A DNA stretch of 64,000 nt from Paraescarpia echinospica (Eukaryota > Annelida > Polychaeta > Sabellida > Siboglinidae): NCBI GenBank assembly GCA_020002185.1, contig CM034544.1, positions 37,415,862 to 37,479,861 of the forward strand. The letters run 5' to 3'. Below are positions 1 through 64,000 of the stretch, in pieces. Under the pieces are notes generated by a model, which was not told the DNA's origin, did no database searches, and was given only the letters and a program-made list of their open reading frames with translations. Numbering within the stretch: the first letter of the stretch is position 1; every line of letters starts with the position of its first letter. The translations under genes were made by a program, and so were the position numbers.

Positions 1-1128
1 TAATTTGTCGTCAAAACTTTGATTATTTTGGTGGCTGTAAAAGTTAATTGTCTGAGATCGACGCAAACATCAAAACTAAAACGAGTCATATAAAATGTCA
101 CTAAAGACAATCAACTGATTTGATGCGTCGAGTCGTACAAATTTGCGATGTTTTGACGCGACACTTTTGTACAAAAATTAAAAAGTAAACAACTGAGAAA
201 TAAACTCGATCAGCCACAACAAAGTGTCAGTTTCAGGGTGATCATATCGGGGTTATTTATGTTGGGGTAAAATGTAGTCAATTAGATAACATATGATAGA
301 GGAATGCTACAAAGAAGTATAAATTCTACTATTTAATAAAACTAGACGTGTACGTCTGTTACCAGAAATGTGTCAACCCTGGACATGCGTCCCGGATTGT
401 CCAACACACGTCCCAAATGTGTCGTCTGTGAGGCAACACTGCCATCCTGTCAACAAGAAACATTTTCTTATTAATTGTGTCAAGGCCCATGACAGACGCT
501 CACATCAACATAAGTTACTTGACAATGTCACATCTTTCAACTGTTGTGTGATATTGTATTCACCAAAGCTTGTATTTACCCTAGTGCTTTAAGGTGTCTC
601 AACAACTGGACAGAGACGTGTGACGGCGGCTCTCTCACCAAAGATGGCGTTGAAGTGAAGACTGAAAGCAAGAAGTATAAATTATATGAGTGATTCACCA
701 CTGTAAATTATATTCCTGAATTAATACAAATCACACAGTATCTAATTCACGACTCGTTAATTACATCATATTATATGTAGAAGTAGGGGCATGTCCGCAC
801 CTCGAGGCGTGTCTGCACACCCTATTATTGACACATCGCATAACATCTGGTTATTGGAAATGGAATCATGTCAAACAGTAGCGTCTAACCCCCAAATCGA
901 CCATTTGCATGTTCTATTTAATTAGAGTTCCGTAAGTAAATAGTTATGAAATAAAACGTTGTTTTCTCATATACTGTCATGTGTATTATATCAACAGTGA
1001 AGCGTGCATACGAATGTATAATTCCAAACTTCTTTTTAACGGTGTTGTAATAGTGGAAATACAGCTTACTTTCATAAGCATTTTCGAACAATTTGGAAAT
1101 GATCACGTGTTGGATGCTTGGGGCATGA
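1..1128. repeat. Left arm of a large inverted repeat
   Basis: This arm is the reverse complement of 17841-18967 with only scattered differences. The window begins inside it, so its true outer end is not visible. On the right side the match runs to 18967, followed by TAACT. If the element ends there in CT, as Polintons do, only about five bases of the left end are missing. A 74-codon open frame (368-592) is present in both arms but has no recognisable domain and is probably chance. The arm could be the terminal inverted repeat of Polinton element 1 or of a larger composite element. Confidence 0.8.
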
Positions 1129-3435
1129 CCCCACACGCCTGTGCAGATATACCCCACATGCTGTGAAGACATACCCCACACGCTGTGCACACATACCCCA
1201 CACGCTGTGCAGACATACCCCACACGCTGTGCAGACATACCCCACACGCTGTGCAGACATACCCCACACGCTGTGCAGACATACCCCACACGCTGTGCAG
1301 ATATATACCCCACACGCTGTGCAGACATACCCCACACGCTGTGCAGACATACCCCACACGCTGTGCAGACATACCCCACACGCTGTGCAGACATACCCCA
1401 CACGCTGTGCAGACATACCCCACACGCTGTGCAGACATACCCCACACGCTGTGCAGACATACCCCACACGCTGTGCAGACATACCCCACACGCTGTGCAG
1501 ACATACCCCACACGTGGTGCAGACATACCCCACACGCTGTGCAGACATACCCCACACGCTGTGCAGACATACCCCACACACTGTGAAGACATACCCCACA
1601 CGCCTGTGCAGACATACCCCACACGCTGTGAAGACATACCCCACAAGCCTGTGCAGACATACCCCACACGCCTGTGCAGACATACCCCACACGCTGTGCA
1701 GATATACCCCACACGCTGTGCAGACATACCCCACACGCTGTGAAGACATATCCCACACGCTGCGCAGACATACCCCACACACTGTGCAGACATACCCAAC
1801 ACGCCTGTGCAGACATACCCCACACGCTGTGAAGACATACCCCACACGCTGTGAAGACATACCCCACACACTGTGCAGACATACCCCACACGCTGTGCAG
1901 ACATACCCCACACGCTGTGCAGACATACCCCACATGCTGTGCAGACATACCCCACACACTGTGAAGACATACCCCACACTCTGTGCAGACATACCCCACA
2001 TGCTGTGAAGACATTACCCCACACCTGTGCAGACATACCCCACACTGTGCAGACATACCCCACCACACTGCAGACATACCCCACATCAGCCAAAGACATA
2101 CCCCACACGCCTGTGCAGACATACCCCACACGCCAGAAGACATACCCCACAAGCCTGTGCAGACATACCCCACACGCCTGTGCAGACATGGCCCCCACAC
2201 GCCTGTGCAGACATACCCCTACTACTGTGCAGACACGCTACCCCACACGCCTGTGCAGACATACCCCACACGCCAGCAGACATACCTACCATCGCCAGGC
2301 AGACATACCCCACAATCACTTCGTGAAGACATACCACGCTGTGAAGATACCCCACACGCCTGTGCAGATATTACCCCACACGCCAGAAGACATGCTACCC
2401 CACACGCCTGTGCAGACATACACCTACCACGCTGTGAAGACATACCCCACACGCTGTGAAGATATTACCCCACACGCCTGTGCAGACATACCCCACACGC
2501 TGTGAAGACATACCCCACACGCTGTGAAGACATACCCCACACGCTGTGCAGACATACCCCACACGCTGTGCAGACATACCCCACACGCTGTGAAGACATA
2601 CCCCACACGCTGTGCAGACATACCCCACACGCTGTGAATACATACCCCACACTCTGTGCAGACATACCCCACACTCTGTGCAGACATACCCCAAATGCTG
2701 TGAAGACATACCCCACACTCTGTGCAGACATACCCCACACGCTGTGCAGACATACCCCACACGCTGTGAAGACATACCCCACACGCCTGTGCAGACATAC
2801 CCCACACGCCTGTGCAGACATACCCCACACACTGTGCAGACATACCCCACATGCCTGTGCAGACATACCCCACACACTGTGCAGACATACCCCACACGCC
2901 TGTGCAGACATACCCCACACACTGTGCAGACATACCCCACACGCTGTGAAGACATACCCCACACACCTGTGCAAACATACCCCACACGCTGTGAAGACAT
3001 ACCCCACACGCCTGTGCAGACATACCCCACACGCTGTGCAGACATACCCCACACGCCTGTGCAGGTATACCCCACATGCTGTGCAGACATACCCCACACG
3101 CTCTGAAGACATATCCCACACGCTGTGCAGACATACCCCACACACTGTGCAGACATACCCCACACGCCTGTGCAGACATACCCCACACGCCTGTGCAGAC
3201 ATACCCCAAACGCCAGTGCAGACATACCCCACACGCTGTGCAGACATGCCCCACACGTCTGTGCAGACATACCCCATACGCTGTGCAGACATACCCCATA
3301 CGCTGTGCAGACATACCCCACACGCTGTGAAGACATACCCCATACGCTGTGCAGACATACCCCACACGCCTGTGCAGACATACCCCACACACTGTGCAGA
3401 CATACCCCACACGCTGTGCAGACATGCTCCATTTG
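1129..3435. repeat. 22-bp minisatellite array, left copy
   Basis: About 105 tandem copies of a 22-bp unit, GCAGACATACCCCACACGCTG plus T, with 23-bp variants (ACGCCTGT for ACGCTGT) and GAAGAC for GCAGAC variants. The unit has no stop codon in any frame and 22 is not a multiple of 3, so all six frames stay open and long artificial reading frames appear. The same array in opposite orientation sits at 16596-17840, which makes the array part of the inverted-repeat structure. Confidence 0.95.
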
Positions 3436-3690
3436 TCGGTGGTTATATGTAACACAATGTAATACATTTAGATATGTCAATTGCTTAGTGCGGGTACTTC
3501 TGGAAACGTCGATATTAGATACTACATGATGATTATTTATAATTACCGCACATAAATCATTCGCTGCTTCAATGTCCATTAAATTGTATCATGTCGGCCT
3601 CACATTTTGCCACGATGCATATCATTAGCCTATAGTTTAAACAACACTGCAACTGATCTAGGCTAATAGCTGGCGTGATTGCTTCAGGTG
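3436..3690. other. No gene seen
   Basis: Short AT-rich stretch between the minisatellite and the helix-turn-helix fragment. I see no coding region or repeat. Confidence 0.5.
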
Positions 3691-3691
3691 C

Positions 3692-3945
3692 ACAATGGTG
3701 AGACATTATAGGAAGAAAACCAACAAACAGTCATGGAGTGATGAAAACATGCGACTGGCTATTGAGCTGTGGAACAAGGGGGCGTTGGATATCGCCAGAT
3801 TGCGAAACAATTCAATGTGCCCTGGTCAACGCTGCGATGTCGCATAAAGAATAATAATTATAAACCATCTTCTCTGAGGAACAAGAAGACGAATTGTGTT
3901 TGTACATCCTCCGTATGGAAGAGGTCTTGTTTGGACTGAGCAGAG
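3692..3945 (+). pseudogene. psq-type helix-turn-helix transposase fragment
   Basis: Starts with an ATG and a short basic leader followed by the pattern W-S-D-E-x-M-x-x-A-I, typical of the psq/CENP-B-like N-terminal DNA-binding domain of pogo/Tigger/Jerky-like transposases. Around position 3780 the frame shifts, and the next frame continues with a recognition-helix-like stretch (QIAKQFNVPWSTLRCR). No DDE catalytic domain follows, so this is only the N-terminal piece of a dead transposase. It is related to, but distinct from, the fuller copy at 25198-27385. Confidence 0.55.
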
Positions 3946-4082
3946 ATGACATACGGCATGTTGCTTACCAGATGAAAACACAGGAAATAAATTCGTTATG
4001 CATAATGTTTATATTTGTTGTTTTTACTGCATAAGTGATGTTTCAGAAACCAATTAATTTTGTATCTACATGGGGTCAAATA

Positions 4083-4120
4083 AATGTTATGTTATGTTAT
4101 GTTACGTTATGTTATGCTAT
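4083..4120. repeat. TATGT pentanucleotide microsatellite
   Basis: Short run of TATGT-type pentamers with a few interruptions, immediately before the inverted host-gene copy. Confidence 0.7.
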
Positions 4121-4740
4121 TCCGCTAACTATGCAGTTGTTTGTGTTGGACTCCCCATGATAATTTACGTGTAGGGAAGGACATCACTGCAAATTCAACA
4201 CACCATTTTGTCTAGTGGTGTTGCACCACCAGCACAACGTACAACAAATAACCAATGTTGAAGTTGAACGTGTATTAATATCAAACACTGTAGAATGCAG
4301 TACATACCTTTACATGTCTTTGAAGTACTGTCATAAATTAAGGGTGACTTGCAAGTGTCATTGTCAGTCAGCCGCACATTCTACAACAAGCAAATAAACA
4401 TCAGTTGAGCAGTCATAACAAGCAACAGTAGATGACACAGCCATAGAGACAGGGAGAGGGTGAGAGAGTGGCACAGAGAAAGGAGACAAGGAGAGAGGGA
4501 GAGCAAGGCAGAAAGAGAGGAAGAGCGATGGAGAGAGAGGGAGAGCGAGGGAGAGAGAGGAAGAGGGAGGCAGAGGGAGGGAGAGAGACAGAGGGGGAGA
4601 GAGAGAGGAGGGGAGAGAGGGGAGAGAGAGAGAGGGATGGAGAATGATGGAGAGGAAAAGAGACAGACATACATAACATATAACATATAGCAGACATTTG
4701 ATTACCATCTTTCTGGTAGATGTCTAATGATAATTCCACC
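4100..4740 (-). pseudogene. Inverted copy of a cysteine-rich gene segment with GA-rich tract
   Basis: Reverse complement of about 53820-54440, including the purine-rich tract (4445-4660, GA repeats). It contains a pseudo-exon at 4308-4380 on the minus strand, bounded by an acceptor (TTGTAG) and a good donor (GTATGT). The exon is 73 bp, whereas its counterpart at 54156-54257 is 102 bp, so about 29 bp are deleted and the frame is broken. The corresponding donor in the other copy has mutated from GT to CT, so neither copy is fully intact. The encoded pattern is a small repeat of spaced cysteines of EGF/furin-like type. Confidence 0.6.
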
Positions 4741-4879
4741 TCGATCCGAGAAGTCTCGCGGGAATAACCCTATCCTGTCGCCCCTTATACTAACATATCA
4801 TAACAATTTATGACACATTATTGTCAACTTCTGTGTAGTGGACTGAATGGAACAGTGTACACCAAGCCTTAGAGAGACG

Positions 4880-5300
4880 ATGATCTCGCTGACTGCAGAT
4901 CCTTCACTCAGTTCACATGCAGTGCATTGAGCAAGACACGTGGTTCTGCAACTGTCAACAATGCAAGGCATCAACTCTTCTCCAATGGCAGTCATCAACG
5001 ACCCAGGCCGCCCTCTTCGAGCATATCAAGAGGTATTTGTTCCAAGCCTCTTTTATGTGGAAGCAGTCAACAGCTTGCCACCAGGCAATCGCTGTGTTTG
5101 GTCAATAGGGATTTTAGCAGGATGAGCGCAGCAAGCAACGGCATCCTTTCTGGACCACTCTCGCCGACGCAAGTATGGCTTGTGCCCTACTCCTACATGG
5201 TGGATGCACGAAACGTGCAAGGGCAATTGAAAGAACTGCAGGGCAGGCCTTCATTGCATGTCATTGTGCAAGAGCGAGAGTGGCTGCCTAAACAATGATG
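4880..5300 (+). pseudogene. Fragment of a transposon-associated CXC-type ORF
   Basis: One frame reads TQAALFEHIKR followed by a Q-A-x-x-x-W-x-Q pattern. A second frame further on reads WTTLADASMACALLLH followed by spaced Cys. Both resemble a family of transposon-associated invertebrate proteins that carry an 'AALxxHxKRAxYQAGxxW' stretch and then a cysteine-rich tesmin/CXC-like region. The frames do not join, so this is a decayed fragment. The repeat array at 49151-50365 seems to come from another part of the same protein family. Recognition is from memory of the pattern only. Confidence 0.4.
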
Positions 5301-5820
5301 GCAAAGATGCTAACCATTGAACCTCTACTAATGGATAGAAGGATGGTCAGATGATGGATGCTATTGTTTAGGAACATTCATTGTAGGTTTCGTTTCGACC
5401 CATTGAAGCAATGATTCTGAACTATTTTAAAATTAAATCTTCACAATAACGGTTGAAACAAAATATCATTGAATTTGTGTATCTAACTGACATATCATTG
5501 CTATTTCTAGAATAATATAATTACTATGAACTGGTTTACATTCCCAGTTGTACATAATCTGATGCTTCTGTAATAAATGACGACATTGATCTTCACCTTG
5601 ACCTTCATTATATCAACTCCATTGCATCTTTCAGTATCGGTTTTGAACATAATAATAAAAAATATACCCCTGTTCACACAGTAAGATCAATTGAATCATC
5701 AACAGATACATAGATTTTGGTGCATTTATGAGCAAATTTGACCTTTACCTTGACTGAAGTGACATTTAACCCATATATTTAAGAAAACACAGGAAATGAA
5801 TTTGTTATTCTCGAAAACGC
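5301..5820. other. No gene seen
   Basis: AT-rich intergenic sequence; nothing recognised. Confidence 0.5.
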
Positions 5821-7490
5821 CTAAAAGTGGTCTCATTTATGGTGCTACTACTTTTGGTTCTCGAGTTATTGCACAACCTTTCTCCGGACAGTGGCCATCT
5901 TGGTTTTGTCCCATATGACCGTCACATAGGGGGCTCAGCTTGGCCTCTACGGAAAAATTAAATGTCACAGCCATATATAATGCTGGTCCAAAAATGGTGT
6001 TTGTGGAAAGATGTGAACAATTAAAACGATTAAGCCCCCTGACTATAGGCCTGGTACAATCTATCAAGGCGGGTAGGATGCACGAATTTGGGATGGGCTC
6101 AGCTCAAAATGAACTGCATTTTAAAAGGGGTAGGATCCAAGTGTTGCACATTTGGGGTTGGGTCCATCCTCAGTGTTCAACATTACGACAAAATTAATTT
6201 TGTGTACAAAATGTGCATTAAATTTACGTGCAAATGATTGGAGAATAGAACAAATTCCTGTGAACAAGAATGTTCAAGACAACTAGGAGGCATTGATCTG
6301 TGCTGTGAAGATGTCAAAAACAATTTCTTCAGGCCAATAAGAAATAAACATTCCCGTAATTTAACAGCATGATATTAGGTCGGGCGGCAAAGATTTGTTT
6401 TCCCTCATGCTGCTTGGATTGATACAGCTAAGCTAGTCAATTATTATATCTGTTAACTCTCCCGTGAAATCTGGGAGTCGTCCGGAATTTAGGTAAATCT
6501 CCCGGATTTTCTCTCGAAATCTCCAACAGCACCCCCCATCTACGAGATAGCGCGACACCATGGGAGATGTGCCAATACGTGCTGAACCACTAAATTTCGA
6601 GAAAAAAAATCTCCAATAACACCCACCCCAATCTTCTTATGTCAAGATCCGAGATATATGGGAAGCATGCTGAACCCCTGAGGAATCTCCCGGATTTCAA
6701 CAAAAAAGTTGGCAGGTAAAAATTATATATTTTCCTTGTCATGTTGTAAGAACTTCTAGGGTCAGGTATGTTTAAAGTGTCAGACGAGTATCCAAAAATA
6801 AAAATAAATTATTCTGGTATGACTTAACCATGGGAGTAGTTATCTTTAGACACATCTGCCCGATTCACAGTGTGAACGTCGTTGTCTATTAATTGCTCTC
6901 ACACAGAATGCAATATTTACACTTGTCTTTGACGCGAATAATACAGATGGCGTATTGCACACAACAATGTAATCCACTTACTTGAACATGTAGTGCCATC
7001 AAACATATAACCATACTAGCATGTCGTACATTGATCAGCAATGGTGCAGGAATCACAGATGTCAGCAAAAGCTGAAAGCAGAAGAACTTGGCATTACACC
7101 CAGAAGTGTATGTGGTTCACAGAAACACTGCGACGTCTCAGCATCCCTCGGTTCCACTGCGACATACATCAAGAAGGCTGCATGTTTATCTGCAAGGCAA
7201 CCGGATAACATTTACATGTGTCCGATGTACAGCTCGTCTTTGTTCTGCAATGTAGAATATATTAACTGTGTGATATATATTTCAATATGCATTTGCAGCA
7301 CAGTATTTTAATTTTGTGAATGCATTGTACTATTCCGCTAACAATGCAGTTTTATTGTGTTGGACACCGCATGATAATTTACGTGTATGGAAGGACATCA
7401 CTGCAAACTCAACACACCATTTTGTCTAGTGGTGATGCACCACCAGCACAACGTACAACAAATAACCAAAGTTGATGTTGAACGTGAGTA
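5820..7490 (-). pseudogene. Inverted copy of 54290-55950 with a dead cysteine-rich exon
   Basis: This block is a diverged reverse complement of about 54290-55950. On the minus strand a 90-bp pseudo-exon lies at 6982-7071, flanked by a polypyrimidine acceptor (TTTCAG) and a perfect donor (GTAAGT). Its counterpart at 54709-54798 is open, but here a TAG interrupts the frame. The exon encodes C-x3-C-x2-C-x5-C-x2-C spacing. The rest is intron-like sequence. The block lies inside the large inverted repeat, next to Polinton element 1, so it is either a captured host segment or a host duplication that the element inserted beside. Confidence 0.6.
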
Positions 7491-7539
7491 GTAAAGGAGG
7501 TCCCTTACCGCGCAGGGTGTCGCGCCGCGGAGCAAGAGC

Positions 7540-7645
7540 AAAGTACCCGGATGTAGGTCAAGGTAAAGCACCCGGATGTAGGTCAAATGTCAAGTACCCG
7601 GATGTAGGTCAAGGTCAAGTACCCGGATGTAGGTCAAGGTCACGT
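7540..7645. repeat. Four tandem 25-bp repeats
   Basis: Four copies of a unit built on ACCCGGATGTAGGTCAAGGT, slightly diverged, directly before the next repeat cluster. Their position upstream of the element 1 gene block suggests a regulatory or subterminal role, but this is only positional inference. Confidence 0.8.
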
Positions 7646-8092
7646 GGCGCCCCCTACCGGAATTTTTCGGAACTAGAATAGCACGCCACCTAGCGGATTT
7701 TCCGGAACTAAAATATTTCCCCGCCAAAACTGAAAAAGCGCCCCCTGGCGGATAGTTGGTGAACTAATTATTTCCCGCCAAAACCAAAATAGCTCCCCTG
7801 GCGGATAGTTGGTGAACTAAATAGCGCCCCCTGGCGGATAGTTGGTGAACAAAAATATTTCCCGCCAAGAAATAATTTCCCCCCATAACTAAAACAGCTC
7901 CCCCTACCGGAATTTTTCGGAACTAAAATAGCGCCACCTGTCGGATAGTTGGTGAACAAAATTATTTCCCGCCAAAACCAAAATAGCTCCCCCTGGCGGA
8001 TAGTTGGTAAACTAAATTATTTCCCGCCAAAAAAAAAATTCCCGCCAAACTAAAACAGCGCCCCCTATCGGAATTTTTCGGTACTAGTTATA
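7646..8092. repeat. Diverged 45-60 bp tandem repeats
   Basis: Around nine imperfect units containing CCCCTGGCGGATAGTTGG and TTTCCCGCCAAAA, alternating with ACCGGAATTTTTCGGAACTA. Spacing is irregular. No protein is encoded. They sit about 400 bp upstream of the first TATA box of element 1. Confidence 0.75.
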
Positions 8093-8470
8093 CAAGTGGT
8101 GTCATATTGTGCACAAGTTGTAAACTAAATGTTCTAGTACTGCAAATATTCGTGTCTATTGCACGCTTGCGTGCAATAGAGCCCCCTGACGGGTACATCA
8201 CGAACTACAAACATCATCCCCTAGTGGACAAGTGAGCGAACCACATATGAGTACTGCAAATATTCGTGTCTCTTGTTTTTTCTCGTCCATAAACACCTGG
8301 TGGATATATAATCATCAACTGAAAGCACCCCTGTTAGATAAGTGGTGAACTAAATAACTACTCAGCAGTCCGCGCTTGTGTACATTCTACTCAGCAGTCC
8401 GTGCTTTTGAATTTTCTACAATCCGTGATCTTTCGGCACGCCCACGTGACTTTTCGGCACATTCTCTAAC

Positions 8471-8480
8471 TATATAAGCG
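8471..8480 (+). promoter_or_regulatory. TATA box of element 1 RPA-like gene
   Basis: TATATAAGCG lies 72 bp before the ATG at 8543. About 28-30 bp downstream is TCATTC, an initiator-like start. The identical ten bases TATATAAGCG occur in front of the first + strand gene of element 2 (29884-29893), which supports a real promoter shared by the two elements. Confidence 0.6.
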
Positions 8481-8542
8481 CAGTGTTTTGCCAATCGGAC
8501 CGTCATTCGTATCACGACGACAGCACTGTTAACATCATCATC

Positions 8543-9109
8543 ATGTTGAAGACACCCTACTACCGACCTCGCAATGCGGCAGACTCGAGCGACGAGGACG
8601 AGCCGACGAGCCGGCCCATCATGCCGGTGATCAACCGTCCTTCCGTGCCGTCGGAACCAGACGTCGTGGACGTCGTGGACATCTCGGCTCTAGAAGCAAC
8701 GGTAAGCGCCGACGCCGTTATCAAGATCAGAGGGCTCCTCATCGATAGAGTACGCCAGCACACTCCCTTGTACATCGGGTGCAGGTACTGCAAGAAGCGT
8801 ATGATTACCGACGATAGGGGACATTTGCAATGCGAACGACACGGTTACGTTGCTTCTGACGTGCATTTCGTGGTGCGCATGTGCTTTGTCGAGACAGCGA
8901 CGGGTCGATCTATATGGCTGACTTTATTCGACCAGTGTATGGCTCCTCTCCTTGACGTGAATGCCGAGACGTTTGCTGGTATGGACGAAACGATGCAGAC
9001 TTACAAACTGAACTCGTTGACGGGAACTCGTGTGTCTCTCACCATAAAGAAAACTCGACGAGATACTTACACAAACGTCAACGTCACTCGCGTGGAGGTG
9101 ATACACTAG
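8543..9109 (+). CDS. RPA-like ssDNA-binding protein (OB fold with zinc ribbon), element 1
   Basis: A 188-residue protein; I choose the ATG at 8543 because the open frame upstream has no ATG. Residues 1-53 are acidic and probably disordered (SSDEDE). The rest matches the C-terminal DNA-binding domain of replication protein A (Rep_fac-A_C family): IGCRYCKKR and LQCERHG supply zinc ligands (CxxC...CxxH), then a beta-rich segment and IWLTLFDQCM. The expected role is binding single-stranded DNA during PolB-driven replication of the element in the nucleus. A homologue is at 43860-44630 in element 2. The codons GTA AGC at 8702-8707 double as a consensus splice donor (see the alternative product). 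The gene is intact. The family assignment rests on motif pattern, not on a search. Confidence 0.65.
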   Translation: MLKTPYYRPRNAADSSDEDEPTSRPIMPVINRPSVPSEPDVVDVVDISALEATVSADAVIKIRGLLIDRVRQHTPLYIGCRYCKKRMITDDRGHLQCERHGYVASDVHFVVRMCFVETATGRSIWLTLFDQCMAPLLDVNAETFAGMDETMQTYKLNSLTGTRVSLTIKKTRRDTYTNVNVTRVEVIH

Positions 9110-9692
9110 GCTCCGTATCCTGTTTCAGCCTCTCTCTGCTGTCATCCCTGCCGATGTGACAACTTCCGCCGACACGACCGGTGTGATAACTTCCGCTCCT
9201 GACGATGTGGCAATTTCTACTCACGCAAGCAATGTGATAACTTCCGCTCCTGACGACGTGACAATTTCTACTCACGCAACCAATGTGACAACTGCCGCTC
9301 CTGTCGCCACTGGTCCGAACTTTACGCTTGAGTTTCCGGCAATGGAAATGAAGAAGACGATTGCACGTCACATAGCATGTGCCATCGTTGAACTCTCGAG
9401 ACGACAGTGTCTCGCTTGCGAGATAGACGATCCTAGTCAATTTCATCACGATTGTATGTTACCTGATGACATTCTAATTTATATGCACTTTGACGAGGCT
9501 GTGGAGGCCATTAATTCGACTGCAGTGATGAAAGACTGGTTGTGTGTTTTGTTAGACGCGGGTTTGAAGCTATCCGACCTGACGTCCGATCACTTGTGTG
9601 CTATCGGGAGTTGGTTGCAAGAACCGTTTTCAGAGGAGTGGCGAAACAAATTAAAGCAAATTGTTCTGGCAGTAATGGAGGATGATCTGTAA
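8543..9692 (+). CDS. Predicted spliced product sharing the RPA-like N-terminus, element 1
   Basis: Predicted exons are 8543-8701 and 9129-9692. The donor ACG|GTAAGC at 8702 is at codon phase 0. The acceptor is CCTGTTTCAG ending at 9128, 19 bases after the RPA stop, and the second exon begins in phase 0. The second exon has no ATG near its start (its first usable start would be GTG), so it needs an upstream exon. The joined product would be about 240 residues: the acidic 53-residue leader, three 17-residue Ser/Thr-rich repeats (TSAPDDV core), then a conserved segment with CLACEIDDPSQFHHDC, a likely metal-binding motif. The same arrangement exists in element 2. A polyadenylation signal AATAAA is at 9779. 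Function unknown. Confidence 0.55.
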
Positions 9693-9778
9693 ATCTGTCT
9701 TGTGGTTTTATGAGACCTTCAGTGACATTAATTCGACTGCAGAGAATGGAGTGCGACCTGTAAATACGTTTGTGTTGT

Positions 9779-9784
9779 AATAAA
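9779..9784 (+). terminator. Polyadenylation signal
   Basis: AATAAA, 87 bases after the stop codon of the exon ending at 9692. Confidence 0.5.
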
Positions 9785-9866
9785 ATGTGCAAACCTTATC
9801 TTGCGTCTTTTTTCGTGTCTTACACTTCACAAGTAAAGGTACTCGTCTAAGTCCCGATTAACAAAT

Positions 9867-10152
9867 CACTCACTCACTCACTCACTCACTCACTCACTCA
9901 TCCTTCATGTCTGTTCACTCACTCACTCATCCTTCTTGTCTGTTCACTCACTCACTCACTCACTCACTCACTCACTCACTCATCCTTCGTGTCTGTTCAC
10001 TCACTCACTCACTCACTCACTCACTCACTCACCCTGCGTATCTGTTCACTCACTCACTCACTCACTCACTCACTCACTCACTCACTCACCCTGCGTATCT
10101 GTTCACTCACTCACTCACTCATTCAATCACACAAGCCCTCACTCACTCACGC
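9867..10152. repeat. CACT/CTCA tetranucleotide microsatellite
   Basis: Long run of ACTC-type tetramers interrupted four times by short spacers such as CCTTCGTGTCTGTT and CCTGCGTATCTGTT. The open frames through it are low-complexity artefacts. Confidence 0.95.
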
Positions 10153-10284
10153 CCTCCCTTCGTCGCTTTTCTAACATTTTATCTTTTCAACATGTTACCG
10201 TGGTAACATTTTCGTATTTTAGTGCGTTCAATTCATCTCGCCATTCATTTCATTGCTTGCACTTGAACCACAAACACCTACATC

Positions 10285-11268
10285 ATGAGCTTATCTACTG
10301 TTCTACTGGCTGCCAACAAGTCCACACCATCACCGTTCCAGTGCCCAAATTGCAAGAGACATTTCTCACGTCGGGAGAACTTGAAACGGCACATTGCCTC
10401 CATTCACGGTGGACGATTGACAAACACCACGTCACTGGATTCACTTGTCTCGGGGCCCACTATGACACATGTGCCTACGGTTCCTTCAATAAGCTCGAAA
10501 TTCCCGGATCCATCTCAGGTGACAATGGAGTACACAAAGAAGATGGCCCTGGTCGATCCCCGTATTTTGGAAAACATTCAACCGCAACGTCCTTCGACTG
10601 CTAACCCTATCGAAAGGGTCTTGCAACGACTCGACAATGAAATGCTAGACATACTAGAACGAAACGATATACACGAGAGGGAAAAAGTTATGTTGTATAA
10701 CCAGGTGTTGAATCGGTACAACGATCTTTCCGACAAACGTATCCAAGAACCCGTGCGTGTGGTCATCGAAAAAATTCCCAGTGAAGAGAAAAACAAAGTA
10801 CAACCTGCTAACGAAAATGAAGTCGTCGAAAAGGAGAGCATCGAAAACGAAATCATCGACAGCGTTCCAAAAACTATGAAGCAGAAAGTACGAAGACTAC
10901 TCGATAAAATGAAAGGGGCCGTAAGTTGGAATGATCGTGGCGAGATGATGTACAGAAACAAGGCGGTTCCCGGAAGTAATATCGTGGACCTTGTGAATGA
11001 CGTGTTGAGAAAACGGAAGTCGTTTGAACCGGTGGGATGGGAAACCTTTGCTCGTGGTCTAAAGGATGTCAACACGCCAATGGATTTAGTGGGTAATCTC
11101 GATCGTTGGCTTTACATGCAGACAGCGTCAGTGGACGGCGACATATCAAAGGAAACCAGCATTCCGTTTGACAGTGGTCGTCGTCGGAATCGTAGACGAC
11201 CTGCATCGTCGCGGCGCGCAGCTCATTCGGCGACACCTTTGCAAATCACACGTTGGGAACCTTATTAG
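10285..11268 (+). CDS. Zinc-finger/VDPR conserved Polinton protein, element 1
   Basis: 327 residues, intact, starting at the ATG at 10285. Residues 13-36 form one C2H2 finger (FQCPNCKRHF...HIASIH). After a linker the protein has ALVDPRILE, then a helical segment with LDNEMLDILERNDIHEREK and YNQVLNRYN, a variable acidic linker, and a C-terminal conserved block with WNDRGEMMYRNK, SNIVDLVNDV and PVGWETF, ending in a basic tail. The same layout without the finger is at 31508-32281 in element 2. I recognise this as a protein repeatedly seen beside Polinton capsid genes in invertebrates, but I know no assigned function. The basic tail and finger point to nucleic acid binding, possibly in the virion core or packaging. 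Confidence 0.6.
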   Translation: MSLSTVLLAANKSTPSPFQCPNCKRHFSRRENLKRHIASIHGGRLTNTTSLDSLVSGPTMTHVPTVPSISSKFPDPSQVTMEYTKKMALVDPRILENIQPQRPSTANPIERVLQRLDNEMLDILERNDIHEREKVMLYNQVLNRYNDLSDKRIQEPVRVVIEKIPSEEKNKVQPANENEVVEKESIENEIIDSVPKTMKQKVRRLLDKMKGAVSWNDRGEMMYRNKAVPGSNIVDLVNDVLRKRKSFEPVGWETFARGLKDVNTPMDLVGNLDRWLYMQTASVDGDISKETSIPFDSGRRRNRRRPASSRRAAHSATPLQITRWEPY

Positions 11269-11328
11269 CATTACCGATTTGAAATCTACAGGAACAGTGT
11301 GCAAGATATATTATATGTGAAATATTCA

Positions 11329-11403
11329 AATAAAAAAAAATCGTATCTTGGGTGTCTGAATAAAGCATTTCACAAACGCACATATGGTGTCGACTTTTTT
11401 ATT
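11329..11403. terminator. Convergent polyadenylation signals
   Basis: AATAAA on the + strand at 11329-11334 (for the VDPR gene) and TTTATT at 11398-11403, i.e. AATAAA on the - strand (for the protease end of the capsid cluster). This is the meeting point of the two transcription units of element 1. Confidence 0.55.
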
Positions 11404-11453
11404 GCTTAATTAAGGTAATACAAGAATGTGCATGCCAACATTACATGCAAACG

Positions 11454-11906
11454 TTACTTGGCACTCTTAACAAAATCGAAAACACGACAGTCATTGTTCA
11501 CTAAATCGTTCCCGAAAGTGTTCACAAACGTCTTCGTAGGTACGCCTCGACTTCGGTGCAGCAAGTACACGACACAGTATTGTCCACACACGTTAGACAG
11601 CGGGCTCTGAAGCGTTCTCTTGTTGAAAGTCCAAGTCACGCAGTTGCTCTGTAGAAAATCCACGAATTCGTCGTGTTGAGGTGGCAAACCGTAGGAGTCG
11701 AAGTAATCTCCACGTCCGTCTTTTGCGATAAACATGCAGATCCAATGTTGACCCGGTTCATTGCTCGAATGAGTGTTGCACACGAAAGCTGCCGGATAGG
11801 TCGTCATAGGAGTAGTGGGTAACCCGTCTTTAGGTAGTACGCCTCGAACAACGGTTCTAGTGTAAGCATCCGCCGCAAGGAGTCTTTCTATCTGTGCCGT
11901 ATCCAT
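11454..11906 (-). CDS. Adenain-like maturation cysteine protease, element 1
   Basis: 150 residues. The catalytic signature of the adenovirus-type (C5, Ulp1-fold) protease is visible in order: His in EPGQHW, Asp in YFDSYG, and Gln/Cys in NVCGQYCVVYLL. Polinton proteases of this kind are expected to cleave capsid precursor proteins during particle maturation. Its ATG overlaps the stop codon of the major capsid gene by one base (TGATG), so it is the last gene of a tightly packed cluster. The homologue in element 2 (37505-37962) has a stop codon; this copy is intact. Confidence 0.9.
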   Translation of the reverse strand: MDTAQIERLLAADAYTRTVVRGVLPKDGLPTTPMTTYPAAFVCNTHSSNEPGQHWICMFIAKDGRGDYFDSYGLPPQHDEFVDFLQSNCVTWTFNKRTLQSPLSNVCGQYCVVYLLHRSRGVPTKTFVNTFGNDLVNNDCRVFDFVKSAK

Positions 11907-13210
11907 CAGTAATCGTAGACGACGTTTCTGTTGCGGTCAATCTCCAAAACCGTCTCGAATTCTCCGTAGACGACGACGTTGATCGTTTGGTCGAGAGGCT
12001 GATTAAAGTGCATCTCGACTCGTAGGTTGCCTTTATGTACCAAATTGAAATGGGGACCGTCACAACAATCTGGTGTGATGTCAAACGCAAACAGGGTATA
12101 TCCTTTGCCAAACTCGTCACGACTGATGTTGTTTCCCTCGTCTTGAAACATCTTTCCCGTTCCAGCAAATAGATTACTGTAACTTCTCACGTAGGAACCA
12201 TCGTTGAAATTAGGTTGGAGTGGTTTCGCAGGAACTTGTTGCCCGTCGACGTACAATGCAAGAAAGTTCAAGTTGTTGTGTTTTACGTGGAACGGATTCT
12301 TGGCGAATGTTCCGTTGTATGCGTCGTTGTCTATACAACACAAGACTATTCTCTTGGGTAAGACACCCAAATAAACGTTTTCGTGAGTGTGCGACATGGC
12401 ACCTCGGGGTATGGAAAATACCTTGCAATCGACTCTTCGCAACGGATACTTGGCCGTTCCCTTTTGTAGCGCTTTGATGTGACCCATCTGTACGGCAGGA
12501 TTCAGTTTAGCTTTTCGCGCAAACAAAATTGCTTCGACTATGCGTACCTTGTAATCGGCATTGTCACCACCAGCACCCATGAGTGCAAAAGCATCCTTGC
12601 TCTGTACTAGTCGAATTTTCACGTCGACACCGTTCAATAGATAGCGGTCTTGAAAGAAGAGGTCGACGTGTAGACGGCCCATCATATCGACGATTCGACT
12701 ACCGGAAATATAGGTCTTTCTTTTTTGCAGCCCCGTGTTTGCGTCGTCGGTGGCATCCATGTGTCCAGCCGTATCTTTGTACCACAAGGCACTAGTCAGT
12801 TGACTCTTCTTTGCTTCTGCTCCGTGACTCAGTAACGTTTCTATGTACGCTCGATAAGGATAGGTATTCGTTGAAGGTGTGACGAGGGTACCGTTCAAAG
12901 ACACGTCGACTTGACTAAACAGAGAATGCATCCAGTTGTTTACTGGTCCAACAGCTGCAGCTTGAGCGATATCGTCCCCGTTTCCTTTGACTACACGTGC
13001 TCGCACCAACAGGTAAGTATTGGCCACGTCCAGGTAATCGTCTCCCGATCCGGGCAATAAGAATTCGATAGGACCACCCGAACCTATCGAGGCGACAGGT
13101 CGATGCTCGATCCACTGTGCGTGTTCGATACTCGTTTGTGTCGTCGGTAAACTAAATAGGTCCAATTCGCTTTTGACTCCCTCACACGACAACTGGTGGA
13201 CAAAAGCCAT
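11906..13210 (-). CDS. Polinton major capsid protein (double jelly-roll), element 1
   Basis: 434 residues, uninterrupted. The N-terminus MAFVHQLSCEGVKSELDLF, the block LPGSGDDYLDVANTYL and the later stretch RIVLCCIDNDAYNGTFAKNP match the family often listed in invertebrate genomes as 'F54H12.2-like', which is the Polinton/adintovirus major capsid protein with a predicted double jelly-roll fold. It should assemble into the icosahedral shell with the minor capsid protein. It lies two bases after the small basic protein and overlaps the protease by one base. Compared with element 2 (36200-37503, broken) the whole length is conserved. Confidence 0.92.
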   Translation of the reverse strand: MAFVHQLSCEGVKSELDLFSLPTTQTSIEHAQWIEHRPVASIGSGGPIEFLLPGSGDDYLDVANTYLLVRARVVKGNGDDIAQAAAVGPVNNWMHSLFSQVDVSLNGTLVTPSTNTYPYRAYIETLLSHGAEAKKSQLTSALWYKDTAGHMDATDDANTGLQKRKTYISGSRIVDMMGRLHVDLFFQDRYLLNGVDVKIRLVQSKDAFALMGAGGDNADYKVRIVEAILFARKAKLNPAVQMGHIKALQKGTAKYPLRRVDCKVFSIPRGAMSHTHENVYLGVLPKRIVLCCIDNDAYNGTFAKNPFHVKHNNLNFLALYVDGQQVPAKPLQPNFNDGSYVRSYSNLFAGTGKMFQDEGNNISRDEFGKGYTLFAFDITPDCCDGPHFNLVHKGNLRVEMHFNQPLDQTINVVVYGEFETVLEIDRNRNVVYDY

Positions 13211-13212
13211 GT

Positions 13213-13623
13213 CTAGTCGAATATGTCGTCTCGACGCGTCTTCTGTCGTCTGCGTCTCTTGGCGACACTGGCTAGGGTTCTCGTCGGCTTGCGTTTTATA
13301 GGAGCGTTGCGTATGCCAGGAGGGCCACTGCTTCCCAACACTCTACTGATCATGTCCTTTCCGGTTTCTTTCGCACGCCTCTTTGCAGATTCTTTAATGC
13401 TCTGTCCAGACAACACGTCACCGGCCACACCCAAACCTGTCTTTAACGCTCCTTTTCCCAAAGCGAGTGCGCCTCTTTTTATGAGTGGCATAGCACTTCG
13501 AATGAGACCACCGAACAAACTACCTAGACCGTGACCTCGTTGCACCCTTGCACCAACAAACACGGGCAACCCGTTACCGACTTGTCTGACGTAATAGTCT
13601 TCGTAAGAACGATTACGACTCAT
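13213..13623 (-). CDS. Small basic virion-like protein, element 1
   Basis: About 136 residues from the ATG at 13623 (an earlier in-frame start at 13647 would overlap the minor capsid gene). It begins MSRNRSYEDYYVRQ, has a Gly-rich FVGARVQRGHGLGSLFGG segment, an amphipathic stretch with PLIKRGALALGKGALKTG, and a strongly basic tail (KRRRRQKTRR). This gene regularly sits next to Polinton capsid genes. The composition recalls adenovirus core/membrane-lytic proteins (pVI or pX), so a DNA-binding or membrane-active virion role is plausible, but that is inference. It starts two bases after the minor capsid stop. Confidence 0.6.
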   Translation of the reverse strand: MSRNRSYEDYYVRQVGNGLPVFVGARVQRGHGLGSLFGGLIRSAMPLIKRGALALGKGALKTGLGVAGDVLSGQSIKESAKRRAKETGKDMISRVLGSSGPPGIRNAPIKRKPTRTLASVAKRRRRQKTRRDDIFD

Positions 13624-13625
13624 GA

Positions 13626-14492
13626 TTAAAAAAATGATGGTTTGCACCGTCGAAAGTGAAGTGTTGCCGTCACTCTACCTTGCTCGAATGGTACGCGCCG
13701 TCCCGTGTCGTCTCTTATATCGATCTCGATGGTCGTAAATTCTTTGTGCAAGACGGGAACGTATTGTACATTATCAAAACTTTTTGACACCACGTCTCCG
13801 TGTTTCCCTTCTATCGGTACAACCCTCAACAGAGGGACGACGGTATCCCCGACCACACGTGATTCAACAACGTCGGTGTACACGCACAGGGTGTCGACTC
13901 CCCGATTCATGTCCACCGTATACCGACCCTCGTACTCGTAGGTATACGTGACGGGAGCGGTGCTGATGACGACGGCCCTGCCGACCGCCAAGATGGGTGG
14001 GCTCGCGATCACACTCGAATCGAAGCCTAGTACGATCTTCAGATGACTCTGAGGGGGTATGTTAAATTTAACACCCGGCGATAGGTGCAACTTCATCCGG
14101 TTAGAGATGGGGCTGAACCCCAGGCGGGCCTTGACTTTATCGGTGCACAGTTTCCCCAGCGCCTCGTTGATTTTGTGCATCAACTCGTAAGCGCTGTTGT
14201 AAAAGCCGTAAGGAATGGTGCCTTGCCGGTGAATCCGAGTACTACCGCCGTCACCGGTGGTGTAAATCCCTCGCTCCCCCGTCGCACAACTCAAGTCGAA
14301 GTACGCATCCTCCTTTCTCACGTTGTTCCAAGTGTGCGGGTATTGAATCTCCACCAGTCCGCACTCCCACTGACCGACTAAACTGATGCGTTGTGGCAAA
14401 GCCGTGACATAGTGGGTCAACGTGTTGTCGGGATTTACCTCCATAGATGCGTTGCTGGGCAATGTCAGGTAAAAATCAGACGACATGGTCAC
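13626..14492 (-). CDS. Minor capsid (penton-like) protein, copy A, element 1
   Basis: 288 residues, intact. It begins MTMSSDFYLTLPSNASM and ends TATLHFRRCKPSFF. The family is the Polinton minor capsid protein, predicted single jelly-roll, forming the vertices. The middle of the protein (about residues 60-190, with GERGIYT and GTIPYGFYNSAYEL) resembles the element 2 copy at 34493-35371. The first 55 and last 110 residues are almost identical to copy B (14617-15390), while the middle is quite different. See the finding on mosaic duplication. Confidence 0.85.
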   Translation of the reverse strand: MTMSSDFYLTLPSNASMEVNPDNTLTHYVTALPQRISLVGQWECGLVEIQYPHTWNNVRKEDAYFDLSCATGERGIYTTGDGGSTRIHRQGTIPYGFYNSAYELMHKINEALGKLCTDKVKARLGFSPISNRMKLHLSPGVKFNIPPQSHLKIVLGFDSSVIASPPILAVGRAVVISTAPVTYTYEYEGRYTVDMNRGVDTLCVYTDVVESRVVGDTVVPLLRVVPIEGKHGDVVSKSFDNVQYVPVLHKEFTTIEIDIRDDTGRRVPFEQGRVTATLHFRRCKPSFF

Positions 14493-14605
14493 CGCGTTTC
14501 ATAGACGGATTAGGTAACTGCTCAACAACTTGCCCCAACAAACACGGGCAATCCGTCACCGACTTGTCTGACGTAGTAGTCTTCGTAAGAACGATTACAA
14601 CTCAT
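14493..14605 (-). pseudogene. Junction of the tandem duplication: truncated small basic gene and membrane-gene tail
   Basis: From the ATG at 14605 a 27-codon frame repeats the start of the small basic protein gene (MSCNRSYEDYYVRQ) and then stops at 14522. The remaining bases to 14493 resemble the last codons of the membrane protein gene that precedes copy B. These scraps mark the ends of the duplicated unit: tail of the membrane gene, whole minor capsid gene, head of the small basic gene. Confidence 0.75.
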
Positions 14606-14616
14606 GTTTCAAAAAA

Positions 14617-15390
14617 TTATGGTTTGCGTCGTCGAAAGTGAAGTGTTGCCGTCACTCTACCTCGCTCGAATGGTACGCGACATCCCGTGTCGTCTCTTAT
14701 ATCGATCTCGATGGTCGTAAATTCTTTGTGCAAGACGGGAACGTATTGTACATTATCGAAACTTTTTGACACCACGTCTCCATGTTTTCCTTCTATCGGT
14801 ACAACCCTCAACAGAGGGACGACGGTATCCCCGACCACACGTGGTTCCACAACGTCGGTGTAGACGTATAGGGAGTAAAACCCCTGCGCCATGTCTACCA
14901 CAGATTCGGCTTTTTTAACGTAATAATAATCTGGTCCTTCTTCTTCGGGTGTGGTGTAAACAGCCTGGCTTAAACCTAGCAAATGCTGAAGTTTCAACGA
15001 GTACACTGAGAATGAGATGTTTTCTATCATGTGTATAGTCACTTTTTGTGTGGTGTCACTGTAGCTTAGTTTTATTTCCTTTTCTTTTATCGGTGACTTT
15101 ATGATTCTGTTGATTGCACGAATGAGCGCTTGGGGACTATCGTAGTGGCCTGCCTCGATATTCACCACATAAGTCGTACCATCGGCCTTCACGGCAAAAT
15201 AAGTTTCCTCTTCTCTCACGTTGTACCAACTGTGCGGGTATTGAATCTCCACCAGTCCGCACTCCCACTGACCGACTAAACTGATGCGTTGAGGCAAAGC
15301 CGTGACATAGTGGGTCAACGTGTTGTCGGGATTTAACTCCATAGACGCGTTGCTGGGCAATGTCAGGTAAAAATCAGACGACATGTTCAC
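14617..15390 (-). CDS. Minor capsid (penton-like) protein, copy B, element 1
   Basis: 257 residues, intact. Starts MNMSSDFYLTLPSNASM, ends ATLHFRRRKP. Ends are nearly the same as copy A in both protein and DNA, but residues about 60-160 are different (YFAVKADGTTYVVNIEAGHY, then an Asn/Lys-rich stretch and LLGLSQAVYTTPEEEG). The start overlaps the end of the membrane protein gene by 17 bases in another frame. Expected role is vertex capsid protein with a single jelly-roll; the divergent centre could be the exposed surface, which is inference. Confidence 0.85.
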   Translation of the reverse strand: MNMSSDFYLTLPSNASMELNPDNTLTHYVTALPQRISLVGQWECGLVEIQYPHSWYNVREEETYFAVKADGTTYVVNIEAGHYDSPQALIRAINRIIKSPIKEKEIKLSYSDTTQKVTIHMIENISFSVYSLKLQHLLGLSQAVYTTPEEEGPDYYYVKKAESVVDMAQGFYSLYVYTDVVEPRVVGDTVVPLLRVVPIEGKHGDVVSKSFDNVQYVPVLHKEFTTIEIDIRDDTGCRVPFERGRVTATLHFRRRKP

Positions 15391-15595
15391 CGCGTTTCAT
15401 AGACGGATTAGGTAACAGGTACCCCAGGCAACTGCTTAACAAAGCCGTCCACAGATTAGAGTTTCCGTCTACTTTAGTAAGGTTGTAGATACTGACCAAT
15501 ATAACGGTGTACAGTATGACGATTTGGCAGAAAAAGACGATTTCCGATTTCGGGCACGTATTTCCAAACAACACCCAACGTCTGCTGTTACTTCC
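15374..15595 (-). CDS. Small single-span membrane protein, partial, element 1
   Basis: The C-terminal 73 residues are visible; the rest is in the gap. It has PKSEIVFF followed by a hydrophobic span (CQIVILYTVILVSIYNL) and the conserved tail NLWTALLSSCLGYLLPNPSM. The same protein is complete in element 2 (34147-34509). It is a recurrent short gene immediately upstream of the minor capsid gene in Polintons; function is unknown to me. A role in the virion or in membranes is inference from the span. Confidence 0.65.
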   Translation of the reverse strand, partial: GSNSRRWVLFGNTCPKSEIVFFCQIVILYTVILVSIYNLTKVDGNSNLWTALLSSCLGYLLPNPSMKRGEHVV

Positions 15596-16595
15596 NNNNN
15601 NNNNNNNNNNNNNNNNNNNNNNNNNNNNNNNNNNNNNNNNNNNNNNNNNNNNNNNNNNNNNNNNNNNNNNNNNNNNNNNNNNNNNNNNNNNNNNNNNNNN
15701 NNNNNNNNNNNNNNNNNNNNNNNNNNNNNNNNNNNNNNNNNNNNNNNNNNNNNNNNNNNNNNNNNNNNNNNNNNNNNNNNNNNNNNNNNNNNNNNNNNNN
15801 NNNNNNNNNNNNNNNNNNNNNNNNNNNNNNNNNNNNNNNNNNNNNNNNNNNNNNNNNNNNNNNNNNNNNNNNNNNNNNNNNNNNNNNNNNNNNNNNNNNN
15901 NNNNNNNNNNNNNNNNNNNNNNNNNNNNNNNNNNNNNNNNNNNNNNNNNNNNNNNNNNNNNNNNNNNNNNNNNNNNNNNNNNNNNNNNNNNNNNNNNNNN
16001 NNNNNNNNNNNNNNNNNNNNNNNNNNNNNNNNNNNNNNNNNNNNNNNNNNNNNNNNNNNNNNNNNNNNNNNNNNNNNNNNNNNNNNNNNNNNNNNNNNNN
16101 NNNNNNNNNNNNNNNNNNNNNNNNNNNNNNNNNNNNNNNNNNNNNNNNNNNNNNNNNNNNNNNNNNNNNNNNNNNNNNNNNNNNNNNNNNNNNNNNNNNN
16201 NNNNNNNNNNNNNNNNNNNNNNNNNNNNNNNNNNNNNNNNNNNNNNNNNNNNNNNNNNNNNNNNNNNNNNNNNNNNNNNNNNNNNNNNNNNNNNNNNNNN
16301 NNNNNNNNNNNNNNNNNNNNNNNNNNNNNNNNNNNNNNNNNNNNNNNNNNNNNNNNNNNNNNNNNNNNNNNNNNNNNNNNNNNNNNNNNNNNNNNNNNNN
16401 NNNNNNNNNNNNNNNNNNNNNNNNNNNNNNNNNNNNNNNNNNNNNNNNNNNNNNNNNNNNNNNNNNNNNNNNNNNNNNNNNNNNNNNNNNNNNNNNNNNN
16501 NNNNNNNNNNNNNNNNNNNNNNNNNNNNNNNNNNNNNNNNNNNNNNNNNNNNNNNNNNNNNNNNNNNNNNNNNNNNNNNNNNNNNNNNNNNNNNN
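15596..16595. other. Assembly gap (1000 N)
   Basis: Exactly 1000 N, so the length is probably a placeholder. Missing element 1 genes may be here. Confidence 1.
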
Positions 16596-17840
16596 GGGGT
16601 ATGTCTGCACAGGCGTGTGGGGTAATGCTGCACGAGCGTGTGGGGTAATGTCTGCACAGGCGTGTGGGGTATGTCTGCACAGGCGTGTGGGGTATGCCTG
16701 CACAGGCGTGTGGGGTATGTCTGCACAGGCGTGTGGGGTATGTCTTCACAGCGTGTGGGGTATGTCTGCTCTGGCGTGTGGGGTATGTCTTCACAGCATG
16801 TGGGGTATGTCTGCACAGTGTGTGGGGTATGTCTGCACAGGCGTGTGGGGTATGTCTGCACAGTGTGTGGGGTATGTCTGCACAGGCATGTGGGGTATGT
16901 CTGCACAGTGTGTGGGGTATGTCTGCACAGGCGTGTGGGGTATGTCTGCACAGGCGTGTGGGGTATGTCTTCACAGCGTGTGGGGTATGTCTGCACAGCG
17001 TGTGGGGTATGTCTGCACAGAGTGTGGGGTATGTCTTCACAGCACGTGTGGCGTATGTCTGCACAGCGTGTGGGGTATCTGCGCAGAGTGTGGGGTATGT
17101 CTTCACAGCGTGTGGGGTATGTCTGCACAGGCGTGTGGGGTATGTCTTCACAGCGTATGGGGTATGTCTTCACAGCGTGTGGGGTATGTCTGCACAGCAT
17201 GTGGGGTATGTCTGCACAGCGTGTGGGGTATGTCTGCGCAGCGTGTGGGGTATGTCTGCGCAGCGTGTGGGGTATGTCTGCACAGCGTGTGGGGTATGTC
17301 TGCACAGCGTGTGGGGTATGTCTGCACAGCGTGTGGGGTATGTCTGCACAGCGTGTGGGGTATGTCTGCACAGCGTGTGGGGTATGTCTGCACAGCGTGT
17401 GGGGTATGTCTGGACAGCGTGTGGGGTATGTCTGCACAGCGTGTGGGGTATGTCTGCACGGCGTGTGGGGTATATCTGCACAGGCGTGTAGGGTATGTCT
17501 GCACAGCGTGTGGGGTATCTGCTGCTGCGTGTGGGGAATGTCTGCACAGCGTGTGGGGTATGTCTGCGCAATGAAGGGCTATGTCTGCACAGCGTGTAGG
17601 TATGTCTGCTGGCGTGTGGGGTATGTCTGCACGAGCGTGTGGGGTATGTCTGGCGGTGTGGGGTATGTGCACAGCGTGTGGGGTATGTCTGCACAGCGTG
17701 TGGGATATGTCTGCACAGCGTGTGGGGTATTTCTGCACAGCGTGTGGGGTATATCTGCACAGCGTGTGGGGTATGTCTGCACAGCGTGTGGGGTATGTCT
17801 TCACAGCATGTGGGGTATATCTGCACAGGCGTGTGGGGTC
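16596..17840. repeat. 22-bp minisatellite array, right copy (inverted)
   Basis: About 56 visible copies of the same 22-bp unit as 1129-3435, in reverse orientation, running out of the gap. The last third (17480-17680) is more degenerate, with short deletions. Confidence 0.95.
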
Positions 17841-18967
17841 ATGCCCCAAGCATCCAACGTGATAATTTCCAAATTGTTCGAAAATGCTTATGAAAGTAAG
17901 CTGTATTTCCACTATTACAACACCGTTAAAAAGAAGTTTGGAATTATACATTCGTATGCACGCTTCACTGTTGATATAATACACATGACAGTATATGAGA
18001 AAACAACATTTTATTTCATAACTATTTACTTACGGAACTCTAATTAAATAGAACATGCAAATGGTCGATTTGGGGGTTAGACGCTACTGTTTGACATGAT
18101 TCCATTTCCAATAACCAGATGTGATGCGATGCGTCAATAATAGGGTGTGCAGACACGCCTCGAGGTGCGGACATGCCCCTACTTCTCCTACATATAATAT
18201 GATGTAATTAACGAGTCGTGAATTAGATAATGTATGAGTTGTATTAATTCAGGAATATAATTTACAGTGGTGAATCACTCATATAATTTATACTTCTTGC
18301 TTTCAGTCTTCACTTCAACGCCATCTTTGGTGAGAGAGCCGCCGTCACACGTCTCTGTCCAGTTGTTGAGACACCTTAAAGCACTAGGGTAAATACAAGC
18401 TTTGGTGAATACAATATCACACAACAGTTGAAAGATGTGACATTGTCAAATAACTTATGTTGATGTGAGCGTCTGTCATGGGCCGTGACACAATTAATAA
18501 GAAAATGTTTCTTGTTGACAGGATGGCAGTGTTGCCTCACAGACGACACATTTGGGACGTGTGTTGGACAATCCGGGACGCGTGTCCAAGGTTGACACAT
18601 TTCTGGTAACAGACGTACACGTCTAGTTTTATTAAATAGTAGAATTTATACTTCTTTGTAGCATTCCTCTATCATATGTTATTTAATTGACTACATTTTA
18701 CCCCAACATAAATAACCCCGATATGATCACCCTGAAACTGACACTTTGTTGTGGCTGATCGAGTTTATTTCTCAGTTGTTTACTTTTTAATTTTTGTACA
18801 AAAATGTCGCGTAAAAACATCGCAAATTTGTACGACTCGACGCATCAAATCAGTTGATTGTCTTTAGTGACATTTTATATGACTCGTTTTAGTTTTGATG
18901 TTTGCGTCAATCTCAGACAATTAACTTTTACAGCCACCAAAATAAACAAAGTTTTGACGACAAATTA
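17841..18967. repeat. Right arm of the large inverted repeat
   Basis: Reverse complement of 1-1128, including the junction with the minisatellite (GGGGTCATGCCCCAAG). Differences are scattered single bases and one or two short indels. The match with the left arm cannot be followed past 18967 because the window starts there; the next bases are TAACTGAAAGG. Confidence 0.8.
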
Positions 18968-21900
18968 TAACTGAAAGGTTTGTTTACAATTTACAGATGT
19001 TGAGACAAGTTACGGAAAGTTGACATCGTCTGTAGTTGGTCACATGACGGAGATGCTGAGGGCACGGAGGGGGTTAACCCTCATGTAAGTAAGCCCTTCT
19101 ATATATGTGTGTTGACATTGACACGACACGTGTGTCAGTTCACGTGTCACTAAACTAAACACACCTACGTGACAAACTTTGACAGGTGCACCGCTAATTT
19201 GTCGTCTTTTAGAAGATCACCAAAAGTGGATCTGTTTCGTGGTCAGTTACAAAGCCCACGTTTCTTTACGAATCCAAACGTAATTGGTGGTAAATAATTA
19301 CACCGGAAGTTGTAGTCGTAAAGTTAGTGTTGTTGTAATTGTGCCTTGTAAAGAGAGTAATCAACGACAGTCACTAATTATGTTCCAGTCTCTACGGCTG
19401 TTCTCTGTCACGTGACACCTGCCGTCATCTGGAGGACGAGTTTGGTGACAGAGTATGGCTGGTAAGTAGATCAATTAACTTAGTCCTGGTCATTCACCCT
19501 CCTTTCCCCGGTTTACCCCACGTTGTCAAAGAGAACCCGACCCTTGTTGCTTGGGGGTTATAACCTGCGATACACCGACGTCATATTAGGGCAGTGACTT
19601 TATGGGTCTGAAGGCCCCAGAAAGGGTTCGACTCCCGAAAACGCCGTTAAATTATGTCGCAGTGTCGCCGGAATTGACAAATGTCCCCGTATTGTGTGTC
19701 TGTGTTTATTTAGACAGTCGATAGTTAAGTTGTGGCATTATAAACTGGGTAGCGATGATGTTTACCCCTCGTGTTGTGTACAACGGATTGACCCAAGGTC
19801 AGACTGACTGGTAAACTCAGCCTTAAATGTATCACATTGTAGCAACAGTCAAAGTCAGTGCAGCTGAAAAAAAGAAACAGTATATCTAAATCGTCCACAC
19901 TTTGTCAACAACAACTGTCAAAACAGACCAGAAAGTGTGTTTTATAAATCTCAAACAACATGGACTGGTCTTGTCAAATATTAATATTAGTTTACGTGGT
20001 AGAGACATATTAATATATGATCTATTTAATATAAATTATAGAAACATGTTTTTGTTATCAATATTTTTATATGAAGGAGTCAACTTGGATTGTTTTCATA
20101 TTTGTATGTGTGCACGAGTGATGCGTGCGTGCACACGTTTATACATATTGCAGTCAGTGATGGCAGACCTACTTGATGGGTTAACTACATAAATCAGTAA
20201 AGTGTTATCTTCTGTTGTTAGTCTGGTCAACACAACTGACCGTGACACTGTGGCGCCTGCTCGAGACTTTTACCTCCATTACATCACAACTTACGTCTAA
20301 TCACACTTGCACTTGACCTCTCTGCTTATGCTTTTTTGTCATAAATATATATATATATATCTTATGGAAGGTAATTTTGCCATGTGTATTTTAGTTTCCT
20401 TATTCTTAGCCTAGCAATTTGATTGCATACTTAGACAATACTGTTATTATTAGATACTGTTGTGTTTGATGTATATACAATGTAGTATGATTGACGATTG
20501 TCTGAATATACAAAGCCAAACACAGTCGTAATCGACATATATTTAATTCTACATATTTATCATGACAGTAAATTAGCTGTCTCTTATTGAACGCTCACGG
20601 TAAAGAAAGGTCAATTATTCATTTGTAGTTATTTTGTTTAGATGTTTAAGTTATCATTAGCACTAGATAAAAACGAGTTCTGTATATAAAAGTTTCATTC
20701 CGATATATGACTTTAGTTGTCATTATGTTGTAGGCACTTCAACAAAACCTGCCAGCTGGTTCCTGCATCGTGTGCAGAATGCCAGTCAGTGCACAGCTAA
20801 TTTTTTCACTGGCACCTGTGTACCGGGGTAGTGGTTTGTTTTAACTTGTGTTTTGGTGGCGTATTGCTGGTCACTTATCTCATCCACTGTTGGATCGTGT
20901 TAGGCTGAACATTATCCATGTTTTTGTTTTTTTTATTTGATCCAATTTATGCTAAATGTCATCGATTTGATGACAGCTGTGTTTCACTTGCTGTTTTAAC
21001 ATTGAAGGATGCATTAGGGGGGATGATTATGTTCTTAGGTTTAAGTTAGTTTGTGTTGAAAAAAATATTGCGTAGACCGAAAGAAAAGTGTGGTTTATGT
21101 GATCCTTAAACTATTACTTTTAATTTAAGCCCATTCCCAATGTTCTAGCATGATATTTGATTTTGTTGTTGAACTGACTATATATTGTGTCTCGTGCGTT
21201 ATTGCTATGCTGTGTTATGTCTTCATGTGTCGTTCACGTTTACCATGTGAGGTTACTATCTATGGCAGATGTTGCTAATTTATGGTAAATATCTCCAACA
21301 TTTGTATAACCAGTTAAATTTTAACATAAAACGTCATTGCTTTGGAATGTTTTGAATATTTTTTTTATATAAAACAAATACTGTAATTGAAAAGCGATGT
21401 TAACAAGCTATTAATTTCTCTATTAGCAGAACATGTCACAATCAGTATTTGCCATGTTACAAGGAAAATGAGATGTTTTAATACCGGGTATATATGGTAA
21501 TAATTGTTTGTATTATTTAGCATTATATGTTCTCTATGTGTATGATGTATATGGTATCATTTTGTATCTGTAAACATCGTTATTTATTTGTATAATTACG
21601 TTGACCATACACCCATTGTCTCACTTGATTGCTCTACTGTGTGTACGAGTCACATTTGGTATTTGCTCAGCGGTGTACTGTGGTCCAGCATTCATTGAAG
21701 GTCAATGTCACCATTCCATTTAACAAGTGATCAACGTTATGGTAGTTTAATTAACTTAGATTATTTTTAAAGTATATGCAGTTAGTTGTACCATAATGAG
21801 GTAACTTGAAGTGTACATACTTCAGAATCGTTCATATATGTTTGTTTTACTTTAAGCCCAGTCCAAGGCATGGTGTTTTGGTAAATACCACTCATTGGTC

Positions 21901-22225
21901 AGAATGTTTGTTGTGACGTCACACCACATTGTTATGCGTGTCTTTGCCACTGCAGTGAGTTAGGCAAATCTACATCAAACAGCGTGTGGGCCACAGCGTT
22001 GTCTTTCACGGCCACTAGAGATAGATCGATGTCGTCATGTTAACGGCTAGCTCCTATACATATGTGTGTTGTATACACTACAGAAATTATGTTTGAATAA
22101 AAACTACCTGATAAGTCATGTTATAATGGACTTGAACTGGTTATTATTACGTCAATATTATTATGTATCTGTGACAATGAAATGTTTTATTTCAACAAAT
22201 AAGTCGTAGTCTGCAAAATATGTGA
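18968..22225. other. Intergenic, AT-rich; no gene seen
   Basis: No reading frame with recognisable similarity. A (TA)n tract is at 20344-20361. Otherwise unremarkable host-like sequence. Confidence 0.5.
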
Positions 22226-22234
22226 CCACAATGC

Positions 22235-22565
22235 AAAAGGTAAGTTCTTATATAGCACAGTATCCAGTCCTCAGGACTGCTCAAAGCGCTTTACACTTTA
22301 CTCCCTGGCAGACCTGTTCAATCAAACACCATCTTGACTTCTCTGGGAAGCATTCAGCCACGCTGCAATTCTGCGCGAAGACTATTCGTACACAAATATC
22401 CACCACTATCCATAGCCAGGTACTCATTCATACAGCTGAGTGAACTGAAGCAATGTAGAGTAAACAAACTTGCCCAAGGTTCAACATCGCCGCACAGGAT
22501 TCGAACTCGTATTTTCTCAGTTGAGAGTCTGGAGGTCTTACCGCTGTGCTACTCCACAATGCAAC
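22235..22565 (-). mobile_element. tRNA-derived SINE, copy 1
   Basis: On the minus strand the 5' end (about 22560 downward) has an A-box-like TAGCACAGCGGTAAGA and a B box GAGTTCGAATCC, followed by TTGAACCTTGGGCAAGTTTG and a tail with AAAGCGCTTTGAGCAGTCC. The second copy at 28793-29085 has the same order of blocks. The polymerase III boxes and the shared non-tRNA body identify a SINE family. Confidence 0.75.
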
Positions 22566-22579
22566 ATGCTGATTGTAAA

Positions 22580-24505
22580 CCGTCAGTAGTATTTAAACAG
22601 TCTTCAGGGCTGTGTATCACACCTATTTCAATTGCGCCCTCCCCTGGTTGAAATCACACGCAGCGCCCGTTATATATAATTTGTGTGGATCTACTGTATT
22701 TATTTATGTTCTATGTTCACAATGAAGATTCCCAAAAGTAACATTTAATTAAGTGGAAGCAAACCACACCTTTTGGTGTTTCGCAGTCACCTAAGAGTTT
22801 CGGTTGTAGAAAAAGTCAGTAGACTAACCAATAAAAGGCTGTTTTTTCATTTCCCTGTGATGAGACCAGAAGTGAAAGTGACCCATAAAATAACAGTATG
22901 TAACAGACCTGCAGTGGCTAATTTAGTTAATTACTATTACTATTAGTTATCAGAGAAAGACTAGACAGGAAAACCAGAGTCATGTTATATAAAAGCATTA
23001 TATAAAAGAATGCTGCACAAGGCAAGCATATGGTCGCCGTCACTGTGGGCGCGTTTCTAAAGCAACAAGGTTTGAACGATTTGTTTATTTTCGCGTCTGT
23101 AGGCGTAGTTCTTGGTGTCTACCGGAACAGAATGTAGTTGACAGTTAAGAGTCATGACTGGAATTTGGTGCAGACATTGGCCTGACCTTAGATTCACTTC
23201 GTGACCATGTCCTGGTTTTAAGATCGAACCGGAAAGATTAAATTATGCAAATAAATGCAGACCCCCGCAGAACCCCTCACGTGAGTGAGCACCCTCATCC
23301 CCATAGTATGACAGCATTAAAAACACGCATGCGTAGAGCCATAATTCTACAAATGTCATACTATGCGTTTCGATACCTTACGGTTTAAAGACAATTCCCG
23401 GATTTGGCTTGAGGCCAAGCCAGTATGGTTAAAAGGGAACTATTTTTGGAATTACGAGGAAGGGCGGCAATGAACACACACGAAGAGACACGTTGACGCT
23501 CTCTACGGGAAACTAGGAAAATGTTCCCACATTTTAGACTTATCAAAATTTCGGCAAATATAAACCACGGTGGTTTATATATTGCTTTATCGTTCGATCT
23601 TCAAAAATCACGGACACTTTAAATATAAAATAGAATTGTACTGTCGGCGCACAACAATGTTGTCTGAAGTTTCTACTGATGAATAAAGCATATATATTCG
23701 TGACGAACCTGGAACGCTTGTTTCTTCAATTCCATTGACAAGCGAATACACCCTTAGTCGTGAGGGGACAATGCATCACTACAGCACGATGTTGTACACG
23801 GCTTGGCGAGCGACATACCCGAGGTAAGGCTCCGGTCTTCTGAAGCCATTGCGTACCGCCCAATTGAAGGAAGGAAGGAAGGAAGACGGAGGGGACAGGA
23901 CAACTTTACAAGGAGACGGGCGGGGCCTGGGACGATCTTTTACTTTCTCACCTAACCATCAAAACGACGACATAGAGCCGTCAAACTTCGTCCCATGCGT
24001 CCGACATGCGTACACACTTCCTTATAAAATATACACATACATCGATCAAAAACCGAACATTTGTCACTCGAAGAGGGTCACCAAAATTACGCAACGTGGC
24101 GCCACTTTATCGCCTCCCCACCATTTTCTTAACCTGGCCTGCGAAGCTTCGTGCCCACGTGACTGCTGTTGAAACCGAAGACGCGCAATGTCCATATCAG
24201 CATGCCGTCTTGTCAACACGCTCAAGCATATGAAGGATTTATTAAACAAGCACCGTCTGTGCGTTTGTCTTGAGAAAGACCACCCTCTGTTATGGCCATG
24301 CATATTGATTTTTTTCACTCGTTAATTGCGTAACTTCCGAGCCCTCTTTCTCCATTCCTGTGCGTGATATCGAGGATTATCAAGGATCAGGCCACGAGTT
24401 ACTACAAGCGCTGTGTGTAAGCAGGAAATAGGGTAAATGCATTTGTTATTTTTTTTCCACAAAATGCAAAAAAAGTTTTTCGTAATTGGTAACGGGTGAC
24501 ATATA
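22580..24505. other. Intergenic; no gene seen
   Basis: No convincing coding region. A short GGAAGGAA repeat lies at 23868-23885. Confidence 0.5.
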
Positions 24506-27500
24506 TTGGACTACAGTGGTCCTGATATTGGACATGGTGGTCCAATATAGGTCCTTCTGGTTCGATATACATCATCTGTCTGGATGCTTTGAAACAAACC
24601 AAGGTTCATCACCCACTTCAGACTTATAAGAAGATAGTCGTTTAAAGCATAAATCACGAAAACTACGGCGTTCCAGTGAGCATACAAATGACATGTGACG
24701 ACTAAACGCCAAATAGATTTGACACAATTTAATTCTGAACTGAGAACAAACAATAATATTTTGTCACGAATAGAAGAATACGCGAACGAAGTGATTGTCA
24801 TGATAGAGTCTGTCACGAATAAAAGAACAAACCAACGGAATAATGGCCAGTAGAGTGTCTAGTAACGGCAAAAAGATACCAGTCAGTAATTGATAGTCCC
24901 TGATCACCAAATTAGGAATACGATCTTTTACTGACACATGTCACATCGATAGTTATAGGGCAAGCCACCGGCACAACTCATATGTATCCATATCCCACAG
25001 TGTACACATTTCACCATGGTTTCTTTTCGTTGTTCGTTGCACAGTACCAAGACTCGTTGTCACATTGACCGCTTTTTTTCGTTTTGGCTGGCAGGAGAAT
25101 GCTGCCTTTTTTTTGTCTTTTTATCTGAATTGGATCTGTTGTCTTTCTATTTATTTTACCAACTGTTGAGTTATGCCTACTTTTTTGTCTTTTGTTGTTA
25201 AAGTTTTTTTGATAGGGACTGGAGGTTATGATTTCCGACTTGGTGGTTCTTCTCTTGACCTGGTTTTGGGATGGGAGAGAGCATTGCAGGAGTGAGGACC
25301 TTTCTACCCAGCTCTGGTTGATCAGTAAGCTGCCTCGTGATTGGGACTAATGCTTCGTAATGACCAGCATCTTCATTCAGATTAATGTATTTGACCATAA
25401 TTGGGCCAGACTCCTGAAATTCCGTCCCAAATTCAAGTACATTCTCTCCAACGCAGACATGCACTGGTCGTAGACAGCGTGCCGTCGGAACGATCTCTAT
25501 CTCCCCAATCATTTCACCGGGATTCGCCATTGATGCGATTCTGTCCTAGATAGATGCGTAACACAGTCTCTGGGGTAGATCTGCGTTCACCATCCTCTCA
25601 TCAATGTTTTCATAAAGGCCAAAGTTGTCTAGCATATGTGCAATCATGTTCGATCGTAGCGCATCAGCGGAAGTCATTTCTCGTATTCTCATTCGCAGGT
25701 CCTTTAAATTGCCATCGTTGTCTCTTTCTGCATGCTGCATATCGAGATCTTGACAAATATTAACGGCTCGGAAGAAACAACGTCCATCTGCATTGGTTGC
25801 GACACACCTGAAACCACTCTGTCTGCTGCTTGTGGATGGGCATGGATCATTGGACTGTTGCTCGCTCGTGGATATGCTTTGATTGTTGGATTGATGCTCC
25901 CTTGTAGACGTGCTTGGGTCATTAGACTGTTGTTGCTCATTCGCGGACAGGCTAGGTTTGTTAGACAGTTGATCGCTCATTGATGGGCATGGGTTGGTTG
26001 TGACATGCCTGAAACTATTCTGCCTGGTGCTTGTGGATGAGCTCAGCTCATTGAGCTGTTGCTTGTTTGTGGGCGGACATGGATCATTGGACTGTCGGTC
26101 GCTCGCGGACGAGTTTGTTGTATTTGACGAGTTGTCATTCTGCATAGTGCCATCTCTGGCAGAATTCGATGGAACATCTATATAACAGTTTCCGAGTAAG
26201 ACAACTTAACCTTCCAGCCGCGGCGAAATCTGCATCAGTCCATATGTTCCGATCACAAGGCCAAATGCCTGTGCACTTGAAACCATTGGCAGCAGTTGCC
26301 ATGGAAGCTGAGCATACGTATGCCCTTCCGAACATACGGCAGACTGAGGAGATGGTGACTGTAGTTTGTTTGGTCCTCAGCCAAGTGTCACATTCCTAAT
26401 TGTTATACGTCATCACAGGTTTATACCCAAAAAAAACCGATCAAAGGGATGCAGACGGTGCGTTGTGTGTGGAGGAAGATATCATATGACGACTCCATGG
26501 TCCCGGGCGTAATGGATTGCTTCAGTATTTTTCGTGTGTGTCAAGAATCAACAGAACATGTTTGTCTTTGGTGCAGCCAACATAATATATAAAGTGCTTC
26601 AGCCAGACAACGAAGATTTCCTGTTCATCCAGCCTGATTCGTTATTCACTTTGACGCTTCCAGTGATTCTATAATGCGTTTACGCCTGAAAATTATTATT
26701 GGTGGAACATAGTTACCCCCTGCACTCATGCTACACACCATGTTGTAGTAAAGCCTCTCTCACCACTAGTACGAGATCCGACTTGCTTTTTCCCAAGGAT
26801 CCGGCCAGGCTTTTGTACAGTTGTTATACCCGATTCATCCACGTTAAAGATGTTTGTAGCATCGAATCAGTACGTGTCAACCAAAGTTTCTAGTTTATCG
26901 TAGAACTCATGCACACTCTCACGATTGAACCGTTTGGCTCTCGTAATAGAAATTGTCTCGGCTTGACGGAGGGAGAGTTCAGGGAGTCTCCTCATAAAAT
27001 CACGGTACCAGTGTCTGCTAGCTGCTTTTTTCTGTGTTAAAGCAATGCCTTATCCCATTCGCTTCAGCCAACTGATATGCCATATTCATAAAATCTTTCC
27101 TGGTCATACCAATCAGCATATTCTCCAGTTGTAAAACATGCTCCACTAGTATTTTCTCCACCTCTGGCGGCAGAGTGCAAGGGCGACTAAAATACTTTCT
27201 TGGACCATTAGCGATTTGTTTTTGTTGTTTAGGTGCCGCTTCAGGGTAGCCTTCGGAATCCCGTAGGTCCTGCTAGTTGCGTTGAGGCCGGCTTCTCCAT
27301 TTCTGAATGACATGACCGCTCTATCCAGTTCCTCTTGCGTCCACTTTTCGTATTTGCCTCTGGAAAATATAATTTGTAGCCTCAATCAATCAAACAGATG
27401 CGACAATCCCAAGTATTTCCTTGATATAATATAATAATAATGGTATTTTGTATCTAAAACTAAATAAACGCATGTTTTAGTTTTGGTTGTTCTGACAGGA

Positions 27501-28108
27501 GGGGCTAGGTTTGAATACGGGATGTTTTTGCCCAAATGAGGGTGATCGACTTATGACGCTTGCTACGGGTTAGGTATAAGTGCCACATATGTAAACCTTT
27601 ACATTTTACAAAGCACATAAACTTACCAATCAAATGTTGGTATATGTGGTGAGATTTCGCAAACAAAAAATTTAAATGTTGCCACGGTAATGCAATTATT
27701 GACCATTGATAACAAAATAAGAGGCAGTTTCACATTCTTGCTTGTCTGTGAAAATAATAGTCATGTCTATCAAATTTTAAGCAACATGTGATGATTATAT
27801 TATCAATAAAATAATGAGGCGTCTTGAAGAAACAAATATTATTTGTTTTTTAGTTTCCCGCATATTCCAGCAAAACTGTCCAACAAAGTGAATATTTCAG
27901 AAAATAATATACCCCGTGTTTAAAAATGTAGGCCTCCCCTGTTACTCAACAAGGCCCCGAGCCATAAGTAGGAGTCTAATATACACATGCAGAAACTTCA
28001 TTATGACACATTTTCATATATCGTGTGTGTTGGGATGGTACGTATAGTGGACCACGGGTGTCTTATATTGGACCAGTGGACCACCATAGGACACCCCGAC
28101 TGGTCCAA
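24506..28108 (-). mobile_element. Decayed pogo/Tigger-like DNA transposon with imperfect TIRs
   Basis: Both ends carry TTGGAC at the tip and contain TGGTGGTCCA and GGTCCAATATA motifs in inverted orientation (about 24506-24570 and 28035-28108). Each end is flanked by TA, the target duplication expected for pogo/Tc1-mariner elements. The transposase pseudogene at 25198-27385 lies inside. The TIR match is imperfect, so the exact borders are tentative. Confidence 0.45.
25198..27385 (-). pseudogene. pogo/Tigger-like transposase with C-terminal OTU protease domain, degenerate
   Basis: Reading on the minus strand: a psq helix-turn-helix at 27385-27200 (WTQEELDRAV, YGIPKATLKRHL), a CENP-B-like second domain (27140-26900), then DDE_1 motifs (NVDESG near 26830; LLILDTH near 26560; NGFKCTGIWP near 26290), broken by several frameshifts and stops. 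After a Ser/Asn-rich linker (about 26145-25830) comes an OTU-type cysteine protease domain: NADGRCFFRAV holds the catalytic Cys and AGHYEAL the catalytic His. One in-frame TAG at 25546-25548 separates the two halves of the OTU domain. The transposase would cut and paste the element; the OTU domain would remove ubiquitin, by family knowledge. Both are inside the tentative TIRs. Confidence 0.7.
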
Positions 28109-28790
28109 TATCGGTCGAAGGCATAATTAACTTCTTCGATGTGATTCTCGGAAACTGTACAATTTTCCGTCTTCATTCCTCTTATGCACGCTATATAGAC
28201 CTCCTACGACACTCTATTGTAATCGTGTACAATCTACTCTGTAACAGGGTTTGCATCACGCCTTCAAAGTTGGTCAAAACTCGATGCACACCATTCTCAG
28301 TGGTATGACTTCGTTTGATCAATGAGCGGTACTAAATTTTATTGCAATGAACAGTATTGGCACAGTCGTCTTCTAAAAATATTGCAAATAATAAAGTTGT
28401 TCGAGCAACCTTTATTTACAATGAACACATATAGTAATCATAATCGACATTTTCAACTTAAAAATTGCAATCATAATTGCGATGTATTTGTTTTAATTTG
28501 TACTATGCCTAATTTAGCAAGACAAATGTACGCCTACATTTTCGACTTGAATTGTTGGTAATTACCATAACAAACACATATAATAGTTTCTAACGGCAAT
28601 TTGCCCTTCGCTGCGTCACAGCTAACCGGGAAGTTACGTGTGTACGCAGTAGCAGTGAATAAAATAAGTTGGTGTATCCAATAATAATAACATTTATGGT
28701 GAATATAAGAATAACACTAGGTTTATAATATCCAGTTTTTGAACAATCGTAGCAGTGTGCGGCGGTCAATCATGGGCCAGTCACAAACTT
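28109..28790. other. Intergenic; no gene seen
   Basis: AT-rich, nothing recognised. Confidence 0.5.
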
Positions 28791-28792
28791 AT

Positions 28793-29085
28793 GGAGAGCG
28801 CAGTAGCGCAGCGTTAAGAGCTCGGGACTCTCAACTGAGAGAACGTGGGTTCGAATCCAGTGCGGCGGTGTCGAACCTTGGGCAAGTTCGTTTACCCAGC
28901 TGTATGAATGAGTACCTGGCGATAGACAGTGGTGGATATTTGTGTACGAATAGTATTCGCGCATTAATTGCAGCATGGCTGAATTCTTCCCAAAGAAGTC
29001 GAGATGGTGTTCGATTGAACAGGTCTGCCAGGGAGTAAAGTGTAAAGCGCTTTGAGCAGTCCTCAGGACTGGATACTGCTAGCTA
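28793..29085 (+). mobile_element. tRNA-derived SINE, copy 2
   Basis: Begins with GCGCAGTAGCGCAGCGTTAA (A box region) and GGGTTCGAATCC (B box), then CTTGGGCAAGTTCG, and ends near AAGCGCTTTGAGCAGTCCTC. Same family as 22235-22565 in the opposite orientation. Confidence 0.8.
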
Positions 29086-29412
29086 CATTAAATGTGTTGC
29101 CACGCCGACACTTGTAAGGTGACAGATTTGTGAATTTTACCCGAGTACCGACGCTTAACGCGGCTTCGGTAGCTCGCTCGCTACTCGTGCCGTTAGTTAT
29201 GTTTCTAATATTTTTGTCGATGCGTATGCGAGATATTTCGGCATCTTGTGGTTCCTAATTGCAAACAAATATGATTTACACAACAAATAATATTGCATTG
29301 ATAACGTGTAGCGAATAATTTGAGTATTTGTTTACTGTTAAAAGTGGATCTCCCATCGCGATAAAATAGACTGATCCACAAAACCTTAGCAATGGGCGCT
29401 ATAGTACAAGTC

Positions 29413-29418
29413 GATCTT
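29413..29418. repeat. Target site duplication, left (GATCTT)
   Basis: GATCTT immediately before the AG terminus of element 2; the identical hexamer follows the CT terminus at 47178-47183. Six bases is the standard Polinton target duplication. Confidence 0.92.
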
Positions 29419-29757
29419 AGTAGTATAGAGGCTCTGTACGGTCTCAAAACCCTACTTATAAAAAATAATTTAATGACCACTAAACGATTTCGGCAACCTG
29501 CTTATAAAAAAAAGTTCAAAGGCTTTTTTTGACACTAATTAGTTTCGGTAACCTACTTATAAAAGACGTGATTGATGAGCGATGTAATTTGATACTAATT
29601 GGATGATTGATTACCCCTACACTAGAGATGCCACCTAGCGGTGAGTGCAGAGAGTATTTTAGTCCTAGCGATCAACGCCGTACCTAGAGCGTGCTGTCGT
29701 AAGCAATAATGCGTTTATTGCGCTAACCACGATAAAACCATTGTATAAACGTCGACC
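29419..29757. repeat. Element 2 left terminal inverted repeat
   Basis: 339 bp, matching the reverse complement of 46840-47177 with few differences. It contains three direct subrepeats of CTACTTATAAAA-type sequence at about 55-70 bp spacing. Confidence 0.93.
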
Positions 29758-29883
29758 TGGGAGATCGAAAGATTTCCGGTCCGAATCCGTTCGTCGACCT
29801 TTTTTAGATGCCGGTATAACCGGGGTAAAACCACTGTATTGACCTTAGGAGCCTAGGGGTCGAGTCGCAACTTTTTAGTCTAG

Positions 29884-29893
29884 TATATAAGCG
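29884..29893 (+). promoter_or_regulatory. TATA box of the NADAR gene
   Basis: TATATAAGCG, 39 bp before the ATG at 29923. The same ten bases precede the first + strand gene of element 1 (8471-8480). Confidence 0.6.
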
Positions 29894-29922
29894 GTGGCGG
29901 TAGCGGGTGATCGGTAGTCGGT

Positions 29923-30378
29923 ATGATGTCGTCGCCTATAAGGTTTGGTGGATCGCGGTCGTTCTTGTCGAATATGTATATGTGTCGCGTGTCGGCGTTC
30001 GGTCGGGGCTTTCGATCCGTCGAGCACGCCTATCAGTATAGGAAAGCGATATTCTACGACGACGTGGAATGTGCCGAAAAAATCAAAAGTTCGCGAAGCT
30101 CTTATGCAGCGAAACGACGCGGTTACGACATTCGACTAAAGAGAATGGAAACCAAATGGACCGACGTTACGGTGAGATGTATGAAGATGTTGTTGAGGAG
30201 GAAGTTTGACGGATCGAGCGATTTGAAGGCTGCACTGTTGGCGACCGGGGACGTCGAATTGGTGGAATGGGTAGCGAGTAGGGAGGGTTTCTGGGGTAGC
30301 GGAATCGCGGGCGATGTGGGGAAGAACATGCTCGGTAAACTGTTGATGAAGTTGCGCGATGGTTATAAAGACGCGTAA
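29923..30378 (+). CDS. NADAR (YbiA-like) domain protein
   Basis: 151 residues, intact, essentially one domain. Motifs in order: FLSNMY (residues 14-19), FRSVEHAYQYRKA (30-42), LRRKFDG, TGDVELVEW, FWGSGIAGDVGKNMLGKLLM. These match the NADAR/YbiA family, enzymes that act on N-glycosidic bonds of ADP-ribose-type compounds. Some bacterial members are known to remove ADP-ribose from guanine bases in DNA and neutralise DarT-type toxins. It is the first gene of the + strand group, under its own TATA box. A role in protecting element DNA or in countering host ADP-ribosylation is inference. I saw no counterpart in the visible part of element 1. Confidence 0.85.
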   Translation: MMSSPIRFGGSRSFLSNMYMCRVSAFGRGFRSVEHAYQYRKAIFYDDVECAEKIKSSRSSYAAKRRGYDIRLKRMETKWTDVTVRCMKMLLRRKFDGSSDLKAALLATGDVELVEWVASREGFWGSGIAGDVGKNMLGKLLMKLRDGYKDA

Positions 30379-30406
30379 AAAAGTGTTCGTCATTCAGTCG
30401 TGAAAA

Positions 30407-31064
30407 ATGAACGGACAGTCGTTGAAGCATCCTTTTACGTGTATAGTAGCCGGTCCTACGGGATGCGGTAAGACGACGTTCGTCGAGCGTTTGATACGTC
30501 ACGACACTATGATCGATCCGCCGCCGGAGAAAATCCTGTGGTGTTACGGTCAGTGGCAGAGCGGCTACACGTCTATGTCTTCGAAAATAGAGTAGACGGT
30601 CTGCCGGATCCGAAACGTTTAGACGGTAAAGCGAGAACGCTTCTCGTACTCGACGACCTCATGGAGGAGACCGATAGCCGGGTGACGGTACTATTTACTA
30701 AAAAAGTCATCATTGTAATACGTCGGTCGTACAATTGCGACAGAACATGTTTCCGAAAGGGAAAGAAAACCGTACAATCAGCCTGAACGCTCAATACATA
30801 GTGCTATTCAAGAGCCCTCGAGACGCCGGTCAAGTAGGTCACCTAGCGAAACAGATGTACCCGGGAAAGGTCATCTACATGATAGAGGCTTTCAAAGACG
30901 CGACGTCGTCGGCGTACGGCTATCTATTCGTGGATCTGAAACAGGAAACGGAAGAGGACATGCGTCTGCGCACGTGCATATTTCCGGACGATCGCCTTCA
31001 GTACGTGTACGTACGGAAGGGTGGTGGCGGTGGTGGTGGTGGTGGTGGCGTCGGCGGACTATAA
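30407..31064 (+). pseudogene. FtsK/HerA-like packaging ATPase, frameshifted, element 2
   Basis: Begins MNGQSLKHPFTCIVAG with Walker A GPTGCGKTT (residues 16-24) and continues in a second frame with Walker B TLLVLDDLM; a third segment (from about 30735) reads KGKENRTISLNAQYIVLFKS, a conserved stretch of Polinton/adintovirus packaging ATPases related to the A32/IVa2 group. Two frameshifts, near 30590 and in a run of A at about 30700, break the gene. The end is a poly-glycine run from a GGT repeat (31018-31050). Normal role: pumping element DNA into the capsid. Confidence 0.85.
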
Positions 31065-31102
31065 GAAGAGAGGGACGACGGGGCGTACGTTTATTAGCCG
31101 CT

Positions 31103-31504
31103 ATGAAGGCGCGCGTGACGGGAGCGAAGAGACGGCCGAAGGCGGCGGCACCGACGAATCAAATAAAGAGACACATCATCGCCCTGCAACTGTTGGAGAG
31201 GCATAGACGGAACATCGCTCTGCGAAAAGCCCTACTCGCCCACGCGGACACCGGTCTCATTTGTAGTCTGAGCGATTGCGCGTACAATATTCTGAAAGGG
31301 AACGTGAAGTTGTCGCCGAAACAGAAACGCGTGTTGGCGAAATACCGGGATCACCTGCGTAAACTCGTCGACAAACACGTTACGCGTAAGCAGAAGCGTG
31401 TTATCTTGCAAAAGGGTGCGGGTGGTTTTCTGACGGCCCTGCTAGCGCCGTTAGCGAGTACCGTTCTCCTGCCGCTGCTCAGACAGGTGTTCGGCAGCGC
31501 GTGA
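31103..31504 (+). CDS. Small basic Polinton protein with hydrophobic tail
   Basis: 133 residues from the ATG at 31103, intact. A basic N-terminus (RVTGAKRRPKAA), a central conserved part with CSLSDCAYNILKGNVKLSPK and KQKRVLAKYRDHLRKLVDKH, and a hydrophobic C-terminus (GGFLTALLAPLASTVLLPLL). This gene shape recurs in Polintons and related transposons. By composition it may bind DNA and associate with membranes, like adenovirus pVI/pX, but no function is established to my knowledge. It lies 38 bases after the ATPase frame ends and four bases before the VDPR gene. Confidence 0.55.
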   Translation: MKARVTGAKRRPKAAAPTNQIKRHIIALQLLERHRRNIALRKALLAHADTGLICSLSDCAYNILKGNVKLSPKQKRVLAKYRDHLRKLVDKHVTRKQKRVILQKGAGGFLTALLAPLASTVLLPLLRQVFGSA

Positions 31505-31507
31505 TTG

Positions 31508-32281
31508 ATGCAGTACGCGAAGAAGATGGCGTTGGTCGATCCACGATTGGTGGAAAGCCTTCTGCCACGTGGCGATCAGTCGTCGAGCACGCCTCGATTA
31601 CGTGTGCTGAGTAGCCTTGACAGCGACATGAAGGACATTCTAGAACGTTCGGATTGATCGGAACGCGAAAAGGTAGCGTCGTACAATCAACTGCTGAGTC
31701 GGTACAATACGATAGAGGCGGCACGAGCGGCGCAACCGGTACGCGTGTCGGTGGTCAACAGCGGCGGCGAGACACCCGCGGTGCCGGCGGCGGCGGCGGC
31801 GGCGGCGATGGCGCCACCATCGTCGGAGGTGATAGAGCGCGAAATCATAGCCAGTATGCCGAAAATGTTGAAAGGGAAGACGGGACTGCTTATCGATTAA
31901 ATGAAAGCCGATCCGTTGTGTCGATGGAACGATCGCGGTGAATTCGTGTACGACGGTAAAACAATCGCGGGGAGTAATATGGTTGATCTAGTAAACGATC
32001 TCATGCGAACGAGATCGAAGACGACGGCGCCCGTAGGATGGTGGGAGTTCGGATTGCACATGAAGGATATGAATATCCCTATGGAATTCGTAGGCAACCT
32101 GCGCTATCGATCATATATGGAGCGACGACAGAAGCACCTACTAGAAGAGGCGATGATGATGCCGACGACGTCTAGTTCATCAGCGCCGTCGGAGTGGAGA
32201 CGTCGTCGGATGCGAGGCGAACCTAAACGCAGACAACGATCCTCTTCGTTGGACGTCACGGCGTGGGATACTTTGTCGTGA
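31508..32281 (+). pseudogene. VDPR conserved Polinton protein with two stops, element 2
   Basis: 257 codons in a single frame from ATG 31508, homologous to residues 80-327 of the element 1 protein at 10285-11268: MALVDPRLVE, LDSDMKDILERS, an Ala-rich linker, WNDRGEFVYDGK, SNMVDLVNDLM and PVGWWEFGLHMKDMN. TGA at 31655-31657 and TAA at 31898-31900 interrupt it. The zinc finger at the front of the element 1 version is absent here. The function is unknown. Confidence 0.7.
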
Positions 32282-32472
32282 TGCCGTCACGACGCGCGAT
32301 CATCGTCGTCGGCTTCACCATCGCGCTTATCGCACTCTATACGTGTATAATAATCATCGTATCATCATCATCGTCGTCGTCGTCGTCATGGTGTCCGGGT
32401 GGAGTCGTCGTCGTCGTCCAAAACGAAAGCCTCGACAGCAACGAAACGACGTCGACGACGACGACGAGCTGA
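32281..32472 (+). CDS. Possible small membrane ORF overlapping the integrase
   Basis: 63 codons starting at an ATG that overlaps the VDPR stop codon (TGATG), the same coupling seen between capsid and protease genes of element 1. It has one hydrophobic span (IIVVGFTIALIALYTCIIII) followed by a serine run made by TCG/TCA repeats and a Thr/Ser tail. It overlaps the integrase start in another frame. It may be chance, because the repeat tract is low complexity. Confidence 0.3.
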   Translation: MPSRRAIIVVGFTIALIALYTCIIIIVSSSSSSSSSWCPGGVVVVVQNESLDSNETTSTTTTS

Positions 32473-33518
32473 ATAACGTGTACTTCGATCCGAAACGGGT
32501 GGGGAGTTACGGAGGCGTCGACGCGTTGCACCGGGCGTCGAAGCTCCGACGTCCGGCCGTCGAGAGGTGGCTAGCGTCGCAGGACGCCTATACCCTACAC
32601 AAACCGGTTAGACGTCATTTCAAACGACGTCGCGTCATCGTGGGCGGTCGAAACCAACAGTGGCAAGCCGATCTGGTCGACTTGACTAGACTGAAAACTC
32701 ACAACGACGGTATAACATTCCTGTTGACGGTGATAGATGTGTTTTCGAAGTGGGCGTGGTGCGTTCCGTTGAAGAGTAAGTCCGGTCCGTCGCTCGTCGC
32801 GGCCTTCGAGCGCCTGCTGAGCGATGAGACGCCGAACACGCTGCAGACCGATAAGGGGAGCGAGTTTTTGAACCGACCCCTGCAAACGTTGCTAAAGAGT
32901 CGCGGCGTTCATCATTTCGTGATGCATAACTAGGAGACTAAAGCGAGCGTCGTGGAACGGTTTAATCGAACTTTGAAGACGCGTATGTGGCGCTATTTTA
33001 CGAAACACGAAACGCTGCGCTACGTAGAGGCGTTACCGGATTTCGTGCGATCGTACAACAACGCCTACCACCGAAGCATCGGTAGGACGCCGGCGAGTGT
33101 CGACGCGACGAATCAGGAGGCCGTATGGCAACGACTGTACGCTGGCGACGATCAACGACGACGACGAAAACCGAAACTACGCGTGGGAGATCGCGTACGT
33201 ATCAGCAAGACGAGGGGTCAATTCAAAAAAGGATACATGGCTAACTGGAGCGAGGAGCTGTTCACCGTCGTAGAGGTGCACCCGTCAAAACCGCCCGTTT
33301 ATCGCCTGAAGGACGACGCCGAGACGCCGATAGAGGGCACCTTCTACGAACCGGAACTACAAAGCGTAGTCGTTCCGAAAGACAAACTATATCGCGTGGA
33401 GGCGGTTCTACAGCGTCGTCGGCGTCGTGGCGGCGGTTCGGAGGCGCTCGCAAAATGGAGCGGATATCCGGCCTCATTCAACAGCTGGATCGACGCCGAG
33501 TCGCTCGTGGACCTATAG
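32388..33518 (+). pseudogene. DDE integrase with C-terminal chromodomain, one stop, element 2
   Basis: 376 codons from ATG 32388. The retroviral-type catalytic residues are visible: first Asp in WQADLVDL, second Asp in LQTDKGSEF, and Glu in VVERFNRTLK. A C-terminal chromodomain-like part reads YRVEAVL...AKWSGYPASFNSWID and would guide insertion to particular chromatin. One TAG at 32931-32933 lies just before the catalytic Glu region, so the protein is truncated as it stands. This is the Polinton c-integrase, which joins element ends to target DNA and makes the 6-bp duplication seen at the borders. Confidence 0.9.
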
Positions 33519-34337
33519 TAGCGGCGGTGGCGATGAATCGTTGGATGCGTCACACCGGCTGCTGGCGACTGCACGAGGCGGGAATATGCAACGGATCTTC
33601 GTTCTTACCGTATAAAGGTCCCTGCTCCATCGACAGCGCGCAGTGGCGCGACGATGTGCGACGACGACGAAACTACCTCGAGTGGCGATCGTCGAGGAAT
33701 GAACGCCGACGCTGAGCGATCATCCGTCGACGAGCACGACGACGCGGACTCCATCGAAGCTACAACCACTGCCGAACCCGTTCCATGGCGAATCTGCGGC
33801 AACGAATGCCCTAAGGCCGAAATCGTGTTCCTCTGTCAGGTCGCCGGAACTACAACGCGTAGTCGTTCCGAAAGACAAACTATATCGCGTGGAGGCGGTT
33901 CTACAGCGTCGTCGGCGTCGTGGCGGCGGTTCGGAGGCGCTCGCAAAATGGAGCGGATATCCGGCCTCATTCAACAGCTGGATCGACGCCGAGTCGCTCG
34001 TGGACCTATAGTAGCGGCGGTGGCGATGAATCGTTGGATGCGTCACACCGGCTGCTGGCGACTGCACAATGCGGCAATATGCAACGGATCTTCGTTCTTA
34101 CCGTATAAAGGTCCCTGCTCCATCGACAGCGCGCAGTGGCGCGACGATGTGCGACGACGACGAAACTACCTCGAGTGGCGATCGTCGAGGAATGAACGCC
34201 GACGCTGAGCGATCATCCGTCGACGAGCACGACGACGCGGACTCCATCGAAGCTACAACCACTGCCGAACCCGTTCCATGGCGAATCTGCGGCAACGAAT
34301 GTCCTAAGGCCGAAATCGTGTTCCTCTGTCAGGTCGC
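33352..34337. repeat. 493-bp tandem duplication of integrase end and membrane-gene start
   Basis: 33352-33844 and 33845-34337 are almost identical (offset 493). Each contains the chromodomain end of the integrase and the first part of the membrane protein gene. The first copy's membrane-gene part (33654-33840) is fused to integrase sequence and is non-functional; only the second copy continues into the full membrane protein. Confidence 0.9.
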
Positions 34338-34509
34338 CGTCCTGTACTTCATCATCGCCGTTAGTATATACAATCTGACGAAAGGTCAAGGTGACTCCAA
34401 CCTGTGGACGGCGCTGTTGAGCAGCTCTCTCGGTTACCTGCTCCCGAGTCCGTCTATGAGTGTCGGTGGCGGCGAACGTCGACGACAACACGATTGCGGT
34501 CTCGTCTGA
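34147..34509 (+). CDS. Single-span membrane protein, element 2
   Basis: 120 residues from ATG 34147, intact. An acidic N-terminus (MCDDDETTSSGD, DEHDDADS), then ICGNECPKAEIVFLCQ, a hydrophobic span (VAVLYFIIAVSIYNL) and the conserved NLWTALLSSSLGYLLPSPSM. Homologous to the partial gene at 15374-15595. The last codons overlap the start region of the minor capsid gene in another frame, as in element 1. Function unknown; likely membrane or virion associated by the span. Confidence 0.65.
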   Translation: MCDDDETTSSGDRRGMNADAERSSVDEHDDADSIEATTTAEPVPWRICGNECPKAEIVFLCQVAVLYFIIAVSIYNLTKGQGDSNLWTALLSSSLGYLLPSPSMSVGGGERRRQHDCGLV

Positions 34510-35371
34510 CTTTTACCTGACGCTGCCGAGCAACGCGTCTATGAAACGTCACCCCGAAAATACGTTGACGCATTACGTCACGACGTTGCCGCGACGTTTC
34601 GACCTGTCGGGGGTGTGGGAATGCGGCGCGGTGTCGGTACAGTATCCGCACACGTGGTACAACGTGAGAAAGCAGGACGCCTACTTCTATCTGATTTGCG
34701 CGGCGGGCGAACCGGGTGTTTACACGCAGATAGACAAAGACGGCTCGACCGTGCTGATATATCGTCAGACGACGATTCCTCACGGTTTCTACAACAACGT
34801 TTATATGTTGTTGAACAGGATCAACGAGGCGCTAGATAAATTATCCACCAGGAAGGTCAAGGCCGTGCTAGAATACTGCGCCGTCTCTAACCGATTTACG
34901 CTACGTATGTCGGCGGGTGTCGAATTTATCATACCTCATTCGAGCCGTCTGAGGCACGTGCTAGGTTTCCATAGCAACACGATCATGAGTTCGTCCGCGT
35001 ACGGTCCCGCGCCGGCGGTGAGACCCGTCATCAGCACCTCGCCAGCCGCGTACACGTTCGAGTACGAAGGTCGCAATACGGTGACCATGTCGGCGGGCAT
35101 CGAGAGCCTGTACGTGTACACGGATCTCGTGGAACCGCGCGTCGTCAGTGACGTGTACGCGCCGCTCCTTCGAAACATCGCCGTCCGCGGTGAGAACGGT
35201 GACGTTATTTCGGAAACGTTCAATCGCGTGCAATACGTGAAGCTGCTGCGGAATCAATTCGACGAGATCGAAGTCGATATAAGAGACGATCACGGCCAAC
35301 CGATACCATTCGAGCAGGGTAAGGTGGTGACGACGCTTCACTTCAGACGCTGTAAATCGAAATTGTTTTAA
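34499..35371 (+). pseudogene. Minor capsid (penton-like) protein without ATG, element 2
   Basis: The open frame is intact from SSDFYLTLPSNASM to HFRRCKSKLF (about 290 residues), but the position where both element 1 copies have ATG is GTC here, and upstream the frame offers no ATG. The protein is a Polinton minor capsid protein (single jelly-roll). Its middle part matches copy A of element 1, not copy B. The loss of the start suggests it is no longer translated normally. Confidence 0.8.
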
Positions 35372-35372
35372 C

Positions 35373-35820
35373 ATGTCGCCGTCGAAGAACCCGTACGTGG
35401 ACTACTACGTTCGTCAGGTCGGCGGACAGCTGCCGGTCTTCGTCGGTGCTCGGGGTCAACGAGGTCACGGTCTGGGTAATCTCTTCGGGAGTCTGTTTCG
35501 AAGCGCCATGCCGCTTATCAAGAGAGGCGCGTTGGCGTTGGGAAAACGCGCGCTCAACACCGGCATGCACGTGGCGCGCGACGTCGTCGCCGGCGGCAAT
35601 CTGAAACAGTCGATAAAAAGGGGCGCGAAGGAGGCCGGCGCCGATCATCTCGACGGCCTATTGAATTCGCAGGCACCGTCAAAGAAGAAGCACAAGAAGA
35701 CGAAGAAACAAACGCAGCAGCAGCAGCGTCGCCCCCGCGGAGAGCGAGAGAGCGCGCCTAGCGGCGACTGCCGTCAGTAGGCGGAAGAGAGCGCGTCGAC
35801 CGGACATATTCGACGAGTAA
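35373..35820 (+). pseudogene. Small basic virion-like protein, frameshifted near its end, element 2
   Basis: Starts one base after the minor capsid stop. It reads MSPSKNPYVDYYVRQ, FVGARGQRGHGLGNLFGS, PLIKRGALALGKRAL, as in element 1. Near 35740 the frame shifts: the current frame stops at 35780, while the next frame carries the expected basic tail ending in DIFDE just before the capsid start at 35826. The protein is therefore altered only in the last 20-30 residues and may still work. Confidence 0.6.
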
Positions 35821-36492
35821 CGACGATGGCGTTCGTGAACGGCTCGACGGACCCGTTCAGCGGGCCGGTGACGAGCATCGAGAGCGGTCAGTGGACCGTC
35901 TACCAGCCGCTGACGACTCTCGACGCCGGCGATCCTATCGAGTTCCCGGGTTCGGGCTATACGGACCTTCGAGTGTACGTTCGCTTCACAGTGATGCGGG
36001 GGGTCGGTACCGATCTGGTGGCCGCCGCCGCCGCCGCGGTCAACAATTTCCTGCATACGATATTCAGTCAACTCGACGTGTCGCTGAACAACACCCTCGT
36101 GTCGCCGTCGACCAATACGGAGCGGCATAAAGAGAGCGCGACTAGCGCTGACGGCCGTCAGTAGGCGGAACAGAGCGCGTCGAACGGACATATTCGACGA
36201 TGGCGTTCGTGAACGGTTCGACGTGCGAGGGCGTGAAGGCCGAACTGGAGCTGTTCAGCGGACCGGTGACGCAGACGAGTATCGAGAGCAGTCAGTGGAC
36301 CGACTACCAGCCGCTGACGACTCTCGACGCCGGCGGCCCTATCGATTTCCTCATCCCGGGTTCGGGCGAAGACTATACGGACCTGGCGAGCGTTCAATTG
36401 TACGTGGGCTTCAAAGTGACGCGGGGGGACGATACCGATCTGGCGGCCGCCACCGCGGTGGCGCCGGTCAACAATTTCCTGCATTCGATGAT
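35745..36492. repeat. Tandem duplication of capsid gene start
   Basis: The end of the small basic gene and the first part of the major capsid gene are repeated with an offset of about 374 bp (starts at 35826 and 36200). The first copy has an internal deletion and its frame ends at 36164 after 112 codons, giving a truncated capsid fragment. The duplication joins at AGAGAGCGCG-type sequence. Confidence 0.8.
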
Positions 36493-37502
36493 CAGTCAAA
36501 TCGACGTTTCGCTGAACAACACCCTCGTGACGCCGTCGACCAATACGTACGCGTACCGCGCCTACCTCGAGACGCTGCTGAGTTACGGTAGCGACGCGAA
36601 ACGTTCGCATCTCACGGGTTCGTTGTGGTACAAAGACACCGCCGGACGGATGGACACGCTCGGCAACGCCAACGTCGGGTTCGAGGCGCGGCGCGTCATG
36701 ACGGCCGATAGCAACGAGGTGGAGATGAATGGACGCGTGCACGTCGACGCGTTTATGCTAAACAGACACATACCGAACGGCGTCGATACGAAAGTGCGCA
36801 TATAGTGCGCTCGAAGGACGCCTTCGCGCTCATGGGCGCGAAGCCGTACCGGGGTGGCGCGTCGTGCTGCAGGCGATTCGACTGCACGTGCGAAAAGTGA
36901 AGTTGAATCCGGCTATCCAGATGGGACATATCAAAGCGTGGGGGTTGGGAACGGCTAAGTTTCCGATGCGCCGCGTCGACTGCAAATCGTTCTCGATAAC
37001 GGCGGGTACGCTATCGCACACGCACGAGAACCTGTACATGGGTACGATTCCGAAACGCCTCTTCCTGATGATGATCGATAACGTCGCCTACAACGGCGAC
37101 TACACTAGAAATCCGTTCGACGCGCGTCACAACAACATAAACTTCCTCACGCTCGTCGTCGACGGACGTCAGGTGCCGAGCAAGCCGCTGCAGCCGGACT
37201 TCCCGCACAACCGGTACGTGCGGAGCTACGTGAATCTCTTCGAGGCGAACGGAAAGGCGTACGAGGACGAGGGGAATGACGTATCGCGCACGGACTTCGG
37301 CGCCGGCTACACCATCTTCGGTTTCGACCTGACCCCCGACTGATGCGACGGCGATCATTTCAACGTCGTGCGTCAGGGGAGCGTGGGCGTCGAAATGCAC
37401 TTCGGCACGCCGCTACCTCTTCCGGTGAACGTCGTCGTGTACGCGGAATTCGAGACGGTGATGAAGATCGACAGGAACCGGAACGTCGTGTACGACTGGT
37501 AA
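36200..37502 (+). pseudogene. Polinton major capsid protein, broken, element 2
   Basis: Homologous over its whole length to the intact gene at 11906-13210: MAFVNGSTCEGVKAELELF at the start, LIPGSGEDYTDLASVQL, and the end RNRNVVYDW. Frameshifts near 36800 and 36855, and a TGA at 37341-37343, interrupt it. The gene would have encoded the double jelly-roll shell protein. It ends two bases before the protease start. Confidence 0.9.
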
Positions 37503-37504
37503 CT

Positions 37505-37962
37505 ATGGATACGTTTCAACTGATGCGTCGTCTGGAACGCGATACGTACGCTAAACGTATCGTCGTCGGCGTCCTGCCTAAAGACGCGCTACTTACCACC
37601 GCCACCGCCGCCACCTACCCGACGGCCTTCGTGTGCAACACCGACGACGGCGGCGAACCGGGACAGCACTGGGTGGCCGTCTATGTGGACGCCGACCGAC
37701 GAGGCGAGTACTTCGATTCGTACGGTCTGCCGCAGCTGCACGTCGACTTCCGCGCGTTCCTGCGCCGTCACTGTGGCGACGCGTGGACGTACAACGACAA
37801 GCGGCTGCAGAGAGTCATCTCTAACGTGTGCGGATAATATTGCGTCGCCTACCTTCTCCTCCGATGTCGCGGTATGCCGTTGACGACGTTCCAGAGCATA
37901 TTCGGCACAAATCGGGTGACCAATGACTGTCTCGTATACGATTTATTAAAACCTCATCATTA
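37505..37962 (+). pseudogene. Adenain-like protease with a stop, element 2
   Basis: Same family as 11454-11906: EPGQHW holds His, YFDSYG holds Asp, and NVCG precedes a TAA at 37835-37837 that falls just before the catalytic Cys (YCVAYLLL follows in the same frame). The product as it stands would lack the catalytic Cys. Confidence 0.85.
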
Positions 37963-37995
37963 ATTTCACCGCCGCTTTTACGTGTATAGTAGTAT

Positions 37996-38041
37996 AAATA
38001 AAAAACAAACAAATGATGATGTACATGTTGGTGTTTATTAT
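37996..38041. terminator. Convergent polyadenylation signals, element 2
   Basis: AATAAA at 37996-38001 for the + strand capsid/protease group. TTTATT near 38036-38041 is AATAAA on the minus strand for PolB. This mirrors the convergent arrangement in element 1. Confidence 0.5.
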
Positions 38042-38145
38042 TACCCTATCTATACATACATACATACGTCCAGAAACTACCCCTAGGGGGGAGGTGGGGG
38101 TTAGGTTAGTAGTAGACGAGTTAGACGAGAGTTGTTGTTTACGAG

Positions 38146-41100
38146 TTAGACGAGTATCGGCGCCGTGGTGACGCCGTCGTCGAGCACGCAATGTTTAGCG
38201 TAGAAGTAGCTCAACGCCGCGCGCTCTTGAACGTACGTCAACACGGACGAGTCTTTCACTTGGAAACCGCGGTTCCAGCCGACGCCGTTGCGACGATCGC
38301 GCAATACGGCGAGGAAGGTGAGCTGGTCGATGTTGTCGTTCTGTCGCTTGCTCAGTCCCTTCGTGCTGTACTTCGGACCGGGGGCGCCGCCGAAGCAGTA
38401 GTAGGTCTTGCTGCACAGCGCCACGATTCCGTCGCCGCGCCACTCTTCTTTGAAGAGGCCCGGCGTTCGATGATCGAAAAGGCGTCGGCGCGCGCAGCAG
38501 GCCGGAACCTCCCACGCTAGTCCGGCGACGCGCCGTCGTACGTAGGCGTCCACGTGCGCGTCGCAGCATTCGGCCGGAAACCAGAGCGAACGATTCCGGA
38601 AGTAGTGTTCGCGACGTTCTTTCGGTACGAGCGCGTCGACGTCACGTCCGGCTAGGGCGATGTACGCCGAGTCCGTGTCCATAGCGCAGTACTGCAAGAG
38701 CGGACGGGGAATGTAGGCGTCGACGAAATCGAAATAAAATTCCAGCATTCTCAATTTTGCGTACTGCAATACGAAATAGCCGATATGTATCGGCAGGCCG
38801 TAGACGATTTTGCGCTTATTCAGCGCCACCTCGTACAGCGCATCGTCGACGACGACGTCGAGTTGCCGGAAGCGCCGATTGTTGACGAGCATCGACGCGC
38901 CGACCGGCGTGGCGTACATGATTTCCCGGTGCCGATCGACGCGCGAAATCGTTTTCCCGTAGGAACTGTTGCCGAGAAGTTTATAGGTATCGGCGATGAT
39001 CGATTTGTCGGGATCGATATCGCCCTCGCGTCGCGCCGTCGAGACCGCGTCGCCGAAGCGGCGAAAGCACGCGATCGGTGCGTACTCGACGATCTGGTAG
39101 ACGCGCTCGACGACGAGACCGTGCGCCAGATACCAGCGTAGGAACGGCGTCGCGAGCACGATCGCGGCGCCGAAGTAGCTACCGACGAGCGTCCGTTGAG
39201 GTCGCGTGAGGAGATCGTGCGACTCGGCGTAGTCGCGCATGAACGGGCTGAGATCGTCGCGCGCGATATCGACGTTCTTGAATACGGGCTGCATCTCGGC
39301 GAACTTGTCGCACAGCGCTTCCGGCACGACGATATCGCACTGCACGAGGCCGAACAGAGAGCCGTCGCGCACTGCCTCCAGTATCGTCGAGAGCGTAATG
39401 GCTTTCGGTGATGGTCGCCATCGTGACGCGTCGGGAGGGCGTCTGCGCCGCCGGCGGTCGCACGGTGTGCCACTGGCACTCCCACATTTCGACGACGTCG
39501 TCGACGAAACGGCGCAGGTAGGCGGTCACGGCGATCGCCGCGGCGTACAGCGTCGTCATCGGTTGACCGTTGACGGCGTTCGTCGTCACGTGCGCCTGAC
39601 ACGTCGGGCAGCCGTGAAAATAGCAGCTGTGAAATTGATACGCCGTTCGCGTGGCGGCGCACCAGCCGTCGACTCGGTGCTTTCCGATGCGCTTCTCGCG
39701 TCCGTTCAACTGGTGACGTATACGCGCGCCGGTTTCCGCCTCCACCCACGTCAACCACTCCACGGCCATACGACCGTAGCTGTGCACGCGTTCCACTCGA
39801 AAGGCATTCTCCGCGCGTCGGCGCGTGTACCAGCCCGTCGGCATCTCCTCCATTATTGCCCATAGATAGAGGCGGTTTGCGTCGAAGCCTACTATCGATC
39901 GGCACGGCGCGCCGCCTCGAATCGACGTCACGTCGGCCTCGTGGTGGCGCGCGAAGATGATCGACGGGCCGCCGACGATCTGCGCCTGCAGCAGACGGTG
40001 CAGATCTTTGTTCGGCTCGTTGAAGAGCGAGAAATGGATCGACGTCGGCTGGTCGTTGAACAGGTACAACAACGTCAACCCCGGTACGCTGATGGCGTCC
40101 TTGAACATGTCGATACGTCGGCGCCGATAGAAGGCGAACTGGCGATCGACGGCCTCGAGAAACGGCGCCACGTCACGATTGTTATACCACACAAGTAAAT
40201 CGCGCATCGACGTCATGCCCTCGTCACGCCACGCCGTCGCGCAAATCTCGTACGCCTCCGCCGAGATTCCCTCGCGTTTCAGCTGGCTGTAGAAAGCTTC
40301 GCGCGACGGCAGGGCGGTTTCGTCCAGACGCGTCAACGCGTCGATATGTTCGTACGGAAAGTAGCCCTTCGTTGCGGAGCAACCGTACGCTTTCAGAAAG
40401 CGATCGTAGCTAACGCCGGGCGCGAGGTAATTCGTTATGTCCAGGAACTTCAACGTCGTCGTCGACAGGCACATGTAATTGTTCTGACGTTTAATGGTAA
40501 ACGCCGACGACGTGTGCTGCGCGTCGCCGGTTAAGAGCAGGGGGTTCAAGTACTTTTTGACGACATTGAGGTCGTACTTACCCGAATTGAATCCGAATAC
40601 GGGCATTTGACGAAGGTGCGTCCACAGCCGGTCGGCGAGAGTGGCGTACGGTGACGCGTCGGCGTCGTCGTCGTCGTTGCATTGTCGCCGCCAGTCGGCG
40701 TCGAGAGCGTCGAGCGCCTCGAAGGTCGCGTCGTAGCGGGGACGTAGAATCGCGCACGCCGCCGCGCTCACCGCTTCCAGGTCGTCGATGAGGCGACGCG
40801 CGAGTTCCGTCGAATCGCCGGTCGTGACGTAACACCGCGCCGCTTCGTGACCGGACACGTTCGACGCGACGCTCACGCTGAGCAGTTCGTGTCGCGCGAT
40901 CCAGCGGCATTTGTCGGTATCCGTCGGCAGATCGTTATCGGCAAAATAGCACTCGAAATCGAACGTCGCGCGGTACGGGTAGTAGCGCAGGTCGTCGTCG
41001 CCGACGTCGATGCCTTCGTCGTCGAGCCGCTCGAATACGGATGGAGACGGTCGGTAGACGCCGCCGGGGAACACGTGACGAACGCCACCTTCGCAAGTCG

Positions 41101-42313
41101 CTTCGTGACGTCGTAACTCGCGCGCGTTCCGCCAGAGGGCGTTGCCGCATTTCGCGCACTTGTACGTTTTGGTGTACGCGCGCGGATCGCTTATGTACGA
41201 GAAGTGCGACTCGTACAGGTTGACGTTCAGCGTCGTGGGGTGCGCTTCGCGCGATCGACGGACTAGTTCGGCGACGGCGTTCGTCAGTCGACGATAGACG
41301 ACGACGTTGATGCCGAAAACCGTCTCCACGCGATCCAGTTCGTTCAGGCGCACGCCGTTCGAGGCCGACGTGCGCGCGGCGCGACAATACCGCGCGTGCA
41401 GACGTTTAGCGACTTTCGTTAAACGGTTCGTATCGATGTGGCGGCCACTTTCGCCTCGTCGGTGACCTTGCAGGTGGAGTCCGATGCATCGGAAGAGACA
41501 CAGATGGTCGTCGTAGGGCGTGCCTCGATGATCTTTCGTCAACGACACGATGGCCCTGTTGAGGCGCACGTAGGCGGGAAGCGTCGCCACGCCAACTCAG
41601 CCGATAGGATGATTGATGATGACGTTCACGAAGTAGGTGGCGTTAGTTACGAGCTCGACGATCCACCCCGAGTCGGGGCGCTGCGCGATGGCGTACTGCA
41701 GTACGTCGGTCGTGCGCACGGCGTCGAGGAATCGTTCGAATGAACGGCTATCGGTGACTAGGGCGGGTGTTTCGAGGAGGCGACCGCAACAGTTACACGA
41801 AGAATGAAAATATCGTTACCGACCCGACACCTTGTGGCGTAATACAAAACCATAGCTTACGTTAATTTTAAACGCGTTCTTTTGTTCGCGAAACAGTTCC
41901 CTCAGACGCGGTTCGAGCACTCGCGTACTCGTACAGGCGGTCATACGATAGTTGTAACGCGACTGTACGGCACCGCGCGCTACCGACGTCTCTATGCTAC
42001 GCCGGTGCTCGTCCACGACACGCTGTAGATCGTCGGGTGACGGCGACGGCGCCCTAGCGGCTGCCGCCTCCGCCACCGCTGATTCATTACTAGGAGGTGG
42101 CGACGTCTGACGGCCACACCGCAGCTTCAGATGTCGTAGCATAGCGTGACGCGCGGTGAATATCGCGCCACATTTTGGACAATCTCGACGTTTTACGCAT
42201 AGCGCTTCGTCGCCGCATCTTTTCGAACTCTTTACGTGTCGTTCTAACGTCGACTGTATCGCGAAATAGCGCCCACATTTCGGACATTGCCATCTAGTAG
42301 GTGATGGTGGCAT
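38146..42313 (-). pseudogene. Protein-primed-type DNA polymerase B with N-terminal zinc fingers, broken, element 2
   Basis: Begins at ATG 42313 with two C2H2 fingers (WQCPKCGRYF; RDCPKCGAIF), then FKINVSYGFVLRH, a stretch conserved at the front of Polinton PolB. A further zinc motif (YKCAKCGNALW) precedes the exonuclease motifs (ATFDFECYF; FGFNSGKYDLN). Polymerase motifs follow: GFDANRLYLWA (A), LLGNSSYGKTI (B), AMDTDSAYIAL (C). TAA at 41816-41818 and TGA at 41597-41599 lie in the same frame, and a frameshift near 39405 separates motif A from motifs B and C. It would replicate the element, probably with a terminal protein primer by family knowledge. Confidence 0.9.
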
Positions 42314-42343
42314 TCTCTCTAATGATATTTTTTCGAGCACCGC

Positions 42344-42351
42344 TATTTATA
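42344..42351 (-). promoter_or_regulatory. TATA box before PolB
   Basis: TATAAATA on the minus strand, 31-38 bases before the ATG at 42313. This implies a very short leader if it is used. Confidence 0.4.
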
Positions 42352-42777
42352 ACAGCGACGGTGACGGTGGTGGTGGTGGTAAGTACACCCTAGCGTGTGG
42401 AATGTGGTGGTAACTAGCGGTCATTTTTATCTCTACGGTGGGGAATGTGTTTGCGCTAGCGGTAATTTTTCTAACTAACGGTGGGGAATGTGTTTGCGCC
42501 AGCAGTAATTTTTCTAAATATTGTGGGTAACTCGGAAACGGAAAGTACATTTTCAACGTTTTATTCGGTACTCTTACAACATTCAAACACAGCAGCGTCG
42601 TTGAAGCCTTTGTTTCAATAGCAAGCAAATATTAGCAAAATGTTCTCTATTCTACTAGTGTTCGTTCGTTCATTCCAGTCCGTTCCGGCGTTGCACGTAC
42701 GTGTGCACGGCCGACTCGAGTTGCACGCGATTTATATAATCGCGCCAATTTGTTCCCAACAACCAGTTCGACACAAA
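42347..42777. other. Intergenic between PolB and the RPA-like locus
   Basis: GGTGG-rich short repeats near 42360-42380, two copies of GGTGGGGAATGTGTTTGCGC (42439 and 42480), and TTTATT near 42560 that could be the minus-strand polyadenylation signal for the upstream locus. No gene. Confidence 0.45.
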
Positions 42778-44630
42778 CTACACCAAATACAACTCTCCTG
42801 CACGGCCCGTTTGCGGCTGCTGATCACCGGAAGAAGTCGACACCGTAGTTTCGTGTAGAATATGCACTAGTCTCGTGAAACAGGGGATGAGCCATCGACG
42901 CAGGAACGTTTCGATGACGCCGTTGAAATAGCGCGTCACAATACAGCCCGGCTTATCGAAACGTTGCATGTATACACGATTTGGCCGCCCCGCGCGATAG
43001 CCGGGCATGTGTACGTATGGACAGCCTTCATTCGGTTCACATACCCCGCATTGATCACGCGCCTTCTCCAGAATCATTTCGCCGAGAGTCTCGGCGACGA
43101 GATCCATCGCCAGCAGTTCGTAACGCCCGACCAACTGACTCCGGCTCGGCACGACAAGTTGCCGTTGGCACGTCCCCAGCTCCTCCGATACGCTCCAGTA
43201 CGGCGAGCACGTCGGTCCCATCGTCCCCAGGCTTTCGTTATACGTCGGTGGAGCGGGACGCATTCGGTTCGAACCGCCCAGTGCCACCTCGATGATCGCC
43301 TCCAATACGTGTGCGTCACGCACTCCACTACCCTACAGCACAAAGCAGTTCTACTCTTTACGAATCACCGTCAGGAACGCGTGTAGGAAGTCGCTCATAC
43401 ACTCACGCCTGGTGTGCTGCATCAGAGCGTCCTACAAACACATTATTATTATTATGATTAGTCCGCCTCCGCCTCCCTCTTGTTCTCTTCCTCATCCCTC
43501 TTTATCGACCCCTGCACACCGCGTTCCAACAACGTTCTTACGAACGAAGCAACCTCGTCGTACTGAGCGAGAATCCTTTCGTTGTTTGCAAGCATTTTTT
43601 CCAGTACGCAGCGCACTTCCTAAAGCATATAAAAGCACAACTGTTAGTACATCAAACTACTACAAAATAGGCTTGCTTCGTAGGCCAACCAAAACGCTCT
43701 TATATATTGCTCGGCCGACTCGACTAATAGTTGAAAGCTCTCCTCGCTTAGTTCCCGACCACGACGGTCTCTCATTCGTTGTCGTTCGTTCGCGTGCGTC
43801 AATAAATCTACAAGTAGCGGCCAATTTTCCTCCTACAAACAACACAAGACAACAACACATTAGTCATCGTTGTCGTCGACGATGACGTATCTCTTTAGTG
43901 TGCGGACTGTATACGAGGCCTCCCCGTTCCAACTCGTATTCCGCACACTAATCTCCACTTTAGTACCGGCTAACTCGAGCACGGTATCGCGGAGATCCTC
44001 CTCGTTCAATTCCGTCAAGTACTCAGCCGTGTACTCGACGAGATTAGACATTTGGCTATCAAACAACGTAAGCCAAAGCTCGTATTCCTCCTCCTCGCCG
44101 TCCTTCACCATCACACGCAACGCGAAGAAATATTTCGGAACAAACACTTCACCGTGCGTTCGACATATCAGGGTCCCGGCTTTGCCTGTCTGCAATTTCC
44201 GGCGACAACGGGAACATCCCAAATAGGTGGTGCCGGCCTCACCTTTGTACGAGACGGCGTCGATCATAACGGGCGACAGGATTTTATACACACCGTTGAC
44301 AGCACACTTCAGATGTCTCAGACTCACCACTGTGGCGCGTGTCGACGCCGACGATTCACGCTCCATAGAGCCGCTCCGCGACAGGACTGGGGGCTGCTCA
44401 GCCGTCTCGTCGGGCTCCAAGGACGCCTCTTCAGCGCTTCGCTTTCGCCCGACAGTCAACGGGGCCGCAATGAGCGCGACGGGGCGCTTAACGGGTGGTG
44501 ACGCCCCCGTTGACAAGGCTGCAATCAGCGGCGAAGGTTGACCGCTGTTGGCCGCCGCCGCCTTCATCGACTGCTTGCGCGATGCCTTCGTCTTTTTTGG
44601 TTGTTGTTGTTGTTGACTTTCATCCGCCAT
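42778..44630 (-). CDS. Predicted multi-exon alternative product of the RPA-like locus, element 2
   Basis: Predicted exons (minus): 44630-44328, 43832-43677, 43619-43542, 43431-43369, 43332-42778, all phase 0, about 384 residues. The first donor GTG|GTGAGT is a perfect consensus. Its acceptor (TTGTTTGTAG) comes just after the RPA stop. The second intron has a GC donor (GCAAGC), a TACTAAC branch sequence and CTTTAG; the third has GTAAGA and TTTGTAG; the fourth is only 36 nt and the least certain. The last exon contains LEKARDQCGVCEPNEGCPYVH, aligned in spacing and surroundings with the metal-binding motif of the element 1 product (CLACEIDDPSQFHHDC). The last exon has no ATG at its start. Function unknown. 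Confidence 0.45.
43860..44630 (-). CDS. RPA-like ssDNA-binding protein, element 2
   Basis: 256 residues from ATG 44630 (MADESQQQQQ), intact. About 100 residues of low-complexity, Lys/Ala/Ser-rich sequence precede a domain homologous to element 1 (8543-9109): YLGCSRCRRK and LICRTHG as zinc ligands, YELWLTLFDSQM, then LAGTKVEIS near the end. This matches the OB fold with zinc ribbon of the RPA C-terminal DNA-binding domain. Likely role: coating single strands during element replication. The codons GTG AGT at 44327-44322 (Val-Ser) form a donor at the same place as GTA AGC in element 1. Confidence 0.65.
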   Translation of the reverse strand: MADESQQQQQPKKTKASRKQSMKAAAANSGQPSPLIAALSTGASPPVKRPVALIAAPLTVGRKRSAEEASLEPDETAEQPPVLSRSGSMERESSASTRATVVSLRHLKCAVNGVYKILSPVMIDAVSYKGEAGTTYLGCSRCRRKLQTGKAGTLICRTHGEVFVPKYFFALRVMVKDGEEEEYELWLTLFDSQMSNLVEYTAEYLTELNEEDLRDTVLELAGTKVEISVRNTSWNGEASYTVRTLKRYVIVDDNDD

Positions 44631-44751
44631 GTTGTCTGTTGCGGAAGAACGTCTGCTGCTTGCTGCTCTGCTGTTGTACAAAGAATACACGTTAGAACTT
44701 TTACGCCATACAATATAACTTTTTCTCAACCGTTTTATACTTTTCCAAATA

Positions 44752-45540
44752 ACGCGCATGCGCACTTCACGCTAATACGTCATCTTACTCAATTATCAGC
44801 ATGCGTGCCTCGTACATTTCAGACATTTTGTTTTCGGAAAAAAGTTTCCGGTCACGTCAGTACATTCGCCGTTAAATCTCTCTTTACATCGAGTTTCTCT
44901 AATATCGATGCACCTCACGTTTCCTTACTCCACAGCGAACCTATACAACGTTTAATTTCGTGCTTTTAACGTTTCGTTTATTGTTTTTGAAATGTCATTG
45001 TCTACAACATAACGCACATGCGCACTTCACACTCATACCGTTATCTTATTCAATTATCAGCGTGCATACTTCATTCGTCCCAGGCATTTTGTTTTCGGAA
45101 AAAAGTTTCCGGTCACGTCAGTACATTCGCCGTTAAATCTCTCTTTACAAAAATTTTCTCTAATATCGATGCATCTCCCGTTTCCTGACCCCCCAGTGAT
45201 CGTATACAACGTTTAATTTCTTGCTTTTAACGTTTCGTTTATCGTTTGTAAAAATCCTTTGTTCTCCGTTCACATTCCAATCGCGTTAAGTCACGCGCAA
45301 CAGATGTCACACATGTGCGCTTAACGCATTCTGCCTAGTCTTCCGAGGAATTTGTTTTAGGAAAAAAGTTAGCGTTCACGTCAGTGCATCCATTGTCAAA
45401 TGTGACTTTTACAGCGAGTTTCTCTAATATCGATGCATCTCGTGTTTCCTGACTCCACAGTGATCGTATACAACGTTTAATTTCGTGCTTTTAACATTTC
45501 ATTTATTGTTTGTAAAAATCCTTTGTTCTCCGTTCACATT
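44752..45540. repeat. Three tandem copies of a 261-bp intergenic repeat
   Basis: Copies start near 44752, 45011 and 45290. Each contains TGCGCACTTCAC or a variant, TTTGTTTTCGGAAAAAAGTT, GGTCACGTCAGTACATTCGC, CTCTAATATCGATGCA and ATACAACGTTTAATTTCGTG. The third is more diverged at its start. They fill the space between the divergent RPA-like gene (-) and the spliced right-end gene (+), so a shared promoter/enhancer or a replication-related site is possible. The ACGTCA core resembles a CRE half site, which is weak evidence. Confidence 0.85.
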
Positions 45541-45670
45541 CCAATCAAGATAAGCCGTAGTGTCATGCGCCGCCGCCACCGCTGTTTGACGGCGCACACA
45601 TTTCATACACACTTTTACAGACACGCGCACACGACGCCTGTACATCGCTCCACCACAATTTTCATCTAAC

Positions 45671-46539
45671 ATGGCCACATTATCCACGACAACGAAACGG
45701 TAAGACATTTAAACAGTAACTACATGCATGCATGCATGCATTTTATTTAAACAATTGTAAGTACGCGTACATGCATGCACGTTTTTACTACAGCTGTTGT
45801 AAGTACGCAACATGTATTTTATCGTTTAAATAGTACGCATGTATTTTACTGTTTAAACAACTACGCCTGCATGCATGCATGCATTTTATTTTACCGTTTA
45901 AACAATCTCATTTTATTTTTACTACAACGCATGCATGCATGCATTTTACCGTTTAATGTCTCATTTTATGTCATCATTTTATTTTATTTCACAACCTTAT
46001 TTTACCATTTAAACAATGCATGGTTCTCATCCTTTGTTTAAAATGTATTGTTTTTTATTTTATTTCATACGCATGCATTTTATTTTACCATTTAAACAGT
46101 CTCATTTTATTTTTATTACAATTAAGTACGCATGCATTTTACCGTTTAATGTCTCATTTTATGTCATCATTTAAACAATGCATCATCACAACCTTGTAAT
46201 GCATCATTTTACCATTTAAACTGGTTCTCGTCCTTTTTTTAAAATGTGGTTTTATTTCATAGTCCGATCCAACTGCCTACATCCGGCGCATCGACGACCA
46301 AGCCAACATGCACGGTCGCGCCATTCATCAACACGCCGCCGCCGCCTCCTACGCCGACAGAAACTGACAGCTCTGACGACGACGACATCGCCGATCTGGC
46401 TAGGATATTTCTCGTGAAGCAGGCCAACGGGCTGTGGAAAACAATCGTGCCTCACGAACTATATCGTCGGGAAGGCTTCGGTTCCCCGGAAAGCAGCAGG
46501 CAACCCGTTGGCCGAATGCTCGCCTATCATCCACAATAA
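45671..46539 (+). CDS. Small spliced acidic/proline-rich protein at the right end of element 2
   Basis: Exons 45671-45699 and 46263-46539. The first exon starts ATGGCCACATTATCC and ends at CG|GTAAGA, a strong donor. The acceptor is TTTTATTTCATAG. Joining keeps the frame (phase 2) and removes every stop, giving about 101 residues: a short Ser/Thr leader, a Pro-rich run (PPPPPTPTE), an acidic patch (DSSDDDD) and a C-terminal part with LARIFLVKQANGLWKTIVPH. The stop overlaps AATAAA at 46536-46541. I do not recognise the family. The 563-bp intron is filled with ATGCATGCATGCATTTTATT-type repeats. Confidence 0.55.
45722..46200. repeat. ATGCATGC and CATTTTATTT repeats in the intron
   Basis: Repeated alternating purine-pyrimidine palindromes (TGCATGCATGCA) followed by TTTTATTT and ACCGTTTAAACAA, at least eight irregular copies. 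Lies wholly in the predicted intron. Confidence 0.8.
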
Positions 46540-46839
46540 ATATTTCAGTCACTACTCACGTTTTCACGCGTCTGTTTCCAATGCATAAACACCCTACTGA
46601 ACGTTAGTGTATTTATGCATTTGATTGTCATTGTAATCCCACGACTAGATGTATTTAAACGCATTGGTTTCGTTTTAATCCTTCCACCAAAACGTTGTTT
46701 ACCGTTAGCCAGCTATGCTGTCATCCAGGGGTCAAAGTCCACTAGAGCAGCAGCCGGCGGCGCCTTATCGCTGCAGCAGCGGTCGTCGCTCTTGCTGTCA
46801 ACATAGGGTACAGCGCGCCATTCATATAGGGATGACGGG

Positions 46840-47177
46840 GGTCGATGTTTATACAATGGTTTTATAGTGGTTAGCGCAATAAACGCATTATTGCTTACGT
46901 CTGCACGCTCTAGGTACGACGTTGATCGCAAGGACTAAAATACTCTCTGCACTCACCGCTAGGTGGCATCTCTAGTGTAGGAGTAATCAATCATCCAATT
47001 AGTATCAAATTACATCGCTCATCAATCACGTGTTTTATAAGTAGGTTTCCGAAACTAATTAGTGTCAAAAAAAGCCTTTGATCTTTTTTTATAAGTAGGT
47101 TGCCGAAATCGTTTAGTGGTCATTAAATTCTTTTTTATAAGTAGGGTTTTGAGACCGTACAGAGCCTCTATACTACT
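46840..47177. repeat. Element 2 right terminal inverted repeat
   Basis: 338 bp, the inverted counterpart of 29419-29757, ending in CTATACTACT at the target duplication. Confidence 0.93.
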
Positions 47178-47183
47178 GATCTT
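47178..47183. repeat. Target site duplication, right (GATCTT)
   Basis: Identical to 29413-29418. Confidence 0.92.
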
Positions 47184-49020
47184 TGGTGTGAGGGGCGCAC
47201 GATACCCGTCGTTAACTGATATTTTGCTAAGCATTCTTTGTGCTATTTTCACTGTTTGTTATCCCACTTTACATGATCGAATATGTTTTATGTACACTGT
47301 AACATGTATGTGTCACATTAAAAACGATTAGGGAATTACGAAATATTTAGTAAATAACAGTAAAGTCGGCAAACGGTGCTGCTACGCACATGTCCGACCT
47401 GTGATAATAATTATGTTGGCATGTCGTTGCCATTTAGGCCGACTTCCAAATTGCACATACGATCTACGGATACGCATGGGAAATCGTATTTACTAAATAA
47501 TATATTTTTTTACTCTACTTTGGAAATAATGTACATATATACGTTATATGTCAAATTAAAGCAAATATAATATCATATAATACAGTAATGTCGATGGTAG
47601 AATGCACGGCGGGCCGAGATCGATTAGTTATAATTTGCATAAGAACGTAGGCTGGTTGTTTCTTTTGTTATACGGCCAAATCATTTTGAAATGTACATTA
47701 ATATATTTTAAAACGAATATCCAAATTTACAAAATTACAAAGAAACAGTGGTTGTGTTAAATATGCTACTACAGATAGTTTTAATTTAATATTATTTTAT
47801 AAAAAGCAGATATACTTATACAAAGTAAGCTATATTTCTTACATAACTTAACTCTCCAACTAAAGTACATTATCCCATTATTTCTTCATGTAATTACTTT
47901 ATTATATTGTAATGGTTGTTCTGGTTTCATGTCCAGAACAGTTGTAGTTTTGACAATTTTCCCTGACTCAAGGTGATCAGGGAAAGGAAACCCGTTCACA
48001 AAAAGTCACATAAAAACCAACCAACACAATAGAGCTCAATGAAACTTGTTTTAATGCCTACATATAAAATGTATCTTGCAATGGTTCATATATTTATTTG
48101 CTGAGTTGTATGTATTTTTAAATTTTGTGTTTGTCTCCTGCAAGGTGCTAAACTACTAAAACCTCATTTTGAAAACATGATATCTCGAAAACTATCATTC
48201 ATATCCATCTTATTTTTGCGTACTAAATGTATATGTTGTTGTCCTTGGACAGGTATAATATTATGAGATTCAAGATATTAATTATTTTATAACAAAATAC
48301 TTGCCCGATCCCATATTAGAAGCAAAATAGGTGAGTTAGATGTTTGCCGGAATGCCTTCAAAGTTACTGTTGATCGCACATATTTAATAAAATATTCCAC
48401 ATCCGTTGGTCTGCCACTGGACAATAGTTCTGCGCTATCGTTTTCTTTATCATCGTCACATTGACAAGTGTGGAGTCACGTGCTGATCGTAAAAGACACG
48501 TGCGCACTCTAATATACAATTAAGACGCTGCTGCGAGCCACTGCGCTCGTTTCTATGGTGAGTCATATGCGTGGGGATAGAGTGCAAAGGGGTAAATGCC
48601 CCTGGAATTTCGCTGAGGGCGGACATATGGTTCTGCCCCCCCCGAATAAATATGAGCGTGCATGTGGGTTTTTTGGCGAGCGTCAATGGGCAAATCGAAG
48701 TATTCTGGAATCCATAAGGTGTTTTTGTTTCGTGGCGATTGTCAATGGGGTGCAACTGGAGGTTTCTGATGAGCTTCAAAAATGTTGTACGTCGCCGCGG
48801 CCCGCGAGAAATATTCCCACCGCCACCCCTCGTCTTCGAGGCCATCAGCCGAGAGCCGAGGCAGCGGAGAACGTTAAATTACCGCGGCGCGATGCAGAAT
48901 AATAATTGTCAAGAAATACTCCCCCCCCCCCCGTCTTCCGCTGTCGTGACCCGACAGCGGAGCGGAATGGCGCTGAAGCTCCAGATTGTTTTTTACTTAC
49001 ATTAATGGTTTAGCACAATG
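47184..49020. other. Intergenic; no gene seen
   Basis: Mostly AT-rich; 48540-48990 is more GC-rich with a poly-C run at 48920-48932. No convincing coding region. Confidence 0.5.
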
Positions 49021-49150
49021 CGTTCACAATATGTGTTCACCTCCAAACTGATATATATAGAACACCACACCACCTGCAGATGAGCACTTCTGTGTGTTCA
49101 AAGTAGTGCCATCTCTTACAACATTACCAAGTACAACCCAATAGTTGGTT

Positions 49151-50365
49151 TTACTTAATCCGGCCATAAAGAGAAGCAACATGAGGAAGACACGTGTGTC
49201 TATGTACACGACCACTGTCCTCTTGAACGTTCCTGTCACTGTCACATGCATGTAATATGAGGCCATCAAGAGAAGCAACATGAGGAAGACACGTGTGTCT
49301 ATGTACACGACCACTGTCCTCTTGAACGTGCTTGTCACTGTCACATGCATGTAAAATGAGATCATAAAGAGAAGCAGCATGAGGAAGACACGTGTGTCTA
49401 TGTACAAGACCACTGTCCTCTTGAACGTGCTTGTCACTGTCACATGCATGTAATATGAGGACATAAAGAGAAGCAACATGAGGAAGACACGTGTGTCTAT
49501 GTACACGACCACTGTCCTCTTGAACGTGCTTGTCACTGTCACATGCATGTAAAATGAGATCGTAAAGAGAAGCAGCATGAGGAAGACACGTATGTCTATT
49601 TACACGACCACTGTCCTCTTGAACGTTCCTGTCATTGTCACATGCATGTAATATGAGGCCATCAAGAGAAGCAACATGAGGAAGACACGTGTGTCTATTT
49701 ACACGACCACTGTCCTCTTGAACATGCTTGTAACTGTCCCATGCATGTAATATAAGACCATAAAGAGAAGCAGCATGAGGAAGACACGTGTGTCTATGTA
49801 CACGACCACTGTCCTCTTGAACGTGCTTGTCACTGTCACATGCATGTAATATGAGGCCATCAAGAGAAGCACCATGAGGAAGACACGTGTGTCTATGTAC
49901 ACGACCACTGTCCTCTTGAACGTGGTTGTCACTGTCACATGCATGTAATATGAGGCCATAAAGAGAAGCACCATGAGGAAGACACGTGTGTCTATGTACA
50001 CGACCACTGTCCTCTTGAACATGCTTGTCACTGTCACATGCATGTAATATGACGCCATAAAGAGAAGCAACATGAGGAAGACACGTGTGTCTATGTACAC
50101 GACCACTGTCCTCTTGAACGTGCTTGTCACTGTCTGATGCCTGTACTATGAGGCGCGTGTCTACACCCTTACTTAAAAGCACAACATCTCTAACAGTTGA
50201 TTTTGCCCATTTGTTGTCTTGAAATCCCCCACCCACGACGAGTTCACATCCATCGGGCAGGTGCTTACAGTGCTCCATCATGTAATGGATGAGACAGTGA
50301 GCCAGGTCAGCCTTGTTTTCATCTACGGACGTGTTTGACAAAGATGATGCGCAAAGATTATGCAT
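49151..50365 (-). pseudogene. 99-bp coding-derived minisatellite in a transposon-associated ORF
   Basis: On the minus strand an open frame of 404 codons starts with a unique part (KHLPDGCELVVGGGFQD, then DVVLLSKGVDTRLIV) and continues as ten tandem units of 33 residues built on HACDSDKHVQEDSGRV and HRHTCLPHxASL. The unique part resembles invertebrate transposon-associated proteins with a 'GGF(x)D...EADTRLILHA' motif. A second frame of the same array reads RTVVVYIDTRVFLMLLLFM, which is closer to the family's following segment (VVxSxDTDVFxLLL). So the array seems to be an amplified, slightly frameshifted piece of that gene. Because 99 is a multiple of 3, the frames stay open. Confidence 0.6.
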
Positions 50366-51640
50366 GGAGAGCCTACATCTATAACAATTACTATATTATT
50401 TGCGTGTCTGTTTGATTCGATGTTTATACGTAACATAAGTCCGTAAAGGTATGATAAAATATTACGTGCAATGGTTTTTCATTGGGATGGTGTTGACATA
50501 TACCTACTAACTAACTAAACGATTAGTTGAGGCTGTTCTGAGTGATCTCGCAAGCACACTGTGTTGACACTTAAACAGCTACCGTCTCATCAACAACTAT
50601 GATTGTTTGTAGGCGTCTGTGTCGTGCTGGAATGAACTTTCTTAAGTATGTTTCATCCCAGTTCAGCAGATCTGAGACGGCTGTCCGTGGACTGCTAGTA
50701 GCAGTAATGTCATCTGTTGGAACTAAAGCATTTTCCTCTAGCCTTGATTAACCAAGCCCCGTGATGTGGCGCAACTATTTGTCGCACAAAGAAAAAACTG
50801 CATCCAGAGACGTCTTGCTGTTGCAGCGAAAGAGGTGGGGTAGGTAGGTAGGTGTATAATTGGAAGTGTTTTGTGAGCCTCAGAGAGTTTCTGTCGGGTG
50901 TAGTCAGACATTTCTGTGAGTCTTAAGGCATAACTTAAGGTGTAGTTGAGGGTTTCTCAATCTGAGCTGAATCAAATGCTGTAGTCGCAGAAAATGTGTC
51001 GCTGCTGCACCGCCGTAACTTCAGCTTCTTCACTGTTTCTGCTCGACTGGTGACATCGGGGTGAAGGGGAGTATGGGTGGGGGGTGCTGTTGAAAATGTT
51101 TCGTCATTGCGCAGCCTTAAATTCACCGTCTTCTCGCTGTCTCTTTCGGTGCCTCATAACTCGTCTCAACTGATGAAATGGGAAGACGGGCGGGGAAGTC
51201 TGTTTTTTTTTGCCGCTACGCCATGTCGCTGTATCTTCACTTCAACTTTTCTTCAGTTTCTCCGCTTGCTTGCCTGGCTCAACTGTGACATCAGAAGATG
51301 GGGGTTGCTATTGAAATTGTTCACCGCCGCGTCAGCATAATTTCAGCTTATTTAACAAGATTGCCACGCAGATAATTAACTCTAGATGGCAGGTGGACAA
51401 GGAAGCCTTTTGGCTTATCGAGAGTTCAATCCTTTTATATTTACAAGTATCCCGCCCTTCTGAGGTGAGTGTCGATTTAATTTTTTACATATTTATGGCA
51501 CGACATGGAGCTGAGGTGTTGTGCTTGACAGTAGCTCCCACGACAGGTGTCTTATTGTTACAAGTTTGACGTATTTCAATTCAAGGAACGTTTTTCACAT
51601 TTCTCAGGTGCGTGTATAGAGGTACATACATTACTTCGGA
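50366..51640. other. Intergenic; no gene seen
   Basis: No coding region recognised. Two diverged copies of a motif around 'TTCAGCTTCTTCACTGTTTC' / 'TTCACCGTCTTCTCGCTGTC' (51020-51140) suggest a small local repeat. Confidence 0.4.
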
Positions 51641-51734
51641 CGTTTACATTTTACATTGTACTTGAAAATGTTTACTGGTGCCGGACTGTTATTGTTTTTA
51701 ATCGACATTCGTCTACGCTTGCCTTGAGAACTGG

Positions 51735-53830
51735 TTGCAAACTTGTCAAGCAGAACGCTGTGGTCTATTCTTGGATAACACCGGACCACGGAAAACTTTT
51801 GTGCAATCGCCGATGATACTCAGTGACGCAAGACGCACTTCAGCAGCGTGTGTATCAACAACAGTGGTGCTTTATTCTAGGACACATTTCTTGTCAACTG
51901 CCGCCCATGCAACCAGGTATATCAGATCTCCGGTGACCTGCTGTGTGAATCTTCTCTTTCACCAACTGTGCATCTTCAAGCGTTCGTCTACGAAACGTAA
52001 ACACCGTGGCGGTCGTAAAGTCGCAAACCAGATCGGGACAATACTTCACTACGCAAGAGTGCCGACGCTGCCACAATCAAGCCGAAATGTACACAATTTC
52101 ATAACTTTACCATTATATAAACAGGTACAGCGCGATCAAGGCGTACGAGTATGCTACGTTAACGCACAATCGTGTCGGAACAAAGCACTCGCCATTGCGG
52201 ATCATATACTTGAAAACCACCTCGATATGATGGCGATATGCGAAACGTGGTTGAAGCCTTCGAGCGACGCCAATGTGATTACAGACATTGTACCATATGG
52301 ATATTCCATCAAGCACACGCCGAAATCGTCTTACACAAACAGGATACCGATGCGTTTCGATCCTTTCAACATCTACGTCATCCATGAGAATCGTTGTTAT
52401 TTACCGACCGCCGCCATCATTGAAAAATGGCTTGTCAACAACTTTGTTTTTTGAAGAATGGGACCGTTTCATCGACCAGTATGCCATAAAACCTGGACAT
52501 CTGATTATCATGGAAGATTTGAACTTTCATATTGACAACGTTGCAACTGTTGATGCACGGCGACTGACCAATTCTGTGAATGCCACAGGGATGGTGTTGC
52601 ATGTTCCCTGGCCAACCCACAGGAAAGGACACACTTTGGATGTACTCATGACCCGCAGCAAGGACGAAATGTTACCGTTACGGACATGGGCCTCTCTGAC
52701 CACTTTGCGGTGATTTTCAACGTAGACATTGTTCAACATCGCACTCTTTTGATGAAAATCAAATATTGTAAGTTACGCAACAATTATGTAGTGTCTTTTT
52801 GACAAGACATTCCACTGTTCCGTTCGGATGATCTTGACTTGCTGAACGTAGAAGAACTGGTTGATCAATACGATCATAATGCAGGTCAGCTTAGTTTATT
52901 CGCACGCGTCCGTTTTTCCATATCAATACAGGACTGGCTGCATCTCGCCATCAAGAAGGCTGAACTAAATCCAGAATCAATGCAGAATTATCGACCTGTA
53001 TCGAAACTGACATTTCTCTCTAAAGTAATCGAGCGCGTTGTAGCAAAACAGCTGAACGTCCACATGCAAGAGAACAACTTGAACGACCAGTTTCAATCGG
53101 CATATCGACAATATCACTCAACTGAAACGGCTCTGCTTAAAGTTCACAATGATATTCTGTCTGCAGTAGACCGTGGCTGTGTTGTTGTGTTGGTTATGCA
53201 TGACTTGACCGCCGCTTTCGACACCATTGACCACGGCATTCTATTGAGCAGACTCACTCACAGATTCGGTGTCACTGGCGCTGCGCTTGAGTGGTTCAGA
53301 TCTTACTTGTCCGGTCGGGCATCAAGTCTTTCGTATTGGAAATGTCAAATCCTCCCCAACTGCTGTGCCGTTTGGTGTACCGCAAGGCTCCGTACTCGGG
53401 CGGAAGACAGATGTCATGGTGTTTGGTACTAAACAGAAATTGTCACTACTAAAGGAGATTCGTATTTTTGACTCGACTTTGACTTCGTCTTCAAGTGCGC
53501 GCAACCTGGGCGCTGTATGTGATCAATCCCTCAACATGACTAACCACATAAGTGCCATTTGCCGAACAGCGTATATGCACCTCCACAACATCAGTCGTAT
53601 GAGGCGATATCCCACAACATATGCGACTAAACCACTTGTGCTCGCTTTCGTCATATCTAGATTGGACTACGGGAACGCGTTATTGACTGGACTACCACGA
53701 AACCACATTCACAAACTCCAGCGAATCCAAAACATGGCAGCCAGAAGCATCACGTTCACACCTCACCGTGACCACATAACTCCAGTTCTAAAAGAACAAC
53801 ACTGGCTGCCAATCAAATGCCGAATGTTAT
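51735..53830 (+). pseudogene. LINE retrotransposon (L2/CR1-like), decayed
   Basis: An endonuclease-like part reads VCYVNAQSCRNKALAIADHI and DMMAICETWLKP (about 52150-52260), continued in a second frame by KPGHLIIMEDLNFHID. The reverse transcriptase part reads QNYRPVSKLTFLSKVIERV, QFQSAYRQYHSTETALL and DLTAAFDTIDHGILL (52980-53240), then a frame change to VPFGVPQGSVLG. The catalytic YADD region that should follow is deleted: the next sequence (RKTDVMVFG...) belongs downstream of it. The 3' part includes SRLDYGNALLTGLP and KEQHWLPI. A dead copy. Confidence 0.75.
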
Positions 53831-53834
53831 GTAT

Positions 53835-54075
53835 GTCTGTCTCTCTTCCTCTCCATCATTCTCAATCCCTCTTTCTCTCTCACCTCCTCTCTCTCTCCCC
53901 ATCGGTCTCTCTCCCCCTCGGTCTCTCTCCACCTCTGTCTCTCTTCCTCCCTCTGCCTCCCTCTTCCTCGCTCTCCCTCTCTCTCCATCGCTCTTCCTCT
54001 CTCTCTGCCTCGCTCTCCCTCTCTCCTTGTCTCCTTTCTCTGTGTCACTCTCTTCCCCTCTTCCTGTCTCTATGG
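53835..54075. repeat. CT-rich low-complexity tract
   Basis: CTCTCTC runs with TCC interruptions, the mirror of the GA tract at 4445-4660. Open frames through it are artefacts. Confidence 0.9.
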
Positions 54076-54155
54076 CTGATGTCTGTCTTGAGAGACTGTG
54101 TCATCTACTGTTGCTTGTTATGACTGCTCTACTGATGTTTATTTGCTTGTTGTAG

Positions 54156-54257
54156 AATGTGCGGCTGACTGCTCCAAGTGTTTTGTGACAAACGTGTGTG
54201 ACAGTGACACTTGCAAGTCACCCTTAGTTTATGACAGTACTTCAAAAATATGTAAAG
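54156..54257 (+). CDS. Cysteine-rich exon (102 bp, phase 1-1), donor lost
   Basis: Preceded by TTGCTTGTTGTAG. Encodes C-x3-C-x2-C-x5-C-x4-C ... C (CAADCSKC, CDSDTCKSP), an EGF/furin-like repeat. The expected donor after TGTAAAG reads CTATGT here and GTATGT in the inverted copy (4306-4307), so splicing from this exon may be impaired. It starts with two and ends with one base of a codon, i.e. a symmetric exon. Belongs to a host gene whose other exons are mostly outside recognisable sequence. Confidence 0.45.
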
Positions 54258-54708
54258 CTATGTACTGCATTCTACAGTGTTTGATATTAATACACGTTCA
54301 ACTTCAACATTGGTTATTTGTTGTACGTTGTGGTGGTGGTGCAACACCACAAGACAAAATGGTGTGTTGAGTTTGCAGTGATGTCCTTCCCTACACGTAA
54401 ATCACCATGGGGAGTCCAACACAAACAACTGCATTGTTAGCGGAATAGCACAATGCACTCACAAAATGTAAAATGCTGTGCTACAAATGCATATTCAGAT
54501 CTATATCACACAGTTAATATATTCTACATTTGAAAAAACAAAGACGAGCTGTACAGCGGAACACGTAAATGTTATCCGGTTGCCTTGCAGATAAACATGC
54601 AGCCTTCCTGCTGTATGTCGCAGTGGATCCGAGTGCTGCTGAGACGTCGCAGTGTTTCTGTGAACTACATACAATTCTGGATGTAATGCCAAATTCTTCT
54701 GTTTTCAG

Positions 54709-54798
54709 TTTGTGCTGACATCTGTGAATCATGCACCATTGCTGATCGATGTTCGACATGCTCGTACGGTTATATGTTTGATGGCACTACATGTTCAA
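54709..54798 (+). CDS. Cysteine-rich exon (90 bp, phase 1-1)
   Basis: Flanked by TTCTGTTTTCAG and GTAAGT, both near-perfect. Encodes CADICESCTIADRCSTC followed by YGYMFDGTTC, the same spacing as the exon at 54156. Symmetric phase allows duplication and skipping without frame loss. A dead inverted counterpart is at 6982-7071. Probably part of an extracellular repeat protein of the host. Confidence 0.6.
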
Positions 54799-56063
54799 GT
54801 AAGTGGATTACATTGTTGTGTGCAGTACGCCGTCTGTGTTGTTCACGTCAAAGACAAGTGTAAATATTGCAGTCTGTGTGAAAGCAATAACCAGACAACA
54901 ACGTTCACACTGTGAATCAGCCAGATATGTCTAACGATGATATTCTACTCCCATGGTTAAATCGTACCAGAATAATTCTTTTTTTATTTTTGGATACTCG
55001 TCTGACACTTTAAACATACCTGACCCTAGAAGTTCTTACAACATGACAAGGAAACTATATAATTTATACCTGCCAACTTTCTTTTTGAAATCCGGGAGAT
55101 TCCTCAGGGGTTCAGCATGCTTCCCATATATCTCGCATCTTGACATAGGAAGATTGGGGTGGGTGCTGTTGGAGATTTTTTGGTTCAGCACGTCTCGGCA
55201 CATATCCCATGGTGTCGCGCTCTCTCGAAGACGGGGGTGTTGTTGGAGATTTCGAGAGAAAATCCGGGAGATTTACTAATATTCCGGGCGACTCCCAGAT
55301 TTCACGGGAGAGTTGACAGGTACAATAATTGATTAGCTTAGCTGTATAAATCCAAGCAGCATAAGAGAAAACAAATCTTTGCTGCCCGACCTAATATCAT
55401 GCTGTTAAATTACGGGAATGTTTATGTCTTATTGGTCTGAAGAAATTGTTTTTGACATCTTCACAGCATAAACCAATGCCTCCTAGTTGTCTTGAACATT
55501 CTTGTTCACAGGAATTTGTTCTATCCTCCAATCATTTGCACCTAAATTTAATGCACGTTTTGTACACAAAATTTATTTTGACATAATGTTGAACACTGAG
55601 AATGGACCCAACGCTAAATGTGCAACACTTCGATCCTACCCCTCTTAAAATGCATTTCATTTTGAAATGAGCCCATCCCATATTCCTGCATCCTATCCGC
55701 CTTGATAGATTGTAACTGGCCTATATATACTCAGGGGGTTTAATTTTATAATTGTTCACATCTTTCCACAATTAACATTTTTCGACCAGCGTTAGATATG
55801 GCCATGACATTTAATTTTTCCATTTGAGCCAAGCTGAGCTCCCTATGTTACGGTCATATTGGACAAAACCAAGATGGCCACTGTTCGAAGTAAGGTTGTG
55901 CAATAACTCGAGAACCAAAAATGATAGAATCATAAATGAGACCACTTTTAGGCGTTTTCTGCAACAACTGTTTTTTTCCAGTTGTTGCGGAGTACCATTT
56001 AAGATGTATTCAGTCTTGGAGTTGTTTGTTTTAAGTGTCATGCTTTGCATCTAGCTGTTGATG
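54799..56063. other. Intron-like sequence, source of the inverted copy at 5820-7490
   Basis: No exon recognised. 55060-55330 contains repeated CCGGGAGAT/ATCTCCCGG motifs that are also present at 6450-6715. Confidence 0.5.
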
Positions 56064-57480
56064 TATCTAATGCACCGTTCCAAAGACTCGAGATTACTGT
56101 CCATAGAATTGGTGTTAAAACTACAGTATACCTGATGGTGATCAGCATAGGCATGCCCCAGCTTACCTTGCTGATCAATGATATGAAAAACACTATACTA
56201 CAAAATACTCTGTGAATTCCACAGGACCGAGGTATGATCCTTGCGTTACTCCCTGATCAAGTTTAAACTGGTCAGTCACAGTACCATCAATAATAATTGA
56301 TTGAATGTGAAGATAAGATGAAAACCAATTTAGAGCTGTGCCTGATACACCAAAAGAACAATTCATAATAATCAACAAAATCTTATGGTCCCCAGTATGA
56401 AAAGCCGACAACAAGTAATTTAAAACCAGTTGTGTGACCTTCTGTTGGTCCATGTTTAAAAGAATGTCAGACTGGACCTTAATAAGTGCAGTTTCAGTAG
56501 AATGTCCAGCTCTATACGCCGACTGACAAGGTGGCAACGAAATTCACATTCTGAATAAAAGCAAAGTTGGTCTACAACAGCCCGTTCTGTTAATTTATAG
56601 ATATACTGGAGATTCGACACAGGGTGCAGACATGGGGTCAAATGCAAATGCATTTGTATTTAAATGCATTTAAATGCAACTGATCCAGTGTTTGCATTTG
56701 CATTTGAAAATTTCGAGCCAAAACTATTTGCAAAAAGTATTTGAAAAATCAAATACTTTTCAAATTCTTATAGCATTTAGTTATATCAATGAAAACTGTT
56801 ATCACAGCTGTACTTAATTAAATTGTTGCTTGGTCTAGACAGTTGATACAGGACACTCTTGTTACTTGTGTGATCACCGAGGTATGACATTCACTGAGAA
56901 AAAACTGGCCTTCCTATAGCTCTTTTATTAGCTGACCAACTGCAGCATTTGCATTATTTGATCAATAACTACTTGGGTCATTATCAGATGGATGATCAGT
57001 GTATCAGTTGGCCTGTGATAGGGTCAGGTTAGCAAGCATTAAATTAACAGTGGGTTGCTTATTCTAATTTTATTGGAAGACAGTGCATCAGCGGGCACAG
57101 GAAATGGAAAACAGGATTAACCTGTCACAGGAGAAAATTTAACAATGTGTGACCAATCATAACATGGGTCTATTGACTCAATGAACTCCCTTAATTCTGG
57201 ATAAACGATGGTCAAGTATAGCTCACTTTTGTCATTATTTATTATGTACGAGCACGGAGACGTCAAGAGAATTAGAAAAGTATTTGAAAAGTATTTGAAC
57301 AGTATTGAAATACTTTTGAAAAAGTATTTGCATTTGACCTAAACAAAATGTATTGGCATTTGAAATGTCACAAGTATTTGCATTTGCATTTAAATTCTTT
57401 TCAATGTATTTGACCCCATGTCTGACTGTCTGTCAGGGCGATAGTTTTTTGGAATAGGATCCAGTCCTGCTTTTTTAAGC
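56064..57480. repeat. 1.4-kb segment repeated at 62583-64000 (copy 1)
   Basis: Matches 62583-64000 with an offset of 6519-6520 and only a small number of substitutions and one inserted base. It contains LINE reverse transcriptase remnants and the inserted MITE. The second copy begins exactly at the edge of the assembly gap and runs off the window end. Confidence 0.92.
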
Positions 57481-57790
57481 AGTGGCTCTACAAGTGCAGT
57501 CTTCCTTTCGTGGGGGAATTCCCCAGCAGCAATGGAGCAATTGATGATGTGTGTAAGGAATGGCACAAATTCCTCAATATACTATTTGACCAATTTGGTT
57601 GGCATGGGGTCCAGAACATTTCTTACATTTCATAACCACCTTGTGCACATCATCCGCAGTAAATGTATCGAAATTATCACACACACACCTTCTCTGTTTT
57701 CTGATGGTTTGACGGGAGGTTTTGCTAGGCAAAATATTACGTGCTGGATAGGTTAATTGCAGCGTGTTCAGCCAGTATTGACAGAGGGTT
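56193..57790 (-). pseudogene. LINE reverse transcriptase fragment interrupted by a MITE
   Basis: On the minus strand: FDTFTADDVHKVVMKCK (about 57690), PHERKTALVEPLLKKAGLD (about 57500), then the MITE, then VSNLQYIYKLTERAVVDQL, QSAYRAGHSTETALIKVQ, GTALNWFSSYL and QGVTQGSYLGPV. This is the thumbless front half of a LINE reverse transcriptase, interrupted by frameshifts. It differs from the LINE at 51735-53830. Interruption of the NYRP/VSNL motif pinpoints the MITE insertion site. Confidence 0.7.
56627..57432. mobile_element. hAT-like MITE, copy 1 (806 bp)
   Basis: Ends are inverted: CAGACATGGGGTCAAAT at the left and ATTTGACCCCATGTCTG near the right, with terminal CAGACA on both sides. Flanks ACAGGGTG (56619-56626) and TCAGGGCG (57433-57440) are consistent with one 8-bp target duplication that has drifted, as in hAT elements. 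The flanking LINE sequence is continuous if the element is removed. Inside are many CATTTGCATTT and AGTATTTGAAA repeats and no coding region. Confidence 0.65.
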
Positions 57791-57953
57791 GACAATGGTT
57801 GTTATGTAGGGAATATAACATAGTATAATGTTCTTCCCTTCTTGTGCTCATTATGTTATGATATAGGATTTGTCTTAATTTGATTTGTTTGTATTGTATG
57901 TATTGTAATGAGTAACAATACATTTGATTTGATTTGATTTGGTTATGCTTCAG

Positions 57954-58078
57954 GCGGCGTGCCTAACCTGGATGGCATGACGACATTTGGTCAGTACGAG
58001 AAGATGCTAGAGGGTTGTGTCAGCAACCTGTACATCCAGGGCAAGGGAACCCTGGACCTCACCAATGACGCTGTCGGG
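57954..58078 (+). CDS. Laminin-G-like exon (125 bp)
   Basis: Acceptor TTATGCTTCAG, donor GTATGT at 58079. The frame reads GGVPNLDGMTTF, then LEGCVSNLYIQGKGTLDL, then TNDAVG, which fits the last part of a laminin G domain (GGxP...F.GC..NL.I.G..LDL). Such domains occur in laminin alpha, agrin, perlecan, neurexin and related secreted or membrane proteins. I cannot say which, nor whether it belongs with the cysteine-rich exons upstream. Confidence 0.5.
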
Positions 58079-59110
58079 GTATGTCGTGGCGCCCTGACAC
58101 CCCTCATTGCTGCGACCATCCAGTCGCTACAGTGTTCTTGTTTCTTTATGTTTTGGGGCCTGTTTATATTTGTGAAACAGAGTGTGCTATTTTGTCAGCT
58201 TTATTAGTTTCATTAACATAAATGTAACCGATTAAAATTATATATCTCGTCTGGTTGATAATTGATTTGAAACTTATTAACAGAATAAGAACTGATTGAT
58301 ATTCCAAAGAAAAGAACAGTTTTGTTGTCATCTTGCTGAAAAATGTCTGATAAAAAGATCTATTATATGACTGATGAAATTATTAAGTATTGGAAATCAT
58401 GACAACTGGCAAACAAAATGTCATTAAGGTGGATGCCTATGCACCGCTGGAAGGGAGATGTTAGAGTATTGGTTGGTTGGTTCTGCTGTGCCTGGTGCTG
58501 TAATAGGACATGCTGAAGAGTAGATATTGACTTAGGCATCTGAGCCAAGTCAACCCAAGAGAAACATTCAATGTATTTTCAATGTTGCCAACAGAATCTA
58601 GACACTATAAACTTGTGTGTAGCTACAATGATAAAAAATGTGTAGATCAGGTCTATGCGAAACAGGAGATTAACTAATGTCGGAATTAATTGTACCATTA
58701 GCCTGTAGATGTGAATTCTTTGTAATTTTGCTTAATGTGTACACATTATCTAGCAGTGAAATGTTGTCCTTGAATGGTGAACGGCAAATTCCTAAAGAAA
58801 TGTTAATATGATGGCGAGATAAGGTAATTATGTGCAATCATATCACTAGATCATGCCAACAGAAGTGATGGTCTGATGCAAAGTATTTATTGAGCGCAAA
58901 TGCCAAATATGCCAAATACTTATTGAATATTTTTCCACACAGAAACAGAGTTGTAGGGGAAAGAATCTTGTGATGTATTTTATTGTAATGTACAACATTT
59001 CACATGTCTCATGCCTGCTTTTGTAGTTTTGTAGAGTTGAATGAACCATGTGTGGTTTAACGATATATATGTTCAAAATACTGCATTGTTGCCTTATATT
59101 TTAAATGCAA
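58079..59110. other. Intron or intergenic; nothing seen
   Basis: AT-rich; no repeat or exon recognised. Confidence 0.5.
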
Positions 59111-61582
59111 GACATCAATTTGGGGTAAGACCACATTACTGATCCGTCCGCGCAAAGAGTGCACTTGAAAATACCGTTTTGGTGTGATATGCGTGAATTT
59201 TTTTCGATCACTTTCTGATGGGACACTTTTGTTTCGAGAATACTGAATGTACTACTGCATTAGACAAAATAAAACATCAAATGGGAATGAGTTTTCACAC
59301 CTATAACTTACGTAATATGTTCTTGTAACTTACGTGACGGAGATGAAAGGGTAACATACATTCCCCTTTGAGGTTAATCTAGTTATATGTGTAGCTTGAT
59401 ATCAGTCTATCCTTCGTGAAGATTTTTAACATGCAGGACATCAATTTGGGGTAAGACCACATTACAGATCCGTCCGCGCAAAGAGTGCACTTAAAAATAC
59501 CGTTTTGGTGTGATATGCGTGAATTTTTTTCGATCACTTTGTGATGGGACACGTTTGTTTCGAGAATACTGAATGTACTACTGCATTAGACAAGATAAAA
59601 CATCAAATGGGAATGAGTTTTCACACCTATAACTTACGTACTATTTTCTTGTAACTTACGTGACGGAGATGAAAGGGTAACATACATTCCCCTTTGCGGT
59701 TAATCTAGTTATATGTGTAGCTTGATATCAGTCTATCCTTCGTGAAGATTTTTAACATGCAGGATATCAATTTGGGGTAAGACCACATTACAGATCCGTC
59801 CGCGCAAAGAGTGCACTTAAAAATACCGTTTTGGTGTGATAAGCGTGAATTTATTTTGATCACTTTGTGATGGGACACGTTTGTTTCGAGAATACTGAAT
59901 GTACTACATCATTAGACAAGATAAAACATCAAACGGGAATGAGTTTTCACACCTATAACTTACGAACTATTTTCTTGTAACTTACGTGACGGAGATGAAA
60001 GGGTAACATACATTCCCCTTTGCGGTTAATCTAGTAATATGTGTAGCTTGATATCAGTCTAGCCTTCGTGAAGATTTGTAACATGCAGGACATCAATTTG
60101 GGGTAAGACCACATTACTGATCCGTCCGCGCAAAGAGTGCACTTGAAAATACCGTTTTGGTGTGATATGCGTGAATTTTTTTCGATCACTTTGTGATGGG
60201 ACACGTTTGTTTCGAGAATACTGAATGTACTACTGCATTAGACAAGATAAAACATCAAATGGGAATGAGTTTTCACACCTATAACTTACGTACTATTTTC
60301 TTGTAACTTACGTGACGGAGATGAAAGGGTAACAAACATTCCCCTTTGCGGTTAATCTAGTAATATGTGTAGCTTGATATCAGTCTAACCTTCGTGAAGA
60401 TTTGTAACATGCAGGACATCAATTTGGGGTAAGACCACATTACTGATCCGTCCGCGCAAAGAGTGCACTTGAAAATACCGTTTTGGTGTGATATGCGTGA
60501 ATTTTTTTCGATCACTTTCTGATGGGACACTTTTGTTTCGAGAATACTGAAAGTACTACTGCATTAGACAAAATAAAACATCAAATGGGAATGAGTTTTC
60601 ACACCTATAACTTACGTAATATGTTCTTGTAACTTTCGTGACGGAGATGAAAGGGTAACATACATTCCCCTTTGAGGTTAATCTAGTTATATGTGTAGCT
60701 TGATATCAGTCTATACTTCGTGAAGATTTTTAACATGCAGGACATCAATTTGGGGTAAGACCACATTACAGATCCGTCCGCGCAAAGAGTGCACTTAAAA
60801 ATACCGTTTTGGTGTAATATGCGTGAATTTGTTTTGATCACTTTGTGATGGGACACGTTTGTTTCGAGAATACTGAATGTACTACTGCATTAGACAAGAT
60901 AAAACATCAAATGGGAATGAGTTTTCACACCTATAACTTACGTACTATTTTCTTGTAACTTACGTGACGGAGATGAAAGGGTAACAAACATTCCCCTTTG
61001 CGGTTAATCTAGTAATATGTGTAGCTTGATATCAGTCTAGACTTCTTGAAGGTTTGTAACATGCAAGACATCAATTTGGGGTAAGACCACATTACTGATC
61101 CGTCCGCGCAAAGAGTGCACTTGAAAATACCGTTTTGGTGTGATATGCGTGAATTTTTTTCGATCACTTTCTGATGGGACACTTTTGTTTCGAGAATACT
61201 GAATGTACTACTGCATTAGACAAGATAAAACATCAAATGGGAATGAGTTTTCACACGCACCTATAACTTTTACGTAATATGTTCCTTGGCTTTTACGTGA
61301 CGAATGAAAAGGGTAACATACATTCCCATTTGTAGTTAATCTAGTTATGTGTGTAGCTTGATATCAGTCTAGCCTTCGTGAAGATTTGTAACATGCAAGA
61401 CATCAATTTGGGGTAAGACCACATTACTGATCCGTCCGCGCAAAGAGTGCACTTGAAAATACCGTTTTGGTGTGATATGCGTGAATTTTTTTGGATCACT
61501 TTGTGATGGGACACGTTTGTTTCGAGAATACTGAATGTACTACTGCATTAGACAAGATAAAACTTCAAATGGGAATGAGTTT
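59111..61582. repeat. 326-bp satellite array
   Basis: Unit starts GACATCAATTTGGGGTAAGA. Starts at 59111, 59437, 59763, 60089, 60415, 60741, 61067 and 61399: spacing is 326 bp six times and 332 bp for the last interval. The eighth copy runs into the gap. Units differ by a few diagnostic bases (ACTGATCC/ACAGATCC, CACTTG/CACTTA, GACAAAAT/GACAAGAT). No coding region. Confidence 0.97.
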
Positions 61583-62582
61583 NNNNNNNNNNNNNNNNNN
61601 NNNNNNNNNNNNNNNNNNNNNNNNNNNNNNNNNNNNNNNNNNNNNNNNNNNNNNNNNNNNNNNNNNNNNNNNNNNNNNNNNNNNNNNNNNNNNNNNNNNN
61701 NNNNNNNNNNNNNNNNNNNNNNNNNNNNNNNNNNNNNNNNNNNNNNNNNNNNNNNNNNNNNNNNNNNNNNNNNNNNNNNNNNNNNNNNNNNNNNNNNNNN
61801 NNNNNNNNNNNNNNNNNNNNNNNNNNNNNNNNNNNNNNNNNNNNNNNNNNNNNNNNNNNNNNNNNNNNNNNNNNNNNNNNNNNNNNNNNNNNNNNNNNNN
61901 NNNNNNNNNNNNNNNNNNNNNNNNNNNNNNNNNNNNNNNNNNNNNNNNNNNNNNNNNNNNNNNNNNNNNNNNNNNNNNNNNNNNNNNNNNNNNNNNNNNN
62001 NNNNNNNNNNNNNNNNNNNNNNNNNNNNNNNNNNNNNNNNNNNNNNNNNNNNNNNNNNNNNNNNNNNNNNNNNNNNNNNNNNNNNNNNNNNNNNNNNNNN
62101 NNNNNNNNNNNNNNNNNNNNNNNNNNNNNNNNNNNNNNNNNNNNNNNNNNNNNNNNNNNNNNNNNNNNNNNNNNNNNNNNNNNNNNNNNNNNNNNNNNNN
62201 NNNNNNNNNNNNNNNNNNNNNNNNNNNNNNNNNNNNNNNNNNNNNNNNNNNNNNNNNNNNNNNNNNNNNNNNNNNNNNNNNNNNNNNNNNNNNNNNNNNN
62301 NNNNNNNNNNNNNNNNNNNNNNNNNNNNNNNNNNNNNNNNNNNNNNNNNNNNNNNNNNNNNNNNNNNNNNNNNNNNNNNNNNNNNNNNNNNNNNNNNNNN
62401 NNNNNNNNNNNNNNNNNNNNNNNNNNNNNNNNNNNNNNNNNNNNNNNNNNNNNNNNNNNNNNNNNNNNNNNNNNNNNNNNNNNNNNNNNNNNNNNNNNNN
62501 NNNNNNNNNNNNNNNNNNNNNNNNNNNNNNNNNNNNNNNNNNNNNNNNNNNNNNNNNNNNNNNNNNNNNNNNNNNNNNNNNN
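61583..62582. other. Assembly gap (1000 N)
   Basis: Exactly 1000 N, probably of unknown true length; the satellite enters it on the left and the duplicated segment leaves it on the right. Confidence 1.
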
Positions 62583-64000
62583 TATCTAATGCACCGTTCC
62601 AAAGACTCGAGATTACTGTCCATTGAATTGGTGTTAAAACTACAGTATACCTGATAGTGATCAGCATAGGCATGCCCCAGCTTACCTTGCTGATCAATGA
62701 TATGAAAAACACTATACTACAAAATACTCTGTGAATTCCACAGGACCGAGGCATGATCCTTGCGTTACTCCCTGATCAAGTTTAAACTGGTCAGTCACAG
62801 TACCATAAATAATAATTGATTGAATGTGAAGATAAGATGAAAACCAATTTAGAGCTGTGCCTGATACACTAAAAGAACAATTCATAATAATCAACAAAAT
62901 CTTATGGTCCCCAGTATGAAAAGCCGACAACAAGTAATTTAAAACCAGTTGTGTGACCTTCTGTTGGTCCATGTTTAAAAGAATGTCAGACTGGACCTTA
63001 ATAAGTGCAGTTTCAGTAGAATGTCCAGCTCTATACGCCGACTGACAAGGTGGCAACGAAATTCACATTCTGAATAAAAGCAAAGTTGGTCTACAACAGC
63101 CCGTTCTGTTAATTTATAGATATACTGGAGATTCGACACAGGGTGCAGACATGGGGTCAAATGCAAATGCATTTGTATTTAAATGCATTTAAATGCAAAC
63201 TGATCCAGTGTTTGCATTTGCATTTGAAAATTTCGAGCCAAAACTATTTGCAAAAAGTATTTGAAAAATCAAATACTTTTCAAATTCTTATAGCATTTAG
63301 TTATATCAATGAAAACTGTTATCACAGCTGTACTTAATTAAATTGTTGCTTGGTCTAGACAGTTGATACAGGACACTCTTGTTACTTGTGTGATCACCGA
63401 GGCATGACATTCACTGAGAGAAAACTGGCCTTCCTATAGCTCTTTTATTAGCTGACCAACTGCAGCATTTGCATTATTTGATCAATAACTACTTGGGTCA
63501 TTACCAGATGGATGATCAGTGTATCAGTTGGCCTGTGATAGGGTCAAGTGAGCAAGCATTTAATTAACAGTGGGTGGCTTATTCTAATTTTATTGGAAGA
63601 CAGTGCATCAGTGGGCACAGGAAATGGAAAACAGGATTAACCTGTCACAGGAGAAAATTTAACAATGTGTGACCAATCATAACATGGGTCTATTGACTCA
63701 ATGAACTCCCTTAATTCTGTATAAACGATGGTCAAGTATAGCTCACTTTTGTCATTATTTATTATGTACGAGCACGGGGACATCAAGATAATTATAAAAG
63801 TATTTGAAAAGTATTTGAACAGTATTGAAATACTTTTGAAAAAGTATTTGCATTTGACATAAACAAAATGTATTGGCATTTAAAATGTCACAAGTATTTG
63901 CATTTGCATTTAAATTCTTTTCAATGTATTTGACCCCATGTCTGACTGTCTGTCAGGGCGATAGTTTTTTGGAATAGGATCCAGTCCTGCTTTTTTAAGC
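62583..64000. repeat. 1.4-kb segment, copy 2
   Basis: Counterpart of 56064-57480, including the LINE fragment (62712-63172 on the minus strand) and the MITE. It continues past the window end. Confidence 0.92.
63146..63952. mobile_element. hAT-like MITE, copy 2 (807 bp)
   Basis: Same element as 56627-57432 in the same LINE position with the same flanks, so it was copied by the segment duplication and did not insert independently. Confidence 0.65.

What the first reader, a model, noticed from the sequence alone, without database searches (positions are those of the whole stretch)
8543..9692. Conserved alternative-splicing switch in the RPA-like gene of both Polintons
In element 1, a donor ACG|GTAAGC (8702) sits at phase 0 where the RPA domain begins, and an acceptor (TTTCAG, 9128) 19 bases after the RPA stop opens a 188-codon frame with no ATG, also phase 0. 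In element 2 (44630-42778) a perfect donor GTG|GTGAGT lies at the homologous Val-Ser codons, and an acceptor 27 bases after the RPA stop opens a phase-0 frame. The proteins have diverged greatly, yet both signals and phases persist. The prediction is that unspliced RNA makes the ssDNA-binding protein, while spliced RNA makes a second protein with the same N-terminus and a C-x2-C/H-x-C type motif. This is a compact two-product locus I have not seen described.
Basis: partly seen in the sequence, partly recalled or inferred. Interest (0 to 1): 0.88.

Follow-up and report, generated by a model that had tools for sequence, protein, structure and literature searches.

The report
Splicing array in Polinton RPA gene
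In two families of virus-like transposons in an animal genome, one short leader exon appears to be spliced to alternative endings of a DNA-binding protein gene, so that one promoter would make two proteins in one family and about five in the other; comparison of many genomic copies supports this, but no RNA has been seen.

Summary
Element 1: RPA-like gene 8543-9109, phase-0 donor at 8702, acceptor 9127-9128, second frame 9129-9692; that frame has in-frame ATGs (first 9342). The two elements' donor codons align about 8 residues apart, so they are not shown to be homologous. Element 2 is richer than reported: four acceptors follow its RPA gene (exons start 43832, 43619, 43431, 43332). Each opens a phase-0 frame that closes 18-27 nt before the next acceptor, and three stops lie inside branch-point-like CTAAY motifs. 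In 50 element-2 copies (window plus 49) the donor GT is kept in 50 and the AGs in 48, 50, 49 and 50; a competing stronger donor in only 24. The segments show pN/pS 0.30-0.59 in the frame that begins at the AG (pooled 0.36 before their first ATG; segment 3 weakest). The stop-to-AG spacer drifts through all three frames while the reading frame stays anchored at the AG. I conclude: one donor, alternative acceptors, a shared N-terminus; two products in element 1, up to five in element 2. Element 1 alone is weaker: its linker looks neutral and an internal ATG is conserved. No transcript was examined.

The parts
8471..8477 (+). TATA-like word upstream of the element-1 RPA gene (another at 8305)
   Evidence: pattern scan
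8543..8701 (+). element 1 shared first exon (53 codons, acidic Ser-rich N-terminus)
   Evidence: pN/pS 0.34 over 49 rows
8702..8707 (+). element 1 donor GTAAGC, phase 0
   Evidence: kept in 50 of 50 first loci and 5 of 5 further ones
8702..9109 (+). element 1 RPA70-C-like domain to its stop, part of the intron if spliced
   Evidence: Pfam PF08646 E 9.4e-8; pN/pS 0.32
9110..9128 (+). element 1 spacer and acceptor (TGTTTCAG)
   Evidence: AG kept in 48 of 50 loci; diversity 0.010 at 9121-9128 against 0.083 at 9110-9120
9129..9692 (+). element 1 second frame: low-complexity linker 9129-9341, C-x2-C-x9-H-x-C domain 9342-9689, stop
   Evidence: open >=160 codons in 40 of 49 rows; pairwise pN/pS of the domain 0.50, of the linker 0.99
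9779..9784 (+). AATAAA poly(A) signal after the second frame
44328..44630 (-). element 2 shared first exon (101 codons)
   Evidence: pN/pS 0.28
44322..44327 (-). element 2 donor GTGAGT, phase 0
   Evidence: GT kept in 50 of 50 copies, GTGAGT in 49
43860..44327 (-). element 2 RPA70-C-like domain to its stop
   Evidence: Pfam PF08646 E 1.8e-7; pN/pS 0.32
43833..43863 (-). branch-point-like CTAAT holding the RPA stop, tract and acceptor A1
   Evidence: AG kept 48 of 50 (listing); spacer lengths scattered over all three frames
43644..43832 (-). segment 2 (62 codons plus stop)
   Evidence: open >=45 codons in 48 of 50; pN/pS 0.45
43620..43647 (-). CTAAC holding the segment-2 stop, and acceptor A2
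   Evidence: AG kept 50 of 50
43458..43619 (-). segment 3 (53 codons plus stop)
   Evidence: open >=40 codons in 46 of 50; pN/pS 0.59, the weakest
43432..43461 (-). CTAAT holding the segment-3 stop, and acceptor A3
   Evidence: AG kept 49 of 50
43351..43431 (-). segment 4 (26 codons plus stop)
   Evidence: open >=20 codons in 50 of 50; pN/pS 0.30
43333..43353 (-). segment-4 stop, spacer and acceptor A4
   Evidence: 21 nt and AG in 50 of 50
42778..43332 (-). segment 5 (184 codons plus stop here) with C-x2-C motif
   Evidence: open >=140 codons in 38 of 50; pN/pS 0.33, and 0.39 before its first ATG, which is itself kept in 20 of 38; 215-224 codons in 30 of the 34 rows aligned
42560..42565 (-). 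AATAAA, the only A[AT]TAAA found on this strand between 44900 and 42000

Best explanation
Each locus is one transcription unit whose short first exon codes for a common N-terminal tail and ends in a phase-0 donor. If the RNA is left unspliced, the ribosome reads on into an RPA70-C-like domain and makes an ssDNA-binding-type protein. If the donor is joined to a downstream acceptor, the RPA domain is removed and the same N-terminus is fused to another C-terminus. Element 1 has one such acceptor (two products). Element 2 has four in tandem, each starting a terminal frame that ends in a stop just before the next acceptor (up to five products). Three of those stops lie inside the next acceptor's branch-point-like CTAAY. 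Shown: signals, their retention in copies, coding selection in the frames that start at the element-2 AGs, and anchoring of the frame at AG A1. Inferred: that the sites are used by the spliceosome, that choice among them is regulated, ssDNA binding (from the Pfam match), and zinc binding or a regulatory role of the C-x2-C proteins.
For: Element 2, window plus 49 genomic copies, all 50 different in exon 1 + RPA, pairwise difference median 5.8%, maximum 10.8%. Donor GT 50/50; it is the only GT that is both kept in >=45 copies and has a median donor score >=3. A higher-scoring donor at 44242 is kept in 24/50. AGs 48, 50, 49, 50 of 50. By eye in the listing the stop-holding CTAAY is kept in 49, 48 and 48 of 50 at A1, A2, A3. 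pN/pS in the frame starting at each AG: 0.45, 0.59, 0.30, 0.33; codons before the first ATG 0.52, 0.38, 0.08, 0.39, pooled 0.36; exon 1 0.28, RPA 0.32. The RPA-stop-to-A1 spacer leaves remainders 0/1/2 in 19/16/15 copies, yet 48 of 50 open 61-65 codons in phase 0 from that site, which speaks against read-through or a fixed frameshift. Third positions vary most in every segment and also at the ends of segments 2 and 4 (last 12 codons of segment 2: 0.048/0.003/0.092; last 8 of segment 4: 0.015/0.015/0.131), while spacers, indels apart, are quiet (0.015-0.030). In the window copy the own frame scores best of six by codon use in 4/4 segments. Poly(A) signals follow the last frame of each unit and TATA-like words precede the first. 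Element 1: donor kept 50/50 loci plus 5/5, AG 48/50 plus 4/5 (the one loss, L105, read by eye from its translation); acceptor octamer eightfold less variable than the adjoining spacer.
Against: No RNA evidence. Element 1: the linker between acceptor and first ATG shows no amino-acid constraint (pN/pS 0.99; 0.94 in its own frame against 0.71 and 0.66 in the other two); its codons hardly ever mutate to stop (0.065% per mutation), so its openness proves little; the ATG at 9348 is kept in 39 of 40 rows. The element-1 domain has pairwise pN/pS 0.50, but counting distinct changes gives 324 nonsynonymous to 139 synonymous, close to the neutral 2.57 to 1, and its indels are not enriched for multiples of three (17 against 18). 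The element-1 acceptor scores only average and no yTnAy was found 12-55 nt upstream. Element 2: segment 3 is weak (0.59; distinct changes 143 to 53); its last 12 codons give 0.135/0.118/0.214. No pN/pS in shifted frames was run for element 2, and exon 1 of the window copy is not the best of six frames by codon use. A3 and A4 score low and A4 lacks a stop-embedded branch point. TATA-like words also lie at 8305, 44288, 43706 and 42738, and an ATTAAA at 9650 inside element 1's second frame. Segment 5 is open for fewer than 140 codons in 12 of 50 copies. Copies are related, so counts are not independent. Splice matrices and pN/pS are simple approximations.
Confidence: 0.77

Rival explanations
1. 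The second protein is a separate gene that starts at its own ATG (9348 in element 1) from an internal promoter or by re-initiation, and the splice signals are incidental.
For: ATG at 9348 kept in 39 of 40 rows, linker unconstrained; P0021, a 102-aa relative, begins at the same Met.
Against: No TATA-like word between the RPA start and the domain in element 1. In element 2 the codons before the first ATG are constrained (0.36 pooled) and the segment-5 ATG is kept in only 20 of 38 copies. The AG octamer in element 1 is conserved next to variable spacer. Residues just before the Met resemble each other in P0013 and element 1, by eye.
Confidence: 0.14
2. The element-2 segments are consecutive exons of one long spliced message, not alternative endings.
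For: Segments follow one another, each in phase 0; a GT at 43368 in segment 4 is kept in 49 of 50 with a modest median donor score of 1.9, and weaker kept GTs lie at 43519 and 43406.
Against: No GT in segments 2-4 is kept in >=45 copies with a median donor score of 3 or more; third-position excess continues to the stop codons of segments 2 and 4; stop-to-acceptor spacers of about 18-37 nt are too short to be introns by themselves (minimum intron size recalled).
Confidence: 0.06
3. Stop-codon read-through or programmed frameshifting joins the RPA gene to the following frame.
For: In the window copy RPA and segments 2 and 3 share one frame (intron 495 nt; coordinates).
Against: Across copies the spacer length falls in all three frames (19/16/15) while the frame stays anchored at the AG.
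Confidence: 0.01
4. Chance resemblance to splice sites in relics of decaying elements.
For: GT and AG are common; the window copy of element 2 has a polymerase-like and a capsid-type gene in several frames; 9 of 50 element-2 copies have an RPA frame under 230 codons.
Against: Retention in copies, codon-level constraint, Markov P = 1e-4 for the composite sites.
Confidence: 0.02

Closest known systems
Polinton/Maverick elements and adintoviruses (animal Polinton-like viruses)
   Same: Long terminal inverted repeats, integrase (element 2), protease-like and capsid-type genes shared between the two elements
   Different: I found no account of an RPA-C gene or of alternative splicing in them in the listings (open-licence PMC papers only) and in passages of three papers
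Polyomavirus T antigens (recalled)
   Same: Shared N-terminus; reading on into the intron gives one protein, splicing gives another
   Different: Here the intron encodes an RPA-type domain and, in element 2, four alternative acceptors follow
Parvovirus NS1/NS2, adenovirus early regions, HIV tandem 3' splice sites (recalled)
   Same: One donor served by several acceptors to pack proteins into a small genome
   Different: Each acceptor opens a short terminal frame, and stops overlap branch-point-like motifs
RPA70 C-terminal domain (Pfam PF08646; PDB 6i52, 4gnx)
   Same: Sequence match incl. the Cys pair and WLTLFD block
   Different: Single domain with a low-complexity N-terminal tail; partner subunits were not sought

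Membership tests
RPA70-C (PF08646) | profile match above curated cut-off | tested here: met
   32.4 and 31.5 bits against 28.5; profile of 17 sequences hits 6i52 (Replication factor A protein 1), E 1.1e-5
RPA70-C (PF08646) | single-stranded DNA binding | not testable with these tools
   needs protein
Polinton/Maverick | terminal inverted repeats | tested here: met
   element 1 arms 1-786/18182-18967 98% and 779-1108/17857-18186 99%; element 2 arms 29507-29757/46840-47090 96%
Polinton/Maverick | RVE integrase | tested here: met
   element 2 only: PF00665 E 1.7e-12 and a chromodomain; none in the ten element-1 frames scanned
Polinton/Maverick | protein-primed DNA polymerase B | tested here: inconclusive
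   element 2 38146-41590 reads by eye like pPolB in two frames, but Pfam gave no polymerase hit for either; no candidate in the element-1 frames scanned
Polinton/Maverick | adenovirus-type protease and jelly-roll capsid genes | tested here: inconclusive
   Peptidase_C5 19.0 bits, below cut-off 21.3; structural-type genes shared by the two elements at 41-68% identity over matches of 90 residues or more, named by position and recall, not by Pfam
alternatively spliced viral transcription unit | conserved donor and several acceptors with compatible phase | tested here: met
   element 2
alternatively spliced viral transcription unit | spliced RNAs observed | not testable with these tools
   no transcript data on hand

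The most novel reading that the evidence does not exclude
A Polinton family with at least 148 scored copies in one animal genome keeps a tandem array of four 3' splice sites behind one donor, three of them with the preceding frame's stop codon built into a branch-point-like motif, so that splice-site choice alone selects one of five proteins with a common N-terminus: an adenovirus-like splicing cascade carried by a transposon, with a replication-type protein as its unspliced default.
Probability: 0.62. Interest if true: 0.8.

Novelty: new variant of a known kind. Interest (0 to 1): 0.7.

Why it matters
Polintons sit close to the ancestry of adenoviruses and other DNA viruses (recalled; also the theme of PMC11071308, of which I saw passages). 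A selected alternative-splicing unit around an RPA-like gene would show that such elements regulate expression by splicing, would explain several otherwise orphan short frames, and warns that gene finders that require an ATG miss these proteins. It is directly testable with RNA from the host.

Tried and rejected
Relatives in IMG/VR and GTDB contigs: none confirmed. Protein relatives of element 2's RPA: none of 904 candidates at E <= 1. Relatives of the element-1 second frame: one of 174 candidates, P0021. Homology of the element-1 C-x2-C domain with segment 5: suggestive only (9/30 identical, E 0.008 for the single pair; hhalign E 0.02 but probability 2%; best BLASTP between copy sets E 0.06). 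AlphaFold models of both were too poor to search (mean pLDDT 40.7 and 50.6). The donor at 44242 was considered and rejected: kept in 24 of 50, and the frame of segment 2 that it would open has the lowest codon score of the six. Openness of the element-1 linker was rejected as evidence.

Full report
WHAT WAS CLAIMED AND WHAT IS THERE. Element 1 carries a gene 8543-9109 whose product matches the RPA70 C-terminal domain (Pfam PF08646, E 9.4e-8); element 2 carries a diverged relative 44630-43860 (E 1.8e-7); the two proteins are 30% identical over 175 aligned columns. The statement that the second frame of element 1 has no ATG is wrong: six in-frame ATGs, first at 9342. The two donor codons do not align: BLASTP and MAFFT put element 2's donor Val about 8 residues upstream of element 1's.

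ELEMENT 2 IS AN ARRAY. Downstream of the RPA stop there are four acceptors, with exons starting at 43832, 43619, 43431 and 43332. Each opens a frame in phase 0 with the single donor (62, 53, 26 and 184 codons), and the frames closing before them end 18-27 nt before the AG. The TAA stops of RPA, segment 2 and segment 3 lie inside CTAAY motifs at branch-point distance; segment 4's does not. Counting such motif + acceptor + >=25 open codons, the 1.1-kb stretch has 3 against 0.08 expected from a Markov null (P = 1e-4); of 392 tiles only three overlapping ones, all here, reach three. TATA-like words precede the units at 44739 and at 8471 and 8305; AATAAA follows them at 42565 and 9779. Others lie inside: TATA-like at 44288 and 43706, ATTAAA at 9650.

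TEST IN GENOMIC COPIES, ELEMENT 2. The genome search answered three times. With the element-2 RPA protein it gave 2692 first-look candidates, 148 scored matches. I took the 30 loci returned and 20 from the lower-scoring end of the table, 50 of 148; L051 is the window copy and was dropped in favour of the window row, leaving 50 rows, all different in exon 1 + RPA. Donor GT 50/50; AG 48, 50, 49, 50 of 50; the stronger-looking donor at 44242 24/50. pN/pS in the frame starting at the AG: segment 2 0.45, segment 3 0.59, segment 4 0.30, segment 5 0.33, against exon 1 0.28 and RPA 0.32; codons before the first ATG 0.52, 0.38, 0.08 and 0.39, pooled 0.36. Frames reached the length limit in 41 (RPA), 48, 46, 50 and 38 of 50; pN/pS used only those rows. 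Counting distinct changes (synonymous/nonsynonymous: RPA with exon 1 154/218, segments 31/56, 53/143, 18/26, 164/262), segment 3 looks close to neutral and the others do not, though I computed a neutral expectation only for element 1. The stop-to-A1 distance leaves remainders 0/1/2 in 19/16/15 copies, yet 48 of 50 open 61-65 codons in phase 0 from that site. So the frame is set at the AG and not by the upstream frame, as splicing predicts and read-through or frameshift does not. Third-position excess runs up to the stops of segments 2 and 4, less clearly of segment 3, and the best kept GT inside segments 2-4 has a median donor score of only 1.9, which favours alternative endings over a chain of exons. 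Third-base invariance of the donor codons alone is not remarkable: 9 of 18 Val and 15 of 21 Ser codons are invariant too.

TEST IN GENOMIC COPIES, ELEMENT 1. 3651 first-look candidates, 150 scored. 50 of 150 loci examined (30 returned, 20 from the lower-scoring end) and later 5 picked from a search with a Ridgeia-like protein. Donor GTAAGC 50/50 and 5/5; CAG acceptor 48/50 (L013 and L029 have other sequence there) and 4/5 (the L105 loss read by eye). The acceptor octamer varies eightfold less than the adjoining 11 nt (0.010 against 0.083; 48 rows, L001, L013, L029 dropped). Exon 1 and RPA pN/pS 0.34 and 0.32, shifted frames 0.99-1.56 (49 rows, window counted twice as REF and L001). The second frame is open >=160 codons in 40 of 49 rows; its linker is not constrained (0.99), its domain is by the pairwise measure (0.50) but hardly by distinct changes (324 to 139, neutral 2.57 to 1), and Met 9348 is kept in 39 of 40 rows. 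Indels: linker 27 multiples of three against 5 others, domain 17 against 18. Element 1 alone therefore leaves the separate-start reading alive; the element-2 result tips the balance.

BEYOND THE HOST. The protein search found 16 relatives of element 1's RPA gene at E <= 0.01, three named Ridgeia piscesae. Of the 13 that cover the donor codon none has Val-Ser or Val-Arg there, so this donor is not conserved at that distance. P0013, a predicted protein held by ENA, joins an RPA domain to a C-x2-C-x3-HPSQ domain like that of element 1's second frame, which suggests the same order of parts in another genome. P0021 begins at the Met equivalent to 9348.

MECHANISM AND LIMITS. Most likely the unspliced RNA makes the RPA-like protein and splicing from the one donor to alternative acceptors makes proteins with the same tail and other ends. 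What the other proteins do is inference; the C-x2-C domains suggest zinc binding. Nothing here shows RNA. Literature: listings, and passages of PMC11071296, PMC11071308 and PMC4028283, gave no account of alternative splicing or an RPA gene in Polintons; I read no paper whole, and the library holds open-licence papers only.

Noticed in passing
window 38146-41590 (-): Polymerase-B-like gene of element 2 lies in two frames, and its integrase region (32343-33518) and capsid-type gene (36200-37499) are also split; this copy looks decayed.
   Followed up: partly
window 1-18967: No polymerase or integrase was found in the ten element-1 frames scanned with Pfam, although its family has at least 150 scored copies; it may depend on other elements. 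A run of 1000 N (15596-16595) lies inside it, so sequence is missing.
   Followed up: no
window 13626-15390 (-): Element 1 holds two tandem copies (57% identical) of a gene for which element 2 shows one match (34460-35371).
   Followed up: no
window 9150-9320: A 51-nt repeat in the element-1 linker varies in number between copies; linker lengths of 54, 71 and 88 codons recur in steps of 17, and 63 also recurs.
   Followed up: partly
window 10285-11268 and 31508-32122: The C2H2 zinc-finger gene beside the RPA gene of element 1 has a 47% identical relative on the far side of element 2.
   Followed up: no
window 1128-3431 and 16596-17839: Long tandem repeats in the terminal regions of element 1, with offsets in steps of about 22 nt, mirrored at both ends.
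   Followed up: no
window 29923-30378: Open frame with a NADAR domain (E 9.5e-25) just inside the left repeat of element 2.
   Followed up: no
window 59099-61582: Satellite-like array with a period near 326 nt, about 95% identical.
   Followed up: no
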